DNA from: an uncultured Bacteroidia bacterium
GTDB lineage: Bacteria; Bacteroidota; Bacteroidia; Bacteroidales; UBA932
NCBI GenBank assembly: GCA_902792815.1
Contig: CADBAY010000017.1
Location: 1 to 44,072 of the forward strand
Length of the DNA stretch: 44,072 nt
Direction of reading: 5' to 3'
Below the pieces are notes generated by a model. That model made no database searches, had not been told where the DNA came from, and saw only the letters and a list, made by a program, of their open reading frames with translations. Shown here in pieces: positions 1-44,072 of this stretch (position 1 is the stretch's first letter; every line of letters begins with the position of its first letter). The position numbers and the translations under genes are program-made.

Positions 1-1
1 G

Positions 2-358
2 CTCCTGTCCATTATCATCGCCCTGCTGGGGCTGGTGGCCATGAGCACGTATTATGCCGATGAGAAATCCCGCGACATCGCCGTCCGGAAGGTCTTCGGC
101 GGCACGGTTGACTCCGAAGCCAGGAGAACAATCCGGGACTACATGGTGCTCGTTGGCATCGCCTGTATTATCGGCATCCCGATAGCCGTATATGCGGCCC
201 AGGAATACCTGAAAGACTATATTTACCGGTTGGAAGGCTATTGGTGGATCTTTGTGGTGGCTGTGCTCCTTTCCGGAGCCATTGCCTTTGCCTCCGTTAT
301 CTGGCAGGTGCTCAAGGCCGCGAGGACGAATCCGGCGGTAGAGTTAAAGAAGGAGTAG
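2..358 (+). CDS. ABC transporter permease, FtsX/MacB type, C-terminal part only
   Basis: The gene enters from the left edge; the frame is open from base 2, so about 118 C-terminal residues are present and the start lies outside the window. The fragment begins in a membrane helix, continues with a cytoplasmic stretch containing RDIAVRKVFGG (the loop typical of the last FtsX domain), then two more hydrophobic segments, and ends with ARTNPAVELKKE, the usual C-terminus of MacB-like permeases in Bacteroidota. Such proteins are the membrane half of ABC exporters for drugs, peptides or lipoproteins; the substrate cannot be told. A homologous permease starts 3 bases downstream, so the two are co-transcribed. 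A GTG at 35 lies inside the helix and is not the real start. Confidence 0.85.
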   Translation, partial: LLSIIIALLGLVAMSTYYADEKSRDIAVRKVFGGTVDSEARRTIRDYMVLVGIACIIGIPIAVYAAQEYLKDYIYRLEGYWWIFVVAVLLSGAIAFASVIWQVLKAARTNPAVELKKE

Positions 359-361
359 ATT

Positions 362-2698
362 ATGATACTAAAGAATCTCAAAAGCCTGATACGTCGATAT
401 CCCGCGGCGGTGATACTGAACTTCACGGGCCTGGTGGCCGCATTCGTGGCGTTTGCACTGATCTTCCTGCAGGCCGATTATGAACTGTCTTTCGACAAAT
501 GTCATCCCACGGCGGACCGGGTGTTCCGGGCTGACAAAAAGGGCGACGAATCCCTCTTCCGGAACATCCTCCCGAGGGGTTTTGCCGATGATATTATCAG
601 TTCATCGGCCCACATCGAAGCGGGATGCACGGTGATGCCTTTTATGGGAGAAATCTATTTCTCCGTGGCAAAGGATGGCAGCATTCCTGCGGGCTACAAG
701 CGTGAACTTCTCTTCGTGTCGGAAGGGTTCATCGATGTCTTCGGCATCAAAATGGTTGAGGGTGATTCCCACGCATTGGAGGGGCCCAATTCCGTGATTA
801 TTCCCAAATCCCTGGCGGAGAATCTGTTCCCCGGGGAGCCAGCGCTGGGTAAACTGCTGAAGACGGATGCCAAGTATATGGAACTGCCACGGGAAGTCAC
901 CGTGACGGGTGTTTACGAGGACTTCCCGTCCAATACGCAATTGGGAAATGATCTGTATCTGACGGTTGGGGATATCCAGAAGGGTTCATACGGTGGAGCC
1001 AATTTCATCTGCTATCTGCTGCTGGACGATGCCGGCAGCGCAAAGGCCGTAGCGGAAGAATTCAACAGCCACTTCGACTTTGCTCCGCACGGGGACTGGC
1101 TTACGCCCATCGAACTGGTACCGCTGACAAGCATCTATTTCCGGAACGAGGGGAACGTCTATAAAAGCGGCAGCCGATCGCAGTTGCTTCTGCTGATTGC
1201 CATTGCCATCCTGATCCTGGCCATCGGACTCATCAATTTCACGAACTTCTATGTGGCGCTGACTCCGCTGCGCATCCGGAATATCAATCTGCAGAAGATT
1301 CTGGGCTCCTCCACGGCACGCTTGCGGGCACTGGTGGTAGCCGAAGCCGTCATCTGGTGCATCTGCGCCTTTGCGGTGGCCACCCTGCTGCTGGGACCGG
1401 TATCGGAAGCGCTGGCCACGCAGGGTGTGCTGATGCAAGCCTTTACGCTCAGGACGCAGTGGGGGCTTCTGGTGTTCGTCGGAACAGTGGCGCTGGCCAC
1501 GGGCATCATTGCCGGTATCTGGCCAGGCATCTATTCGACCTCCGGGCAACCGGCACTTATCCTCCGCGGAAACTATGGGCTGTCACAGTCCGGGAAGACG
1601 TTGCGCTCGGTGCTGGTGGGCGTGCAGTTTGTGGTCTCCATCGCCCTGCTTGTGTTCGTATTCTTCGTGCAGCGGCAGAGCCGCTTCATGAAGGAATATC
1701 CCTGCGGATACGACAAAAATAACCTGGCGGTGGTGAATATCGGCGGAGAGAACGGCCGCGAAAAGGCAGACTGGCTGCGGGAAAGGCTGTGTTCGCTTCC
1801 GGAGGTGAAGGATGTGGCCTATGCGAACGATTTGATTGGCGGCTCAGATTCCTATTCCACCGAGGGCGCCGATTTCGGTGATGGACAGGTGTCGATGAGT
1901 ATGATTTACTGCAGTTGGAACCTGCCGAAAGTACTTGGGCTGGAGCTGCTGGAAGGCCGTGATTTCAATGAAGGCGAGTTCGGCCCGATCCTGTTCACCC
2001 AGGACTTGAAGGCCCACGGTGCGGAACTGCGGGTTTATGCCGATGAATTTGGCGACGGAGCGCCTATTGTCGGCTTCATCAATAATGTGAATATCACCTC
2101 GATGCGAAAGGCTGATTCTCCGGTAGCCTTCCAGGTACACACCCGGAAGGCGCGCTCGATGCCGTTTGCCTATATCCGGCTGACGGAAGGCGCCGACCGC
2201 TTTGCGGCTGTTGACAAGATTCAGACCGTCCTGACGGAGATGGACCCGACGATGCCTTACGAGGTGCAGTTCTATGATGCTATCGGCAAAAACCTCTACA
2301 GTGGTGAAGAGCGACTGAGGTTAGCCGTGTGGCTGTTCTCGCTGCTGGCGGTGCTGCTTTCGCTGGTGGGTATCTGGGGTCAAGTGCTGATGGATGTCCA
2401 ATACAAACGGACGGAGATTTCCATCAAGCGGGTGATGGGTGCAGAGATTCCCCAGATTACTTCGGAGGGCCTGTGGATTTACCTGCGGACAGTGGCCATC
2501 TGTTATGTGATAGCAGCGCCGATCGGCTGGCTGATTGTGCGGTACTACCTGCAGCAGTTCTCGCACCGGGTGGGCTTCTCGCTGGGTGTGTTTGCCCTGA
2601 CGCTCATCATTGTGGTGGCTCTATGCGCCCTGGTTGTGCTGTCGCATTATCTGCGGGCAGCCAGGATGAATCCGGCCGAGGTGCTGAAGAAAGATTGA
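362..2698 (+). CDS. ABC transporter permease, FtsX/MacB_PCD doublet (778 aa)
   Basis: Full-length permease. An N-terminal membrane helix lies at about residues 13-36, followed by a large periplasmic MacB_PCD-like domain to about 270. Next come three helices of the first FtsX domain (about 275-400), another helix near 415-440, a second periplasmic domain, and a C-terminal FtsX domain (about 660-775) with the loop KRTEISIKRVMG and the ending ARMNPAEVLKKD. This doublet architecture of about 780 aa is usual for Bacteroidota exporters of the MacB class. The ATPase is not in the window and is probably upstream with the first permease. The ATG at 362 is 3 bases after the previous stop, which supports translational coupling. 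Substrate unknown. Confidence 0.9.
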   Translation: MILKNLKSLIRRYPAAVILNFTGLVAAFVAFALIFLQADYELSFDKCHPTADRVFRADKKGDESLFRNILPRGFADDIISSSAHIEAGCTVMPFMGEIYFSVAKDGSIPAGYKRELLFVSEGFIDVFGIKMVEGDSHALEGPNSVIIPKSLAENLFPGEPALGKLLKTDAKYMELPREVTVTGVYEDFPSNTQLGNDLYLTVGDIQKGSYGGANFICYLLLDDAGSAKAVAEEFNSHFDFAPHGDWLTPIELVPLTSIYFRNEGNVYKSGSRSQLLLLIAIAILILAIGLINFTNFYVALTPLRIRNINLQKILGSSTARLRALVVAEAVIWCICAFAVATLLLGPVSEALATQGVLMQAFTLRTQWGLLVFVGTVALATGIIAGIWPGIYSTSGQPALILRGNYGLSQSGKTLRSVLVGVQFVVSIALLVFVFFVQRQSRFMKEYPCGYDKNNLAVVNIGGENGREKADWLRERLCSLPEVKDVAYANDLIGGSDSYSTEGADFGDGQVSMSMIYCSWNLPKVLGLELLEGRDFNEGEFGPILFTQDLKAHGAELRVYADEFGDGAPIVGFINNVNITSMRKADSPVAFQVHTRKARSMPFAYIRLTEGADRFAAVDKIQTVLTEMDPTMPYEVQFYDAIGKNLYSGEERLRLAVWLFSLLAVLLSLVGIWGQVLMDVQYKRTEISIKRVMGAEIPQITSEGLWIYLRTVAICYVIAAPIGWLIVRYYLQQFSHRVGFSLGVFALTLIIVVALCALVVLSHYLRAARMNPAEVLKKD

Positions 2699-2794
2699 GT
2701 TGGCTTCATAAGCACAGTTAAACATAAATACTTTCTATCCGGATGCCAGGCGGGGCCTGGGAAGGTCCTGCCTGGTGGAAGGAGAAAAAAAGGT

Positions 2795-2802
2795 TATCTT
2801 TG
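2795..2802 (+). promoter_or_regulatory. Bacteroidota -7 box TATCTTTG ahead of the small lipoprotein gene
   Basis: Matches the consensus TAnnTTTG used by the primary sigma factor of Bacteroidota. The predicted transcript start near 2808 would give a leader of about 48 bases before the ATG at 2856. No clear -33 TTTG was found at the expected distance. Confidence 0.5.
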
Positions 2803-2855
2803 CAAGCAGTATTTCGGCCTTGTGTGTGTTTAATAAGAAAAAGAAAACGAAAGCA

Positions 2856-3263
2856 ATGAAGGTTCTGAAAACAATGATTATTGCAGTTCTGCTGGTGGCA
2901 GGGCTGTGCAGCTGTGAGAAACTTGATATGAGCAAACTGGAGGGTACCTGGTCTGAGCAGTATGATCCCGCGGTCTTTGCGATGGACGGCTCCGTGGAAT
3001 ACACCTTCGACGGGAACAATAATTACCAGCTCCACACTTATGATGCGCTGAGCGGCGAATCGCACGATTACAGCGGCAGGTATGCCATCGATCTGATCAA
3101 TAAAGGAACCATAACAATCAATCCGCAGATGTCGGACTACAGCAACGTCACTTATACCCTCGTCAAATTGACCTCAAAGGAGATGGTTTGGCAAAAGGAA
3201 GGAACGACGTATTCCGTGGGGACGTGGGGGTCGGACTATAGGCACTTTGTGAGGGTTAAGTAG
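2856..3263 (+). CDS. Small predicted lipoprotein, function unknown (135 aa)
   Basis: The chosen ATG starts MKVLKTMIIAVLLVAG followed by the lipobox LCSC, a clear type II signal peptide; upstream in-frame codons only add a non-signal leader. The mature part is about 115 residues, rich in polar and aromatic residues with beta-type spacing (GTWSEQYDP, YTFDGNNNYQLHTY, GRYAIDLINKGTITINPQ). It resembles the small lipocalin-like or META-like lipoproteins common in Bacteroidales, but I cannot assign a family. It has its own promoter-like box and a terminator hairpin downstream, so it is probably monocistronic. Confidence 0.75.
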   Translation: MKVLKTMIIAVLLVAGLCSCEKLDMSKLEGTWSEQYDPAVFAMDGSVEYTFDGNNNYQLHTYDALSGESHDYSGRYAIDLINKGTITINPQMSDYSNVTYTLVKLTSKEMVWQKEGTTYSVGTWGSDYRHFVRVK

Positions 3264-3291
3264 AATTCGGAAGATTATACGGAGAATGAAA

Positions 3292-3324
3292 ACTGCCGTC
3301 ATCCTGAATTGGGGTGGCGGCAGT
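3292..3324. terminator. Hairpin between convergent lipoprotein and amidase genes
   Basis: ACTGCCG (3292-3298) pairs with CGGCAGT (3318-3324) and the stem continues inward with CATCC/GGGTG. It sits between the 3' ends of two convergent genes, so it can serve both strands. Only a weak T-run follows. Confidence 0.6.
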
Positions 3325-3331
3325 GATTTGT

Positions 3332-3922
3332 TCAGATCTGAAGGTATTGTAGTATTCCATCGACGTGAAGGTTGACGATGGCCTGTTGGCCTTCTTCGCT
3401 GAGGAGGAAGGTGCAGTCGGGGTGGGAGTCCATGAAGAAGTTTTCGGTGAGGACGGCGGGGGCCGTGGTATGGCGTAGGATGTAAAAATCTGCTTCCATG
3501 TCCGGATCGCCGTCGGTGTAGTCGGTGCGGAGGCGCTTGCCGGGGAGGGTGGCCTGGGCGGCCTGGTAGAGGCAGGTGGCGAGGGCATCGGCCCGGGTGT
3601 TGCCACGGGAGGTGTAGGCGCACCAGCCGGTGACGTCGTACCAGCGGTCGCCGTGGCCGGCGGCGTTGGCATGGATGGAGATGACGATGACGTTGTCCTT
3701 GCCGAGCCGGCGGCACCAGGCATTCACGCGGCGGCAGCGTTCGGGCAGGGAGATGTCCCTTTCCTCCGGGACAAGGAGTTCGGCGTCGAGGCCGAGGGAG
3801 AGGAGACGGTCCACGATGCGGGCGGCGATGAGGCGGTTCCAGGCGTATTCCCGGAGCACTCCGTCGGGAGAGCGCTTGCCCGGCGTCTCGATGCCGTGGC
3901 CGTTGTCGATGAGGATTTTCAT
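3332..3922 (-). CDS. N-acetylmuramoyl-L-alanine amidase, Amidase_3 type (196 aa)
   Basis: Zinc hydrolase that cuts the amide bond between muramic acid and the stem peptide. The N-terminus MKILIDNGHGIETPGKRSPDG carries the first zinc ligand (DNGHG), an acidic position follows in the middle (EYAWN), a second histidine motif ISIHANAAGHGD comes next, and VLTENFFMDS near the C-terminus supplies the catalytic Glu. The protein is catalytic domain only, with no signal peptide or membrane segment. That is the pattern of phage or mobile-element endolysins in Bacteroidales rather than of the chromosomal AmiC type. It would need a holin or other export; a holin-like gene lies at 16917. Monocistronic, convergent with the lipoprotein gene. 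Confidence 0.88.
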   Translation of the reverse strand: MKILIDNGHGIETPGKRSPDGVLREYAWNRLIAARIVDRLLSLGLDAELLVPEERDISLPERCRRVNAWCRRLGKDNVIVISIHANAAGHGDRWYDVTGWCAYTSRGNTRADALATCLYQAAQATLPGKRLRTDYTDGDPDMEADFYILRHTTAPAVLTENFFMDSHPDCTFLLSEEGQQAIVNLHVDGILQYLQI

Positions 3923-4054
3923 GGCTGGTTTTTCGTTTAGGTTTCTGATTGTAAGTTACGAAAAATCAGCGAGAAAAGCAATGGGTATGGCGAGGGAGCA
4001 AACTTCGTTTTACCCCGTTAAATCCTATTGGACGGTACTGCCGAAAAGTTTTTT

Positions 4055-4062
4055 TAACTTTG
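4055..4062 (+). promoter_or_regulatory. -7 box TAACTTTG ahead of vsr
   Basis: Fits TAnnTTTG; the predicted transcript start is near 4068, about 15 bases before the vsr ATG at 4084. A TTG at 4028-4030 is a poor -33 match because it is 24 bases away. Confidence 0.5.
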
Positions 4063-4083
4063 TATTTGGAAGTCCCCAAAATC

Positions 4084-4620
4084 ATGGCCGATCGATTGAC
4101 AACAGAGGAGAGATCCGAATTGATGTCGCATATCCGCTCCGTGAATACGAAGCCAGAGATAGCGCTGCGGCGTGCCCTCTGGAGGCGTGGATTCCGGTAC
4201 CGTGTGAACGTCAAAGGCCTGCCAGGCTCCCCGGATATTGTACTGCCGAAGCACCGGACCGTGGTGTTCGTGCATGGGTGTTTTTGGCATGCACACAAGG
4301 GGTGCAAGATTTATCACTTACCGCAGACCAATACTGATTTCTGGCTGACGAAAGTGACACGGAACCAGGAACGTGACCAAGAAGTTTGGCGGCAGCTGGA
4401 AGCCAAGGGTTGGTCCGTGGTTATCGTTTGGGAGTGCGAGTTGGTGAAGGCCAAGTTTGAAGGCACCGTGGAAAGGGTGGCCAGTGAAATCCTCGAAGAT
4501 GGAAACCAATATAGGATACGTCAGCAAGAGCGCCGTACGGCGCGGGAGCAAAGGAGGCAGGAAAGGAAAGAGGCCGAAGCCCGGAGACTGGCGTTAATGG
4601 AGGAAATATCCTTACTCTGA
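4084..4620 (+). CDS. vsr: Very short patch repair endonuclease Vsr (178 aa)
   Basis: Nicks next to T:G mismatches that arise by deamination of 5-methylcytosine, starting very short patch repair. Counting from the chosen ATG (MADRLTTEER), residues fall where they do in E. coli Vsr: Asp51 (SPDIV), His64, Phe67, Trp68 and His69 in FVHGCFWHAHKGC. The TNTDFW-K-RN-RD block and VVIVWECEL also match. An ATG eight codons upstream (4060) is less likely because it overlaps the -7 box and spoils this numbering. The C-terminus has an extra strongly charged helix (RQQERRTAREQRRQERKEAEARR region, about residues 148-170). The natural partner is the C5 methyltransferase at 10083-11438. The 3' end overlaps the convergent nuclease-like gene by 9 bases. 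Confidence 0.93.
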   Translation: MADRLTTEERSELMSHIRSVNTKPEIALRRALWRRGFRYRVNVKGLPGSPDIVLPKHRTVVFVHGCFWHAHKGCKIYHLPQTNTDFWLTKVTRNQERDQEVWRQLEAKGWSVVIVWECELVKAKFEGTVERVASEILEDGNQYRIRQQERRTAREQRRQERKEAEARRLALMEEISLL

Positions 4621-5931
4621 AAAATAGTCCTCTGATTTCTTCTTCAGAATGTCAAATATTCCAGTATTGGCATCGGAGTCGTTGTCGACACCCTTGGCAG
4701 CGGAGAGCAACTTAGAGGCATTCCTGAGGTCAACATGAAGGGCGTCTCCTAATACCCTAAACACTTCCAACTTGGTTGCCTTATTTGCGCCAACTTCATC
4801 AACGAAGAACCCTGCTTCATACATTGCGTTGAACACGCGAAGCAAATCTGTATTTGAGAAAGAGCGCTTGTTAAAGAAGAGCCTGCTGTCAGAAACATAG
4901 CGAGGACTCATCTCTTCCTCTTGAGGCTCCTCCTCATCAGATTCAAGCTTAATAGGCCGAGAGGGCAAGCTTTCGCCTGGACGATGGATAAGTTTGTTAA
5001 TCCTATAGGAATTGGGCTCAAAAATCCAGTTACCGGATTTGAAGATCTCTTTGGCCGGGTTCTGGATGATAACCGGTTCATAGCCTTCCTTACTGATGCA
5101 GTCATCATCAACTAGATACAAGAAGTAAGAGTCTCCCATCACTTCTGCTTTGTCGATCTCATTGTCTGACCAGATAAAATGTTCTGCCCCCTTGTAAGTC
5201 TTGACTTCGATAAACCGGTCTGGCCTTTCGGACTCAACACTGTTTATGGAAATAATGTCAAATCCTGCAGATACGTCGATAGTGGAAATGCGCTGTATGA
5301 GAGATTGCTTTGTTGGCTCTGCAATACGTTTCTTTTCGTATTCCAAGACAAACAATTCGCCCCGTTCACCTTGTTCACGTTCGGCTTCAAGTTTGGCCAG
5401 AAGTTGCTTCTCAGTAATTTTCTTATGACGTTCAGGGATCTTGATTGCCCTGTCCAAAGCGCTGTTTACGAGATAGCGCGAATCCGCAAGCAAGGTGATG
5501 ACGCCATATTCTGTAAGGATATTTCTATAACAAGCATGCTTTGCCGGCTTAATCGTCGTTGAAGACATGATAAAGGCGTTCTCTGCAATGCTATATGAAA
5601 TGGTGTCGATGTCAATTATTTCCTCATCGAGGGCAAATTCCACGAAACGTTCGATAAACCATTCATCGAATGCATCTATGCCCCTGCGGTATTTTTCACC
5701 CAGTTGGTCATGCCCCTCGATGTAGTCGTCATGGACGATTTTCAAAAGGCCCATGGACTGGAAAAGCCACAAAATAGGCTCCACCTCTGAAGCATTTATG
5801 CCAACAGAACTCTGGGCCAATTGCTTCAGGGATTCGACCGATGTAGTGTTGTCTGAAAGCCAGCGCGCTACAAAGGCGATACCTTTCCTGGTACCTATTT
5901 TAGCGTACTTTTCGAGCCTTTCGTCTAACAT
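4612..5931 (-). CDS. NOV_C (DUF3883) domain protein, putative PD-(D/E)XK nuclease subunit (439 aa)
   Basis: Last gene of the five-gene minus-strand operon. The central-to-C-terminal part has the NOV_C/DUF3883 signature: GFDIIS at residues 223-228, then FIEVKT with Glu242 and Lys244, a Trp-Ser-x-Asn-Glu motif and a DSYFLYLV strand. This domain has a restriction-endonuclease-like fold, and Asp225, Glu242 and Lys244 are all present, so it is potentially catalytic. The N-terminal 180 residues are helical, with winged-helix-like segments that may bind DNA or partners. Its start overlaps the helicase gene by 32 bases, suggesting coupled translation and a joint complex. Role as the cleaving subunit is inference. 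Confidence 0.8.
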   Translation of the reverse strand: MLDERLEKYAKIGTRKGIAFVARWLSDNTTSVESLKQLAQSSVGINASEVEPILWLFQSMGLLKIVHDDYIEGHDQLGEKYRRGIDAFDEWFIERFVEFALDEEIIDIDTISYSIAENAFIMSSTTIKPAKHACYRNILTEYGVITLLADSRYLVNSALDRAIKIPERHKKITEKQLLAKLEAEREQGERGELFVLEYEKKRIAEPTKQSLIQRISTIDVSAGFDIISINSVESERPDRFIEVKTYKGAEHFIWSDNEIDKAEVMGDSYFLYLVDDDCISKEGYEPVIIQNPAKEIFKSGNWIFEPNSYRINKLIHRPGESLPSRPIKLESDEEEPQEEEMSPRYVSDSRLFFNKRSFSNTDLLRVFNAMYEAGFFVDEVGANKATKLEVFRVLGDALHVDLRNASKLLSAAKGVDNDSDANTGIFDILKKKSEDYFSE

Positions 5932-7861
5932 AATCGTTCAAAATCGCTTTAATATCGGCGTCTCCCTCATCTGTCGTATTCAGGAAGAGAGGGATAGGGG
6001 TATTCTCAATGATATCCATCATCCGGCGTTCTTTCTCACGTAAACGTGTATCGATGGTCTCATCAACTGAGTCTTCCGACAGGATGTAATAATAATTCGT
6101 GTCGGTGCCTTGGGGAAGGCCATAACGGTGGATTCTGTCTTTTGACTGAAGAAAATGAGCACAGTTGAAAGAACGCTCCAGGTAAATCGCATTATGGCAG
6201 GCCTTGTGCAGGGAAATGGATTCAGCAACCGCAAAAGGATTGGCAATGACTACCTTGAAAGAACTGTCCGCGCTATTAAACTCATTCACAATACCTTCAC
6301 GGGTGTTGACAAGTTCTTCCTCAGACATGTCCTCACTGGCCACAGGTGTGGCACCATATAGGACCTTGCATGCAATACCATTTTCTTTCAGGTACTCTTC
6401 AAGGCGTTCAATATTCTTGATAAATATTACCCAAATAATTACTTTTTCCCCCGTGTCAATAATCCTCTGGACGAGTTTCAGGCACTCCTCATACTTGGCA
6501 GGGACATGTTCGTCATAGAAACGCATGATGTCTTGCATAATGGCAGCGTCATCAGCCTCTATTGACGACAAGTCTTCACCCACTTCCTCGGAAAAAGAAG
6601 AAAGCGGCTCATTAAGAAGGGCAGGGTTAGTTGCGACCTGCTGCAAGCGTATCATTTTGGCGCGGACCAGAATGCTGTGTAAGGCGCTTTCTTTTGTCTC
6701 TTTATTAGCCTCCTCGATAAACCTTTCCTCGATAAAATCGTATATGCGACGTTGCGAGTCCTTCATCGGAACAATAATCGGAGCATTTTCCGTGGCCGGT
6801 GGAAGATTAAGGTCGCTCTTCCTGATACGGATAAAATAAGGGAAAATGTTGTCCATTAGTTTAGGCACCCTTGAATCATTATATGCCTTGGTCATTTCCC
6901 GTAACTGTCCGACATTGTATTTTATAACGTCATATTGAGGCCAGATAAAATGGAACAGGTTGTACAAATCCTCATACCCGTTGGGTGCCGGCGTACCGGT
7001 AAGGATTACCCTTGAACTGCACCAGCGGGACAAATCCATCACGATACTTGCGATAACACCGCCATTCGTGCTCTTCACTTTGTGGGCCTCATCAAGGACG
7101 ACCATCACCTTGTTATTGCGAAGGAAAAACTCCAATTCATCCTTCAAGGTAATGACTGACTGGTACGAAAGCAAAGTTAACTCTGAAGTCTCCCCGTAGA
7201 AATACTGTTTTTTCTGATCGGGGTTCATCTTTCCATTAATCCTCTGGCTGTCTACCTTGACACCAAAACACTCAAGGTATTCGTTTTCCCAGGGGCCAAA
7301 AGAACTAAGTGGGCCAATAATGAGAATCTTTTTGACCTGCTTCTCTGGATCATTGCAATACTTCAAATACGTGTATGCGCCGTAAACAATACTCGTTTTA
7401 CCGGCACCGGGTACTGAAAAATTGCACCCATTTTGTGAAAAGGCAAGATGATAGGCGGACAGGAGCTGAAGCGGATACAAATGACGGGCAGGCATATGCT
7501 CATCAAGAACTTCTGTGAACTCCTTGAATTCATCAGGGTTGCAATGATTCTCTTTGATATCTTTTGCCTCTTGGGAAAAGCGGGCAAAATTTTCCTCGCG
7601 AGTTTTAAAATCAGCAATGTCGGAACTTGTCTTTGCATCATATACAATTGTGGCCCCGATATACTCTGAAACGATTTTCAGTATCTCAGCCACCTGCTCA
7701 ATCCCTTCTTCGTTCTCTACGACAAGAGTGTCGCCCTCTTGTTGGTACGGAAGGTAGGAACGCAACATCATTTTTGAACGCTTGTTAGAGAGGAGTTCAC
7801 TTACAGCGCCCGAAATACGATATTTGTTACCCTCGATGAACGATATGATTAGTTCCGCCAT
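5900..7861 (-). CDS. SNF2-type DEAD/DEAH helicase/translocase (653 aa)
   Basis: Superfamily 2 ATPase. Walker A PGAGKTS is at about residues 151-157, motif Ia-like IIGPLSSFGPW at 180-190, Walker B DEAH at 257-260, motif III LTGTPAPNG near 288-296, and the C-terminal RecA lobe ends with SKDRIHRYGLPQGT, the SNF2-like motif VI. About 120 residues precede the ATPase core and may be a specificity or interaction domain. In restriction-type systems such proteins translocate on DNA and pass it to a nuclease; the adjacent overlapping gene encodes a NOV_C nuclease-like protein. The gene begins 5 bases after the ParB-like gene stops. It could alternatively remodel protein-DNA complexes. Confidence 0.88.
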   Translation of the reverse strand: MAELIISFIEGNKYRISGAVSELLSNKRSKMMLRSYLPYQQEGDTLVVENEEGIEQVAEILKIVSEYIGATIVYDAKTSSDIADFKTREENFARFSQEAKDIKENHCNPDEFKEFTEVLDEHMPARHLYPLQLLSAYHLAFSQNGCNFSVPGAGKTSIVYGAYTYLKYCNDPEKQVKKILIIGPLSSFGPWENEYLECFGVKVDSQRINGKMNPDQKKQYFYGETSELTLLSYQSVITLKDELEFFLRNNKVMVVLDEAHKVKSTNGGVIASIVMDLSRWCSSRVILTGTPAPNGYEDLYNLFHFIWPQYDVIKYNVGQLREMTKAYNDSRVPKLMDNIFPYFIRIRKSDLNLPPATENAPIIVPMKDSQRRIYDFIEERFIEEANKETKESALHSILVRAKMIRLQQVATNPALLNEPLSSFSEEVGEDLSSIEADDAAIMQDIMRFYDEHVPAKYEECLKLVQRIIDTGEKVIIWVIFIKNIERLEEYLKENGIACKVLYGATPVASEDMSEEELVNTREGIVNEFNSADSSFKVVIANPFAVAESISLHKACHNAIYLERSFNCAHFLQSKDRIHRYGLPQGTDTNYYYILSEDSVDETIDTRLREKERRMMDIIENTPIPLFLNTTDEGDADIKAILNDYVRRKARKVR

Positions 7862-7866
7862 GCTAA

Positions 7867-9171
7867 TTAATCCTTAATCGCATTCAAAACCTCCTTAAAC
7901 ACTGAATCCAATTCTCCCAGGTAATGGCGGATGGTATCCTTATCATTACTGGTGGCCAGTTTTGATTGGTCGATCTGGGAAAGAGCGCTAATGGCCCTCT
8001 TGATCAAAACGGAAGGTTTCTCCTTTTCTTTTTTATTCTCAATGGTAGTCTTTGCTTCAGCAAAGCCCTCGAGAAGTTTCTCTTGTACTTTCTCGCGCCA
8101 AAGCTGGTCTCGATTCTCCAGGAGGCGTTCTGAGTCGCCTGAACTGCGGGAATTGGCAAGGACCTCGTCTATAGATTGCTCCTCAACTCCAGTAGTGGCA
8201 TCTTGCCAGTCAGTTACGAACTTGCTCCAGACATCCTCGGAAAGCAAGAAGTTGTTTCCATTCGTAGATGCAATCAAACGATAATCAAAACCTTCTTGGG
8301 TCTTGGCATTAAGGCGGATAAAGTCAAAGCAAATGCATTTCAAGTCAACAATGACGGGCTTGACACGGTCTCCGGTAATCCAATTGATTTTGCCTCCTTT
8401 AACTCTATTGATGGCCTGATAGAGTTTTAGCATATCATCTTCGAATCCACGGGGCAGGCGAGTATAAATACCCGTGTATTCGTAGTTGTCGAGATACTCA
8501 TCTATGAGCTTCATCACTTCGAGCAGCTCTGTAACCTTGGCGGTTGATCCGAGGCCCATGTACTCCGCAATATCATCTGGGGCAAAGCCCTTGTTAATCA
8601 TATCACGTGCATGAAGGTACTTCTCGATAGGATTGTAGCCAACCTTCTCGTCAGCACCCATCTGATAAGTGGTCTCCAGTCGAAGGATCTCCTTTTCGTT
8701 TGCGTCTTCAGGCAGTACGACACAACGGAATTTATTACAACGGGCACGCTGCTCAGGAGTATACTTTGCTGTATCCTTGCGGATAGCCAACATCAAAGAT
8801 GCACGGCGGTTACCATCCACGATAACGCCATCGCTTGTAATAATGCCAGTTTCGAGTTGACCATTATCAGCAATGCTCTTCTTAGTCTTCTCATTTGCCT
8901 GTTCATTAGAATCAAACAAGAATTGAGCAATCTGCTGTGCATCGTTTGGGCGCTCCGGGTCAAGTGAACTACGCTCTCTCTCGAACGATTTGACCATACT
9001 GGCTATGCGGCCGTTCTCCACGTTGAACACGAGGAGTTCGATAGGAATTTCATACTCAATGAAAGTCTTTACCTCGCCACAATAGCGGAGCCTCTTGCCT
9101 TTGCCGTCCGGACTATAAATGTCCCCCTTTGTTATTTCGGCAATTTTCTTTTTGCGTTCTTCTGCCTGCAT
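7867..9171 (-). CDS. ParB/Srx-fold N-terminal domain protein in defence operon (434 aa)
   Basis: The N-terminal half shows the ParB-type nucleotide-binding core: a stretch with a preferred-value loop (IADNGQLETGII), then VDGNRR at residues 118-123, corresponding to the GxRR box of ParB/Srx domains, followed by RASLMLAI. The middle contains a helix-turn-helix-like segment (FAPDDIAEYMGLGSTAKVTELL). The C-terminus is a long charged helical region (about 345-434) with coiled-coil character. Chromosome-segregation ParB is shorter and sits with ParA; here there is no ParA and the neighbours are a methyltransferase and a helicase. A DNA-sliding or nuclease-loading clamp role, or an Srx-like ATPase role, is possible but unproven. 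Confidence 0.8.
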   Translation of the reverse strand: MQAEERKKKIAEITKGDIYSPDGKGKRLRYCGEVKTFIEYEIPIELLVFNVENGRIASMVKSFERERSSLDPERPNDAQQIAQFLFDSNEQANEKTKKSIADNGQLETGIITSDGVIVDGNRRASLMLAIRKDTAKYTPEQRARCNKFRCVVLPEDANEKEILRLETTYQMGADEKVGYNPIEKYLHARDMINKGFAPDDIAEYMGLGSTAKVTELLEVMKLIDEYLDNYEYTGIYTRLPRGFEDDMLKLYQAINRVKGGKINWITGDRVKPVIVDLKCICFDFIRLNAKTQEGFDYRLIASTNGNNFLLSEDVWSKFVTDWQDATTGVEEQSIDEVLANSRSSGDSERLLENRDQLWREKVQEKLLEGFAEAKTTIENKKEKEKPSVLIKRAISALSQIDQSKLATSNDKDTIRHYLGELDSVFKEVLNAIKD

Positions 9172-9176
9172 GTATC

Positions 9177-10076
9177 TCAGATGTTATAGAATTCTGTAAT
9201 AATGTCTTCAAGTTGATCCAGGGTTTTAAGCGTCAGGAAATAATCGCTACAACCATAGACACGATCCCAATCCGCGCCTCTAACCAACCATCCGGCGCCA
9301 TCAAGGAGTGAGAGCATTTTTATGTCCTCATTACCTTGGACCATCCTGCGGATTTCGGTGATTTTGTCGGCATGGTCCGACTGGCCTTTTCCTGTTGTCA
9401 CGCTGTATTGGTAATTCACGACGATATATTTTTCGGTGTCATGAATCAAGTCAAACAGCTCTTTGTTGCCACCGGGAATCTGCCTTTTCTCATAATGAAG
9501 GTGATATTTGTCCGTTATGGAGCGTATCTTCTCATTTACTCGGTTAGCGTATGCCTGGGTGATTTCCTTGTTGTACTTGGTCGAACAAGTTGATTTGATT
9601 TGGCGGCCAAGTACATCATCGCTGCATATACGGGCAATAACCTCAGAATCGATGTGGAAATAATTGAGGATAAATGCCGGTATAATTGCCTGATACTTGG
9701 GAAGATTTCTTCCATTCAGGAGCAATTCGCAAAACTCATCCATCAAAGGTTGATTCTCAATCAAGAGCTTGCGGAGTGCTGTGTCTGACCATTCAGTGGT
9801 AAATACATACCCCTTGTTAAAGCGGATAAGAGAAATCACCCTCTTAAATCGCTCGCCCGAAAGGCCAAGTATGGTGGTAAGGCGCTCAATGGCATTCTCA
9901 TCCGAACGGATGTATTTCTCCAAACCTTCTTTAGTGGAGATGCCAAGCATTGAATTCTGGTATGAGGCAAGTTCGGAAGAAACTTTCTTCTTATACTTGT
10001 TCTCTGTTTTTTCGTCGATGAGGAACATTGTGATAGCTTTCAGCGCATCGTCCTTATTAAGCTTACCTGTACTCAT
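9177..10076 (-). CDS. DpnII-like restriction endonuclease-family protein, probably catalytically altered (299 aa)
   Basis: The C-terminal third resembles DpnII/MboI-type endonucleases: FDLI with Asp209, a strand YIVVNYQY where the family has I-E-x-N-F-Y, a downstream Lys230 in TGKGQSD (family GGSK), and LLDGAGWL (258-264), like the conserved DG-GW strand. The acidic residue expected two before Asn221 is Val219, so the PD-(D/E)XK centre lacks its Glu. The N-terminal 200 residues are helical. It follows the methyltransferase by 6 bases, the usual place of a cognate restriction enzyme. It may be a dead recognition subunit, or active with a relocated residue. Family assignment is from motif reading only. 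Confidence 0.65.
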   Translation of the reverse strand: MSTGKLNKDDALKAITMFLIDEKTENKYKKKVSSELASYQNSMLGISTKEGLEKYIRSDENAIERLTTILGLSGERFKRVISLIRFNKGYVFTTEWSDTALRKLLIENQPLMDEFCELLLNGRNLPKYQAIIPAFILNYFHIDSEVIARICSDDVLGRQIKSTCSTKYNKEITQAYANRVNEKIRSITDKYHLHYEKRQIPGGNKELFDLIHDTEKYIVVNYQYSVTTGKGQSDHADKITEIRRMVQGNEDIKMLSLLDGAGWLVRGADWDRVYGCSDYFLTLKTLDQLEDIITEFYNI

Positions 10077-10082
10077 ATGCTT

Positions 10083-11438
10083 CTACTTTACATCGATTAC
10101 ATCCAATAAACGTCCAGCAACGGCCTTGATGACAGGGACGCAAACAGAGTTTCCAATCAAGTCATAACCCAATTCTGTGGCCTTGGGGCCATCCTCAAAT
10201 GGAGCCAAGGAGTAAGACTCTGGATAACCGAACAGACGTAATCCCTCCCTCAAGGTAAGATGTCTTATACCATCGCCATCCACAACACCAATTGAGGTCA
10301 TATCAGTTGCGACGAGAGTGTGGGAAATCCTTTCGGTATCCAAGAAAGCGCTGAATTCAAAGGAAAGCTTTCCGGTAATGATATTGTAGCCCATCGGCAA
10401 GGACTCAACAGCCTTCCGTTCTGTCCATGTTGTTCCGTCCTCCTCATGGTGGACAACTAAGTTTTTGGGGTATTCCAGTCGCAAATACTTCTTTGCGCAG
10501 AGATCATCCAGCATTTCCTGAAGATTGGGAACATCATGGAAAGTTCGAATCTGTTCCGTAGTCAAGGGCATGCCATCTTTCCAGACAATCCCAATAATGT
10601 CTGCCCATGCTTTTTTACGACGCTCTCGGAGAATTGCATTAAGTAAATCCCTCTCTTCTGGGGTAGCAGCACCACGGGCATCAATATCCCAACTATGGAA
10701 GTTCCTGGCACCGCCACGTTTGTCATTGAGTGATTTGCCCACCATATCTTTTGCATCGTAGACGGAAAGCAGCCTTTTGGAGAACTCGCTTTCGAGAGTA
10801 GGCTTTCCGTGCTCAAGGATCTCGCCAACCATTACCCGCGGCAGAGGAGTGAAATTGAGGTCAATTTTACCGAAACGCTTCTTGCAACCAACGATATAAA
10901 CACGCTTGCGTCTTTGGGGAACTCCGAAATCTGCTGCATCGAGAACTACATATTCAGCATTAAATTTCAGTTTGTCCCTTAAAACTTTCATGATGATCTT
11001 GATGGTTCGCCCCTCCTTGTCTTGGGTTGAAGCCCTGTCGTGCAGTACAAGACCTTCAACATTCTCCAGGAGGAACCCGTCAACACCACGAAGTTTGTCA
11101 GTAAGGATTCTCTCGACCTCAAAGAAGAGAGTTCCGCGAGTGTCGGCAAAGCCTTTCCTGGCACCGGCAGAGCTAAAAGCCTGACAGGGGAAGCCGCCGA
11201 GCAAGACCTTGAAGTTAGGGATGTCTTCACTCTTTACAGACGTGATGTCCGTAGGGCGGATGTCCTCACCCGGGAAGTTATGGTTGAGAGCTGTGATTGC
11301 CGCTGCTTTGATTTCAGAAGTGAAAACGCAGCGGCCTTTTAGGCCACGTTCTGCAAGCGCCTGTTGGAATCCTAAACGAATACCGCCCAGGCCGGCAAAC
11401 AAGTCAATGAAATCGTATGTTTTCTTGGTCTTAGCCAT
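10083..11438 (-). CDS. dcm: DNA (cytosine-5-)-methyltransferase (451 aa)
   Basis: Transfers a methyl group from S-adenosylmethionine to C5 of cytosine at a specific site. The motifs are in canonical order: I, FIDLFAGLGGIRLGF (10-24); IV, GGFPCQAFS with nucleophile Cys85; VI, LLENVEGL (123-130); VIII, QRRKRVYIVG; IX/X, LRLFGYPESY and GNSVCVP at the C-terminus. The target-recognition region (about 215-375) is long, so the site cannot be predicted by eye. First gene of the operon; a -7 box lies about 136 bases upstream. The leader holds two hairpins and an inverted repeat that covers the start codon. Vsr at 4084 is the expected repair partner. The symbol is used generically, not to imply CCWGG. 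Confidence 0.93.
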   Translation of the reverse strand: MAKTKKTYDFIDLFAGLGGIRLGFQQALAERGLKGRCVFTSEIKAAAITALNHNFPGEDIRPTDITSVKSEDIPNFKVLLGGFPCQAFSSAGARKGFADTRGTLFFEVERILTDKLRGVDGFLLENVEGLVLHDRASTQDKEGRTIKIIMKVLRDKLKFNAEYVVLDAADFGVPQRRKRVYIVGCKKRFGKIDLNFTPLPRVMVGEILEHGKPTLESEFSKRLLSVYDAKDMVGKSLNDKRGGARNFHSWDIDARGAATPEERDLLNAILRERRKKAWADIIGIVWKDGMPLTTEQIRTFHDVPNLQEMLDDLCAKKYLRLEYPKNLVVHHEEDGTTWTERKAVESLPMGYNIITGKLSFEFSAFLDTERISHTLVATDMTSIGVVDGDGIRHLTLREGLRLFGYPESYSLAPFEDGPKATELGYDLIGNSVCVPVIKAVAGRLLDVIDVK

Positions 11439-11472
11439 TGTACACTGTGTTATTCATACAAGCCGTACAATG
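11436..11472. promoter_or_regulatory. Inverted repeat overlapping the methyltransferase start codon
   Basis: CATTGTAC (11436-11443, containing the start codon on the minus strand) and GTACAATG (11465-11472) are a perfect 8-bp inverted repeat with a 21-base spacer, i.e. two helical turns. In RNA the start codon would be paired. A related repeat TTGTA/TACAA lies at 11560-11576 on the -7 box. Confidence 0.45.
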
Positions 11473-11528
11473 CCCTCGCAGGGCATAATTTGCCCCTTCG
11501 TGCGCCCAATTCTCCCAGTAATGGGAGA
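11471..11528. repeat. Two short hairpins in the methyltransferase leader
   Basis: TGCCCT-CGC-AGGGCA at 11471-11485 and TCTCCCA-GTAA-TGGGAGA at 11511-11528 are perfect stem-loops of 6 and 7 bp between the -7 box and the start codon. They may be attenuator or protein-binding elements; neither has a good T-run on the minus strand. Confidence 0.45.
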
Positions 11529-11573
11529 GTCATCATTTGGAATGCTTGATATGTACTGCTTGTATATTGACTA

Positions 11574-11581
11574 CAAATTTA
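11574..11581 (-). promoter_or_regulatory. -7 box (TAAATTTG on minus strand) for the methyltransferase operon
   Basis: The plus strand reads CAAATTTA. It matches TAnnTTTG on the minus strand and is the only such match upstream of the operon in this intergenic gap. No -33 TTTG at the right distance. The inverted repeat TTGTA(11560-11564)/TACAA(11572-11576) overlaps it and could be an operator. Confidence 0.45.
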
Positions 11582-11630
11582 ACTTTTTTCCGTTGATTTT
11601 AATAATCTTTAGTTTGTTAGAGTAAGAAAA

Positions 11631-11659
11631 GGCCCCGTTATCTCCCGGATAACGAGGCC
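11631..11659 (-). terminator. Rho-independent terminator after the HTH/52-aa gene pair
   Basis: The stem GGCC-c-CGTTATC pairs with GATAACG-a-GGCC around loop TCCCG, followed on the minus strand by TTTTC. It lies 10 bases past the stop of the 52-aa gene and separates it from the methyltransferase operon. Confidence 0.8.
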
Positions 11660-11669
11660 GTTGGTTGTG

Positions 11670-11828
11670 CTAACCTGTAGTTTTCTTTTTCCTCTTTTCT
11701 TCCTTCCTACGCCTCTCCTCCAGGCCTTTTTTGATAGACGGGCAGCGCCTCAGGGTTTTCCCGAAATCGTCATCGGGTTTTTCGGCAATATCCAAAAGAA
11801 TATCCCGAATGCTTCTCGGCTCTTTCAT
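11670..11828 (-). CDS. Small basic protein coupled to the HTH gene (52 aa)
   Basis: The reading frame starts MKEPRSIRDILLDIAEKPDD and ends with a very basic tail (EERRRKEEKRKKKTTG). Its ATG overlaps the stop of the upstream HTH gene as ATGA, the classical sign of translational coupling, and a terminator follows directly. That context is the main evidence for a real gene. There is an acidic-hydrophobic first half and a lysine/arginine-rich second half. No family is recognised; nucleic-acid binding or partnership with the HTH protein is a guess. Confidence 0.6.
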   Translation of the reverse strand: MKEPRSIRDILLDIAEKPDDDFGKTLRRCPSIKKGLEERRRKEEKRKKKTTG

Positions 11829-12118
11829 CGCTTACCTCCTTTTATCATCCATTTGTCTATTTCGGGCCGAAAGAACCCAAACAATTTGCCGCACCGGTGG
11901 AAAGGGATTGTTCCACTGTGAATCCATTCGTACACAGTGCATTTCGCAGGATGCCCTGGGAGATACTCGCAGAGTTCAGTGATGTCCATCCACGGCGAAA
12001 AACCGCCGTAGGTCGTGTTGGTCTCTATCAGGGAACGTAGTTCTCTGACTTCGGAGAGGAGTGTGGCAACCGCCTGGGGGAGGTTGTCGAATGTAATGGC
12101 TTTTTCTGTTTTGTCCAT
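11825..12118 (-). CDS. Helix-turn-helix protein, excisionase/MerR-like (97 aa)
   Basis: The C-terminal half contains MDITELCEYLPGHPAKCTVYEWIHSG, then IPFHRCGKLFGFFRPEIDKWM, the layout of helix_turn_helix_17 / excisionase-like winged-helix proteins common on Bacteroidales mobile elements: an HTH choosing a module, followed by a strand pair ending in a conserved D-W-M. The N-terminal 40 residues form a likely coiled coil (LPQAVATLLSEVRELRSLI). I chose the ATG at 12118; a GTG three codons upstream (12127) is also open. It probably binds DNA as a regulator or architectural factor; with no integrase nearby, excisionase activity cannot be assumed. Confidence 0.8.
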   Translation of the reverse strand: MDKTEKAITFDNLPQAVATLLSEVRELRSLIETNTTYGGFSPWMDITELCEYLPGHPAKCTVYEWIHSGTIPFHRCGKLFGFFRPEIDKWMIKGGKR

Positions 12119-12176
12119 TGCTTTCACTTGTTAAGTTTGACAATGGCTTCTTGTTTTGTGGCCACAGAAAAAGAAA

Positions 12177-12201
12177 CCAGATCTCCGTCGTGGAAATCTG
12201 G
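12177..12201 (-). terminator. Terminator hairpin after the DUF6371 gene
   Basis: CCAGAT-c-TCC pairs with GGA-a-ATCTGG around GTCGT; on the minus strand it is followed by GGTTTCTTTTTC, a U-rich tail. It lies about 50 bases past the DUF6371 stop codon. Confidence 0.6.
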
Positions 12202-12250
12202 CTCCAAGGTAGTGATTATTACATGGTCCGACTTGGAGTCCAATTGGAGT

Positions 12251-13378
12251 CTAACCTGTTTTTTCTTCCGTTTCCTCCTCAATCTTCTCCACCCCCACAA
12301 ACTCCAGATCCAGGTCGTGGATGAGCGCCCGTATCTCTTCGTGGATCTCCGGAGAGAAGTACTGTGCTACATCGGCGAAGGTGGCTTCGGCGCGGGGATT
12401 GGGTGTCCGGTGCCAGCGGATGAGCCAGTCGGCTATGTCGATGTGGTCGATCCGGTCCTGCTCGGTGCCGTGCTTCTGGAGGAGGTCGGCCACCTTGATG
12501 CCCAGCTCCGGGAATTCCGCGGCTTTCTGGCACCAGGTCTCGTAGCCGTCAATGTCCGGGAAGGCGGTGATGGAACGGCCCTTTAGGACGTTCAGCCGGG
12601 CATTGAGCTGGGACTTGCCGCCGGTGGCGAGCCAGAGGAACTTGGGGATGAGTCCGGCGCAGATGACGGCCGTCTTCTCAGATTCGACGAGGGCCACGGG
12701 CTTCTCGGGGAAGAGGGGCAGGAGGTGTTCGCCGAAGAGGCACTGGCTGAGCTGCCATTCCTGGGGAAGCTGGCCGGAGTATTTCATCAGGGAGTGTACC
12801 CAGGTGATGCGGCCTTTGGTGTTCTCGTCTTTGATGCGGTGGCCGGTCTCGGGGTCGTATTTCATCACCTTGCCGGTGCGTACGCGGCCCTGGATGTCAA
12901 TCTGGTAGAAGATGACGGCACGGTCACGGGTGACGCCGAGGCGGTATTCATCGACCAGGCCTTCGAGGATGATGGGGTCGAAGATGGTGGCGAGGAAGCG
13001 GGTGAAGTCGCTGTGGACGGAGGGGCGCAGGCTCTTTGCCACGATCTCGGCCGGTATGGTGTCCACCTTGTCCACTTGTCCACAGGGGTGTACGGGTGGA
13101 CATGGGTGGACGCTGCGCTGGAGCCACTCCGGGGCTTTGCGCCAGTCTTCGCCCGACGGACGGGCCTCCGGATGGTCCCGGAAGTATTCCCGGGGCGTGT
13201 AGTGGTAGTTGCAGGAGGATTCGTGGTCGCATCGGCCAACGGTCTCGTGCAGGAATTCTCCTTTGGCGTCGACGTATCGGGTGAAGGAGTGCTTTGCGCC
13301 GCAGTTTGGGCAGGTGTAGCGGCTTGCAGGGCCGGTGTAGCGCTGCAGGGAGTAGTTGTATTCGTTTGCATTGCTCAT
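12251..13378 (-). CDS. DUF6371 family, zinc-ribbon/primase-like protein (375 aa)
   Basis: The N-terminus carries a zinc-ribbon pattern (Cys23-x2-Cys26, then Cys50 and Cys56 with nearby histidines), as in DnaG-type primases. The middle has a toprim-like core: VALVESEKTAVICA (about 230-243) and TAFPDIDGYETW, which keeps the E and D-x-D spacing of toprim domains. The family is widespread on Bacteroidales plasmids and integrated elements next to RepA-like ATPases, as here. The likely role is replication initiation or priming of the element. Between zinc and toprim parts is a low-complexity VHPCPPVHPCGQVDKVDT segment encoded by TGTCCAC repeats that recur in the neighbouring gene. Its start is 3 bases from the RepA-like stop. 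Confidence 0.75.
   Translation of the reverse strand: MSNANEYNYSLQRYTGPASRYTCPNCGAKHSFTRYVDAKGEFLHETVGRCDHESSCNYHYTPREYFRDHPEARPSGEDWRKAPEWLQRSVHPCPPVHPCGQVDKVDTIPAEIVAKSLRPSVHSDFTRFLATIFDPIILEGLVDEYRLGVTRDRAVIFYQIDIQGRVRTGKVMKYDPETGHRIKDENTKGRITWVHSLMKYSGQLPQEWQLSQCLFGEHLLPLFPEKPVALVESEKTAVICAGLIPKFLWLATGGKSQLNARLNVLKGRSITAFPDIDGYETWCQKAAEFPELGIKVADLLQKHGTEQDRIDHIDIADWLIRWHRTPNPRAEATFADVAQYFSPEIHEEIRALIHDLDLEFVGVEKIEEETEEKTG
13058..13111. repeat. TGTCCAC repeat cluster inside the DUF6371 gene
   Basis: Three TGTCCAC units (13060, 13069, 13077) are followed by two inverted GTGGAC units (13096, 13106). The 18-bp block GGTGTCCACCTTGTCCAC at 13058-13075 is repeated exactly at 13418-13435 in the next gene, in the same reading frame (VDKVDT). 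Confidence 0.75.
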
Positions 13379-13381
13379 TGG

Positions 13382-14458
13382 TTACTCGTTTTCTGGGGTG
13401 AAGAGGTTGTTGTCCGGGGTGTCCACCTTGTCCACCGTGTCCACTCCGTCCACCGGGTTTCCGGCGGTGGACGCTTCGTTCTGCTTGATGATCTTGGCGA
13501 CCATGGACTTGCTGAGGCCGACTTCCTGGGCGATTTCCCGGTAGGATTTGCCCTGGCGGGAGAGCTGGATGATGTTCTCCACGCGGTTCAGGGTTTCGGT
13601 CTCTTTCTGTTCGCGGAGGTGCTCCCGCTCGGTGGAGTATTCCTTGAATTCAAAGTGGGTGAATCCGTCGGTCTTCTCGATCTCGTAGACGATGACGTTG
13701 TCGGCATCGTAGCGGAAGGCACCGGCGCGGACTTTGAGCTGCTTGACGTAGCGCAGGCGCTCGTCTTTGGCCGATTTGCCGATGGCGAAGACGCTGTCGA
13801 AGAAGTTGTAGAGTTTCTTGGAGCCAGCGAGGTCGTTCTGGGTGATGGGGCTGGAGAGGGAGCGCTTGGGGGTGTGTGCGATGATGAGGATGGACCAGCC
13901 GTGCTTCTTCTTGAGCTGCATGAGTTTCATCATGAATAGGCCGGCATCTACGCCTTTGTCGCTGCTGTTGCAGAGGTAGGTGAGGTTGTCGATGATGATG
14001 ATGGTGCAGTGGAACTGGAGTGCTGCGGCTTCGATGTTCTGGAGGATGCGGTCTTCGTAGTCTTTCAGGTCCAGGTGCATGTTGTCGATTTCGGCCCGGT
14101 ACATCCTTTCCGGGAACTGGTGCAGGAGGCCGGTGATTTCGTCGGTGTAGCGGAGCTGGAACTGCTTTTCGGAGAGCTCGCAATCGAGGTAGAGGATGCT
14201 GTGGTTTTTAGCGATGATTTCGGCAATCTGGACGGCGTAGAGGGACTTGCCCAGGTTGGAGTCCGAGAAGAGGCAGGAGACCTCGCCTTGGTACCACAGC
14301 TCGAGGAAGAGGGGCACCGGGTTGGGCATCTTGGAGGCGTCTTGAAGGGAGTCGTTGACCTTCTTGATGGCCAGCATGCCGACGGTGTTGGTGTGTGCGT
14401 TTCCTTCCACTGTCGCGGTGATGGCGTCAATGGGATTGAGGGAATCAGTTGTCTCCAT
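13382..14458 (-). CDS. RepA-like AAA_25 ATPase with C-terminal HTH (358 aa)
   Basis: Hexameric-helicase-type RecA-fold ATPase. The Walker A-like motif is FSDSNLGKSLYA (about 63-74), in the variant form usual for Bacteroidales relatives. ILYLDCELSE follows, Walker B is IIIIDNLTYL, and a sensor region LIIAHTPKR comes next. The C-terminus has a resolvase/sigma-like HTH (GKSYREIAQEVGLSKSMVAKII), then a VDGVDTVDKVDT low-complexity tail. Such proteins drive plasmid or element replication. I prefer the ATG at 14458 (METTD), overlapping the DUF3853 stop by 14 bases; a TTG at 14482 is the alternative. Gene order DUF3853-ATPase-DUF6371 suggests one replication operon. Confidence 0.78.
   Translation of the reverse strand: METTDSLNPIDAITATVEGNAHTNTVGMLAIKKVNDSLQDASKMPNPVPLFLELWYQGEVSCLFSDSNLGKSLYAVQIAEIIAKNHSILYLDCELSEKQFQLRYTDEITGLLHQFPERMYRAEIDNMHLDLKDYEDRILQNIEAAALQFHCTIIIIDNLTYLCNSSDKGVDAGLFMMKLMQLKKKHGWSILIIAHTPKRSLSSPITQNDLAGSKKLYNFFDSVFAIGKSAKDERLRYVKQLKVRAGAFRYDADNVIVYEIEKTDGFTHFEFKEYSTEREHLREQKETETLNRVENIIQLSRQGKSYREIAQEVGLSKSMVAKIIKQNEASTAGNPVDGVDTVDKVDTPDNNLFTPENE
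13418..13472. repeat. TGTCCAC repeat cluster inside the RepA-like gene
   Basis: TGTCCAC at 13420, 13429 and 13438, a CGTCCAC variant at 13447, then an inverted GTGGAC at 13467. It has the same layout as the cluster at 13058-13111 and shares the 18-bp block GGTGTCCACCTTGTCCAC. Confidence 0.75.
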
Positions 14459-14744
14459 CCTTATGGGTCTTGAAGAGTTCAACTGCCTGCTCTACGTCAA
14501 TGACGATCTTGCGGCCTTGCTGCATGACAGCGGGCTGGAGGAAGGTGTCCTTGTAGCGCTGCGCGGTGAGGTGGGAGCAGTGGAACAGGGACTGGATGCC
14601 CTTGAGTCCGTAGACGTACCGCTTGCCGTTTCCGGTGGCGGGCCTGGGGGTTGCAGGGCCGTGGTTGATGTTGAGCTCCAGGAGGAGTTCTTTGAGGTCG
14701 CCAACTGTGATGGCGGCCAGGGGTGTTGTGTTTTCAATAATCAT
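14445..14744 (-). CDS. DUF3853 family protein (99 aa)
   Basis: Small protein whose second half (YVYGLKGIQSLFHCSHLTAQRYKDTFLQPAVMQQGRKI region) has the DUF3853 pattern: a G-x-x-G-I turn, a helix-turn-helix-like pair and a strand ending in a conserved V-D-x-E-Q-A. The family is almost confined to Bacteroidota mobile elements and is encoded just before RepA-like ATPases, exactly as here. It is likely DNA-binding, and so a candidate reader of the 16-bp palindrome 28 bases upstream of its own start. First gene of the minus-strand replication-like operon, driven by a well-formed promoter at 14811-14841. Confidence 0.78.
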   Translation of the reverse strand: MIIENTTPLAAITVGDLKELLLELNINHGPATPRPATGNGKRYVYGLKGIQSLFHCSHLTAQRYKDTFLQPAVMQQGRKIVIDVEQAVELFKTHKDGDN

Positions 14745-14771
14745 TTTTTTGATGATTAAGAGTTAAACAAA

Positions 14772-14787
14772 ACACAACCGGTTGTGT
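14772..14787. promoter_or_regulatory. Perfect 16-bp palindrome, probable operator
   Basis: ACACAACCGGTTGTGT is a perfect palindrome lying between the predicted transcript start (near 14806) and the start codon of the DUF3853 gene (14744). Position and symmetry fit a repressor binding site for a homodimer. Confidence 0.6.
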
Positions 14788-14810
14788 CGGAATTATCCGT
14801 AGCGCTGGAA

Positions 14811-14841
14811 CAAAGGTAAATTGATTTTTCTTTGTTCGCAA
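14811..14841 (-). promoter_or_regulatory. Promoter of the DUF3853-RepA-DUF6371 operon
   Basis: On the minus strand the order is -33 TTG (14841-14839), 20 bases, then -7 TACCTTTG (14818-14811). This spacing and sequence fit the Bacteroidota consensus well. The predicted transcript start is near 14806, giving a leader of about 60 bases that contains the 16-bp palindrome. Confidence 0.7.
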
Positions 14842-15049
14842 CGGCTTGATATAGTGGAGTTTACACATTTCAAATTAGAGTTTACTTTAATATGGGTAAG
14901 TATCTTCAAACCGCTTTTATTAGCACTTGGACTTGACAAAATTTTTGGATTCTGTAAAGTCGGTGTGCAGGTTTAGTTCGTTTTAGTATGGTTTAGTAAT
15001 ATTTGTGGTTTTGGGTGTCAAATAGTTGTCCAGCAGGAAGTAAGGGGGA

Positions 15050-15080
15050 TTGACTGGCGTTTGGGCTTTAAGTAAATTTG
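15050..15080 (+). promoter_or_regulatory. Promoter of the DUF6266 operon
   Basis: -33 TTG at 15050-15052, 20 bases, then -7 TAAATTTG at 15073-15080. The predicted start near 15086 gives a leader of about 27 bases before the ATG at 15113. Confidence 0.7.
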
Positions 15081-15112
15081 AATCAGAGATTTACGAATAA
15101 AAGGCTTAAACT

Positions 15113-16165
15113 ATGATAGTGCTTCCTTCCATTGCTTTCGGGGGCTTTTCTGGGTCGGCAAAGGGTGTTACGGCTCGCCAGGTGGGCGGCCGTAGCATCC
15201 TTTCGCTGAAATGCTATCCGACAGGGGTTGCCACAGGGGCACAACTTGTGCGCCGGGCATCCCTGAAAAAGATTTCCAAGAGTTGGGTAACGCTGACCAA
15301 CGAGCAGCGCCAGGAGTGGGACCGGCTGGCAGAACACGCCACTGGTGCCTCTTCGCTGGGCCAGAAGGCCGAGCTCTCCGGTCTGAACTTGTATGTGCGC
15401 CTGAATGCGAATCGCGTGATGGCCGGGGAGGCAATCATGGCCAATGCTCCTGCAGGGCAGGTGGCTGTGCCGAATGTGGAGTACAGTACCGTGGGAGTGA
15501 CGCCGCAGCTGGTTGTGTTCGGTGGCATCAAGCATGAGTCTGCGCCTTACAAGATGGTTGTGAAGATGTCGGGCTCCCAGAGTTCCGGTATTTCCAACGG
15601 CTGGAGCAAGACGGTGATTATCTCTTCCGAGGTCGAGGATGACTGGGGAGAGGCGGATATCACCAGACTGTATCTCAAGACCATTGGCGTGGAGCCTACG
15701 CCGGGCCAGAAGGTGTTTATCGAAGCCTACTGGCTGGACACTTCGACTGGCTTTGCCGGGCAGGTGTATAAGGATTCTGTCATCGTGACTGGCGAATCCT
15801 CTTACACTCCGCGCAAGAGGGTCACAATGGATCGTCTGCTGCCGGATCATGAGCAGCACGTTTCCTCCATTGACGTGGACTTTTCTTCCGGAGCGCCGGT
15901 TATCCAGTTTGACGTGATGTGCGAAGGACACAGCAACGTGGCCAGCTCCGAGGCCTACCTGGATCAGGATCTTCCGGAGGAACTCCGTGGCACTTCCTGG
16001 GCTCTTGGTCGTGGCAACGGCGCGGATGGCAAGCTGGTCGCTCAGTCCTACGTAATGTGGCTGTATGGCGCCCGCTACGGCGATCCTGCATACATCACTT
16101 TCGCTCATCGCGGCGGTTACTATGTCAAACCCACCGAGGTCTTCGGGCCTGGTATAATCTACTAA
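15113..16165 (+). CDS. DUF6266 family protein, first paralogue (350 aa)
   Basis: The N-terminal 100 residues follow the DUF6266 pattern: LPSIAF--FSGSAKGVTAR, then SWVTLTNEQRQEWDRLA, then LG-KAELSGLNLYVRLNANR. The same signature is seen in the paralogue at 17656. The LTNEQ--W and LSG-N-F--LN motifs also occur in phage virion-associated proteins, so a structural role is possible; function is not established. After residue 110 it is predicted mostly beta strand, with a second beta-rich domain (about 235-350) absent from the shorter paralogue. No signal peptide. First gene of a five-gene operon with gaps of 1-6 bases. Confidence 0.75.
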   Translation: MIVLPSIAFGGFSGSAKGVTARQVGGRSILSLKCYPTGVATGAQLVRRASLKKISKSWVTLTNEQRQEWDRLAEHATGASSLGQKAELSGLNLYVRLNANRVMAGEAIMANAPAGQVAVPNVEYSTVGVTPQLVVFGGIKHESAPYKMVVKMSGSQSSGISNGWSKTVIISSEVEDDWGEADITRLYLKTIGVEPTPGQKVFIEAYWLDTSTGFAGQVYKDSVIVTGESSYTPRKRVTMDRLLPDHEQHVSSIDVDFSSGAPVIQFDVMCEGHSNVASSEAYLDQDLPEELRGTSWALGRGNGADGKLVAQSYVMWLYGARYGDPAYITFAHRGGYYVKPTEVFGPGIIY

Positions 16166-16166
16166 T

Positions 16167-16910
16167 ATGGCTACGCTTTTCAACTCTACAGGTAATAATT
16201 TCGGGGCTGGCCAGATAGCCTTTAAGTCCCATCAGGAGGAGAACTTCGTAGTCCTCAATGCGAAGTTCAAGTATGACCCCACGAATGCTGCTTACCAGGC
16301 AGCAGACGTGCTGGAAATCTACGTCCCGGACCTCTCGATTGACCGCAGCGCCATCGCGGGTGTGATTATGCGATTCAGCGATGTACGCGACAGCTACGGC
16401 TATACCTGGGACAACAGCGGCGGCACCGTCCTGAAATCCTGGGTCAAGGACAAGAACACCCTCTGCATCGAGAAGCTGACCAACTTCGACGAGAAGGGCG
16501 AGATTACCATCTACATCCTTGCCCTGTACACAATGCTTGCCCGTGGCGGGAATCCCATCAAGGGCACCAAGGTCAGGCTGACGACCAGTCAGGAGACACA
16601 GTACCTCCGATGGAGCTCTGACACCTTCTTTGTCGAGTTCGAGCACTGGATCTTCCTGCACATGCAGTTCGGCAGCTGCACCTATGCATACAGGGACTCT
16701 CCTTGGGAGTGCAATCTGGACAACCTGCCCTCCGGCATTACTGCAGACCTTCCGTTCTGCGGTGGCGGCAACCAGTACAATCCTTCCGTGGATGGCATCA
16801 GCGAGGCCCATATCGAGAATGGTGTTTTCACTTGCCAGACCAGGACCGCAGGATTCGAAGATACCGGCCACGATCCGTTCATCTTTGCTTTCCTTGTCCG
16901 TGACAATTAA
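16167..16910 (+). CDS. Hypothetical protein of the DUF6266 operon (247 aa)
   Basis: Not recognised. The ATG is 1 base after the preceding stop. It has no signal peptide or membrane segment. The sequence alternates polar and hydrophobic residues, is rich in Thr, Asn, Gly and aromatics, and is probably all-beta (FVVLNAKFKYDPTN, VLEIYVPDLSID, GEITIYILALYTML). Four cysteines are spread over the C-terminal half. Composition and setting between DUF6266 and holin-like genes would suit a virion or surface-appendage component, but there is no motif to prove it. Confidence 0.65.
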   Translation: MATLFNSTGNNFGAGQIAFKSHQEENFVVLNAKFKYDPTNAAYQAADVLEIYVPDLSIDRSAIAGVIMRFSDVRDSYGYTWDNSGGTVLKSWVKDKNTLCIEKLTNFDEKGEITIYILALYTMLARGGNPIKGTKVRLTTSQETQYLRWSSDTFFVEFEHWIFLHMQFGSCTYAYRDSPWECNLDNLPSGITADLPFCGGGNQYNPSVDGISEAHIENGVFTCQTRTAGFEDTGHDPFIFAFLVRDN

Positions 16911-16916
16911 TGCCTT

Positions 16917-17174
16917 ATGAATGAGAAGAAACGCATAGAACTGACCAGGCTCCAGGGTGGCATAGCCATAGCCAGCTTTTCCGCTGGTGTTGCCATCGCC
17001 GCCGTTTGCTTGTTCTTCGTTCCGCCGCCTGGGGAAATCACGAATTCCGCCATCAGCATCGTGAGCGAGCTTCTGGTCCTTTGTGGGGCAATTCTCGGGG
17101 TAAAGGCCAGCTTTGATGCGAAACTGAACAAGATGGAAGCTGAACTCCATCAGAAACTTGATAAGAACGAATAA
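16917..17174 (+). CDS. Small two-helix membrane protein, holin-like (85 aa)
   Basis: Charged N-terminus (MNEKKRIELTR), a first membrane helix at about 15-35 (IAIASFSAGVAIAAVCLFFV), a short PPPGE turn, a second helix at about 45-63 (SIVSELLVLCGAILGVKAS), then a charged amphipathic tail (KLNKMEAELHQKLDKN). Size and topology match phage holins of the two-helix class, but they would also match other small membrane proteins. The adjacent spanin-like gene and the element's separate amidase at 3332 support a lysis-type module. Six bases separate it from the preceding stop. Confidence 0.6.
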   Translation: MNEKKRIELTRLQGGIAIASFSAGVAIAAVCLFFVPPPGEITNSAISIVSELLVLCGAILGVKASFDAKLNKMEAELHQKLDKNE

Positions 17175-17179
17175 TACCT

Positions 17180-17653
17180 ATGAAATACTGTCTGCCACTG
17201 CTTTTCCTCGCGCTCGCTTCTGCCTGCAGTACTGTCCGCCAGCTTCCTACGACGGACAGTACCATGGTGGAAGTGCGGACGGAGACGGTCATCGAGAAGG
17301 ATACCGTCTACGTTGAGCTGCCGCGTGTTGTGGAGCGGGTGGCAGTCCAGGACACCACTTCACATCTGGAGAATGAATTCGCGCTTTCGGATGCTCACAT
17401 TTCCGGCGGAGTGCTGAAGCATTCACTGGAGACGAAGCCGGTGAAGATGCCGGCGGTTGTTGACAAACAGATTGTTTACCGGGATTCGATTGTATTCCGC
17501 GAACGGGTGCAGACCCAGACCGTTGAAGTGGAAAAGAAACTGACCGGCTGGCAGCAGGCTAAGCTCCGCGTGGGCGGATTCTGCTTCTTTGCCGTGATCC
17601 TGATCGGACTCTATTTTATCATCACTTTTTTACTTAACCTCAAACGTTTTTAG
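17180..17653 (+). CDS. Lipoprotein with C-terminal membrane helix, spanin-like (157 aa)
   Basis: A type II signal peptide MKYCLPLLFLALASACS with the lipobox ASAC is followed by a long region of regularly spaced charged and hydrophobic residues (VEVRTETVIEKDTVYVE, IVYRDSIVFRERVQTQTVEVEKK), probably coiled coil or extended. A membrane helix lies at about 132-152 (FCFFAVILIGLYFIITFLL). A lipid anchor at one end and a membrane helix at the other, bridged by an extended middle, is the layout of a unimolecular spanin; similar lipoproteins occur near amidases in Bacteroidales phage-like elements. It might instead be a simple structural lipoprotein. Spacing to neighbours is 5 and 2 bases. Confidence 0.6.
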   Translation: MKYCLPLLFLALASACSTVRQLPTTDSTMVEVRTETVIEKDTVYVELPRVVERVAVQDTTSHLENEFALSDAHISGGVLKHSLETKPVKMPAVVDKQIVYRDSIVFRERVQTQTVEVEKKLTGWQQAKLRVGGFCFFAVILIGLYFIITFLLNLKRF

Positions 17654-17655
17654 CC

Positions 17656-18348
17656 ATGAAGTACATTCCTTCCATCGCCTTCGAGGAGATGAGCGGCAGC
17701 GCCAAGGGCGTGACCGCTGCAAAAATGAAGAGCCGTAAGTACATCCGCAATCGCGGGTATGGTGGCTCCGTCCGTACCGCTGACCAGGCCAAGGTCAAAG
17801 GTATCTTCAAGCAGCTCACCACCATGTGGAAGAGCCTCACCAACGAGCAGATCCTTGCCTGGAACAAGCTCGCGCTCTCTCAGGAGGGTCGTTCCGTCCT
17901 TGGCACCAAGGCCAAGATTTCCGGCGCCAACCTGTTCACCCGCCTGAACTACTGGATCGTAGCATGCGGCGGTACCGCCTCCGTCACCCCTCCCACGCTC
18001 GTGGGTGTAGAGAATCCCTCCAGCGCCACCATCGTGTGCCAGGGTGATACCTTCACCTTCAAGCTGGACCAGGACCTGACCGACAACGGTGGCATCTACC
18101 TGGTCATCGAGGCCTCCGAGGGTCAGTCGAATGGTGTGGCCCGCGCTCACGGCAAGGCCGTTGCCATCAAACTCGTCGAAGAGCCTGACGACACCGCCAT
18201 CAACATCCGCGCTGACTACGTGGCCAAGCACGGTGCTCCGAGCGCAGCTGCGCCGAAGATCTTCTTCCGCTACTACTTCGTGAACTCCAGCACCGGCGAG
18301 AAGTCCGGTACCATGCTGGCCGAAGTCAAGTGGACCGCCGGCGCATAG
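17656..18348 (+). CDS. DUF6266 family protein, second paralogue (230 aa)
   Basis: Same N-terminal signature as the protein at 15113: IPSIAFEEMSGSAKGVTA, LTTMWKSLTNEQILAWNKLA, SVLGTKAKISGANLFTRLN. The rest is one beta-rich domain (about 105-230); the second domain of the larger paralogue is missing. Codon choice is strongly biased to C-ending codons (for example GGC, ACC, AAC, CTC), more than in neighbouring genes, which suggests high expression or a different origin. Last gene of the operon; a strong terminator starts 33 bases after the stop. No signal peptide. Structural or surface role is inference only. Confidence 0.75.
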   Translation: MKYIPSIAFEEMSGSAKGVTAAKMKSRKYIRNRGYGGSVRTADQAKVKGIFKQLTTMWKSLTNEQILAWNKLALSQEGRSVLGTKAKISGANLFTRLNYWIVACGGTASVTPPTLVGVENPSSATIVCQGDTFTFKLDQDLTDNGGIYLVIEASEGQSNGVARAHGKAVAIKLVEEPDDTAINIRADYVAKHGAPSAAAPKIFFRYYFVNSSTGEKSGTMLAEVKWTAGA

Positions 18349-18380
18349 CCTTTGGCCTCCGGGCCTGAAACCTGAACCGG

Positions 18381-18425
18381 TCATCCCCGTGGGAAAAATT
18401 CCTGCGGGGATGATTCTTTTTTTCT
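18381..18425 (+). terminator. Strong rho-independent terminator of the DUF6266 operon
   Basis: TCATCCCCG (18381-18389) pairs with CGGGGATGA (18405-18413), followed by TTCTTTTTTTC. Nine perfect base pairs and a T-run make this a confident call. Confidence 0.88.
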
Positions 18426-18566
18426 CCAGGGTAGTGGAAAAGATCTTCTATTGATAGACTGAAATAGCTCCTGAAGGCAGACGTATGCCGTGGAAATTTC
18501 GTGGCTCGTACCGGGTTAGCACCCCGGTTCGGGCTATTATAGTATAGGGTTGTTCATATAAAGAAA

Positions 18567-18609
18567 TTACGCACAACCTTCGCTTTCTTATGCGTAAAAT
18601 TGTGCGTAA
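18567..18609. repeat. Triple TTRTGCGTAA motif beside tRNA-Phe
   Basis: TTACGCACAA (18567-18576) is the exact inverse of TTGTGCGTAA (18600-18609); TTATGCGTAA (18588-18597) differs from the latter by one base. Candidate recombinase arm sites or regulator sites; no binding protein is known here. Confidence 0.55.
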
Positions 18610-18642
18610 GTTCCGTAACTTGCTGATTTTCAGCGTGTTAAG

Positions 18643-18715
18643 TGGTGCTGGGAAGAATCGAACTGCCGACACAAGGATTTTCAGTCCTTTGCTCTACCAT
18701 CTGAGCTACAGCACC
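18643..18715 (-). tRNA. tRNA-Phe (anticodon GAA)
   Basis: On the minus strand a full cloverleaf is visible: acceptor GGTGCTG/CAGCACC, D arm GCTC..GAGC, anticodon stem AAGGA/TCCTT with loop CTGAAAA (anticodon GAA), and T arm GGCAG/CTTCC around TTCGATT with one C-T mismatch. Discriminator A; CCA is not encoded. 73 bases. It has its own promoter at 18733-18763. Confidence 0.95.
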
Positions 18716-18732
18716 AGAATTCAAGTGGATTG

Positions 18733-18763
18733 CAAAGGTAGAAATATTTTGAGACTTTACAAA
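18733..18763 (-). promoter_or_regulatory. Promoter of tRNA-Phe
   Basis: On the minus strand: -33 TTTG (18763-18760), 19 bases, -7 TACCTTTG (18740-18733). The predicted transcript start is about 13 bases upstream of the mature tRNA 5' end. Confidence 0.7.
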
Positions 18764-18773
18764 TTATTTTTGA

Positions 18774-18781
18774 TATTTTTG
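18774..18781 (+). promoter_or_regulatory. -7 box TATTTTTG directly ahead of the PriA-like gene
   Basis: TAnnTTTG match with a TTTG at 18748-18751, 22 bases upstream. It ends only 7 bases before the ATG at 18789, so the transcript would be nearly leaderless. An overlapping second match lies at 18765-18772. Confidence 0.5.
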
Positions 18782-18788
18782 TATTCCG

Positions 18789-20396
18789 ATGCTAGAGGCG
18801 TGCTATATACAGGTGCTGGTTCCGCTCAGGCTTGAGTGGGTGCCGGTGTATCGTTGCCGGCAGCCTCTTCAGGCAGGCGCCTGGGTGACCGTTCCTCTGG
18901 GCCACGCGCGCTACAAGGGCGTGGTGTATAAGACAGGCGTGAAGCCCCAGGTTGATGATGCGCGTATTCAGGACGTGCTTGAAGTCAACGAGGGCTTGCC
19001 CGCCGTAAGCGAGGCGGAATTGAAGTTCTGGGAGTTCCTCTCCGACTATTATCTCTGCACTCCGGGGGAGGTGTTCAAGGCGGCAAGGCCCTCCGGCAAG
19101 ATCAAGGGCGAGCAAAAGGCCGTAAACATTATGGAGCGCCTTCGGCAGCGCCTCGCCGTACGCGAAGAATCTCTTACCCGTAAGCACAAAGATTCAGTGC
19201 GCGAGCGCCTCGAAGCCGAGAGGGACACTATTCTTGCTCAGATTGCCGCCCTGACCCGTATTCCCTCCGACACTCCGGCGCCTCTTAATGCCGGCAAACC
19301 GACGCTGCTTTGCGGCCCCGACCGTACCTCGGAGTATATAAGGCTCTGCCGCGACGTGCTTGAAAAGGGCTACAACGCCCTGGTGCTCATTCCCGAGATT
19401 GCGGCAGGGGAGCAGCTCCAGGAGCTGTTTGAGCAAGAATTCAGCGGCCAGGTGCACTGCGTCAATTCGCACCTTACCGATGTGCGGAGACGCAAAATAG
19501 CCGAGGATGTGCGCACTTATGGCTCGCAGATAGTTATAGGCACACGTAGCTCACTCTTTCTGCCATACAGCCGCCTGGGGCTTATAATAGTTGAGAATGA
19601 GCAAGATATGCTATACAAGCAAACCGAGCCCTCGCCCCGCTACAATGCACGTGACGCCGCAGTTATGCTTGGACGCATCCACGGTGCCAAGGTGGTGCTC
19701 GGCAGCCCGTGGCCGTCGCTGGAGTCGCTTTACAACGCAGTGACCGGCAAGTACTTGCAAAAGAACACGCCGGCGCAACCGGCGCCTATGACACTGGTGG
19801 ACATAAGCGCCGAGCGGCGCAAAGGCGGAATGGTGGGAAGAATCTCGCGCAAACTCCTCGAGGCCGCTTCCCGCACCCATGGCCCTGTGGCCCTTATCCG
19901 CGGATGGGAGAAGCCCGACGAACTCCAGCAGGAAGTAAGCACTCTGATGCCCGACCGGCAGGTTGATATCCTTACCCTCCAGCAGGCTCGCCTCTCCGAC
20001 CTGAGGCCCTACGCAATGGTGGCGGTGCTCCAGGCCGATGCGCTGTTCCCCGAGGGTGACTTCAGGGCCGACGAGCGCGCAGTGCAGGCTCTGGCGATGC
20101 TTGAAGAGCAGTGCCGGGGGACATTCCTCGTGCAGACCGCCAAGGCCGACCATCCGGTGTTCAGCGCCCCCGGAACCATTGTAGAAAAACTGCTGCAGGA
20201 GCGTAAACAGTTCAGTCTGCCGCCCTATACCAGGCTGATAGATACCGACTTCGGCGGGCATAAAGAGCGCCTTAGCCTCCAGCCCGACCGGAGCCTTGCC
20301 AAACGGAAACAAGAATTGTGGGCCCGCGCCCTTGCCTTCGAAAAGAAGACCGGAGGCCGAGCCCGCGTAATAATAGACGTAGATCCAATAGTATGA
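18789..20396 (+). CDS. PriA-like primosomal protein without ATPase and zinc motifs (535 aa)
   Basis: Clearly descended from the replication restart helicase PriA: N-terminal 3'-end-binding-like domain (residues 5-100), LVLIPEIA (198-205), IVIGTRSSLFLPYSRLGLIIVENEQ (248-272), YKQTEPSPRYNARDAAVMLG, LGSPWPS (304-310) and a C-terminal region ending LPPYTRLI. The usual Walker A G-x-x-x-S/T-GKT is here GPDRTSE (176-182), DEEH is ENEQ, GSATPS is GSPWPS, the eight-cysteine zinc insertion is absent, and the motif V and VI (GTQM, GRAGR) equivalents are gone. Normal PriA is about 750-830 aa. Helicase activity is not expected; helicase-dead PriA proteins are known in Actinobacteria. Its stop overlaps the next gene's start (ATGA). 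Confidence 0.8.
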   Translation: MLEACYIQVLVPLRLEWVPVYRCRQPLQAGAWVTVPLGHARYKGVVYKTGVKPQVDDARIQDVLEVNEGLPAVSEAELKFWEFLSDYYLCTPGEVFKAARPSGKIKGEQKAVNIMERLRQRLAVREESLTRKHKDSVRERLEAERDTILAQIAALTRIPSDTPAPLNAGKPTLLCGPDRTSEYIRLCRDVLEKGYNALVLIPEIAAGEQLQELFEQEFSGQVHCVNSHLTDVRRRKIAEDVRTYGSQIVIGTRSSLFLPYSRLGLIIVENEQDMLYKQTEPSPRYNARDAAVMLGRIHGAKVVLGSPWPSLESLYNAVTGKYLQKNTPAQPAPMTLVDISAERRKGGMVGRISRKLLEAASRTHGPVALIRGWEKPDELQQEVSTLMPDRQVDILTLQQARLSDLRPYAMVAVLQADALFPEGDFRADERAVQALAMLEEQCRGTFLVQTAKADHPVFSAPGTIVEKLLQERKQFSLPPYTRLIDTDFGGHKERLSLQPDRSLAKRKQELWARALAFEKKTGGRARVIIDVDPIV

Positions 20397-21643
20397 AAAT
20401 CATCATCATCGGCGCCGGCCCCGGCGGTTACGAAACAGCGGCTCTCGCTGCATCACGCGGAATTGAAGTTGTGCTTATTAACGACGGTCCCTTGGGCGGT
20501 ACCTGCCTTAACGAAGGGTGCATTCCTACCAAGGCGCTTTGCGCTATGGACGCTCCCAACCAGGAGCGCAAGAGGGAAGTGATCGGGCAGCTTCAGGCCG
20601 GAGTTGCCCAGCTAATGCGCAATAAACTGATCACCTTGGTTCAGGGTAAGGCATCTCTTAAGGGAGGCTGCAGCGTTGAGGTAGGCGGAGAGACTTTCAC
20701 CGGCGATGCTCTGATTATCGCCACCGGCTCAGTGAGCGCCAGCTTGCCTATTCCCGGTGCCGGGAGCGCATTGGATTCTGCGGCTATGCTTAACCTCGAC
20801 AGCGTGCCTGCGCGCCTCTGCGTCATAGGCGGCGGGGTGATAGGGCTCGAGTTTGCCTCAATCTACCGTAAATTCGGCTCTGAGGTAACAGTGCTGGAGT
20901 TCTGCCCCAATATACTGCCGCGCTTCGACGTGGACCTTGCCAAACGCCTTAAGGCAGCCTTGTCCAAGAGGGGAATTGCCATTGAGACCTCAGCCCGCGT
21001 GACTGCCATCGAGGGCGGCTCGGTGAAGTGGACCAAAAACGATAAGGACTTTGTGACCGAGGCCGACTGCGTGCTGATGGCGGTAGGGCGACGTCCCAAT
21101 CTTGCCTCGCTCAACCTGGACGAGGCGGGGATAGAATACACTCCCCGCGGCATCAAGGTCGATGAGAATATGCAGACCAATATCCCCGGAGTCTATGCTA
21201 TAGGCGATGTGACCGGCGGAATGATGCTCGCCCACGTGGCAACCGCCCACGGCAAGAGGGCCCTTAACCATATTTGCGGGCTGCAGGACGGCATCGATTT
21301 CTCGGTGGTGCCTGCCGCTGTGTTTACGGTGCCAGAGGTGGCCTGCGTCGGCAAGACCGAAGAGGAGTGCGCCGGCACCGAGATAGTTGCCGGCAAGGCC
21401 AATTACCGCGCCAACGGCAAGGCCGTGGCCTCCGGCGAGGCGGACGGTTGGTGCAAAGTGCTCTCCGACAAGGCCACGGGCCGTATCTTGGGAGTGCATA
21501 TGATGGGTGCGCATTCGTCCGACATCATCCACGAGGCGGCAGTACTGGTGGCTCTGGGCGTTACAACAAAGAATGCGCGTGACATAATTCACGCGCATCC
21601 TACTCTGAGCGAAGTTCTCGCAGCGGCTATTGCAGCCTCTTGA
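20393..21643 (+). CDS. lpdA: Dihydrolipoamide dehydrogenase-type flavoprotein (416 aa)
   Basis: Pyridine nucleotide-disulfide oxidoreductase. The start MKIIIIGAGPGGYE gives the FAD-binding GxGxxG at the very N-terminus. The redox disulfide GGTCLNEGCIPTKAL fits the Lpd/mercuric reductase group, a second dinucleotide fold (VIGGGVIGLEFAS) binds NAD, and the dimerisation domain ends with HAHPTLSEVL, containing the catalytic His and, three residues after the Pro, Glu. At 416 aa it is about 45 residues shorter than typical Lpd, mainly just after the disulfide. Lpd regenerates lipoamide in 2-oxoacid dehydrogenase or glycine cleavage complexes; none of those genes are nearby. Start overlaps the PriA-like stop (ATGA). 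Convergent overlap of 17 bases with pgi. Confidence 0.87.
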   Translation: MKIIIIGAGPGGYETAALAASRGIEVVLINDGPLGGTCLNEGCIPTKALCAMDAPNQERKREVIGQLQAGVAQLMRNKLITLVQGKASLKGGCSVEVGGETFTGDALIIATGSVSASLPIPGAGSALDSAAMLNLDSVPARLCVIGGGVIGLEFASIYRKFGSEVTVLEFCPNILPRFDVDLAKRLKAALSKRGIAIETSARVTAIEGGSVKWTKNDKDFVTEADCVLMAVGRRPNLASLNLDEAGIEYTPRGIKVDENMQTNIPGVYAIGDVTGGMMLAHVATAHGKRALNHICGLQDGIDFSVVPAAVFTVPEVACVGKTEEECAGTEIVAGKANYRANGKAVASGEADGWCKVLSDKATGRILGVHMMGAHSSDIIHEAAVLVALGVTTKNARDIIHAHPTLSEVLAAAIAAS

Positions 21644-22958
21644 GAATCTCTTCGGTCTGTGCCTCGAAGCCCGGCTTGCGCAGCAGGGCGAACATATTCT
21701 TCTTGTAAGCTTCTACACCCGGCTGGTTGAAAGGATTGACTCCCAGCAGGTAGGCGCTTATGCCGCAGGCCGCCTCGAAGAAATAGAAGAGCTCGCCGAT
21801 GCAGAACTCGTCAACCTTCTCGACGCTGATTTCAATCTGCGGCACACCGCCGTCGATGTGGGCCAGTTTGGTGCCCAGGGCAGCCATGGCGTTGCAATGC
21901 TCCACGTGCTGGCCGGCTAGGTAGTTGAGCTGGTCGAGGTTCTGAGGGTCGGAGCCGATGATCACACTGCGGTTGGACTTCTCGATGCTGACTACGGTCT
22001 CGAACATGCAGCGGTCGCCGTCCTGGATGAACTGACCGATTGAGTGCAGGTCGGTGGTGAAGTTGGCCGATGCGGGATAGATACCCTTGCCGTCCTTGCC
22101 TTCCGACTCGCCGAAGAGCTGTTTCCACCACTCTCCAAGGAACATAAGGCGGGGGTTGTAGGTGACCAGTACCTCTACCTTCTTGCCAAGCTCGAAATAC
22201 TGCAGATTACGCATTGCAGCGTACTGTACGGCAGGATTGTCCTCGCTGCGTACGCTCACCTGGGCCTTGGCAGCGGCGGCGCCGCGAAGCATTGCCCTGA
22301 TGTCGTATCCTGCGCAGCAGATGGGCAGCAGGCCGACGGGGGAGAGAACCGAGAAACGGCCGCCCACATTGTCGGGAACGATGAAGCTGCGGTAGCCCTC
22401 CTGGGTGGAGAGAGTCTTGAGTGCACCCTTGACGGCGTCGGTGACTGCCACAATGCGCTCAGCAGCCTCTTTCTTGCCGTAGCGCTCTTCGATGTGCTCC
22501 TTGACTACCCTGAAAGCGACTGCGGGCTCGGTGGTGGTACCAGACTTGGAAATGACTATGCAGGCAGTGTTGCTTACCTGTGCAAGGTCCATCATCTCGG
22601 CCAGATACTCTTCGGAGAGATTGTTGCCGGCGAATACAACCCTGGGGCTGTCTTTCTTGGGCAGGAACTGGTGGTTGAGGGCCTCTACGGCGCAGCGGGC
22701 TCCGAGGTAAGATCCGCCGATGCCGATTACGATCACGAGATCCACTCCCAGTTCGTTCCAGTCGTCACGAACCGCTTCGAATGCTTTGATAAGCTCCTCG
22801 GGAGTGCCGTCGGGCAGGGTTTTCCATCCGAGGAAGTCGTTGCCTGCGCCGGTCTCTTTGTCGAGAACGTCATAAGCGGCGAGGGCCTTTTGAACATATT
22901 TCTGATAATCGGCGTCCTTTACGAAGGATGCGCATCCATTTAAGTTAACTCTTAACAT
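21627..22958 (-). CDS. pgi: Glucose-6-phosphate isomerase (443 aa)
   Basis: Interconverts glucose 6-phosphate and fructose 6-phosphate in glycolysis. Signatures: VIGIGGSYLGARCAVEAL (phosphate-binding), ISKSGTTTEPAVAFR, the first PGI pattern region DNVGGRFSVLSPVGLLP, and the C-terminal GCNP-type region around QPGVEAYKKNMFALL. Length matches the short bacterial PGI form common in Bacteroidales and Firmicutes. It starts 5 bases after the glycerophosphodiesterase gene stops, so the two are probably co-transcribed. Cytosolic. No oddities seen. Confidence 0.95.
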   Translation of the reverse strand: MLRVNLNGCASFVKDADYQKYVQKALAAYDVLDKETGAGNDFLGWKTLPDGTPEELIKAFEAVRDDWNELGVDLVIVIGIGGSYLGARCAVEALNHQFLPKKDSPRVVFAGNNLSEEYLAEMMDLAQVSNTACIVISKSGTTTEPAVAFRVVKEHIEERYGKKEAAERIVAVTDAVKGALKTLSTQEGYRSFIVPDNVGGRFSVLSPVGLLPICCAGYDIRAMLRGAAAAKAQVSVRSEDNPAVQYAAMRNLQYFELGKKVEVLVTYNPRLMFLGEWWKQLFGESEGKDGKGIYPASANFTTDLHSIGQFIQDGDRCMFETVVSIEKSNRSVIIGSDPQNLDQLNYLAGQHVEHCNAMAALGTKLAHIDGGVPQIEISVEKVDEFCIGELFYFFEAACGISAYLLGVNPFNQPGVEAYKKNMFALLRKPGFEAQTEEILKRLQ

Positions 22959-22963
22959 AGGGT

Positions 22964-23821
22964 CTATTTTTTTTTATATTCAATGCTCAGGAGATCCCTG
23001 ACAAGCAGGGGTTCGTTGGTGGTGATGGCGTCAACTCCGACTTCGATCATCTTTTTGATGTCTTCTTCTTTGTTGACGGTCCAGGCGTTGACTGACATTC
23101 CCAGCGAATGAGCCTTCCGGACCCACTCGGGATGCGCCTTGAACATCTTGTAGTGGTAATCTACACCGTTGATGCCCTTGGCTGCATAGATGGCGGGATC
23201 TTCGTCGAGGATGGGGTCGGCCGAGAGGAACTGGTTGACGAACTGGGGATGCTCGGCGGCAATCTTCTCGCAGATGAATTTGCTGAAGCTGATGAAAAGC
23301 ACGCGCTCCGGAGTGTAGAGATTGTGCTCCTTGAGCTGGGCTATGGTCTTGTCGACCAAAAGGGCCTCGCGCTCGGGGGAAGCTTGCTTCTTGAACTCGA
23401 TTACCAGCTTGGTGGTGGTGCACTTTTCGGTCTGGGTGAGGTACTCGTCGAGGGTGGGCCGGCGCTCTCCGTTGGGGAGAAGGTCGTTGGCAAAGTCGGC
23501 GAAATTGTGTGTCCTGATGAGCTTGCCCTCGATGTCGTTGTTGTGATTGACTATGACCACATCGTCGGCGGTCAGGTGAACGTCACATTCGCTGCCCCAG
23601 AGCCCTGCATCCTGCGCCGCCTTGAGCGATGCTATGGAGTTCTCGCTGAATCCGCCCGCTTCCGAATTCCAGAAACCGCGGTGCGCCACGATGGCGATAC
23701 GGCCGCCCTGGTCGACTGACGGGAATGCGGGATTGGCGGAAGAAAGCTTTTTTGCAGGTGAACAAGATGCTGCCGTAAACAGAATTGCAGCTATTGCAGA
23801 AAATCTTAGGAAATGGTTCAT
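22964..23821 (-). CDS. Glycerophosphodiester phosphodiesterase, lipoprotein (285 aa)
   Basis: Hydrolyses glycerophosphodiesters to sn-glycerol 3-phosphate and an alcohol. The start chosen (MNHFLRFSAIAAILFTAASCSPAKK) gives a type II signal peptide with lipobox AASC; an upstream in-frame codon would bury it. GDPD hallmarks: VAHRGFWN, GFSENSIASLKAAQ, SECDVHLTADDVVIVNHNND, VIEFK and a C-terminal VNAWTVNKEEDIKKMI. It acts on the cell surface or in the periplasm. Its product is a good substrate source for the divergent glpK-glpF pair, though these take up glycerol rather than glycerol 3-phosphate. A -7 box TATTTTTG on the minus strand lies at 23844-23851. Confidence 0.9.
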   Translation of the reverse strand: MNHFLRFSAIAAILFTAASCSPAKKLSSANPAFPSVDQGGRIAIVAHRGFWNSEAGGFSENSIASLKAAQDAGLWGSECDVHLTADDVVIVNHNNDIEGKLIRTHNFADFANDLLPNGERRPTLDEYLTQTEKCTTTKLVIEFKKQASPEREALLVDKTIAQLKEHNLYTPERVLFISFSKFICEKIAAEHPQFVNQFLSADPILDEDPAIYAAKGINGVDYHYKMFKAHPEWVRKAHSLGMSVNAWTVNKEEDIKKMIEVGVDAITTNEPLLVRDLLSIEYKKK

Positions 23822-23843
23822 TGCATTTGGTGCTTTAGTCCTA

Positions 23844-23871
23844 CAAAAATACCAAAAAAGAATTATATTTG
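23844..23871. promoter_or_regulatory. Divergent -7 boxes for the GDPD gene and glpK
   Basis: Minus-strand TATTTTTG (plus CAAAAATA, 23844-23851) faces the GDPD start, 22 bases away. Plus-strand TATATTTG (23864-23871) ends 12 bases before the glpK ATG. Both fit TAnnTTTG; -33 elements are not clear. Confidence 0.45.
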
Positions 23872-23883
23872 CGAAAGACAATT

Positions 23884-25359
23884 ATGAAAAAGTATATTCT
23901 TGCACTCGATCAGGGAACAAGTAGTTCCCGTGCCATCATTTTTGATCACGACGGCACTCCCGTAGCCGTAAGCCAAAAGGAGTTTACCCAGCATTTCCCC
24001 CGTCCCGGTTGGGTGGAGCATGACCCCGAAGAAATTTGGGAAAGCGAGTCCGGCGTTATGCTGGACGTCGTGTCCAAATGCGGCATCGATCCATCCGAAA
24101 TTGCGGCCATAGGCATTACCAACCAGCGTGAGACCACCATTGTGTGGGACGCCCAGACCGGCAAGCCTGTGTACAATGCCATAGTGTGGCAGGACCGCCG
24201 TACCTCGGAGTACTGTGATTCGCTCAAGGCCCTTGGCCTGACGGAAAAGATCCAGGACAAGACCGGCCTTCTCATCGACGCGTATTTCAGCGGCACCAAA
24301 ATCCGCTGGATCCTTGAGAATGTGGAGGATGCCCGTGACCTTGCCCGCCAGGGCCGCCTTCGCTTCGGTACCGTTGACAGCTGGCTCATCTGGAAGCTTA
24401 CCGGAGGCACCGTGCATTGCACCGATGTGACCAACGCATCGCGTACGATGCTCTTTAATATCCATACCCTCCGTTGGGACGAGGAACTGCTCGACCTTCT
24501 GGGTATTCCCGCTTCGATGATGCCTCAGGTGCGCTCCTGCAGCGAGGTTTACGGCAGCTGCGAGCTGCTTGGCGGAGTGCCTGTAGCGGGCGCCGCCGGT
24601 GACCAGCAGTCGGCGCTCTTCGGCCAGATGTGCACCGAGCCGGGCGATATCAAGAACACCTACGGCACCGGTTGCTTCCTGCTGATGAACAGCGGCTCCA
24701 AGGCCATCAAGTCGCAGAACAAGCTCCTCACCACCATAGCCTGGAAGATAGGTGACAGGGTCGATTATGCCCTGGAGGGCAGCGTGTTCGTGGCCGGATC
24801 GATAGTGCAGTGGCTGCGCGACGGGCTTGGGATTGTCAAGCAGTCGTCTGAAATAGAGGCCCTTGCCAGCCAGGTGCCGGACAATGGCGGAGTGTATCTC
24901 GTGCCCGCCCTTACCGGGCTCGGAGCTCCTTACTGGGATCCGTACGCCAAGGGTACCATAACCGGTATCACCCGCGGCACCACCGCCGCCCACATCGCCC
25001 GTGCCGCACTTGAGGGCATTGCCTTCGAGACTATGGACGTGGTGGATGCGATGCGCAAAGACGCCGGCATATCCATTCGTTCCCTTAAAGTTGACGGCGG
25101 AGCGTCGCGCAACAATCTTATGATGCAGTTCCAGGCCGACATCCTGGGCACCGACGTGGTACGTCCCGTGGTTACCGAGACCACAGCCCTGGGAGCCGCT
25201 TATCTGGCGGGTCTGGCAGTCGGATTCTGGACATCGCTCGATTCGCTCAAGGCTCAGTGGAAGGCTGAGCGCTGCTTCGCGCCTGCGGCCGAACCGGGAG
25301 CCGTGGCCGATGCCGTGGCCGGGTGGAAAGATGCTGTAAACAGAACACTAGTCAAATAA
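23884..25359 (+). CDS. glpK: Glycerol kinase (491 aa)
   Basis: Phosphorylates glycerol to sn-glycerol 3-phosphate. FGGY-family landmarks: [15 protein letters not shown] (phosphate 1), [35 protein letters not shown], a central [14 protein letters not shown]-type region ([14 protein letters not shown]), GTGCFLLMN, and [20 protein letters not shown] near the C-terminus. The ATG at 23884 gives [11 protein letters not shown]; an earlier in-frame codon at 23869 lies inside the -7 box. The glycerol facilitator gene starts 5 bases downstream, forming a compact uptake-and-trap operon. No glpD is seen in the window. Confidence 0.96.
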
Positions 25360-25364
25360 TTAAT

Positions 25365-26093
25365 ATGGAACTACTGACCAAATGTCTTTTTGAACTTGTC
25401 GGCACATTTGTGCTGATCCTTTTGGGCGACGGAGTCGTCGCCTGTACAACTCTGAATAAATCCAAAGGCTTTGGCGGCGGATGGGTCGTTATAACTCTCG
25501 GCTGGGGCCTCGCCGTCATGTGCGGCGTGTTCATCGCCGGGCCTTATTCAGGCGCTCACCTCAATCCGGCAGTGACCCTGGGCCTTGCAGCAGCAGGGAA
25601 GTTCGCCTGGAGCGGAGTGCTGCCTTACATAGTTGCCCAAATGCTTGGCGGCTTCCTCGGCGCCGTTGCCGTGTATCTGTTCTACAAAGACCATTTCGAT
25701 GCCACCGAGGGCGGTGATACCAAGCTTGGCGTGTTCTGCACCATGCCTGCAGTGCGTCACGAGGGCCGCAACTTCTTCTGCGAGGCTCTTGCCACCTGGC
25801 TGCTTGTGTTCGTGATCCTGGTCTTCTCTACCGCCGAGAACACTCCCGTGGTGGGAATGGGTAGCCTTGGTGCTATTCCTGTGACTTGCTTGATTATGGC
25901 TATAGGTATGTCGCTGGGCGGCGCTACCGGTTACGCCATCAACCCCGCCAGGGACCTTGCTCCCCGTATCGCTCACGCAATCCTTCCTATAAAAGGAAAG
26001 AGAGACAGCGGCTGGGGCTACAGCTGGGTACCCGTGCTGGGACCCATGCTTGGCGGCGCAGTCGCTGCACTTTGCTTTGTGCTTATGTATTAA
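25365..26093 (+). CDS. glpF: Glycerol uptake facilitator (aquaglyceroporin, 242 aa)
   Basis: Major intrinsic protein channel of the inner membrane. Both NPA boxes are present: GAHLNPAVTLGLA and GYAINPARDLAPR; the Asp right after the second NPAR is the glyceroporin-type residue. Six hydrophobic segments can be followed (for example LFELVGTFVLILLGDGVV, VLPYIVAQMLGGFLGAVAVYLF, WVPVLGPMLGGAVAALCFVL). Start MELLTKCLFEL at 25365, 5 bases after glpK stops; the earlier in-frame start would overlap glpK. The C-terminus is 4 bases from the convergent DUF5020 stop. Confidence 0.95.
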   Translation: MELLTKCLFELVGTFVLILLGDGVVACTTLNKSKGFGGGWVVITLGWGLAVMCGVFIAGPYSGAHLNPAVTLGLAAAGKFAWSGVLPYIVAQMLGGFLGAVAVYLFYKDHFDATEGGDTKLGVFCTMPAVRHEGRNFFCEALATWLLVFVILVFSTAENTPVVGMGSLGAIPVTCLIMAIGMSLGGATGYAINPARDLAPRIAHAILPIKGKRDSGWGYSWVPVLGPMLGGAVAALCFVLMY

Positions 26094-26097
26094 GCAG

Positions 26098-26865
26098 TTA
26101 GAATTGAAGTTTTACACCTGCGCTCGGGTACACGTGGAATCCACGGCACCCGAGCCAGTTGTATGATAGGGCTACCTCGCCGCCAATACTCAGCTTGCCG
26201 GCGCCGAAAAACTGCCCGACGGCATACCACAGCTGAGGCTGTGCCGCAATGCAGAAGTATTGTTTGCCGCCCTCCAGCGGGTTGGGATCTCCCCACCAGT
26301 AATTGATGTTCTCGCCCCATCCCTTGAGGGTGCCGCGGAATACCAGGCCCTGAATGCTGAACAAGTCGTAAAGACGCCAGAGCACGGTAAGCTGCGCGGG
26401 AACGGAACTCCTTGCATTGCCGCTGAAGGTCTTGTAAAGCACGGAGAAGCGGAGGACGTCGTCTCCTTTGAGCGGCAGGGTATAGGACAGGCCGAAAAGG
26501 GCGTTGAAATTGTCCATGTTGACCCGGCCGTTGAATTCTGCCTGGAGGCTGAAGTCTTTGAGCACGGGCACTTGATGCCAGAAATTGAAATTCCTTGCAT
26601 ACTCGAGCCAGGCGCCGCCCAGGCTCACCGGCTTGGCCTTGAGACCGAAACCGGCAGAAAGATAGTTGTCGCCCCAGTTGTCAACGGACCAGCTTTCCAC
26701 CACCGCCGTGGCCACTTGGCTGTTGGGCGCGAAGTTGTATTCGGCACGTATATCAGTCTGTGCCAAGGCGGCGGAGCCGGTTGCAAATACCAGCAGGAGA
26801 GCAAAAATACCTTTCAGGGCTTTATTCCCACTCGATAGTCGCTGAGGGTTTAGAGGAAATGTCAT
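26098..26865 (-). CDS. DUF5020 family outer-membrane-type protein (255 aa)
   Basis: Predicted secreted beta-barrel-like protein. A signal peptide ([22 protein letters not shown]) lies after a short polar N-terminus. The mature part has repeated amphipathic strands, the pattern [32 protein letters not shown] and QAEFNG typical of DUF5020, and ends with Phe (VKLQF), as outer-membrane barrels do. DUF5020 is related to the Tsx nucleoside channel, which fits its place at the end of the guaB-guaA operon, although a role in nucleobase or nucleoside uptake is inference. The ATG at 26865 overlaps the guaA 3' end by 44 bases. No better start was seen. Confidence 0.8.
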
Positions 26866-27781
26866 ACACTACTCGGTTGACACCCTTTACGCGGGTGATG
26901 ATTTCGTTCTGGACTTTGTCCAGCAGTTCCCAGGGGAGATGCACGATCTGCGCGGTAACGGCGTCGATGCTGTTGACGGCACGCAGGGCGATAACGTTCT
27001 CGTAGGTGCGGCAGCCGTCTTTAACGCCGGTGGTCTTGACGGGAACGAAGATGGCTGCAGCCTGCCATACTTTGTCGTAGAGGCCTGCCTCACGCAGGGC
27101 GTCGATCCATATTTTGTCGGCTTCCTGGAGGATGGCTATCTTCTCGGGGGTCAGTTCGCCAAGGCACCTTACGCCCAGTCCGGGACCGGGGAAAGGATGG
27201 CGGCCGAGGATGTAAGAATCGAGGCCGAGTTCGGCGCCTACTTCGCGGACTTCATATTTGTACAGATACTTCAGAGGCTCTACCAGACCGAATTTCAGGT
27301 CGTCGGGCAGACCGCCCACATTGTGGTGGCTCTTGATGGTGCCCTTGTCGGAGTGAGACTCGGCAATGTCGGGCCAGATTGTGCCCTGTGCCAGCCATTT
27401 GGCATCGGATACTTTGCGGGCCTCCTCGGCAAACACGTCGATGAAAGTCTTGCCGATGGCCTTGCGCTTTAGCTCGGGATCGGTGATGCCGGCACAGGCT
27501 GCAAAGAACCTGTCGGCTGCGCGTACTCCCTTGACATTCAGACCTTTGTCTTTGTAGTACTCGAGCACGTCTTCGAATTCATTCTTGCGCAGAAGACCGT
27601 GGTCTACAAAAATGCACTGAAGTTTATCGCCGATGGCACGGTGGATAAGCATCGCGGTAACAGTGGAATCAACACCTCCGGAGAGGCCGAGAATCACTAC
27701 ATCTTCTCCGACCTGCTCCTTGATTTCTTTGATCTGGGCTTCAACAAAAGCCTTGGGATCGATTTTTTGTCCGTTGTACAT
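26822..27781 (-). CDS. guaA: GMP synthase, ATP-pyrophosphatase subunit only (319 aa)
   Basis: Aminates XMP to GMP. The protein begins [16 protein letters not shown] and reaches the pyrophosphatase P-loop SGGVDST at residues 34-40; it contains the XMP-binding [23 protein letters not shown] and FPGPGLGVR blocks and ends with [17 protein letters not shown], the conserved C-terminus. The glutamine amidotransferase domain (about 190 residues with a Cys-His-Glu triad) that normally precedes this is missing, and the region upstream is guaB. So this is the two-subunit type, as in archaea, or an ammonia-dependent enzyme; a separate glutaminase subunit should exist elsewhere. It starts 4 bases after guaB stops. 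Confidence 0.92.
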
Positions 27782-27785
27782 ATTT

Positions 27786-29276
<1,491 letters not shown>

Positions 29277-30476
29277 TTATCGGATCAATCCGGTTGTTTG
29301 GTTCCAGGAGAGGGTCTTGTAGTAATTGTTGAGCACCGTGTTACCGGGGATGGGGAAGTAAACGCTCAGCCCGCACACCGACTCCAGCTTCAGGTCGAAG
29401 AACTTCTCGGTGGCGGCTTTGTAGGTGATGCAGTCGCTGAGCGCCTTGTCGAGCCTTTGCAGTTCGGCGTCAGTGGCTCCGGCTTCATAGAGCAGGTCCC
29501 TCAGGTCGAAGAACCAATGGTATTCGTTGTAAAAGTATGCCTGTACCTGCGAGCGGGGTGCCTCGTCGAGATCGTCGCGGTGCTCTGAAACGATATCGCG
29601 GAAACAGCTGGCAAGGGCATCGAGCTTGCGGCAATCCACGACCGTCACGGTGGCCGAGCGGAACATTCCGCTTTGGGCTTCGTACATCTCGTAAAAATCA
29701 CGTGCAATGCCCACCAGGTCGGGCTCCGGAGTATTCAGGAGCTTGGGTGGCATAGTGGTGTAGGGGAAGCCGGCCGAAAGGATTTCGGTGGGGGAGAACA
29801 GCAGGAAGTCACATTTGTCCTTGAGCTCGTAGGCCACTTCCACGCATCCCATAAGGCAGGCGTCCATGATGAAGAAATCGAGATGCATGGGGATGGCGCC
29901 GGGCAGGTCCTTGATGTCTATTCCGGAACCTTCGACGTTTTCGGTGCCGAGTTCACGGGTGAGCGGGTATTCTTTGCGGGGAGCGCCTGTGCTCCAGATG
30001 GTGTTGTTCTTTTCGGCGTATCCCGGTGGTACCCAGCCCTTGGCGTGGGAAGAGAAAAGCAGCCCGTAACTGCTGGCGGGGAAGTTGTCTCTGACGTCGG
30101 TGAGCACTTTGCGCAGCACGTCGGCGGAGGAGCTGACGTCGGAGTCGGGATATACGATAAGGGTGTCGCGGCGTACGGCCCCGTCGGGACCTCTGTATGC
30201 CCTGAACAGCACCGGATGCGTAGGAGTATATTTGCCGTAGCGCTCGGGCATGTGGGCATATACCAGGAACACGTCGCTGTTGCCGACGTAAGGCAGCCCG
30301 CTGGCGCAGAAGTCGTCGATATTGGTGTTGATGGACGCCGAAAGATTGTTGAAAGCCGCCGCGTAGAACAGCACCACCCGACGATTTGGCAGGTGGTCTG
30401 CCTCCTGCTTGGAGCAGGATAGGAGCAATGCTGCGCAGATCAGTGCGCACAGAATTCTAACCGGCGACTTAATCAT
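29277..30476 (-). CDS. Clostripain-family (C11) cysteine peptidase, lipoprotein (399 aa)
   Basis: Type II signal peptide with lipobox LLLSC (Cys21). The C11 pattern: a first strand RRVVLFYAAAFNNLS, the catalytic His in LLFSSHAKGW (His144), and the catalytic Cys in DFFIMDACLMGCVEVAYEL (Cys207), followed by YTTMP-type and a C-terminal helical part. Bacteroidales carry several such surface lipoproteins; they cleave after basic residues in known members. Here it is first in an operon with guaB and guaA, an unusual partner. A minus-strand -7 box TATATTTG at 30485-30492 ends 8 bases upstream of its ATG. The divergent gene is xerD. Confidence 0.87.
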   Translation of the reverse strand: MIKSPVRILCALICAALLLSCSKQEADHLPNRRVVLFYAAAFNNLSASINTNIDDFCASGLPYVGNSDVFLVYAHMPERYGKYTPTHPVLFRAYRGPDGAVRRDTLIVYPDSDVSSSADVLRKVLTDVRDNFPASSYGLLFSSHAKGWVPPGYAEKNNTIWSTGAPRKEYPLTRELGTENVEGSGIDIKDLPGAIPMHLDFFIMDACLMGCVEVAYELKDKCDFLLFSPTEILSAGFPYTTMPPKLLNTPEPDLVGIARDFYEMYEAQSGMFRSATVTVVDCRKLDALASCFRDIVSEHRDDLDEAPRSQVQAYFYNEYHWFFDLRDLLYEAGATDAELQRLDKALSDCITYKAATEKFFDLKLESVCGLSVYFPIPGNTVLNNYYKTLSWNQTTGLIR

Positions 30477-30484
30477 ATAATTGG

Positions 30485-30492
30485 CAAATATA
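30485..30492 (-). promoter_or_regulatory. -7 box TATATTTG for the clostripain-guaB-guaA operon
   Basis: The plus strand reads CAAATATA. It ends 8 bases before the ATG at 30476, so the predicted leader is only a few bases. No clear -33 element. Confidence 0.45.
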
Positions 30493-30500
30493 ATAAAAAA

Positions 30501-31376
30501 ATGTTAATTTTGTATGTGGACCGTTTTTCGTATCATTTGGCCGTCGAGAGGCAGCTTTCGCCCAATACAGTAGCGTCTTATGGCGCAGAGGCCGCTTATT
30601 TGCTGGACTTTCTGGATGGCGCTTCCCCTGCCGCATGCACTTCCGACGATGTGGCCGCTTATCTGCAAAAGCGCTCTCAAGGGCTCTCCAAGCGCAGCCA
30701 GGCCCACGTTCTGAGCGCCCTGCGCTCTTTTTTCGATTACCTTATTCTGGAGGGAGAACGCAAAGACAATCCCTGCGACAAGCTGGATGCTCCCAAGCTC
30801 GGCAGGTATCTTCCGCAAGTGCTTTCGGTAGATGAAGTTACCGCAATCCTTGATGCCGTGCCCCTCTCCAAAGCCTCCGACATACGCGATAAGGCTATAC
30901 TCGAAGTGCTCTACGGCTGCGGCTTGCGGGTGTCGGAGGTGTGCGGCCTGCGCATCTCCCACATCTATGCCGACAAATCGTTTATCAGGGTTATAGGCAA
31001 GGGCGACAAAGAGAGGCTCGTGCCCATAGGGGAGATGGCTCTTGGAGCCATATCTGCGTGGCTGGAAGTGCGTCCCGAGCCTTCAAGCCCGGAGGCCGCG
31101 GACTTACTGTTCCTTAATATGAGGGGTGGGCCGCTGAGCCGCGTGGCGGTGTTCAATATGGTCAAGCAGCGGGCGATGCTGGCAGGAGTGCGTAAAGACA
31201 TCTCGCCCCATACCTTCCGTCATTCGTTTGCCACGCACCTGGTGGAGAACGGCGCCGACCTCAGGATAGTGCAGGAAATGCTTGGCCACGAGAGTATCCT
31301 GACCACCGAAATATATACCCATATTGACTCACAGACCTGGCAGAAGGCCGTGCTGGACCACCACCCGAGGCGCTAG
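30501..31376 (+). CDS. xerD: Tyrosine recombinase XerD (291 aa)
   Basis: Site-specific recombinase that resolves chromosome dimers at dif. The N-terminal SAM-like domain ([23 protein letters not shown]) is followed by the catalytic domain with Arg in [11 protein letters not shown], Lys in [49 protein letters not shown] holding His-x-x-Arg, His and the nucleophile Tyr. Length and motif spacing are those of housekeeping XerD rather than of an element integrase. A -7-like TAATTTTG lies at 30505-30512, inside the first codons, so the real start may be the GTG at 30516 (VDRFSYH). Stop overlaps tdk by 4 bases, convergent. Confidence 0.9.
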
Positions 31377-31954
31377 GCCTTGGCCGCCTCTTCTGCCATA
31401 GCTTTGTTGTAGCACTCCCGGCAGAGGGGTTCGTAGATGTCTTTTTCGCCCAGGACCACAAGGTCTTTGCTCTTGCTCAGACGGTGCGAGTGGTTGGCGA
31501 GGTTGCCGCATTTGACGCAGATGGCGTGGACCTTCTGTACATCTTCGGCTACTGCCATAAGCATGGGCATAGGTCCGAAAGGCTTGCCCATGTAGTCGGT
31601 GTCAAGCCCCGCCACGATTACCCTTACTCCGCGCTCGGCCAGGGTCTGGCACACCTCGACGAGGTTGGCACCGAAGAACTGTGCCTCGTCAACTCCTACG
31701 ACCTCTACGTCGGGAGCTATTTTGAGCATTTCAGCCGCATCGGAAATGGGCTTCGACGATATCTTGTGGAAGTCATGCGACACCACTTCCACGTCGGAGT
31801 AGCGGTTGTCGATGGCTGGTTTGAAGATGGCTATTTTTTGGTTGGCAAACTGGGCGCGGCGCAGGCGCCTGATGAGTTCTTCGGTCTTGCCGGAGAACAT
31901 CGAACCGCAAACTACTTCAATGCAGCCCGATTTTTTGTGGTTCTCTGAAAACAT
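31373..31954 (-). CDS. tdk: Thymidine kinase, type II (193 aa)
   Basis: Phosphorylates thymidine for salvage. P-loop [16 protein letters not shown], lasso and Asp-containing DEAQFF motif ([17 protein letters not shown]), [15 protein letters not shown], and the zinc ribbon [14 protein letters not shown]...CREC at the C-terminus. Normal length for the TK1-like family. A -7 box on the minus strand (plus CAAATATA, 31974-31981) lies 19 bases from the ATG. Divergent from rsmI with closely interleaved promoters. Confidence 0.95.
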
Positions 31955-31981
31955 TTACGTAACTTTGTGCAGACAAATATA
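31934..31981. promoter_or_regulatory. Divergent promoters of rsmI and tdk
   Basis: Plus strand: TTTG 31934-31937, 22 bases, TAACTTTG 31960-31967 (for rsmI, ATG at 31997). Minus strand: TATATTTG at 31981-31974 (for tdk). The rsmI -33 element lies inside the tdk coding start. Confidence 0.5.
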
Positions 31982-31996
31982 ATAAAAACTTGCGAT

Positions 31997-32749
31997 ATGC
32001 CGAGCGGAATTTTATACATTGTGCCGACTCCCGTCGGAAACCTGGAAGACATCACCCTGAGGGCGCTTTCGGTGCTCAAGGAGGCTGATATCATCCTGGC
32101 GGAGGATACCCGCACCAGCGGCGTACTGCTGCAGCATTACGGCATTAAAGGCAAGTTGATGGCACATCACAAATTCAACGAGCACCAGACTGCCGGATTG
32201 GTTAAAGAGAAGCTCCTGCAGGGCCTGAAAGTGGCCCTGGTGAGCGACGCCGGCACTCCCGGTATCTCCGACCCGGGCTTCCTGCTCGCCCGTGAGTGCG
32301 CAAGGGAGGGCATCGAAGTGCAGACTCTGCCCGGCCCTACTGCTTGCATCCCCGCCATAGTGAGCTCAGGCCTTCCTTGCGACAGGTTCTGCTTCGAAGG
32401 CTTCCTGCCGCTCAAGAAAGGGCGCAAGACATTACTCGAAACACTTACCAAAGAAACTAGAACTATGATATTTTACGAATCGCCAAGGCGTCTTGTGGGG
32501 ACGCTGGAGCAGTTTGAGCAGGTCTTCGGGCCGGGGCGTGAGTGCTCCGTAGCCCGCGAGATTTCAAAACTGCACGAAGAGCACTGCCGGGGGAGCATCT
32601 CGGAGGTGCTGGAGCATTTCAGGGCCGCGGAGCCCAAAGGAGAAATAGTGATTGTGGTGGCAGGCCTGCCGCAGGAGCAGCATCGGGAACATCGTAACAA
32701 GTACAGGATGGAGGGGAAGGACGATGGAGAAGAAGCGCTCGGAAGGTAA
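31997..32749 (+). CDS. rsmI: 16S rRNA (cytidine-2'-O-)-methyltransferase RsmI (250 aa)
   Basis: Methylates the ribose of C1402 in 16S rRNA. Tetrapyrrole-methylase fold: LYIVPTPVGNLEDITLRAL, ILAEDTRTSGVLL, SDAGTPGISDPGF, TALVSS-like PAIVSSGLPCDRFCFEGFLP, and YESPRRLVGTL. Start MPSGILYIVPTP at 31997; a GTG ten codons earlier (31967) lies in the -7 box. It overlaps the following ComEA-like gene by 26 bases. The protein is of the short form, ending soon after VIVVAG. Confidence 0.93.
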   Translation: MPSGILYIVPTPVGNLEDITLRALSVLKEADIILAEDTRTSGVLLQHYGIKGKLMAHHKFNEHQTAGLVKEKLLQGLKVALVSDAGTPGISDPGFLLARECAREGIEVQTLPGPTACIPAIVSSGLPCDRFCFEGFLPLKKGRKTLLETLTKETRTMIFYESPRRLVGTLEQFEQVFGPGRECSVAREISKLHEEHCRGSISEVLEHFRAAEPKGEIVIVVAGLPQEQHREHRNKYRMEGKDDGEEALGR

Positions 32750-33620
32750 CCCGCCTGGATCGGTGTTCAAAGTGGGCGGAATCGCCCTTGCTTTCCTTAT
32801 TATCGGTTATCAGTCAGCTCTTTTTATGCATAGGGCTGTGACGCTTCGGGTGGCATCGCGCAGGGACGCCCCCGACACGGTGTATGTAGTTGACCCTGCC
32901 CTGGCTGCCCGTCTGGTCGCGGGGCAGGATCTTGAAGTGCTCCGGGAGGGCCCTGTAACTGTGCGCCGCAACGCTTCGCACGCCCCGGCCGTGCAGCAGG
33001 CAAGGCGCAGCGGCAGGCGTGTCGAGAACTTCCGCTTTAATCCGAATACCGTAAGCGGCGAAGACCTTGAGCGTCTGGGCTTTACCGAAAAGCAGGCACA
33101 GGCTATCTTGAATTACAGGGCCAAGGGAGGGCGGTTCCGCAGGAAGTCCGACTTTGCCAAGTCGTTCGTGGTGTCGGACTCGGTGTACAAGCGGCTGGAG
33201 CCGTACATACACATTCCCCGGGTGGATATTAACCGCGCCGACTCTGCCGCTTTTGACGATCTGCCCGGGATAGGGCCCTACTTTGCAGCCAAAATGGTAG
33301 AATACCGTAGCCGCCTGGGAGGGTATTCTTACAAGGAGCAGTTGATGGATATCCACAATTTCGACTCGCTGCGCTTCAAGGGCCTCTCTGACCTTATCGT
33401 GTGTTCGCCTCCTGCCAGGCCGTTCCGGCTATGGAGCCTTCCGGAAGACAGCCTGAGGCTGCATCCGTACATCAGGAGCCGCCAGGCGGCGCATTCGATA
33501 GTGCTGTACCGTAACAGTACGCCGCGCGGGGAATGGTCGGTGCAGGCCATTGCCGGTGCTTACATCCTGCCTCCTGAAGACGCTGCCCGCCTTGCGCGCT
33601 GTATTATTGCTGACCCATAG
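32724..33620 (+). CDS. Membrane-anchored helix-hairpin-helix (ComEA-like) protein (298 aa)
   Basis: The start MEKKRSEGNPPG at 32724 precedes one membrane helix (about 18-36, GGIALAFLIIGYQSALFM). Residues 100-140 and 170-235 hold two helix-hairpin-helix units of the ComEA type: FNPNTVSGEDLERLGFTEKQAQAILNYRAKGGRF and VDINRADSAAFDDLPGIGPYFAAKMVEYRSRLGGY. The last 60 residues are not recognised. ComEA proteins bind double-stranded DNA outside the membrane for uptake; in Bacteroidales such proteins are common with no proven competence role. Overlaps the rsmI end by 26 bases. N-terminal anchor is consistent with periplasmic DNA binding. Confidence 0.82.
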   Translation: MEKKRSEGNPPGSVFKVGGIALAFLIIGYQSALFMHRAVTLRVASRRDAPDTVYVVDPALAARLVAGQDLEVLREGPVTVRRNASHAPAVQQARRSGRRVENFRFNPNTVSGEDLERLGFTEKQAQAILNYRAKGGRFRRKSDFAKSFVVSDSVYKRLEPYIHIPRVDINRADSAAFDDLPGIGPYFAAKMVEYRSRLGGYSYKEQLMDIHNFDSLRFKGLSDLIVCSPPARPFRLWSLPEDSLRLHPYIRSRQAAHSIVLYRNSTPRGEWSVQAIAGAYILPPEDAARLARCIIADP

Positions 33621-33639
33621 GAGTTTATGAAAAAATATG

Positions 33640-33647
33640 TATCTTTG
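33640..33647 (+). promoter_or_regulatory. -7 box TATCTTTG directly ahead of the DUF389 gene
   Basis: Ends 5 bases before the ATG at 33653, so transcription would begin at or next to the start codon. No -33 match at the right distance. Confidence 0.45.
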
Positions 33648-33652
33648 GCAGT

Positions 33653-34804
33653 ATGAATGGTCATATCAAGCGCTTTTTAAAGTCTCTGGTCAGCCTGTCC
33701 GATTATGTCGATCTGGACGGGGCCAACGCATCGATACGCAAGAATATCTATTTCCGAGGCCCTACTGTTTTCATTCTTGCCTGCGCTATTATCATAGCGT
33801 CCGTGGGCCTGAATGTCAATTCCATTCCGGTCATTATCGGCGCCATGTTGATCTCGCCGGTCATGGGTCCCATCCTGGGCTTCGGTTTCAGCCTGGGCGT
33901 GCAGGATTTCCATCTTCTGAGAGATTCGCTGCGGAATTTTGCCGTGATGGTGGTTATCAGCATTATGGCGTCGGCTCTGTACTATCTGCTCAGCCCGCTC
34001 AATATGGAGCATCCCACGGAGCTGCTTGCCAGGACTAACCCTACCATCTATGACGTGCTTATAGCCCTGTTCGGCGGCTTTGCCGGAATACTCGAAATAT
34101 CGCGGAGCGAGAAAGGCACGGTGCTGTCGGGAGTGGCCATCGCCACCGCCCTCATGCCGCCGCTCTGTACGGTGGGTTACGGCCTTTCGATACTTAACTG
34201 GAGCTACGTGCTCGGAGCTCTCTATCTGTTCCTGATCAACAGTATATTCATCGCGCTTGCCACCTTCGTGATGGTTAAGTACCTCAAGTTCCCGGTGCTT
34301 AAGGATTCGCAGGATACGCACAAACGTCTGTCCGGCTGGGCGGTGGCTGTGATTCTGCTTATTATCATTGTGCCCAGCGTGTTCTCGGCGGTACGTATGG
34401 TCAAGGAGAGCAACCTCAGGCGCTATGCCTCCGAACTGGTGTCGTCCAACAAGACCCTGGGGCGCGGTTTCATATACGACTACAATGTGGATATGAGTTC
34501 TTCGCCTGCCAGCATAGAGTTGTTCATGGCGGGAGAGAAGCTGAACGATTCCGACAAAGAGAGGCTCTATTCCGACGCCGAACGTTACGGAATCACCCGC
34601 AGCCAGATTGTTTTCCGTGAAGATGCTGTGACGGTGCGTGAAGATGATTCACAGAAGGAACTGATACAGAGCATCCTCGATCATTCCGACCGGCGCCAGG
34701 AGAAGATGAGCGCTACCATCAAGGCGCTTCAAGACTCTATTGCCGTGCTTAACCGCGAGCTGGACAAATTGCGCAAGGCCGCTACAGAAGAGCCCCAAGA
34801 GTAA
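33653..34804 (+). CDS. DUF389 family membrane protein (383 aa)
   Basis: Polytopic membrane protein with the DUF389 pattern: NIYFRGPTVFILACAIIIASVGLNVNSIPVIIGAMLISPVMGPILGFGFSLG region, LSGVAIATALMPPLCTVGYG and NSIFIALATFVM. About six or seven membrane segments lie in residues 38-250. The remainder is soluble and ends in a coiled coil (RRQEKMSATIKALQDSIAVLNRELDKLRKA region). Related TIGR00341 proteins have no proven function; a transport role is assumed from topology. It overlaps the convergent PagL-like gene by 23 bases. Start fits the family, although the -7 box is only 5 bases upstream. Confidence 0.88.
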   Translation: MNGHIKRFLKSLVSLSDYVDLDGANASIRKNIYFRGPTVFILACAIIIASVGLNVNSIPVIIGAMLISPVMGPILGFGFSLGVQDFHLLRDSLRNFAVMVVISIMASALYYLLSPLNMEHPTELLARTNPTIYDVLIALFGGFAGILEISRSEKGTVLSGVAIATALMPPLCTVGYGLSILNWSYVLGALYLFLINSIFIALATFVMVKYLKFPVLKDSQDTHKRLSGWAVAVILLIIIVPSVFSAVRMVKESNLRRYASELVSSNKTLGRGFIYDYNVDMSSSPASIELFMAGEKLNDSDKERLYSDAERYGITRSQIVFREDAVTVREDDSQKELIQSILDHSDRRQEKMSATIKALQDSIAVLNRELDKLRKAATEEPQE

Positions 34805-35954
34805 ATTCCAAGTAATCGGCCCGGTTGAATTTGTGGGCCCTGAGTGCAATACCCGCGAAGCAAGACGGCAGGAAGGGCGGGTAGTACCTGAGGTGTACCT
34901 TCTGGTAGAAAGGACCCCTGTTCTCGTGTATGCCCACTTGGCGGTACAGATATACCCCGAAGCCGCCACCGAGGGCCCAGGAACCGAAATACACATCCTG
35001 AACGAAACCTACCCCCGGCGACAGGGGAGAGTACCCGGCCTCTTTGGCTTTCGCCCCGTACATAGCTGCGTCGCTGCGGCGCAGGGCATCCATATTGCCC
35101 AGGTAATGCAGCTCTAACTGCAGTCCGCTTGAAGTGCGCCGGCAATAACGCCATATGACTTCCGCTCCCACGCTGCCTTTGAACCAGGGCGTGTAATAGT
35201 CGGGCCGCTCCTGAGGCGTAAGAAGCTGGTCGGCTTCCCATTCTGCCATGCACTTGTGTATGCCCCCGGAGGCAAACAGGCCGAAGCGGAGTTTGCGGTT
35301 CAGAGGGGAGTTCTCTTTTATCTGCAGCCCCGGTTTGAGGGTTTTGTTGCCGAAGGAGTAAGTGCTTGTGAATGAGTAGCAAACAGCATTCACCCCACGG
35401 TTGGGGATGATGAGCCTGCAGGCCGAATTGTGCTTGAAGGCCACTTCGGCTCCAAGCGACCAGCGCGGGGTTATATCGCCCACTACATATATCCCGGCTT
35501 TGATATGAAAGGTGAACGGGCCGCCGTACAGCACGTTGAGCGGATTGTCTGTCTTGTGGTAGGGCTTTGTCATTAGCGCCCCTCCGAATTGCAGGTCGTA
35601 ACCAGTGCGTACGGGGCCTAAGGTAATGACATCGCGCACGAATGTGCCGTACAGCGCGAACGAATCGCCGATACTGCTGCCCTCCACGCAGTCAAGAGCG
35701 CCGAGGTTGGTGTACGAAAAGCCCAGGCCTATGCGGGGGTTGTTGTACATGCCGGCCGCAGCGGTGCCGGAGGCCTTCCAAAGTATGCCTGCGTCGAAAG
35801 AGTTGCAGCCGCGCGAGCCGTCCACCAGGCTGGTGACGTACTTGGTATTGGTGAGTACATTGCGCCCGGCGCTGAAAAACACCTCCTGCGCTCCAGCAGA
35901 CAGGGGCGCGAGCATCATAACCAGGGCGGCTGACAGAAGTAACGTTCTTTTCAT
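34782..35954 (-). CDS. Acyloxyacyl hydrolase / PagL-like outer-membrane protein (390 aa)
   Basis: The start MKRTLLLSAALVMMLAPLSAGAQ is a type I signal peptide; an upstream in-frame codon at 35987 would spoil it. The mature chain has about a dozen amphipathic strands with the barrel ending near ALL. The C-terminal segment FAGIALRAHKFNRADYLEFTLG resembles the His-x-x and Glu region of PagL-like lipid A 3-O-deacylases as found in Bacteroidales acyloxyacyl hydrolases (about 390 aa). The catalytic residues are tentatively His and Glu in that segment. It could instead be an unrelated outer-membrane barrel. Convergent with the DUF389 gene and divergent from the stress operon. Confidence 0.65.
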   Translation of the reverse strand: MKRTLLLSAALVMMLAPLSAGAQEVFFSAGRNVLTNTKYVTSLVDGSRGCNSFDAGILWKASGTAAAGMYNNPRIGLGFSYTNLGALDCVEGSSIGDSFALYGTFVRDVITLGPVRTGYDLQFGGALMTKPYHKTDNPLNVLYGGPFTFHIKAGIYVVGDITPRWSLGAEVAFKHNSACRLIIPNRGVNAVCYSFTSTYSFGNKTLKPGLQIKENSPLNRKLRFGLFASGGIHKCMAEWEADQLLTPQERPDYYTPWFKGSVGAEVIWRYCRRTSSGLQLELHYLGNMDALRRSDAAMYGAKAKEAGYSPLSPGVGFVQDVYFGSWALGGGFGVYLYRQVGIHENRGPFYQKVHLRYYPPFLPSCFAGIALRAHKFNRADYLEFTLGALL

Positions 35955-36033
35955 CGGCGCGTAAAAATAGCAATAAAAGCGAAACAAATAGCCGATTTGG
36001 AGGGCCCTTTTTGTGCTAAAGCCGGAAAAAAAT

Positions 36034-36041
36034 TATATTTG
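36034..36041 (+). promoter_or_regulatory. -7 box TATATTTG directly ahead of the alarmone operon
   Basis: Ends 4 bases before the ATG at 36046, the shortest gap of the set, which points to a leaderless message or to an alternative start. No other TAnnTTTG was noticed in the short gap. Confidence 0.5.
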
Positions 36042-36045
36042 CATT

Positions 36046-37149
36046 ATGGTTCAGACAAATACATCGATATCCGACCCCCATTCAGAAAATCTGTTAAACC
36101 AGTATCATTCGCTTCTTCCGGTGTTTATGAAGACGAGCAGCGTGGCTACGTCTTTGCTGAAGTCTAATTTTGACTCTTCCGGACTGATAGTCGCGGCCTT
36201 GGAGCATAGAGTCAAGACGGAAGAATCGCTCCGTGGAAAGCTTGCCCTTAAGGGGAATAAGTATAACAGTATCTACGACATAACCGACATCGTGGGCTTG
36301 CGCGTGATTACTTTCTATATCGACGATGTAGATAAAGTAGCGTCTTTGCTCGAGCGGTATTTCGACATCGACTGGGAGAATTCGGTAGATAAGCGCAAGC
36401 TGCACGAGATAGACAGCTTCGGCTATCTTTCGCTGCATTGTATCTGCCGTATCCCCGAACACCTGTATTGCGACCCTTCCTTCCCGGAGATAAACAAGAT
36501 TCGTTTCGAGGTGCAGATGCGCACCGTCCTCCAGCACGCCTGGGCGAATATGAACCACGATACAGGTTATAAGAGCGGGGTGGAGATTCCCAAAGTTTAC
36601 CTCCGTAACCTTAGCCGCCTTGCCGGTATGCTTGAGCTGGTGGACGACGAGTTCAGCCGCATCCGCCGCGAGCTGGCCGACTACCGCCGCCGGGTTCAGA
36701 ACCTGGTTGCTTCCGGCAATCTCGACGAGGTGCAGCTGGACGGCGATTCGTTCCGCAGCTACTTGGCTATCAAGCCTTTCGATGCTCTTATGCGTCGCAT
36801 AGCATCGCTTAACCAGGCCGAGATCCACGAGGTTGACCTGTCGTGTTTCCTGCCGCTTTTCCTGGGCATGGGCTTCAAGACCTTGGGGCAGCTTGACACT
36901 ATGGTGCGCGACTATTCCGAGGCGGCGTACCAGATTGCCTGCTTCCAGTTGGGCTTGACCGATATAGACATCGTATCTTCTTCGCTCGCTCCCCAGAACC
37001 TTTGCACCGCTTATATCGTCAAGGTGGGCGGCGGCTGGGCAGGCCTGAAATATATGCTTGACATTATCAACGGTCCCATAGAGGGCAACGAGGAGATGGC
37101 GCGCTTCCTGGAGGCGCAGACCAAGGATCTTCCATTTATGAATCAGTAA
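36046..37149 (+). CDS. RelA/SpoT synthetase-domain protein, alarmone synthetase-like (367 aa)
   Basis: Contains a (p)ppGpp synthetase domain at about residues 50-185: LRGKLALKGNKYNSIYDITDIVGLRVITFYIDDV, then FEVQMRTVLQHAWANMNHDTGYKS with the conserved E-x-Q-x-R-T, H and Y-K. There is no HD hydrolase domain, TGS or ACT. The C-terminal 170 residues are helical, of unknown type, unlike bifunctional Rel. So it looks like an elongated small alarmone synthetase. The next gene, 3 bases on, encodes a free-standing HD hydrolase, so synthesis and degradation appear to be split over two neighbours. First gene of a five-gene operon. Confidence 0.85.
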   Translation: MVQTNTSISDPHSENLLNQYHSLLPVFMKTSSVATSLLKSNFDSSGLIVAALEHRVKTEESLRGKLALKGNKYNSIYDITDIVGLRVITFYIDDVDKVASLLERYFDIDWENSVDKRKLHEIDSFGYLSLHCICRIPEHLYCDPSFPEINKIRFEVQMRTVLQHAWANMNHDTGYKSGVEIPKVYLRNLSRLAGMLELVDDEFSRIRRELADYRRRVQNLVASGNLDEVQLDGDSFRSYLAIKPFDALMRRIASLNQAEIHEVDLSCFLPLFLGMGFKTLGQLDTMVRDYSEAAYQIACFQLGLTDIDIVSSSLAPQNLCTAYIVKVGGGWAGLKYMLDIINGPIEGNEEMARFLEAQTKDLPFMNQ

Positions 37150-37152
37150 CTT

Positions 37153-37728
37153 ATGGCAAACCATCCCATAGACACGCAGCTGCTCGACCGCGCCATAGTT
37201 TTTGCGGTCCGCGCCCACGCGGGTACGGAGCGCCGGGGCAAGGGCTTCCCCTATATCGTCCATCCAATGGAGGCTGTGGCAATAGTAGCCACTATGACTT
37301 CCGACCAGGAGCTTCTGGCCGCTGCCGCACTGCACGATACGGTTGAAGATACCGATGTAACAATCGATCAAATCCGGCAGGAGTTCGGAGAGAGGGTAGC
37401 TTCGATCGTTGAGGACGAGAGTGACCGGTTCATACCGGGAGTGCCCGAAGAGCAGAGCTGGCATTCACGTAAGCAGGCTGCCATCGACCGCCTCAGCCAC
37501 GCTTCAAGAGAGGCCAAAATGGTGGCTCTCGGTGACAAGCTTTCCAATATGAGGGCCATTGCCCGCGACTATTCGCTGCAGGGAGATGAGTTCTGGAGTT
37601 TGTTCCACGTGACCGAACGCAGCGAGCACGAATGGCACTACAGAGGCCTTGCCGATGCTCTTCGCGAGCTGGAAGGGACCTTTGCATTCAGCGAATTCGA
37701 ACAGCTTATCAATCAAGTTTTTGCATAA
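37153..37728 (+). CDS. HD-domain alarmone hydrolase, SpoT/MESH1-like (191 aa)
   Basis: Free-standing hydrolase domain: KGFPYIVHPMEAVAIV gives His37, ALHDTVEDT gives His61-Asp62 and Glu65-Asp66, and a later Asp in ALGDKLSNM completes the manganese site of (p)ppGpp 3'-pyrophosphohydrolases. Length equals the catalytic domain alone. It follows the synthetase-domain gene by 3 bases, so it likely removes or balances the alarmone made by its partner; an antitoxin-like function is possible. Its stop and the next ATG overlap (TAATG). Confidence 0.9.
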   Translation: MANHPIDTQLLDRAIVFAVRAHAGTERRGKGFPYIVHPMEAVAIVATMTSDQELLAAAALHDTVEDTDVTIDQIRQEFGERVASIVEDESDRFIPGVPEEQSWHSRKQAAIDRLSHASREAKMVALGDKLSNMRAIARDYSLQGDEFWSLFHVTERSEHEWHYRGLADALRELEGTFAFSEFEQLINQVFA

Positions 37729-38558
37729 TGGAACCCGTCCCTGTTTCACTATCCGATTACGTCCTCTCCGGCGGTGGTGCCAACGGTGAGAGCTACGATC
37801 ACCGCACCGACCCCGAGGTGATGCTCAAGCTTTATTTCCCCGGCAAGATCCAGCAGCCTCTCGACGAAATGATGCTTGCCCGCAAGGTTTACGACCTGGG
37901 AATACCTACGCCTGAACCCGGCGATTACGTGGTGACGGAAGACGGACGCTTCGGAATCCGCTTCAGGCGTATTCTGGGCAAGAAGTCTTATTCACGGGCG
38001 ACGGGTGACGATCCCGCCAATGTGGAGAAGTACGCTACGGAGTTTGCGCATATGTGCCTCAAACTGCATTCCGTGCACGTTGATACGAATGTGTTCGAAA
38101 ATGTAAAGGACCGTTACTACAGGCTCCTTGAGGCCAATCCTTTCTTTACCGCTGCGGAAAAAGACAAGTTAGGCCGCTTCATCGCCGATACTCCCGATGA
38201 AGATACAGCCATACACGGTGACTTGCAATACAGCAATGCCATCTTTGCCGGCGACAAGCGTTATTTTATAGACCTCGGCGATTTTTGCTACGGCAACCAT
38301 CTTTTCGATGTGGGTATGGTTTACCTGTGTTGCAACCTTACTCCGGCGCCTTTCATCGAGGAGTCGTTCCATATGCCCAAAAGCCTTGCCATGGAGTTCT
38401 GGCGCTATTTCGCTCCGGTGTATTTCGGCAGCGGCATTCCGCTCAGTGACATCAATGAGCAGATACGCCCTTTTGCAGGTCTTAAAACATTGATAATCGA
38501 AAGGGACACAGGGGAGCCTATGCCTGTCTTCCGTGAAGCGCTCAGTTCTATTCTATGA
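37728..38558 (+). CDS. TIGR02172-like aminoglycoside-phosphotransferase-fold kinase (276 aa)
   Basis: Kinase-like fold of the APH/choline kinase class. HGDLQYSNAIF is the catalytic loop and IDLGDFCYGNHLFDVG the metal-binding motif in place of DFG. The N-terminus VMLKLYF has the ATP-binding Lys. The family is found in anaerobes such as Fibrobacter and Bacteroidales; the substrate is unknown. Start MEPVPVSLSDYV overlaps the HD gene by one base, and its stop overlaps the next ATG (ATGA), so it is firmly within the stress operon. It might phosphorylate a metabolite or protein. Confidence 0.8.
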   Translation: MEPVPVSLSDYVLSGGGANGESYDHRTDPEVMLKLYFPGKIQQPLDEMMLARKVYDLGIPTPEPGDYVVTEDGRFGIRFRRILGKKSYSRATGDDPANVEKYATEFAHMCLKLHSVHVDTNVFENVKDRYYRLLEANPFFTAAEKDKLGRFIADTPDEDTAIHGDLQYSNAIFAGDKRYFIDLGDFCYGNHLFDVGMVYLCCNLTPAPFIEESFHMPKSLAMEFWRYFAPVYFGSGIPLSDINEQIRPFAGLKTLIIERDTGEPMPVFREALSSIL

Positions 38559-40720
38559 GTTTAAAGGAATCAATACAGAAACTTATACAGAACCGCTCCA
38601 CCAGGGCGGGTCTGATGCTTGTGCTTGTGGCGGCTCTGACCATCGAGGCAAGTTCGTTGATGCAGTTGTACTTCTCCAGAAGAACTTTGGCTAATTCTGC
38701 TTCCAAGCAGGCGGAAGTCCAGCTTCAGGCCATGCGCAACAGTATTATGGACGTGGTGAACCAGACAGAGATTGTGCTGCAAAACAATACCTGGGTTACG
38801 CGCTGGTGCCTTGACCATCGCGACAGCCTCTACCGGGTCAGCGCCCGCATTGTGCAGGATAATCCAGGGATCATCGGCTCCGCCGTGGCTTTGGTGCCGG
38901 GCGTGGACTGTGATTCGCCATTCTGCCCTTACGTGTGTGAAACGGAAGATAGCCTGTCGTATTTGTCTCTTGCCACGGAGGAGTATAATTACCCTTCTAA
39001 AGAGTGGTATCTCAAGCCCTTGCAGTTGAATTCCGGCTATTGGTCCGAGCCCTATATCGATGTGGGCGGAGGGGAGGTCATGATGACGACATTCTCTCTT
39101 CCGATCCAGAACACAGCGGGCATTACTGCCGCAGTGCTCACCGCCGATATCTCGATTGAGTGGCTTGGCAAACTGGTTGAGGAGAACAAGGCTTATCCGA
39201 ATGCCAGCGGTATGATACTCAGCCGTACGGGACGTTTCTTGTTTAATGCTTCGCCGGAGCTTATAATGAAGCAGACGGTGCACGAACTGGCCGGCCGTAT
39301 GCGTGACAGCGTGCATTTCCGCAAGCTCAACAAGGCGATGCTCGGCGGCGAATCGGGCAAGATGTCGGTCAATTTCAAAGGGCAAAGAAGCTATGTCTAT
39401 TACGCTCCTGTCGAGCGTACCGGCTGGTCGATGTGCTTCATTGTTCCGTACAGCGACATTTTCAGCGATGTAAGGCACACCGACTTTCTGGTCCATCTGC
39501 TCCAGCTGCTCGGATTCGTGATGCTTCTGCTTATTCTGAATTCGCTTATCAAGAGCCAGGTCAAGTTCAAGGAGGCCAACGAGACCAAAGAGCGTCTCGA
39601 AGGCGACCTGCGCATCGCGAGCAGCATCCAGATGTCCATGGTTCCCACCGTGTTCCCTTCCCGTAAGGACCTAGATATGTCGGCCTCGATCGTGCCGGCC
39701 AGGGAGGTAGGCGGCGACTTGTACGACTTCTACATCCGTGACGAAAAACTGTACTTCTGCGTAGGCGACGTTAGCGGAAAGGGCGTTCCTGCCGCGTTGG
39801 TCATGGCCGTTACGCGTAGCGCTTTCCGTACCGTATCGGCTCACGAAGACAGTGCCGAGCGTATCGTGACCACAATGAACAACGGTCTGACGGATACGAA
39901 CGACAGCGATATGTTCGTAACGTTCTTCTGCGGAGTGCTGGACCTTACAAACGGTCATCTTAACTACTGCAACGCCGGCCACAATCCTCCCGTCATTCTC
40001 ACCGACTCCATACAGGCGTTGCCTGTCGAGCCCAATCTTCCGCTCGGCATAGTGACCGGCGTGGATTTCAAGGGTCAGGAGATAGATCTCGCTTACGACG
40101 ATGCCCTGTTCTTATATACCGACGGAGTTACGGAGGCTGAGAACGAAGACCAGGAGCAGTTCGGCGAGGAGAGGATGATAGATGCGCTGCACGGCCGTAA
40201 GGGCTCGATAGAGCATCTGAACAATATCCAAAAAGAAGTGGCGGCATTTGTGGGCAGCGCCCCTCAGAGCGACGACCTCACAATGCTCTTTATCCACTAT
40301 CTGGGCAACAGCCACGAGAATCGCATTACCATCGACAATGACGTCAAGCAGATTTCGCGTCTGGAGGGATTTGTTAACGGAATAGCGTCCCGTCACGGCC
40401 TGTCGGCTACCGATGCGTCCGCCATCAACCTCGCGCTGGAGGAAGCGGTCACCAACGTTGTGCTGTATGCTTATCCCAAAGGGCAGAGAGGGCGCATCGA
40501 CCTGGACTCGACGTTTGTGGACGGGCATCTTGAGTTCGCCCTGTCCGACAGCGGGGTAGAGTTCGATCCTACAAAGGCTCCTGATATCAATGTGGACGCA
40601 TCGGTTGAAGAGCGCCCGATAGGCGGCCTTGGCATCCATCTTGTTAGGACAATCATGGATTCCGTCCGTTATGAGCGGAAAGGCGGAAAGAATATTCTAA
40701 GAATGACAAAAAATATTTAA
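38555..40720 (+). CDS. Cache sensor - SpoIIE phosphatase - HATPase fusion (721 aa)
   Basis: Membrane sensor of a partner-switching pathway. Helix 1 lies at about residues 18-40, followed by an extracytoplasmic Cache-like domain to about 305 (YPSKEWYLKPLQ, WSEPYIDVGGGEVMMT) and helix 2 at about 308-332. A linker then leads to a PP2C/SpoIIE phosphatase (about 345-580: REVGGDLYDF, GDVSGKGVPAAL, CNAGHNPP, FLYTDGVTEA). The C-terminus is an HATPase_c domain of RsbW type (about 590-715: LEEAVTNVVLYAYP N-box, a D-S-G, GGLGIHLV). The usual separate phosphatase and anti-sigma kinase are thus joined. The next gene encodes the STAS antagonist substrate. Confidence 0.92.
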   Translation: MSLKESIQKLIQNRSTRAGLMLVLVAALTIEASSLMQLYFSRRTLANSASKQAEVQLQAMRNSIMDVVNQTEIVLQNNTWVTRWCLDHRDSLYRVSARIVQDNPGIIGSAVALVPGVDCDSPFCPYVCETEDSLSYLSLATEEYNYPSKEWYLKPLQLNSGYWSEPYIDVGGGEVMMTTFSLPIQNTAGITAAVLTADISIEWLGKLVEENKAYPNASGMILSRTGRFLFNASPELIMKQTVHELAGRMRDSVHFRKLNKAMLGGESGKMSVNFKGQRSYVYYAPVERTGWSMCFIVPYSDIFSDVRHTDFLVHLLQLLGFVMLLLILNSLIKSQVKFKEANETKERLEGDLRIASSIQMSMVPTVFPSRKDLDMSASIVPAREVGGDLYDFYIRDEKLYFCVGDVSGKGVPAALVMAVTRSAFRTVSAHEDSAERIVTTMNNGLTDTNDSDMFVTFFCGVLDLTNGHLNYCNAGHNPPVILTDSIQALPVEPNLPLGIVTGVDFKGQEIDLAYDDALFLYTDGVTEAENEDQEQFGEERMIDALHGRKGSIEHLNNIQKEVAAFVGSAPQSDDLTMLFIHYLGNSHENRITIDNDVKQISRLEGFVNGIASRHGLSATDASAINLALEEAVTNVVLYAYPKGQRGRIDLDSTFVDGHLEFALSDSGVEFDPTKAPDINVDASVEERPIGGLGIHLVRTIMDSVRYERKGGKNILRMTKNI

Positions 40721-40724
40721 CAAT

Positions 40725-41027
40725 ATGGAGATCAAAGTTTCAAAAGAAAAAGGCGAAATAACGGTTTTCCTGAAGGGACGTCTGGATACTCCCGCCGCTC
40801 AGGATGCAGCTGCTGAGCTTGAGCCCCTCAAGGCCGAGGCCGACAAGACTATCGTTATGGACTGCAAGGAGTTAAGCTATATTTCCAGCTCCGGTCTCAG
40901 AATATTCCTGTCGTTCCGTAAGGCAGCCGCCGAGAAGGGAGGAAAAATAATAGTCCGGAATATCACCAACGACATCCGGACTGTGTTTATGATGACTGGT
41001 TTCCTGAACCTGTTCGAGATTCAATAA
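40725..41027 (+). CDS. STAS-domain anti-sigma factor antagonist (100 aa)
   Basis: Single STAS domain of RsbV/SpoIIAA type. [10 protein letters not shown] starts the fold and [18 protein letters not shown] carries the phosphorylatable serine cluster (Ser54-Ser56). It is predicted to be phosphorylated by the HATPase part and dephosphorylated by the PP2C part of the preceding protein, 4 bases upstream. The final target is unclear, as SigB-type factors are not typical of Bacteroidota. The 3' end overlaps the convergent folD stop by 7 bases. Confidence 0.92.
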
Positions 41028-41878
41028 GCCTTCTGGTGCGAGAGGAAGCAAGCGATTGTATTCTTCATCAGCATTGCTATCGTCATCGGGCCCACGCCCC
41101 CGGGGACAGGAGTAATCCATGAACTCACGGGCTCGGCTGATGCGTAATCGACGTCTCCGCAGAGTTTCCCTTCGGCGTTGCGGTTCATTCCCACGTCTAT
41201 CACTACGGCGCCGGGCTTGATCATATCTCCTGTTACAAGTCCTGCCTTGCCGACGGCAACTACCAGCACGTCTGCGCTGCGGCACACCTCTCCCAGGTCT
41301 CCCGTGCGGGAATGGGCGATGGTGACGGTGGCGTTGCGGTCAAGCAGAAGCTTGGCAACGGGCTTGCCGACGATATTGCTGCGGCCCACTACGACAGCAT
41401 TCTTTCCTTTTAGTTCTACGCCTATACTGTCGAGCATACGCATAATGCCGGCAGGAGTGCAGGGCACTATACAATCTTTCCCCAGCCACAGGCCGGCCAC
41501 GTTGAGCGGATGGAAGCCGTCGACGTCTTTCTCGCGGGCAATGGCGTCTATGACCTTCTCCTCGTCGATGTGCCCGGGCAGGGGCAGCTGGACCAGGATT
41601 CCGTCTGTAAGAGGGTCGTCGTTCAGAATTGCAATCTGCTGCAGCAGAGCCTCTTCGCTTATGTCGGAGGGGAGCTCAAAAAGACGCGACTCCATGCCGG
41701 TGTAGGCGGCTGCCTTAACTTTGTTGCGAACATACACCTGACTGGCGGGATTCTCTCCCACAATAATCACAGCAAGGCAAGGCTTGCGCCCGTATTTGGC
41801 TTCAAGGGCCGGCACTTCGGCTTTTACCTCATCCTTAACTACCTGGCTAAGGGCTTTTCCGTCAATTATTTGTCCCAT
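41021..41878 (-). CDS. folD: Methylenetetrahydrofolate dehydrogenase/cyclohydrolase (285 aa)
   Basis: Bifunctional enzyme interconverting 5,10-methylene- and 10-formyl-tetrahydrofolate, supplying formyl groups to PurH among others. Signatures: [18 protein letters not shown] with the catalytic Tyr and Lys, [29 protein letters not shown], and [11 protein letters not shown]. Full length. Its start overlaps the 3' end of purD by 13 bases; purH lies upstream, so purH-purD-folD form a functional operon. Confidence 0.95.
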
Positions 41879-43128
41879 AACAATCCTATATGCGCGATGT
41901 CGTTCCTGTAGAACAGATTATCGCATTCAATCTTTCTGACTTGTTCGTAAACTTTCTTGCTGGCCTGCGCAAGGCCGGGCCCGGAGCCGACCACCATAAG
42001 CACGCGGCCACCGTTGGTCAAGTAGCGGCCCTCGCTGAGGGCGGTACCCATATGGTACACCTGGGCGTCCACTTTGTCAAGTCCTTCTATGCTGAAGCCT
42101 TTTTGGTAGTGCCCGGGATAGCCCTTTGAGGCAAGCACCACGCCCATCGTGACTTCATCTTTCCATTCGGGGGTGGCTACGGGAGTGCCGGTCGCCACAC
42201 CCTCGAAGATGCTGTATATGTCGCTCTCCAGCAGAGGGAGGACCACTTCCGTTTCAGGGTCGCCGAAGCGTGCATTGAATTCTATCACCTTTATGCCCTG
42301 AGGGGTCTTCATCAGGCCTCCGTACAGGACGCCGGAGAGGGGCAGCCCCTCGGCTGCCATTGCCGATGCCGCCTTGCACATTATTTGAGTGTAGGCAAAC
42401 AGGCGGTCCTGGTCGGTAATGAAGGGGAGTCCGGTGTAGGCGCCCATGCCACCAGTATTGGGACCCTTGTCGCCGTCGAATGCGCGTTTGTGGTCCTGAG
42501 AGAGTGGCATAGGGTAAACCCTATCTCCGTCCACGAAGCAGAGGAAGGAGAATTCGGGGCCGGTAAGATAGTCTTCGATCACCACTTTGCCCGCTCCGAA
42601 GGAATGGTCGAGCAGCATATCGGAGAGTGCCTGCCTGGCTTCTTCGAGGTCGGCGGCAATCACTACTCCCTTGCCGGCGGCAAGACCGTCGTATTTGAGA
42701 ACGGCAGGGAAGGGCCTGCAGGATACATAGTCAAGTGCCTCTTCGAAGCTGGTGAAACTGCGGTAGGCTGCAGTGGGAATGCCATATTTGTCCATGAGCT
42801 TCTTTGCAAACTCCTTGGAGCTCTCTATGGCGGTGGCGGCCTGAGTATGGCCGAATATCCTCAGCCCGGCGGCGCGGAAAGAATCCACGATGCCTGCGGC
42901 CAGCGCCGCCTCGGGACCTACAACGGTAAGATCTACTTTATTGTCCAGCGCAAACGCTTTAAGCCCTTCTACGTCAGTGTCTTTCAGGGGTACATTGCTT
43001 GCCTGCGCCCCTATGCCGGCATTGCCTGGGGCGCAATAAATCTTGCCCACCTGCGGGCTGCGGCTCAGGGCATCCACTATGGCATGCTCCCTGCCTCCTC
43101 CTCCGATGACAAGTACGGTTTTGCTCAT
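41866..43128 (-). CDS. purD: Phosphoribosylamine-glycine ligase (420 aa)
   Basis: Second step of de novo purine synthesis: joins glycine to phosphoribosylamine using ATP. ATP-grasp enzyme: start [13 protein letters not shown], central [40 protein letters not shown], and [17 protein letters not shown]. Complete. It begins 7 bases after purH ends and overlaps folD by 13 bases. Confidence 0.95.
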
Positions 43129-43135
43129 GTCGGGA

Positions 43136-44072
43136 TCAGTGTTTGAAGTGGCGTACGCCGGTAAACATCATGGTAATGCCCAGTTCGTCGGCCTTCTTGA
43201 CGGCATCTTCGTCGCGAATGCTGCCGCCGGGCTGGACGATGGCGGTAACACCGTACTGCGCTGCAAGCGCTACAGTGTCGTCGAAGGGCAGGAAGCCGTC
43301 GGACGCAAGTACCAGGCCCTCGGTGAAGCCAGCGTTCCTGGCCTCTTCGAGCGCTATCTGGGCGGAGCCTACGCGGTTGGTCTGCCCGGCGCCTATGCCT
43401 ATCGTGTGGCCGTCGCGGACTACTGCTATGGCATTGGATTTCACGTGCTTGACTATCTTCCAGCCGAAGTTGGCGTCGGCAAGCTGCTCGCGGGTGGGCT
43501 TGACGGCGGTTACGCACATCTGAGGTACCACGGTCTCGACCTGGGTGTCGAGATGCTGCGAGAGGAGCCCTCCGTTGACGCTGATATATTGCTGTACGGG
43601 ATCCTCGGAGCGGGTCATGTCAACCTGCAGGACGCGAAGATTCTTCTTGGCGGACAGTATTTCAAGGGCCTCGGGCGAGAAGGACGGCGCGATTACGATT
43701 TCGAGGAAGATGGGCTTCATGCCAAGGGCTATCTCGGCTGTCAGCTCACGGTTCACTCCCACTATGCCGCCGTAGATGCTCACTTTGTCGGCTTCGTATG
43801 CTGCTTGCCAGGCTTCTTCAATGGTGCTGCCGATGGCTGCACCGCAGGGATTCATGTGCTTGAGGGCCACGCAGAACGGCTCCTCGAAGTCGCGCAGCAC
43901 GTTAAGGGCTGCGTTGGCGTCCTGAATGTTATTGTACGACAGTTCTTTACCTTGTATCTGGGTAGCAAATGCAAGGGAGAATGGAGCGGGCTCGAGCGCG
44001 GCGTAGAAATTGGCGCTCTGGTGGGGGTTCTCGCCGTAGCGCAGGCCTTGCTTGAGGTCGTATTCGAGGAAG
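43136..44072 (-). CDS. purH: Bifunctional AICAR formyltransferase/IMP cyclohydrolase, 5' part missing
   Basis: The frame stays open to the right edge, so the CDS is partial; about 312 C-terminal residues are seen, covering the AICAR transformylase domain. It begins FLEYDLKQGLRYGENPHQSA with the substrate-binding GENPHQ and contains ELSYNNIQDANAAL, VALKHMNPCGAA (the Lys-His pair) and IVKHVKSNAI, then GAGQTNRVGSAQIALE, ending with GVRHFKH. The N-terminal cyclohydrolase half lies outside. A Met at 43900 is internal, not the start. Confidence 0.93.
   Translation of the reverse strand, partial: FLEYDLKQGLRYGENPHQSANFYAALEPAPFSLAFATQIQGKELSYNNIQDANAALNVLRDFEEPFCVALKHMNPCGAAIGSTIEEAWQAAYEADKVSIYGGIVGVNRELTAEIALGMKPIFLEIVIAPSFSPEALEILSAKKNLRVLQVDMTRSEDPVQQYISVNGGLLSQHLDTQVETVVPQMCVTAVKPTREQLADANFGWKIVKHVKSNAIAVVRDGHTIGIGAGQTNRVGSAQIALEEARNAGFTEGLVLASDGFLPFDDTVALAAQYGVTAIVQPGGSIRDEDAVKKADELGITMMFTGVRHFKH

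Follow-up and report, generated by a model that had tools for sequence, protein, structure and literature searches.

A ParB-like protein, an SNF2 ATPase and a NOV_C nuclease encoded together in a candidate ATP-dependent restriction-modification operon

The enzyme CglI fits none of the usual restriction-modification (R-M) types and requires NTP hydrolysis (excerpts of PMC5737866; PMC4267653). According to the same excerpts, CglI and NgoAVII resemble the locus described here in joining a methyltransferase to a separate nuclease and a helicase-like ATPase (PMC5737866, PMC4267653). The MORC/paraMORC R-M operons were predicted to combine SWI2/SNF2 or other SFII helicases with mostly cytosine methylases, Vsr and restriction-fold nucleases (Iyer et al, 2008; PMC2292703, in part). 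However, those operons are centred on GHKL ATPases, and ParB has 0 occurrences in that text. The DUF3883 (NOV_C) domain, found in R-M operons in fusion with SNF2, has been termed a novel REase domain, but the fusions in the excerpt form one polypeptide accompanied by an AAA-HEPN protein (PMC3710099), whereas here the two domains are encoded by separate genes together with ParB. Lastly, GmrSD, BrxU, SspE and DndB are examples of a ParB-superfamily nucleotide-binding fold in DNA-targeting defence; these are of the DUF262 or DndB types, in contrast to the present protein, which matches a ParB N-domain and, after it, a ParB HTH. No published description of the present operon was found among the literature matches listed.

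The locus lies in a 44,072-nucleotide stretch of DNA from an uncultured Bacteroidia bacterium, which we refer to in its entirety as the window. Its features are as follows.

10083-11438, minus strand: C5 methyltransferase, 451 aa, with PCQ Cys85 and ENV 125-127 (ORF plus Pfam/NCBIfam match).
9177-10076, minus strand: DpnII/BanI-like protein, 299 aa, predicted restriction-enzyme fold.
7867-9171, minus strand: ParB-like protein, 434 aa, with a ParB N-terminal nucleotide-binding domain, an HTH domain and a helical C-terminus.
5900-7861, minus strand: SNF2-family SF2 ATPase, 653 aa, likely DNA translocase.
4612-5931, minus strand: NOV_C (DUF3883) nuclease, 439 aa, likely cutting subunit, with a C-terminal extension of ~120 aa.
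4084-4620, plus strand: Vsr T:G mismatch endonuclease, convergent; alternative ORF start TTG at 4060.
5900-5931, minus strand: overlap of the SNF2 and NOV_C genes, 32 bases.
11512-11527, no strand assigned: inverted repeat of 16 bases with 6-base arms upstream of the methyltransferase gene, possible operator.

The ORF coordinates confirm the arrangement given in an earlier note on this DNA, namely five co-directional genes with gaps of 5-6 bases, a 32-base overlap and a convergent vsr. The gaps in the minus-strand run are 6, 5 and 5 bases in the ORF list, and vsr overlaps the end of the NOV_C gene by 9 bases. The G+C content is 43-48% in the five minus-strand genes, 55% in vsr and 56% in window positions 19000-44072. 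The inverted repeat upstream of the methyltransferase gene is a possible operator: both of its arms differ in a related locus (L057) with complementarity retained, in a comparison of two sequences only. Farther upstream of the operon, Pfam places an AAA_25 ATPase at 13382-14482. PHROGs and Pfam assigned no family to the ORFs on both strands at 15083-18384, so an integrase could not be demonstrated; similarly, exact repeats of the tRNA-Phe region of at least 11 bases were absent from window positions 2001-6000, and we therefore do not claim an att pair.

None of the libraries searched returned an already described system. CglI/NgoAVII was rejected because the PLD plus B3 R-protein domains are absent from the six window proteins (Pfam, E up to 0.1); as for the NTP-dependent cleavage and translocation that characterise those enzymes, the SNF2 motifs of the window protein are conserved at the sequence level. 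Alignments of the SNF2 protein with ZorD and DrmD cover the helicase core. Matches of the methyltransferase include DrmMII (149 bits), DruM (127 bits) and numerous Type II methyltransferases. DISARM, Zorya and Druantia differ, however, in that the window has ParB, NOV_C and DpnII-like subunits instead. DISARM was rejected since DrmB and DrmC are absent among the PADLOC matches listed for the six proteins (for the methyltransferase, the best 25 of 62), and DrmA and DrmD were matched via the helicase core only. In the case of Zorya, ZorA and ZorB are absent among the PADLOC matches listed and the ZorD matches are restricted to the helicase core (NF041790, 48.6 bits against a cut-off of 1500). 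Type I and Type III R-M were rejected on the grounds that HsdS, HsdM and Mod are unmatched by Pfam in the six window proteins. The earlier note had reported Type I HsdS, Type III Mod and DISARM drmB as lacking, and in Pfam and the PADLOC matches listed there are indeed no such matches.

The methyltransferase matches Pfam DNA_methylase at 215 bits (above the cut-off) and TIGR00675 at 280 bits, its closest solved relative by sequence is M.HhaI, and Cys85 and the ENV motif are conserved in all 87 aligned rows, the window counted in. The cognate methyltransferase expected of a Type II R-M system is thus represented by a presumably cognate enzyme of the C5 type with conserved motifs. Longer methyltransferases (at least 520 aa) carry a C-terminal extension of ~200 residues that matches none of the DpnII-like, NOV_C, ParB or shorter-methyltransferase profiles, and for this reason we do not claim it as a substitute for the DpnII-like protein. 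Vsr belongs to its family by both Pfam (104.9 bits) and TIGR00632 (144.3 bits against a cut-off of 97.85), and is found near 22 of 77 ParB-anchored genome loci.

The SNF2 protein matches SNF2-rel_dom at 88 bits (above the cut-off) and Helicase_C at 29 bits; it also passes the ResIII cut-off of 22.5 with 27.8 bits, a score far below its SNF2 match. Its Walker A Lys155, DE 257-258, Gln572 and Arg579 are conserved in 92/92 rows, and it is likely to act as a DNA translocase. The NOV_C protein (NOV_C, 48.5 bits, above the cut-off) retains a PD-(D/E)XK-like set of residues, E192, E199, D225, E242 and K244, in 76/77 rows and is likely to be the cutting subunit. Most of its 24 aligned relatives stop near residue 314. 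The SNF2 and NOV_C genes overlap at 64 of the 67 loci where their distance was measured, the median gap being -26 bases. The alignments also show that the residues singled out beforehand, Cys85, Glu242 and the Walker A Lys (Lys155), had been named correctly. When the ParB, DpnII-like and NOV_C family profiles were run against PDB sequences, only chance-level matches emerged.

At the limits used, the ParB-like protein itself is unmatched by Pfam, PADLOC and PHROGs, and among 60 relatives (E up to 0.01) ddrB-ParB was found in three and HTH_ParB in two. Its assignment rests on predicted fold and aligned motifs. The AF2 model (pLDDT 90.1) was matched by Foldseek to KorB, Spo0J, Noc and pNOB8 ParB-N with a probability of 1.00, target TM-scores of 0.48-0.59 and a best E of 4.2e-4. 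A profile alignment with chromosomal ParB spans the three motifs and the HTH (E 2.8e-4, probability 41%); the canonical ParB set comprised 16 of 30 fetched loci, namely those whose protein is 270-350 aa long and contains a GERR word. Together, Foldseek and the profile alignment identify the N-domain plus HTH fold of the ParB family. With regard to the CTP binding and clamp closure at parS that define ParB, the boxes are conserved, but the Asn position of ENxxR is Thr in 90/100 rows, a point against the clamp role proposed below.

The gene set recurs across several phyla, as a neighbourhood survey anchored on ParB revealed. Gene counts were taken up to 6 kb from ParB at 77 genome loci, of which 54 have at least 5 kb on either side. 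These 54 well-flanked loci contain the methyltransferase in 54 cases, SNF2 in 51, NOV_C in 48, Vsr in 14 and the DpnII-like gene in 13, such that methyltransferase, ParB, SNF2 and NOV_C are the most recurrent core. Among the exceptions, L132 and L133 have ParB plus methyltransferase only (the L133 match being short, 63 residues), L110 is without SNF2 and NOV_C, and L116 has neither NOV_C nor a MutH-type substitute. Some loci in which NOV_C was undetected (L006, L119 and L120) carry a protein of a cluster with a MutH domain in its two tested members. The survey scanned genome contigs with two peptide patterns, so distant members were missed; L029 was excluded from the architectures as its ParB ORF was not found by profile. 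The DpnII-like gene is present at 23 genome loci. Ten of them show the same gene order as the window (some truncated, split or with an intervening ORF), 11 have the methyltransferase gene on the opposite strand, downstream, and two were too short to judge.

Mobile elements also carry the set. All five families occur together in Streptococcus phage Javan191 and in 8 of 20 viral-collection loci, several of the others being cut by contig ends. Scanning viral contigs with the window ParB-like protein alone gave no matches, indicating that an alignment is needed to detect these relatives. In the plasmid collection 71 records match the ParB-like protein, 0 of them over 80% of its length, and in the phage collection five match, one over 80% of the length. 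Closer to the window the protein is present in 1/61 close relatives, namely the window's own genome, and in 3/295 genomes of its class, the window's own counted.

Sequence distances between the families are strongly correlated: r is 0.93 for ParB-SNF2, 0.92 for SNF2-NOV_C, 0.96 for SNF2-DpnII-like (21 loci) and 0.73 for SNF2-methyltransferase, and in each of the 10 family pairs 0 of 999 permutations reached a value as high. Short or missing ORFs were excluded, which left, from 77 loci, 74 for ParB, 70 for SNF2, 63 for NOV_C, 71 for the methyltransferase and 22 for the DpnII-like family. Since the HMMs scored the very loci used to build them (E up to 1e-5), near-copy loci are included and the correlations take no account of a host tree, these values are compatible with both cassette co-inheritance and common descent.

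The DpnII-like protein stands apart from this core. By sequence it is kin to DpnII and BanI: DpnII was matched by 21/21 family members and RE_BanI by 18/21 (E up to 0.01), and the family profile aligns with a BanI homologue (probability 94, E 1.2e-7). The window copy matches DpnII only, with 20.1 bits for PF04556, below the curated cut-off of 23. Its AF2 model (pLDDT 89.6) has BstEII as top PDB match (E 1.8e-5), with a poor superposition and a TM-score of only 0.30. Its relationship to BanI, like the BstEII fold match, would point to a target site of the GG...CC type.

Such a protein, with a predicted restriction-enzyme fold and a gene adjoining that of the methyltransferase in the window, might be the nuclease of an ordinary Type II system, with ParB, SNF2 and NOV_C accessory or unrelated. 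We consider this unlikely, given that the catalytic D/E pair is found in 0/30 distinct operon copies (identical sequences collapsed) compared with 6/6 relatives outside such operons and both reference enzymes. Here BanI was represented by one homologue (L176), L175 having yielded no ORF under the filter; the outside relatives come from 11 DpnII-matching genomes, of which seven had their neighbourhoods inspected, and L186, with an operon-family match of only 20 bits, is not among the six. The first catalytic Asp, lost in 29/30 copies, is the only broadly lost acid. The second is Asp in 25/30, as the (D/E) motif allows, and in the window copy an Asp lies one column off within a shorter hairpin, so residual activity is possible. 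Moreover, the DpnII-like gene is missing from 41/54 well-flanked loci, and SNF2 and NOV_C are both kept in 35 of these 41. All 24 rows that have a DpnII-like gene, the window among them, group together in the ParB tree (99/96), and the gene thus looks like the addition of a single branch; elsewhere the site would have to be read by other means. The subunit is probably a catalytically dead enzyme that would serve as target reader. The part of recogniser foreseen for it in the earlier note may stand, but for one branch only and probably without catalysis.

Taken together, these results favour a model in which the operon is an ATP-dependent R-M system with ParB-like, SNF2 and NOV_C subunits and a probably dead DpnII-like reader; we put its probability at roughly 0.6. 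The C5 methyltransferase would mark target sites in host DNA, and unmodified targets would be recognised by the DpnII/BanI-like protein, its catalytic acids eroded. As a nucleotide-gated clamp or loader, the ParB-like protein, which has a ParB nucleotide pocket and an HTH, would engage the DNA at the site or close to it. The SNF2 motor would spend ATP to travel along the DNA, with cleavage by NOV_C triggered by stalling of the complex or by its encounter with a second one. Vsr would repair T:G mismatches arising from 5mC deamination. This fits the division of labour first proposed for the locus (the methyltransferase marks, the ParB-like and DpnII-like proteins recognise, the helicase and NOV_C degrade), and the active sites of the methyltransferase, SNF2 and NOV_C are intact. 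Of three outcomes named in the earlier note as counting against that proposal, two, a lack of co-occurrence in other genomes and a one-to-one match to a described system, run contrary to the occurrence of the set across phyla and the lack of a named-system match in the libraries searched.

The same proteins might instead form an abortive system, in which NOV_C damages the host chromosome once infection upsets the balance of methylation and sensing. Conserved nuclease residues beside a methyltransferase whose loss would presumably expose the host are consistent with this, and the present evidence does not tell it from direct restriction; nevertheless, the presence of a methyltransferase dedicated to the system speaks for discrimination between DNAs, and we regard an abortive role as improbable. 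Also quite improbable is a modification-dependent, Type IV-like activity, in which modified phage DNA is the target of ParB-SNF2-NOV_C, with the methyltransferase standing apart. Although GmrS and SspE, of the ParB/Srx fold, come from systems that have modified DNA as their target or signal (excerpts of PMC10952713), the methyltransferase is near 54/54 well-flanked loci and its distances are correlated with those of the other genes. A non-defence module for mobile-element maintenance or partition, using a ParB homologue and an SNF2 ATPase, is very unlikely despite the ParB fold and the relatives on plasmids, phages and viral contigs, as ParA is unmatched by Pfam/NCBIfam in the operon proteins and in three proteins encoded upstream, and the nuclease and methyltransferase have conserved residues and are both present in most loci.

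Returning to the ATP-dependent R-M model, distant ParB-SNF2 pairs adjoin Type III or N6/N4 methyltransferases, and one of them (L024) has Mod and a Res-like protein adjacent, which suggests that the cassette may be portable. We tentatively suggest that a ParB-type clamp and an SNF2 motor might define a separate restriction class, a portable cassette with NOV_C or another nuclease that is paired with C5, N6/N4 or Type III modification, and from which one branch recruited a catalysis-stripped Type II enzyme as sequence reader. If correct, this would add a restriction machine of several phyla that is unnamed as a system in the profile libraries used (PADLOC 2023), and would link the study of ParB DNA clamps with that of restriction enzymes. 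A natural example of the conversion of a Type II restriction enzyme into a recognition subunit would come with it, for which the relatives outside such operons that carry the catalytic pair would be direct controls.

ORF calling bore out the five minus-strand genes and the convergent vsr at 4084-11438 that the earlier note had proposed as a composite modification/restriction system, together with their spacing: intervals of 6, 5 and 5 bases, then 32 bases shared by the SNF2 and NOV_C genes. The vsr and NOV_C genes also overlap, by 9 bases. The family labels largely stood: the methyltransferase, SNF2, NOV_C and Vsr proteins scored above the Pfam and NCBIfam cut-offs, but the DpnII match fell slightly below, and neither database gave an accepted family match for the ParB-like protein. 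The SNF2 protein also matched ResIII, and the methyltransferase matched DrmMII and DruM. All five minus-strand genes (G+C 0.43-0.48) are A+T-richer than window 19000-44072 (0.56), unlike vsr (0.55).

A scan with the single ParB-like protein gave no match, and alignments were then used instead. These recovered 20 loci in the viral collection, 8 of them with all five families together, and 77 genome loci; the records are labelled as Bacillota, Bacteroidota, Patescibacteria lineages, Chloroflexota, Pseudomonadota, Campylobacterota, Actinomycetota and Chlorobiota. The 77 genome loci contained, no further than 6 kb from ParB, the methyltransferase in 75 cases, SNF2 in 73, NOV_C in 68, the DpnII-like gene in 23, Vsr in 22 and a MutH-type cluster in 5; for the 54 loci flanked by 5 kb or more on each side, the respective counts were 54, 51, 48, 13, 14 and 5. 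Conversely, a scan anchored on SNF2 gave 28 loci; a ParB match lies within 6 kb in 23, including two weak matches of 22 bits, and is absent from the other five. Its high-scoring contigs were mostly common to the ParB scan, and the four unshared ones (L043, L045, L046 and L056; SNF2 216-231 bits) all contained ParB, L046 and L056 looking like near-copies. Conservation of the five-gene order, to which the earlier note had looked, held in part: the window's order was found in 10 of the 23 DpnII-like loci, including some that are truncated, split or have an intervening ORF, but in 11 the methyltransferase lies downstream on the opposite strand, and two were too short. The SNF2-NOV_C gap was negative in 64 of the 67 loci where both gaps were measurable. 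Computed without host-tree control, distance matrices were correlated for all ten family pairs (0/999 permutations as high), with r 0.93 for ParB against SNF2 divergence over 69 loci.

The related loci fall into the following arrangements.

Type A: methyltransferase (about 450 aa), DpnII-like, ParB, SNF2, NOV_C
Type B: longer methyltransferase (520 aa or more), ParB, SNF2, NOV_C
MutH-type cluster beside ParB-SNF2, without NOV_C: loci L006, L119 and L120
MutH-type cluster along with NOV_C: loci L088 and L112

The C-terminal extension of the Type B methyltransferase comprises about 200 aa and showed no detectable relationship to the other proteins of the system. A MutH domain was present in the two tested members (L006 and L088) of the MutH-type cluster. 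ParB and SNF2 remain paired where other genes change. At L024:4915-13058, a distantly related ParB-SNF2 pair comes directly after a Type III Mod (EcoP15I-type C-terminus) and a Res-like protein, and loci L025-L027 show these clusters in a comparable order; in L030 and L046, ParB, SNF2 and NOV_C have N6/N4 methyltransferases nearby. Since the modification enzymes beside it are so varied, the ParB-SNF2 pair looks portable between them.

Several accessory features were also seen. Two clusters recur near the methyltransferase of type-A loci and are possibly a control pair: HTH_3 regulators in 18 loci and Peptidase_M78 (IrrE-like) proteins in 20 (Pfam labels from one member per cluster; example L011:6757-7796, about 20 loci). 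At L090:15499-16335, L110:11198-12010 and L132:11262-12089, members of one cluster come after the ParB-like protein; the tested one, from L090, looks alpha/beta hydrolase-like. On a Lactiplantibacillus plasmid (L006:5512-8100), SNF2 has an N-terminal extension bearing an HxK...GSxN pattern that by eye resembles a PLD motif.

An AlphaFold model of the ParB-like protein, built from an alignment of 60 such proteins, was confident (pLDDT 90.1). Its best ten matches among solved structures, each at probability 1.00 (E 4.2e-4 to 0.02), were to RK2 KorB, Thermus Spo0J, Noc and pNOB8-like ParB N-domains; the target TM-scores of 0.48-0.59 indicate that the match is limited to the N-domain and HTH. In a profile comparison with chromosomal ParB (16 sequences from the window's relatives), the N-terminal motif, G-x-R-R box, E...PIE box and HTH aligned in order, with E 2.8e-4 and a probability of only 41%. 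Pfam matched ddrB-ParB in 3 and HTH_ParB in 2 of the 60 relatives, and Asn53, Arg55, Asn121, Arg122, Glu166 and Gln170 were invariant over 100 aligned rows. The predicted fold, ordered motifs, Pfam matches and invariant residues uphold the ParB label, and the protein is predicted to be a ParB with an HTH, not a bare ParB/Srx domain.

At E-values up to 0.01, all 21 scanned members of the DpnII-like family matched DpnII and 18 matched RE_BanI, whereas the copy in the window matched DpnII alone; the family profile gave probability 94 (E 1.2e-7) against a BanI homologue and 49 (E 1.7e-4) against a DpnII homologue. The model (pLDDT 89.6) had BstEII as top structural match (E 1.8e-5, probability 1.00), with poor superposition (TM 0.30, rmsd 21.7). 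Outside the operons, six relatives in other Bacteroidota genomes scored 100-116 bits with the family profile; their neighbourhoods had no match to the system's ParB, SNF2, NOV_C or methyltransferase families, and in all six at least one tested neighbouring ORF was an N6/N4 methyltransferase. Both catalytic columns (Asp, Glu) are retained in these six and in the DpnII and BanI reference sequences, and the pair is retained in no operon copy (30 distinct copies). Among these, 23 have Ser and one (L063) has Asp at the first column; at the second, 25 have Asp, 3 have Asn (the window among them), 1 has Lys and 1 has Met. The operon protein is thus probably catalytically dead, a wording we prefer because Asp is chemically permitted at the second column and in the window protein an Asp occupies a column adjacent to the first. 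Since it keeps the family signature but not the catalytic pair, its most likely remaining role would be sequence reading. A 76-row ParB tree places the window and the 23 loci that have a DpnII-like gene in one group (support 99/96). At L015:4990-5904 and L065:4990-5904 the DpnII-like sequence is divided between two ORFs (97 and 198 aa), the remaining genes being present.

ParB was detected in 1/61 close relatives and in 3/295 genomes at class level, both counts including the window's own genome. A 15.3-kb block of L057, a Bacteroidia MAG, shares 86.7% identity with window 3354-18654; on the window's side this match stops within the tRNA-Phe gene (18642-18715), a possible integration site, and no tRNA was found in L057. 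Streptococcus phage Javan191 has the whole set, although its methyltransferase match falls in two overlapping ORFs (L004:5154-6613), which suggests that the gene is broken. IMG/VR contigs also carry relatives, as do Enterococcus plasmids (in the one examined, L007, profiles find the ParB-SNF2 pair only), and a Lactiplantibacillus plasmid has the methyltransferase, ParB, SNF2, MutH-type protein and Vsr. Upstream of the window's methyltransferase lies an inverted repeat (11512-11527) whose arms change together in L057. An HTH_17/excisionase-like protein is encoded at 11825-12127 (NCBIfam MADS MAD1 model 57 bits, below the cut-off of 80), and further upstream are DUF6371 and AAA_25 proteins, like a mobile element.

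The remaining active sites are well conserved. The methyltransferase Cys85 and ENV are retained in 87/87 rows, the SNF2 Walker A Lys, DE, Gln572 and Arg579 in 92/92, and NOV_C E192, E199, D225, E242 and K244 in 76/77, the exception being one divergent row. NOV_C, with these residues kept, is the near-universal predicted nuclease; DUF3883 is already termed a REase domain in a passage of PMC3710099. In the literature searched, which lay outside subscription journals, supplements and REBASE, we found no description of this gene set. Passages of PMC2292703, PMC3710099, PMC12839542, PMC10853773, PMC10952713, PMC12458937, PMC10609329, PMC3874165 and PMC3459991 describe related parts but not the set. 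From the available text of PMC5737866, CglI/NgoAVII is closest in mode of work, but all of its restriction subunits differ. We envisage that the methyltransferase would provide the mark, ParB would load, the SNF2 motor would move and NOV_C would cut, with Vsr repairing deaminated 5mC. We file the system among the R-M systems, as a variant.
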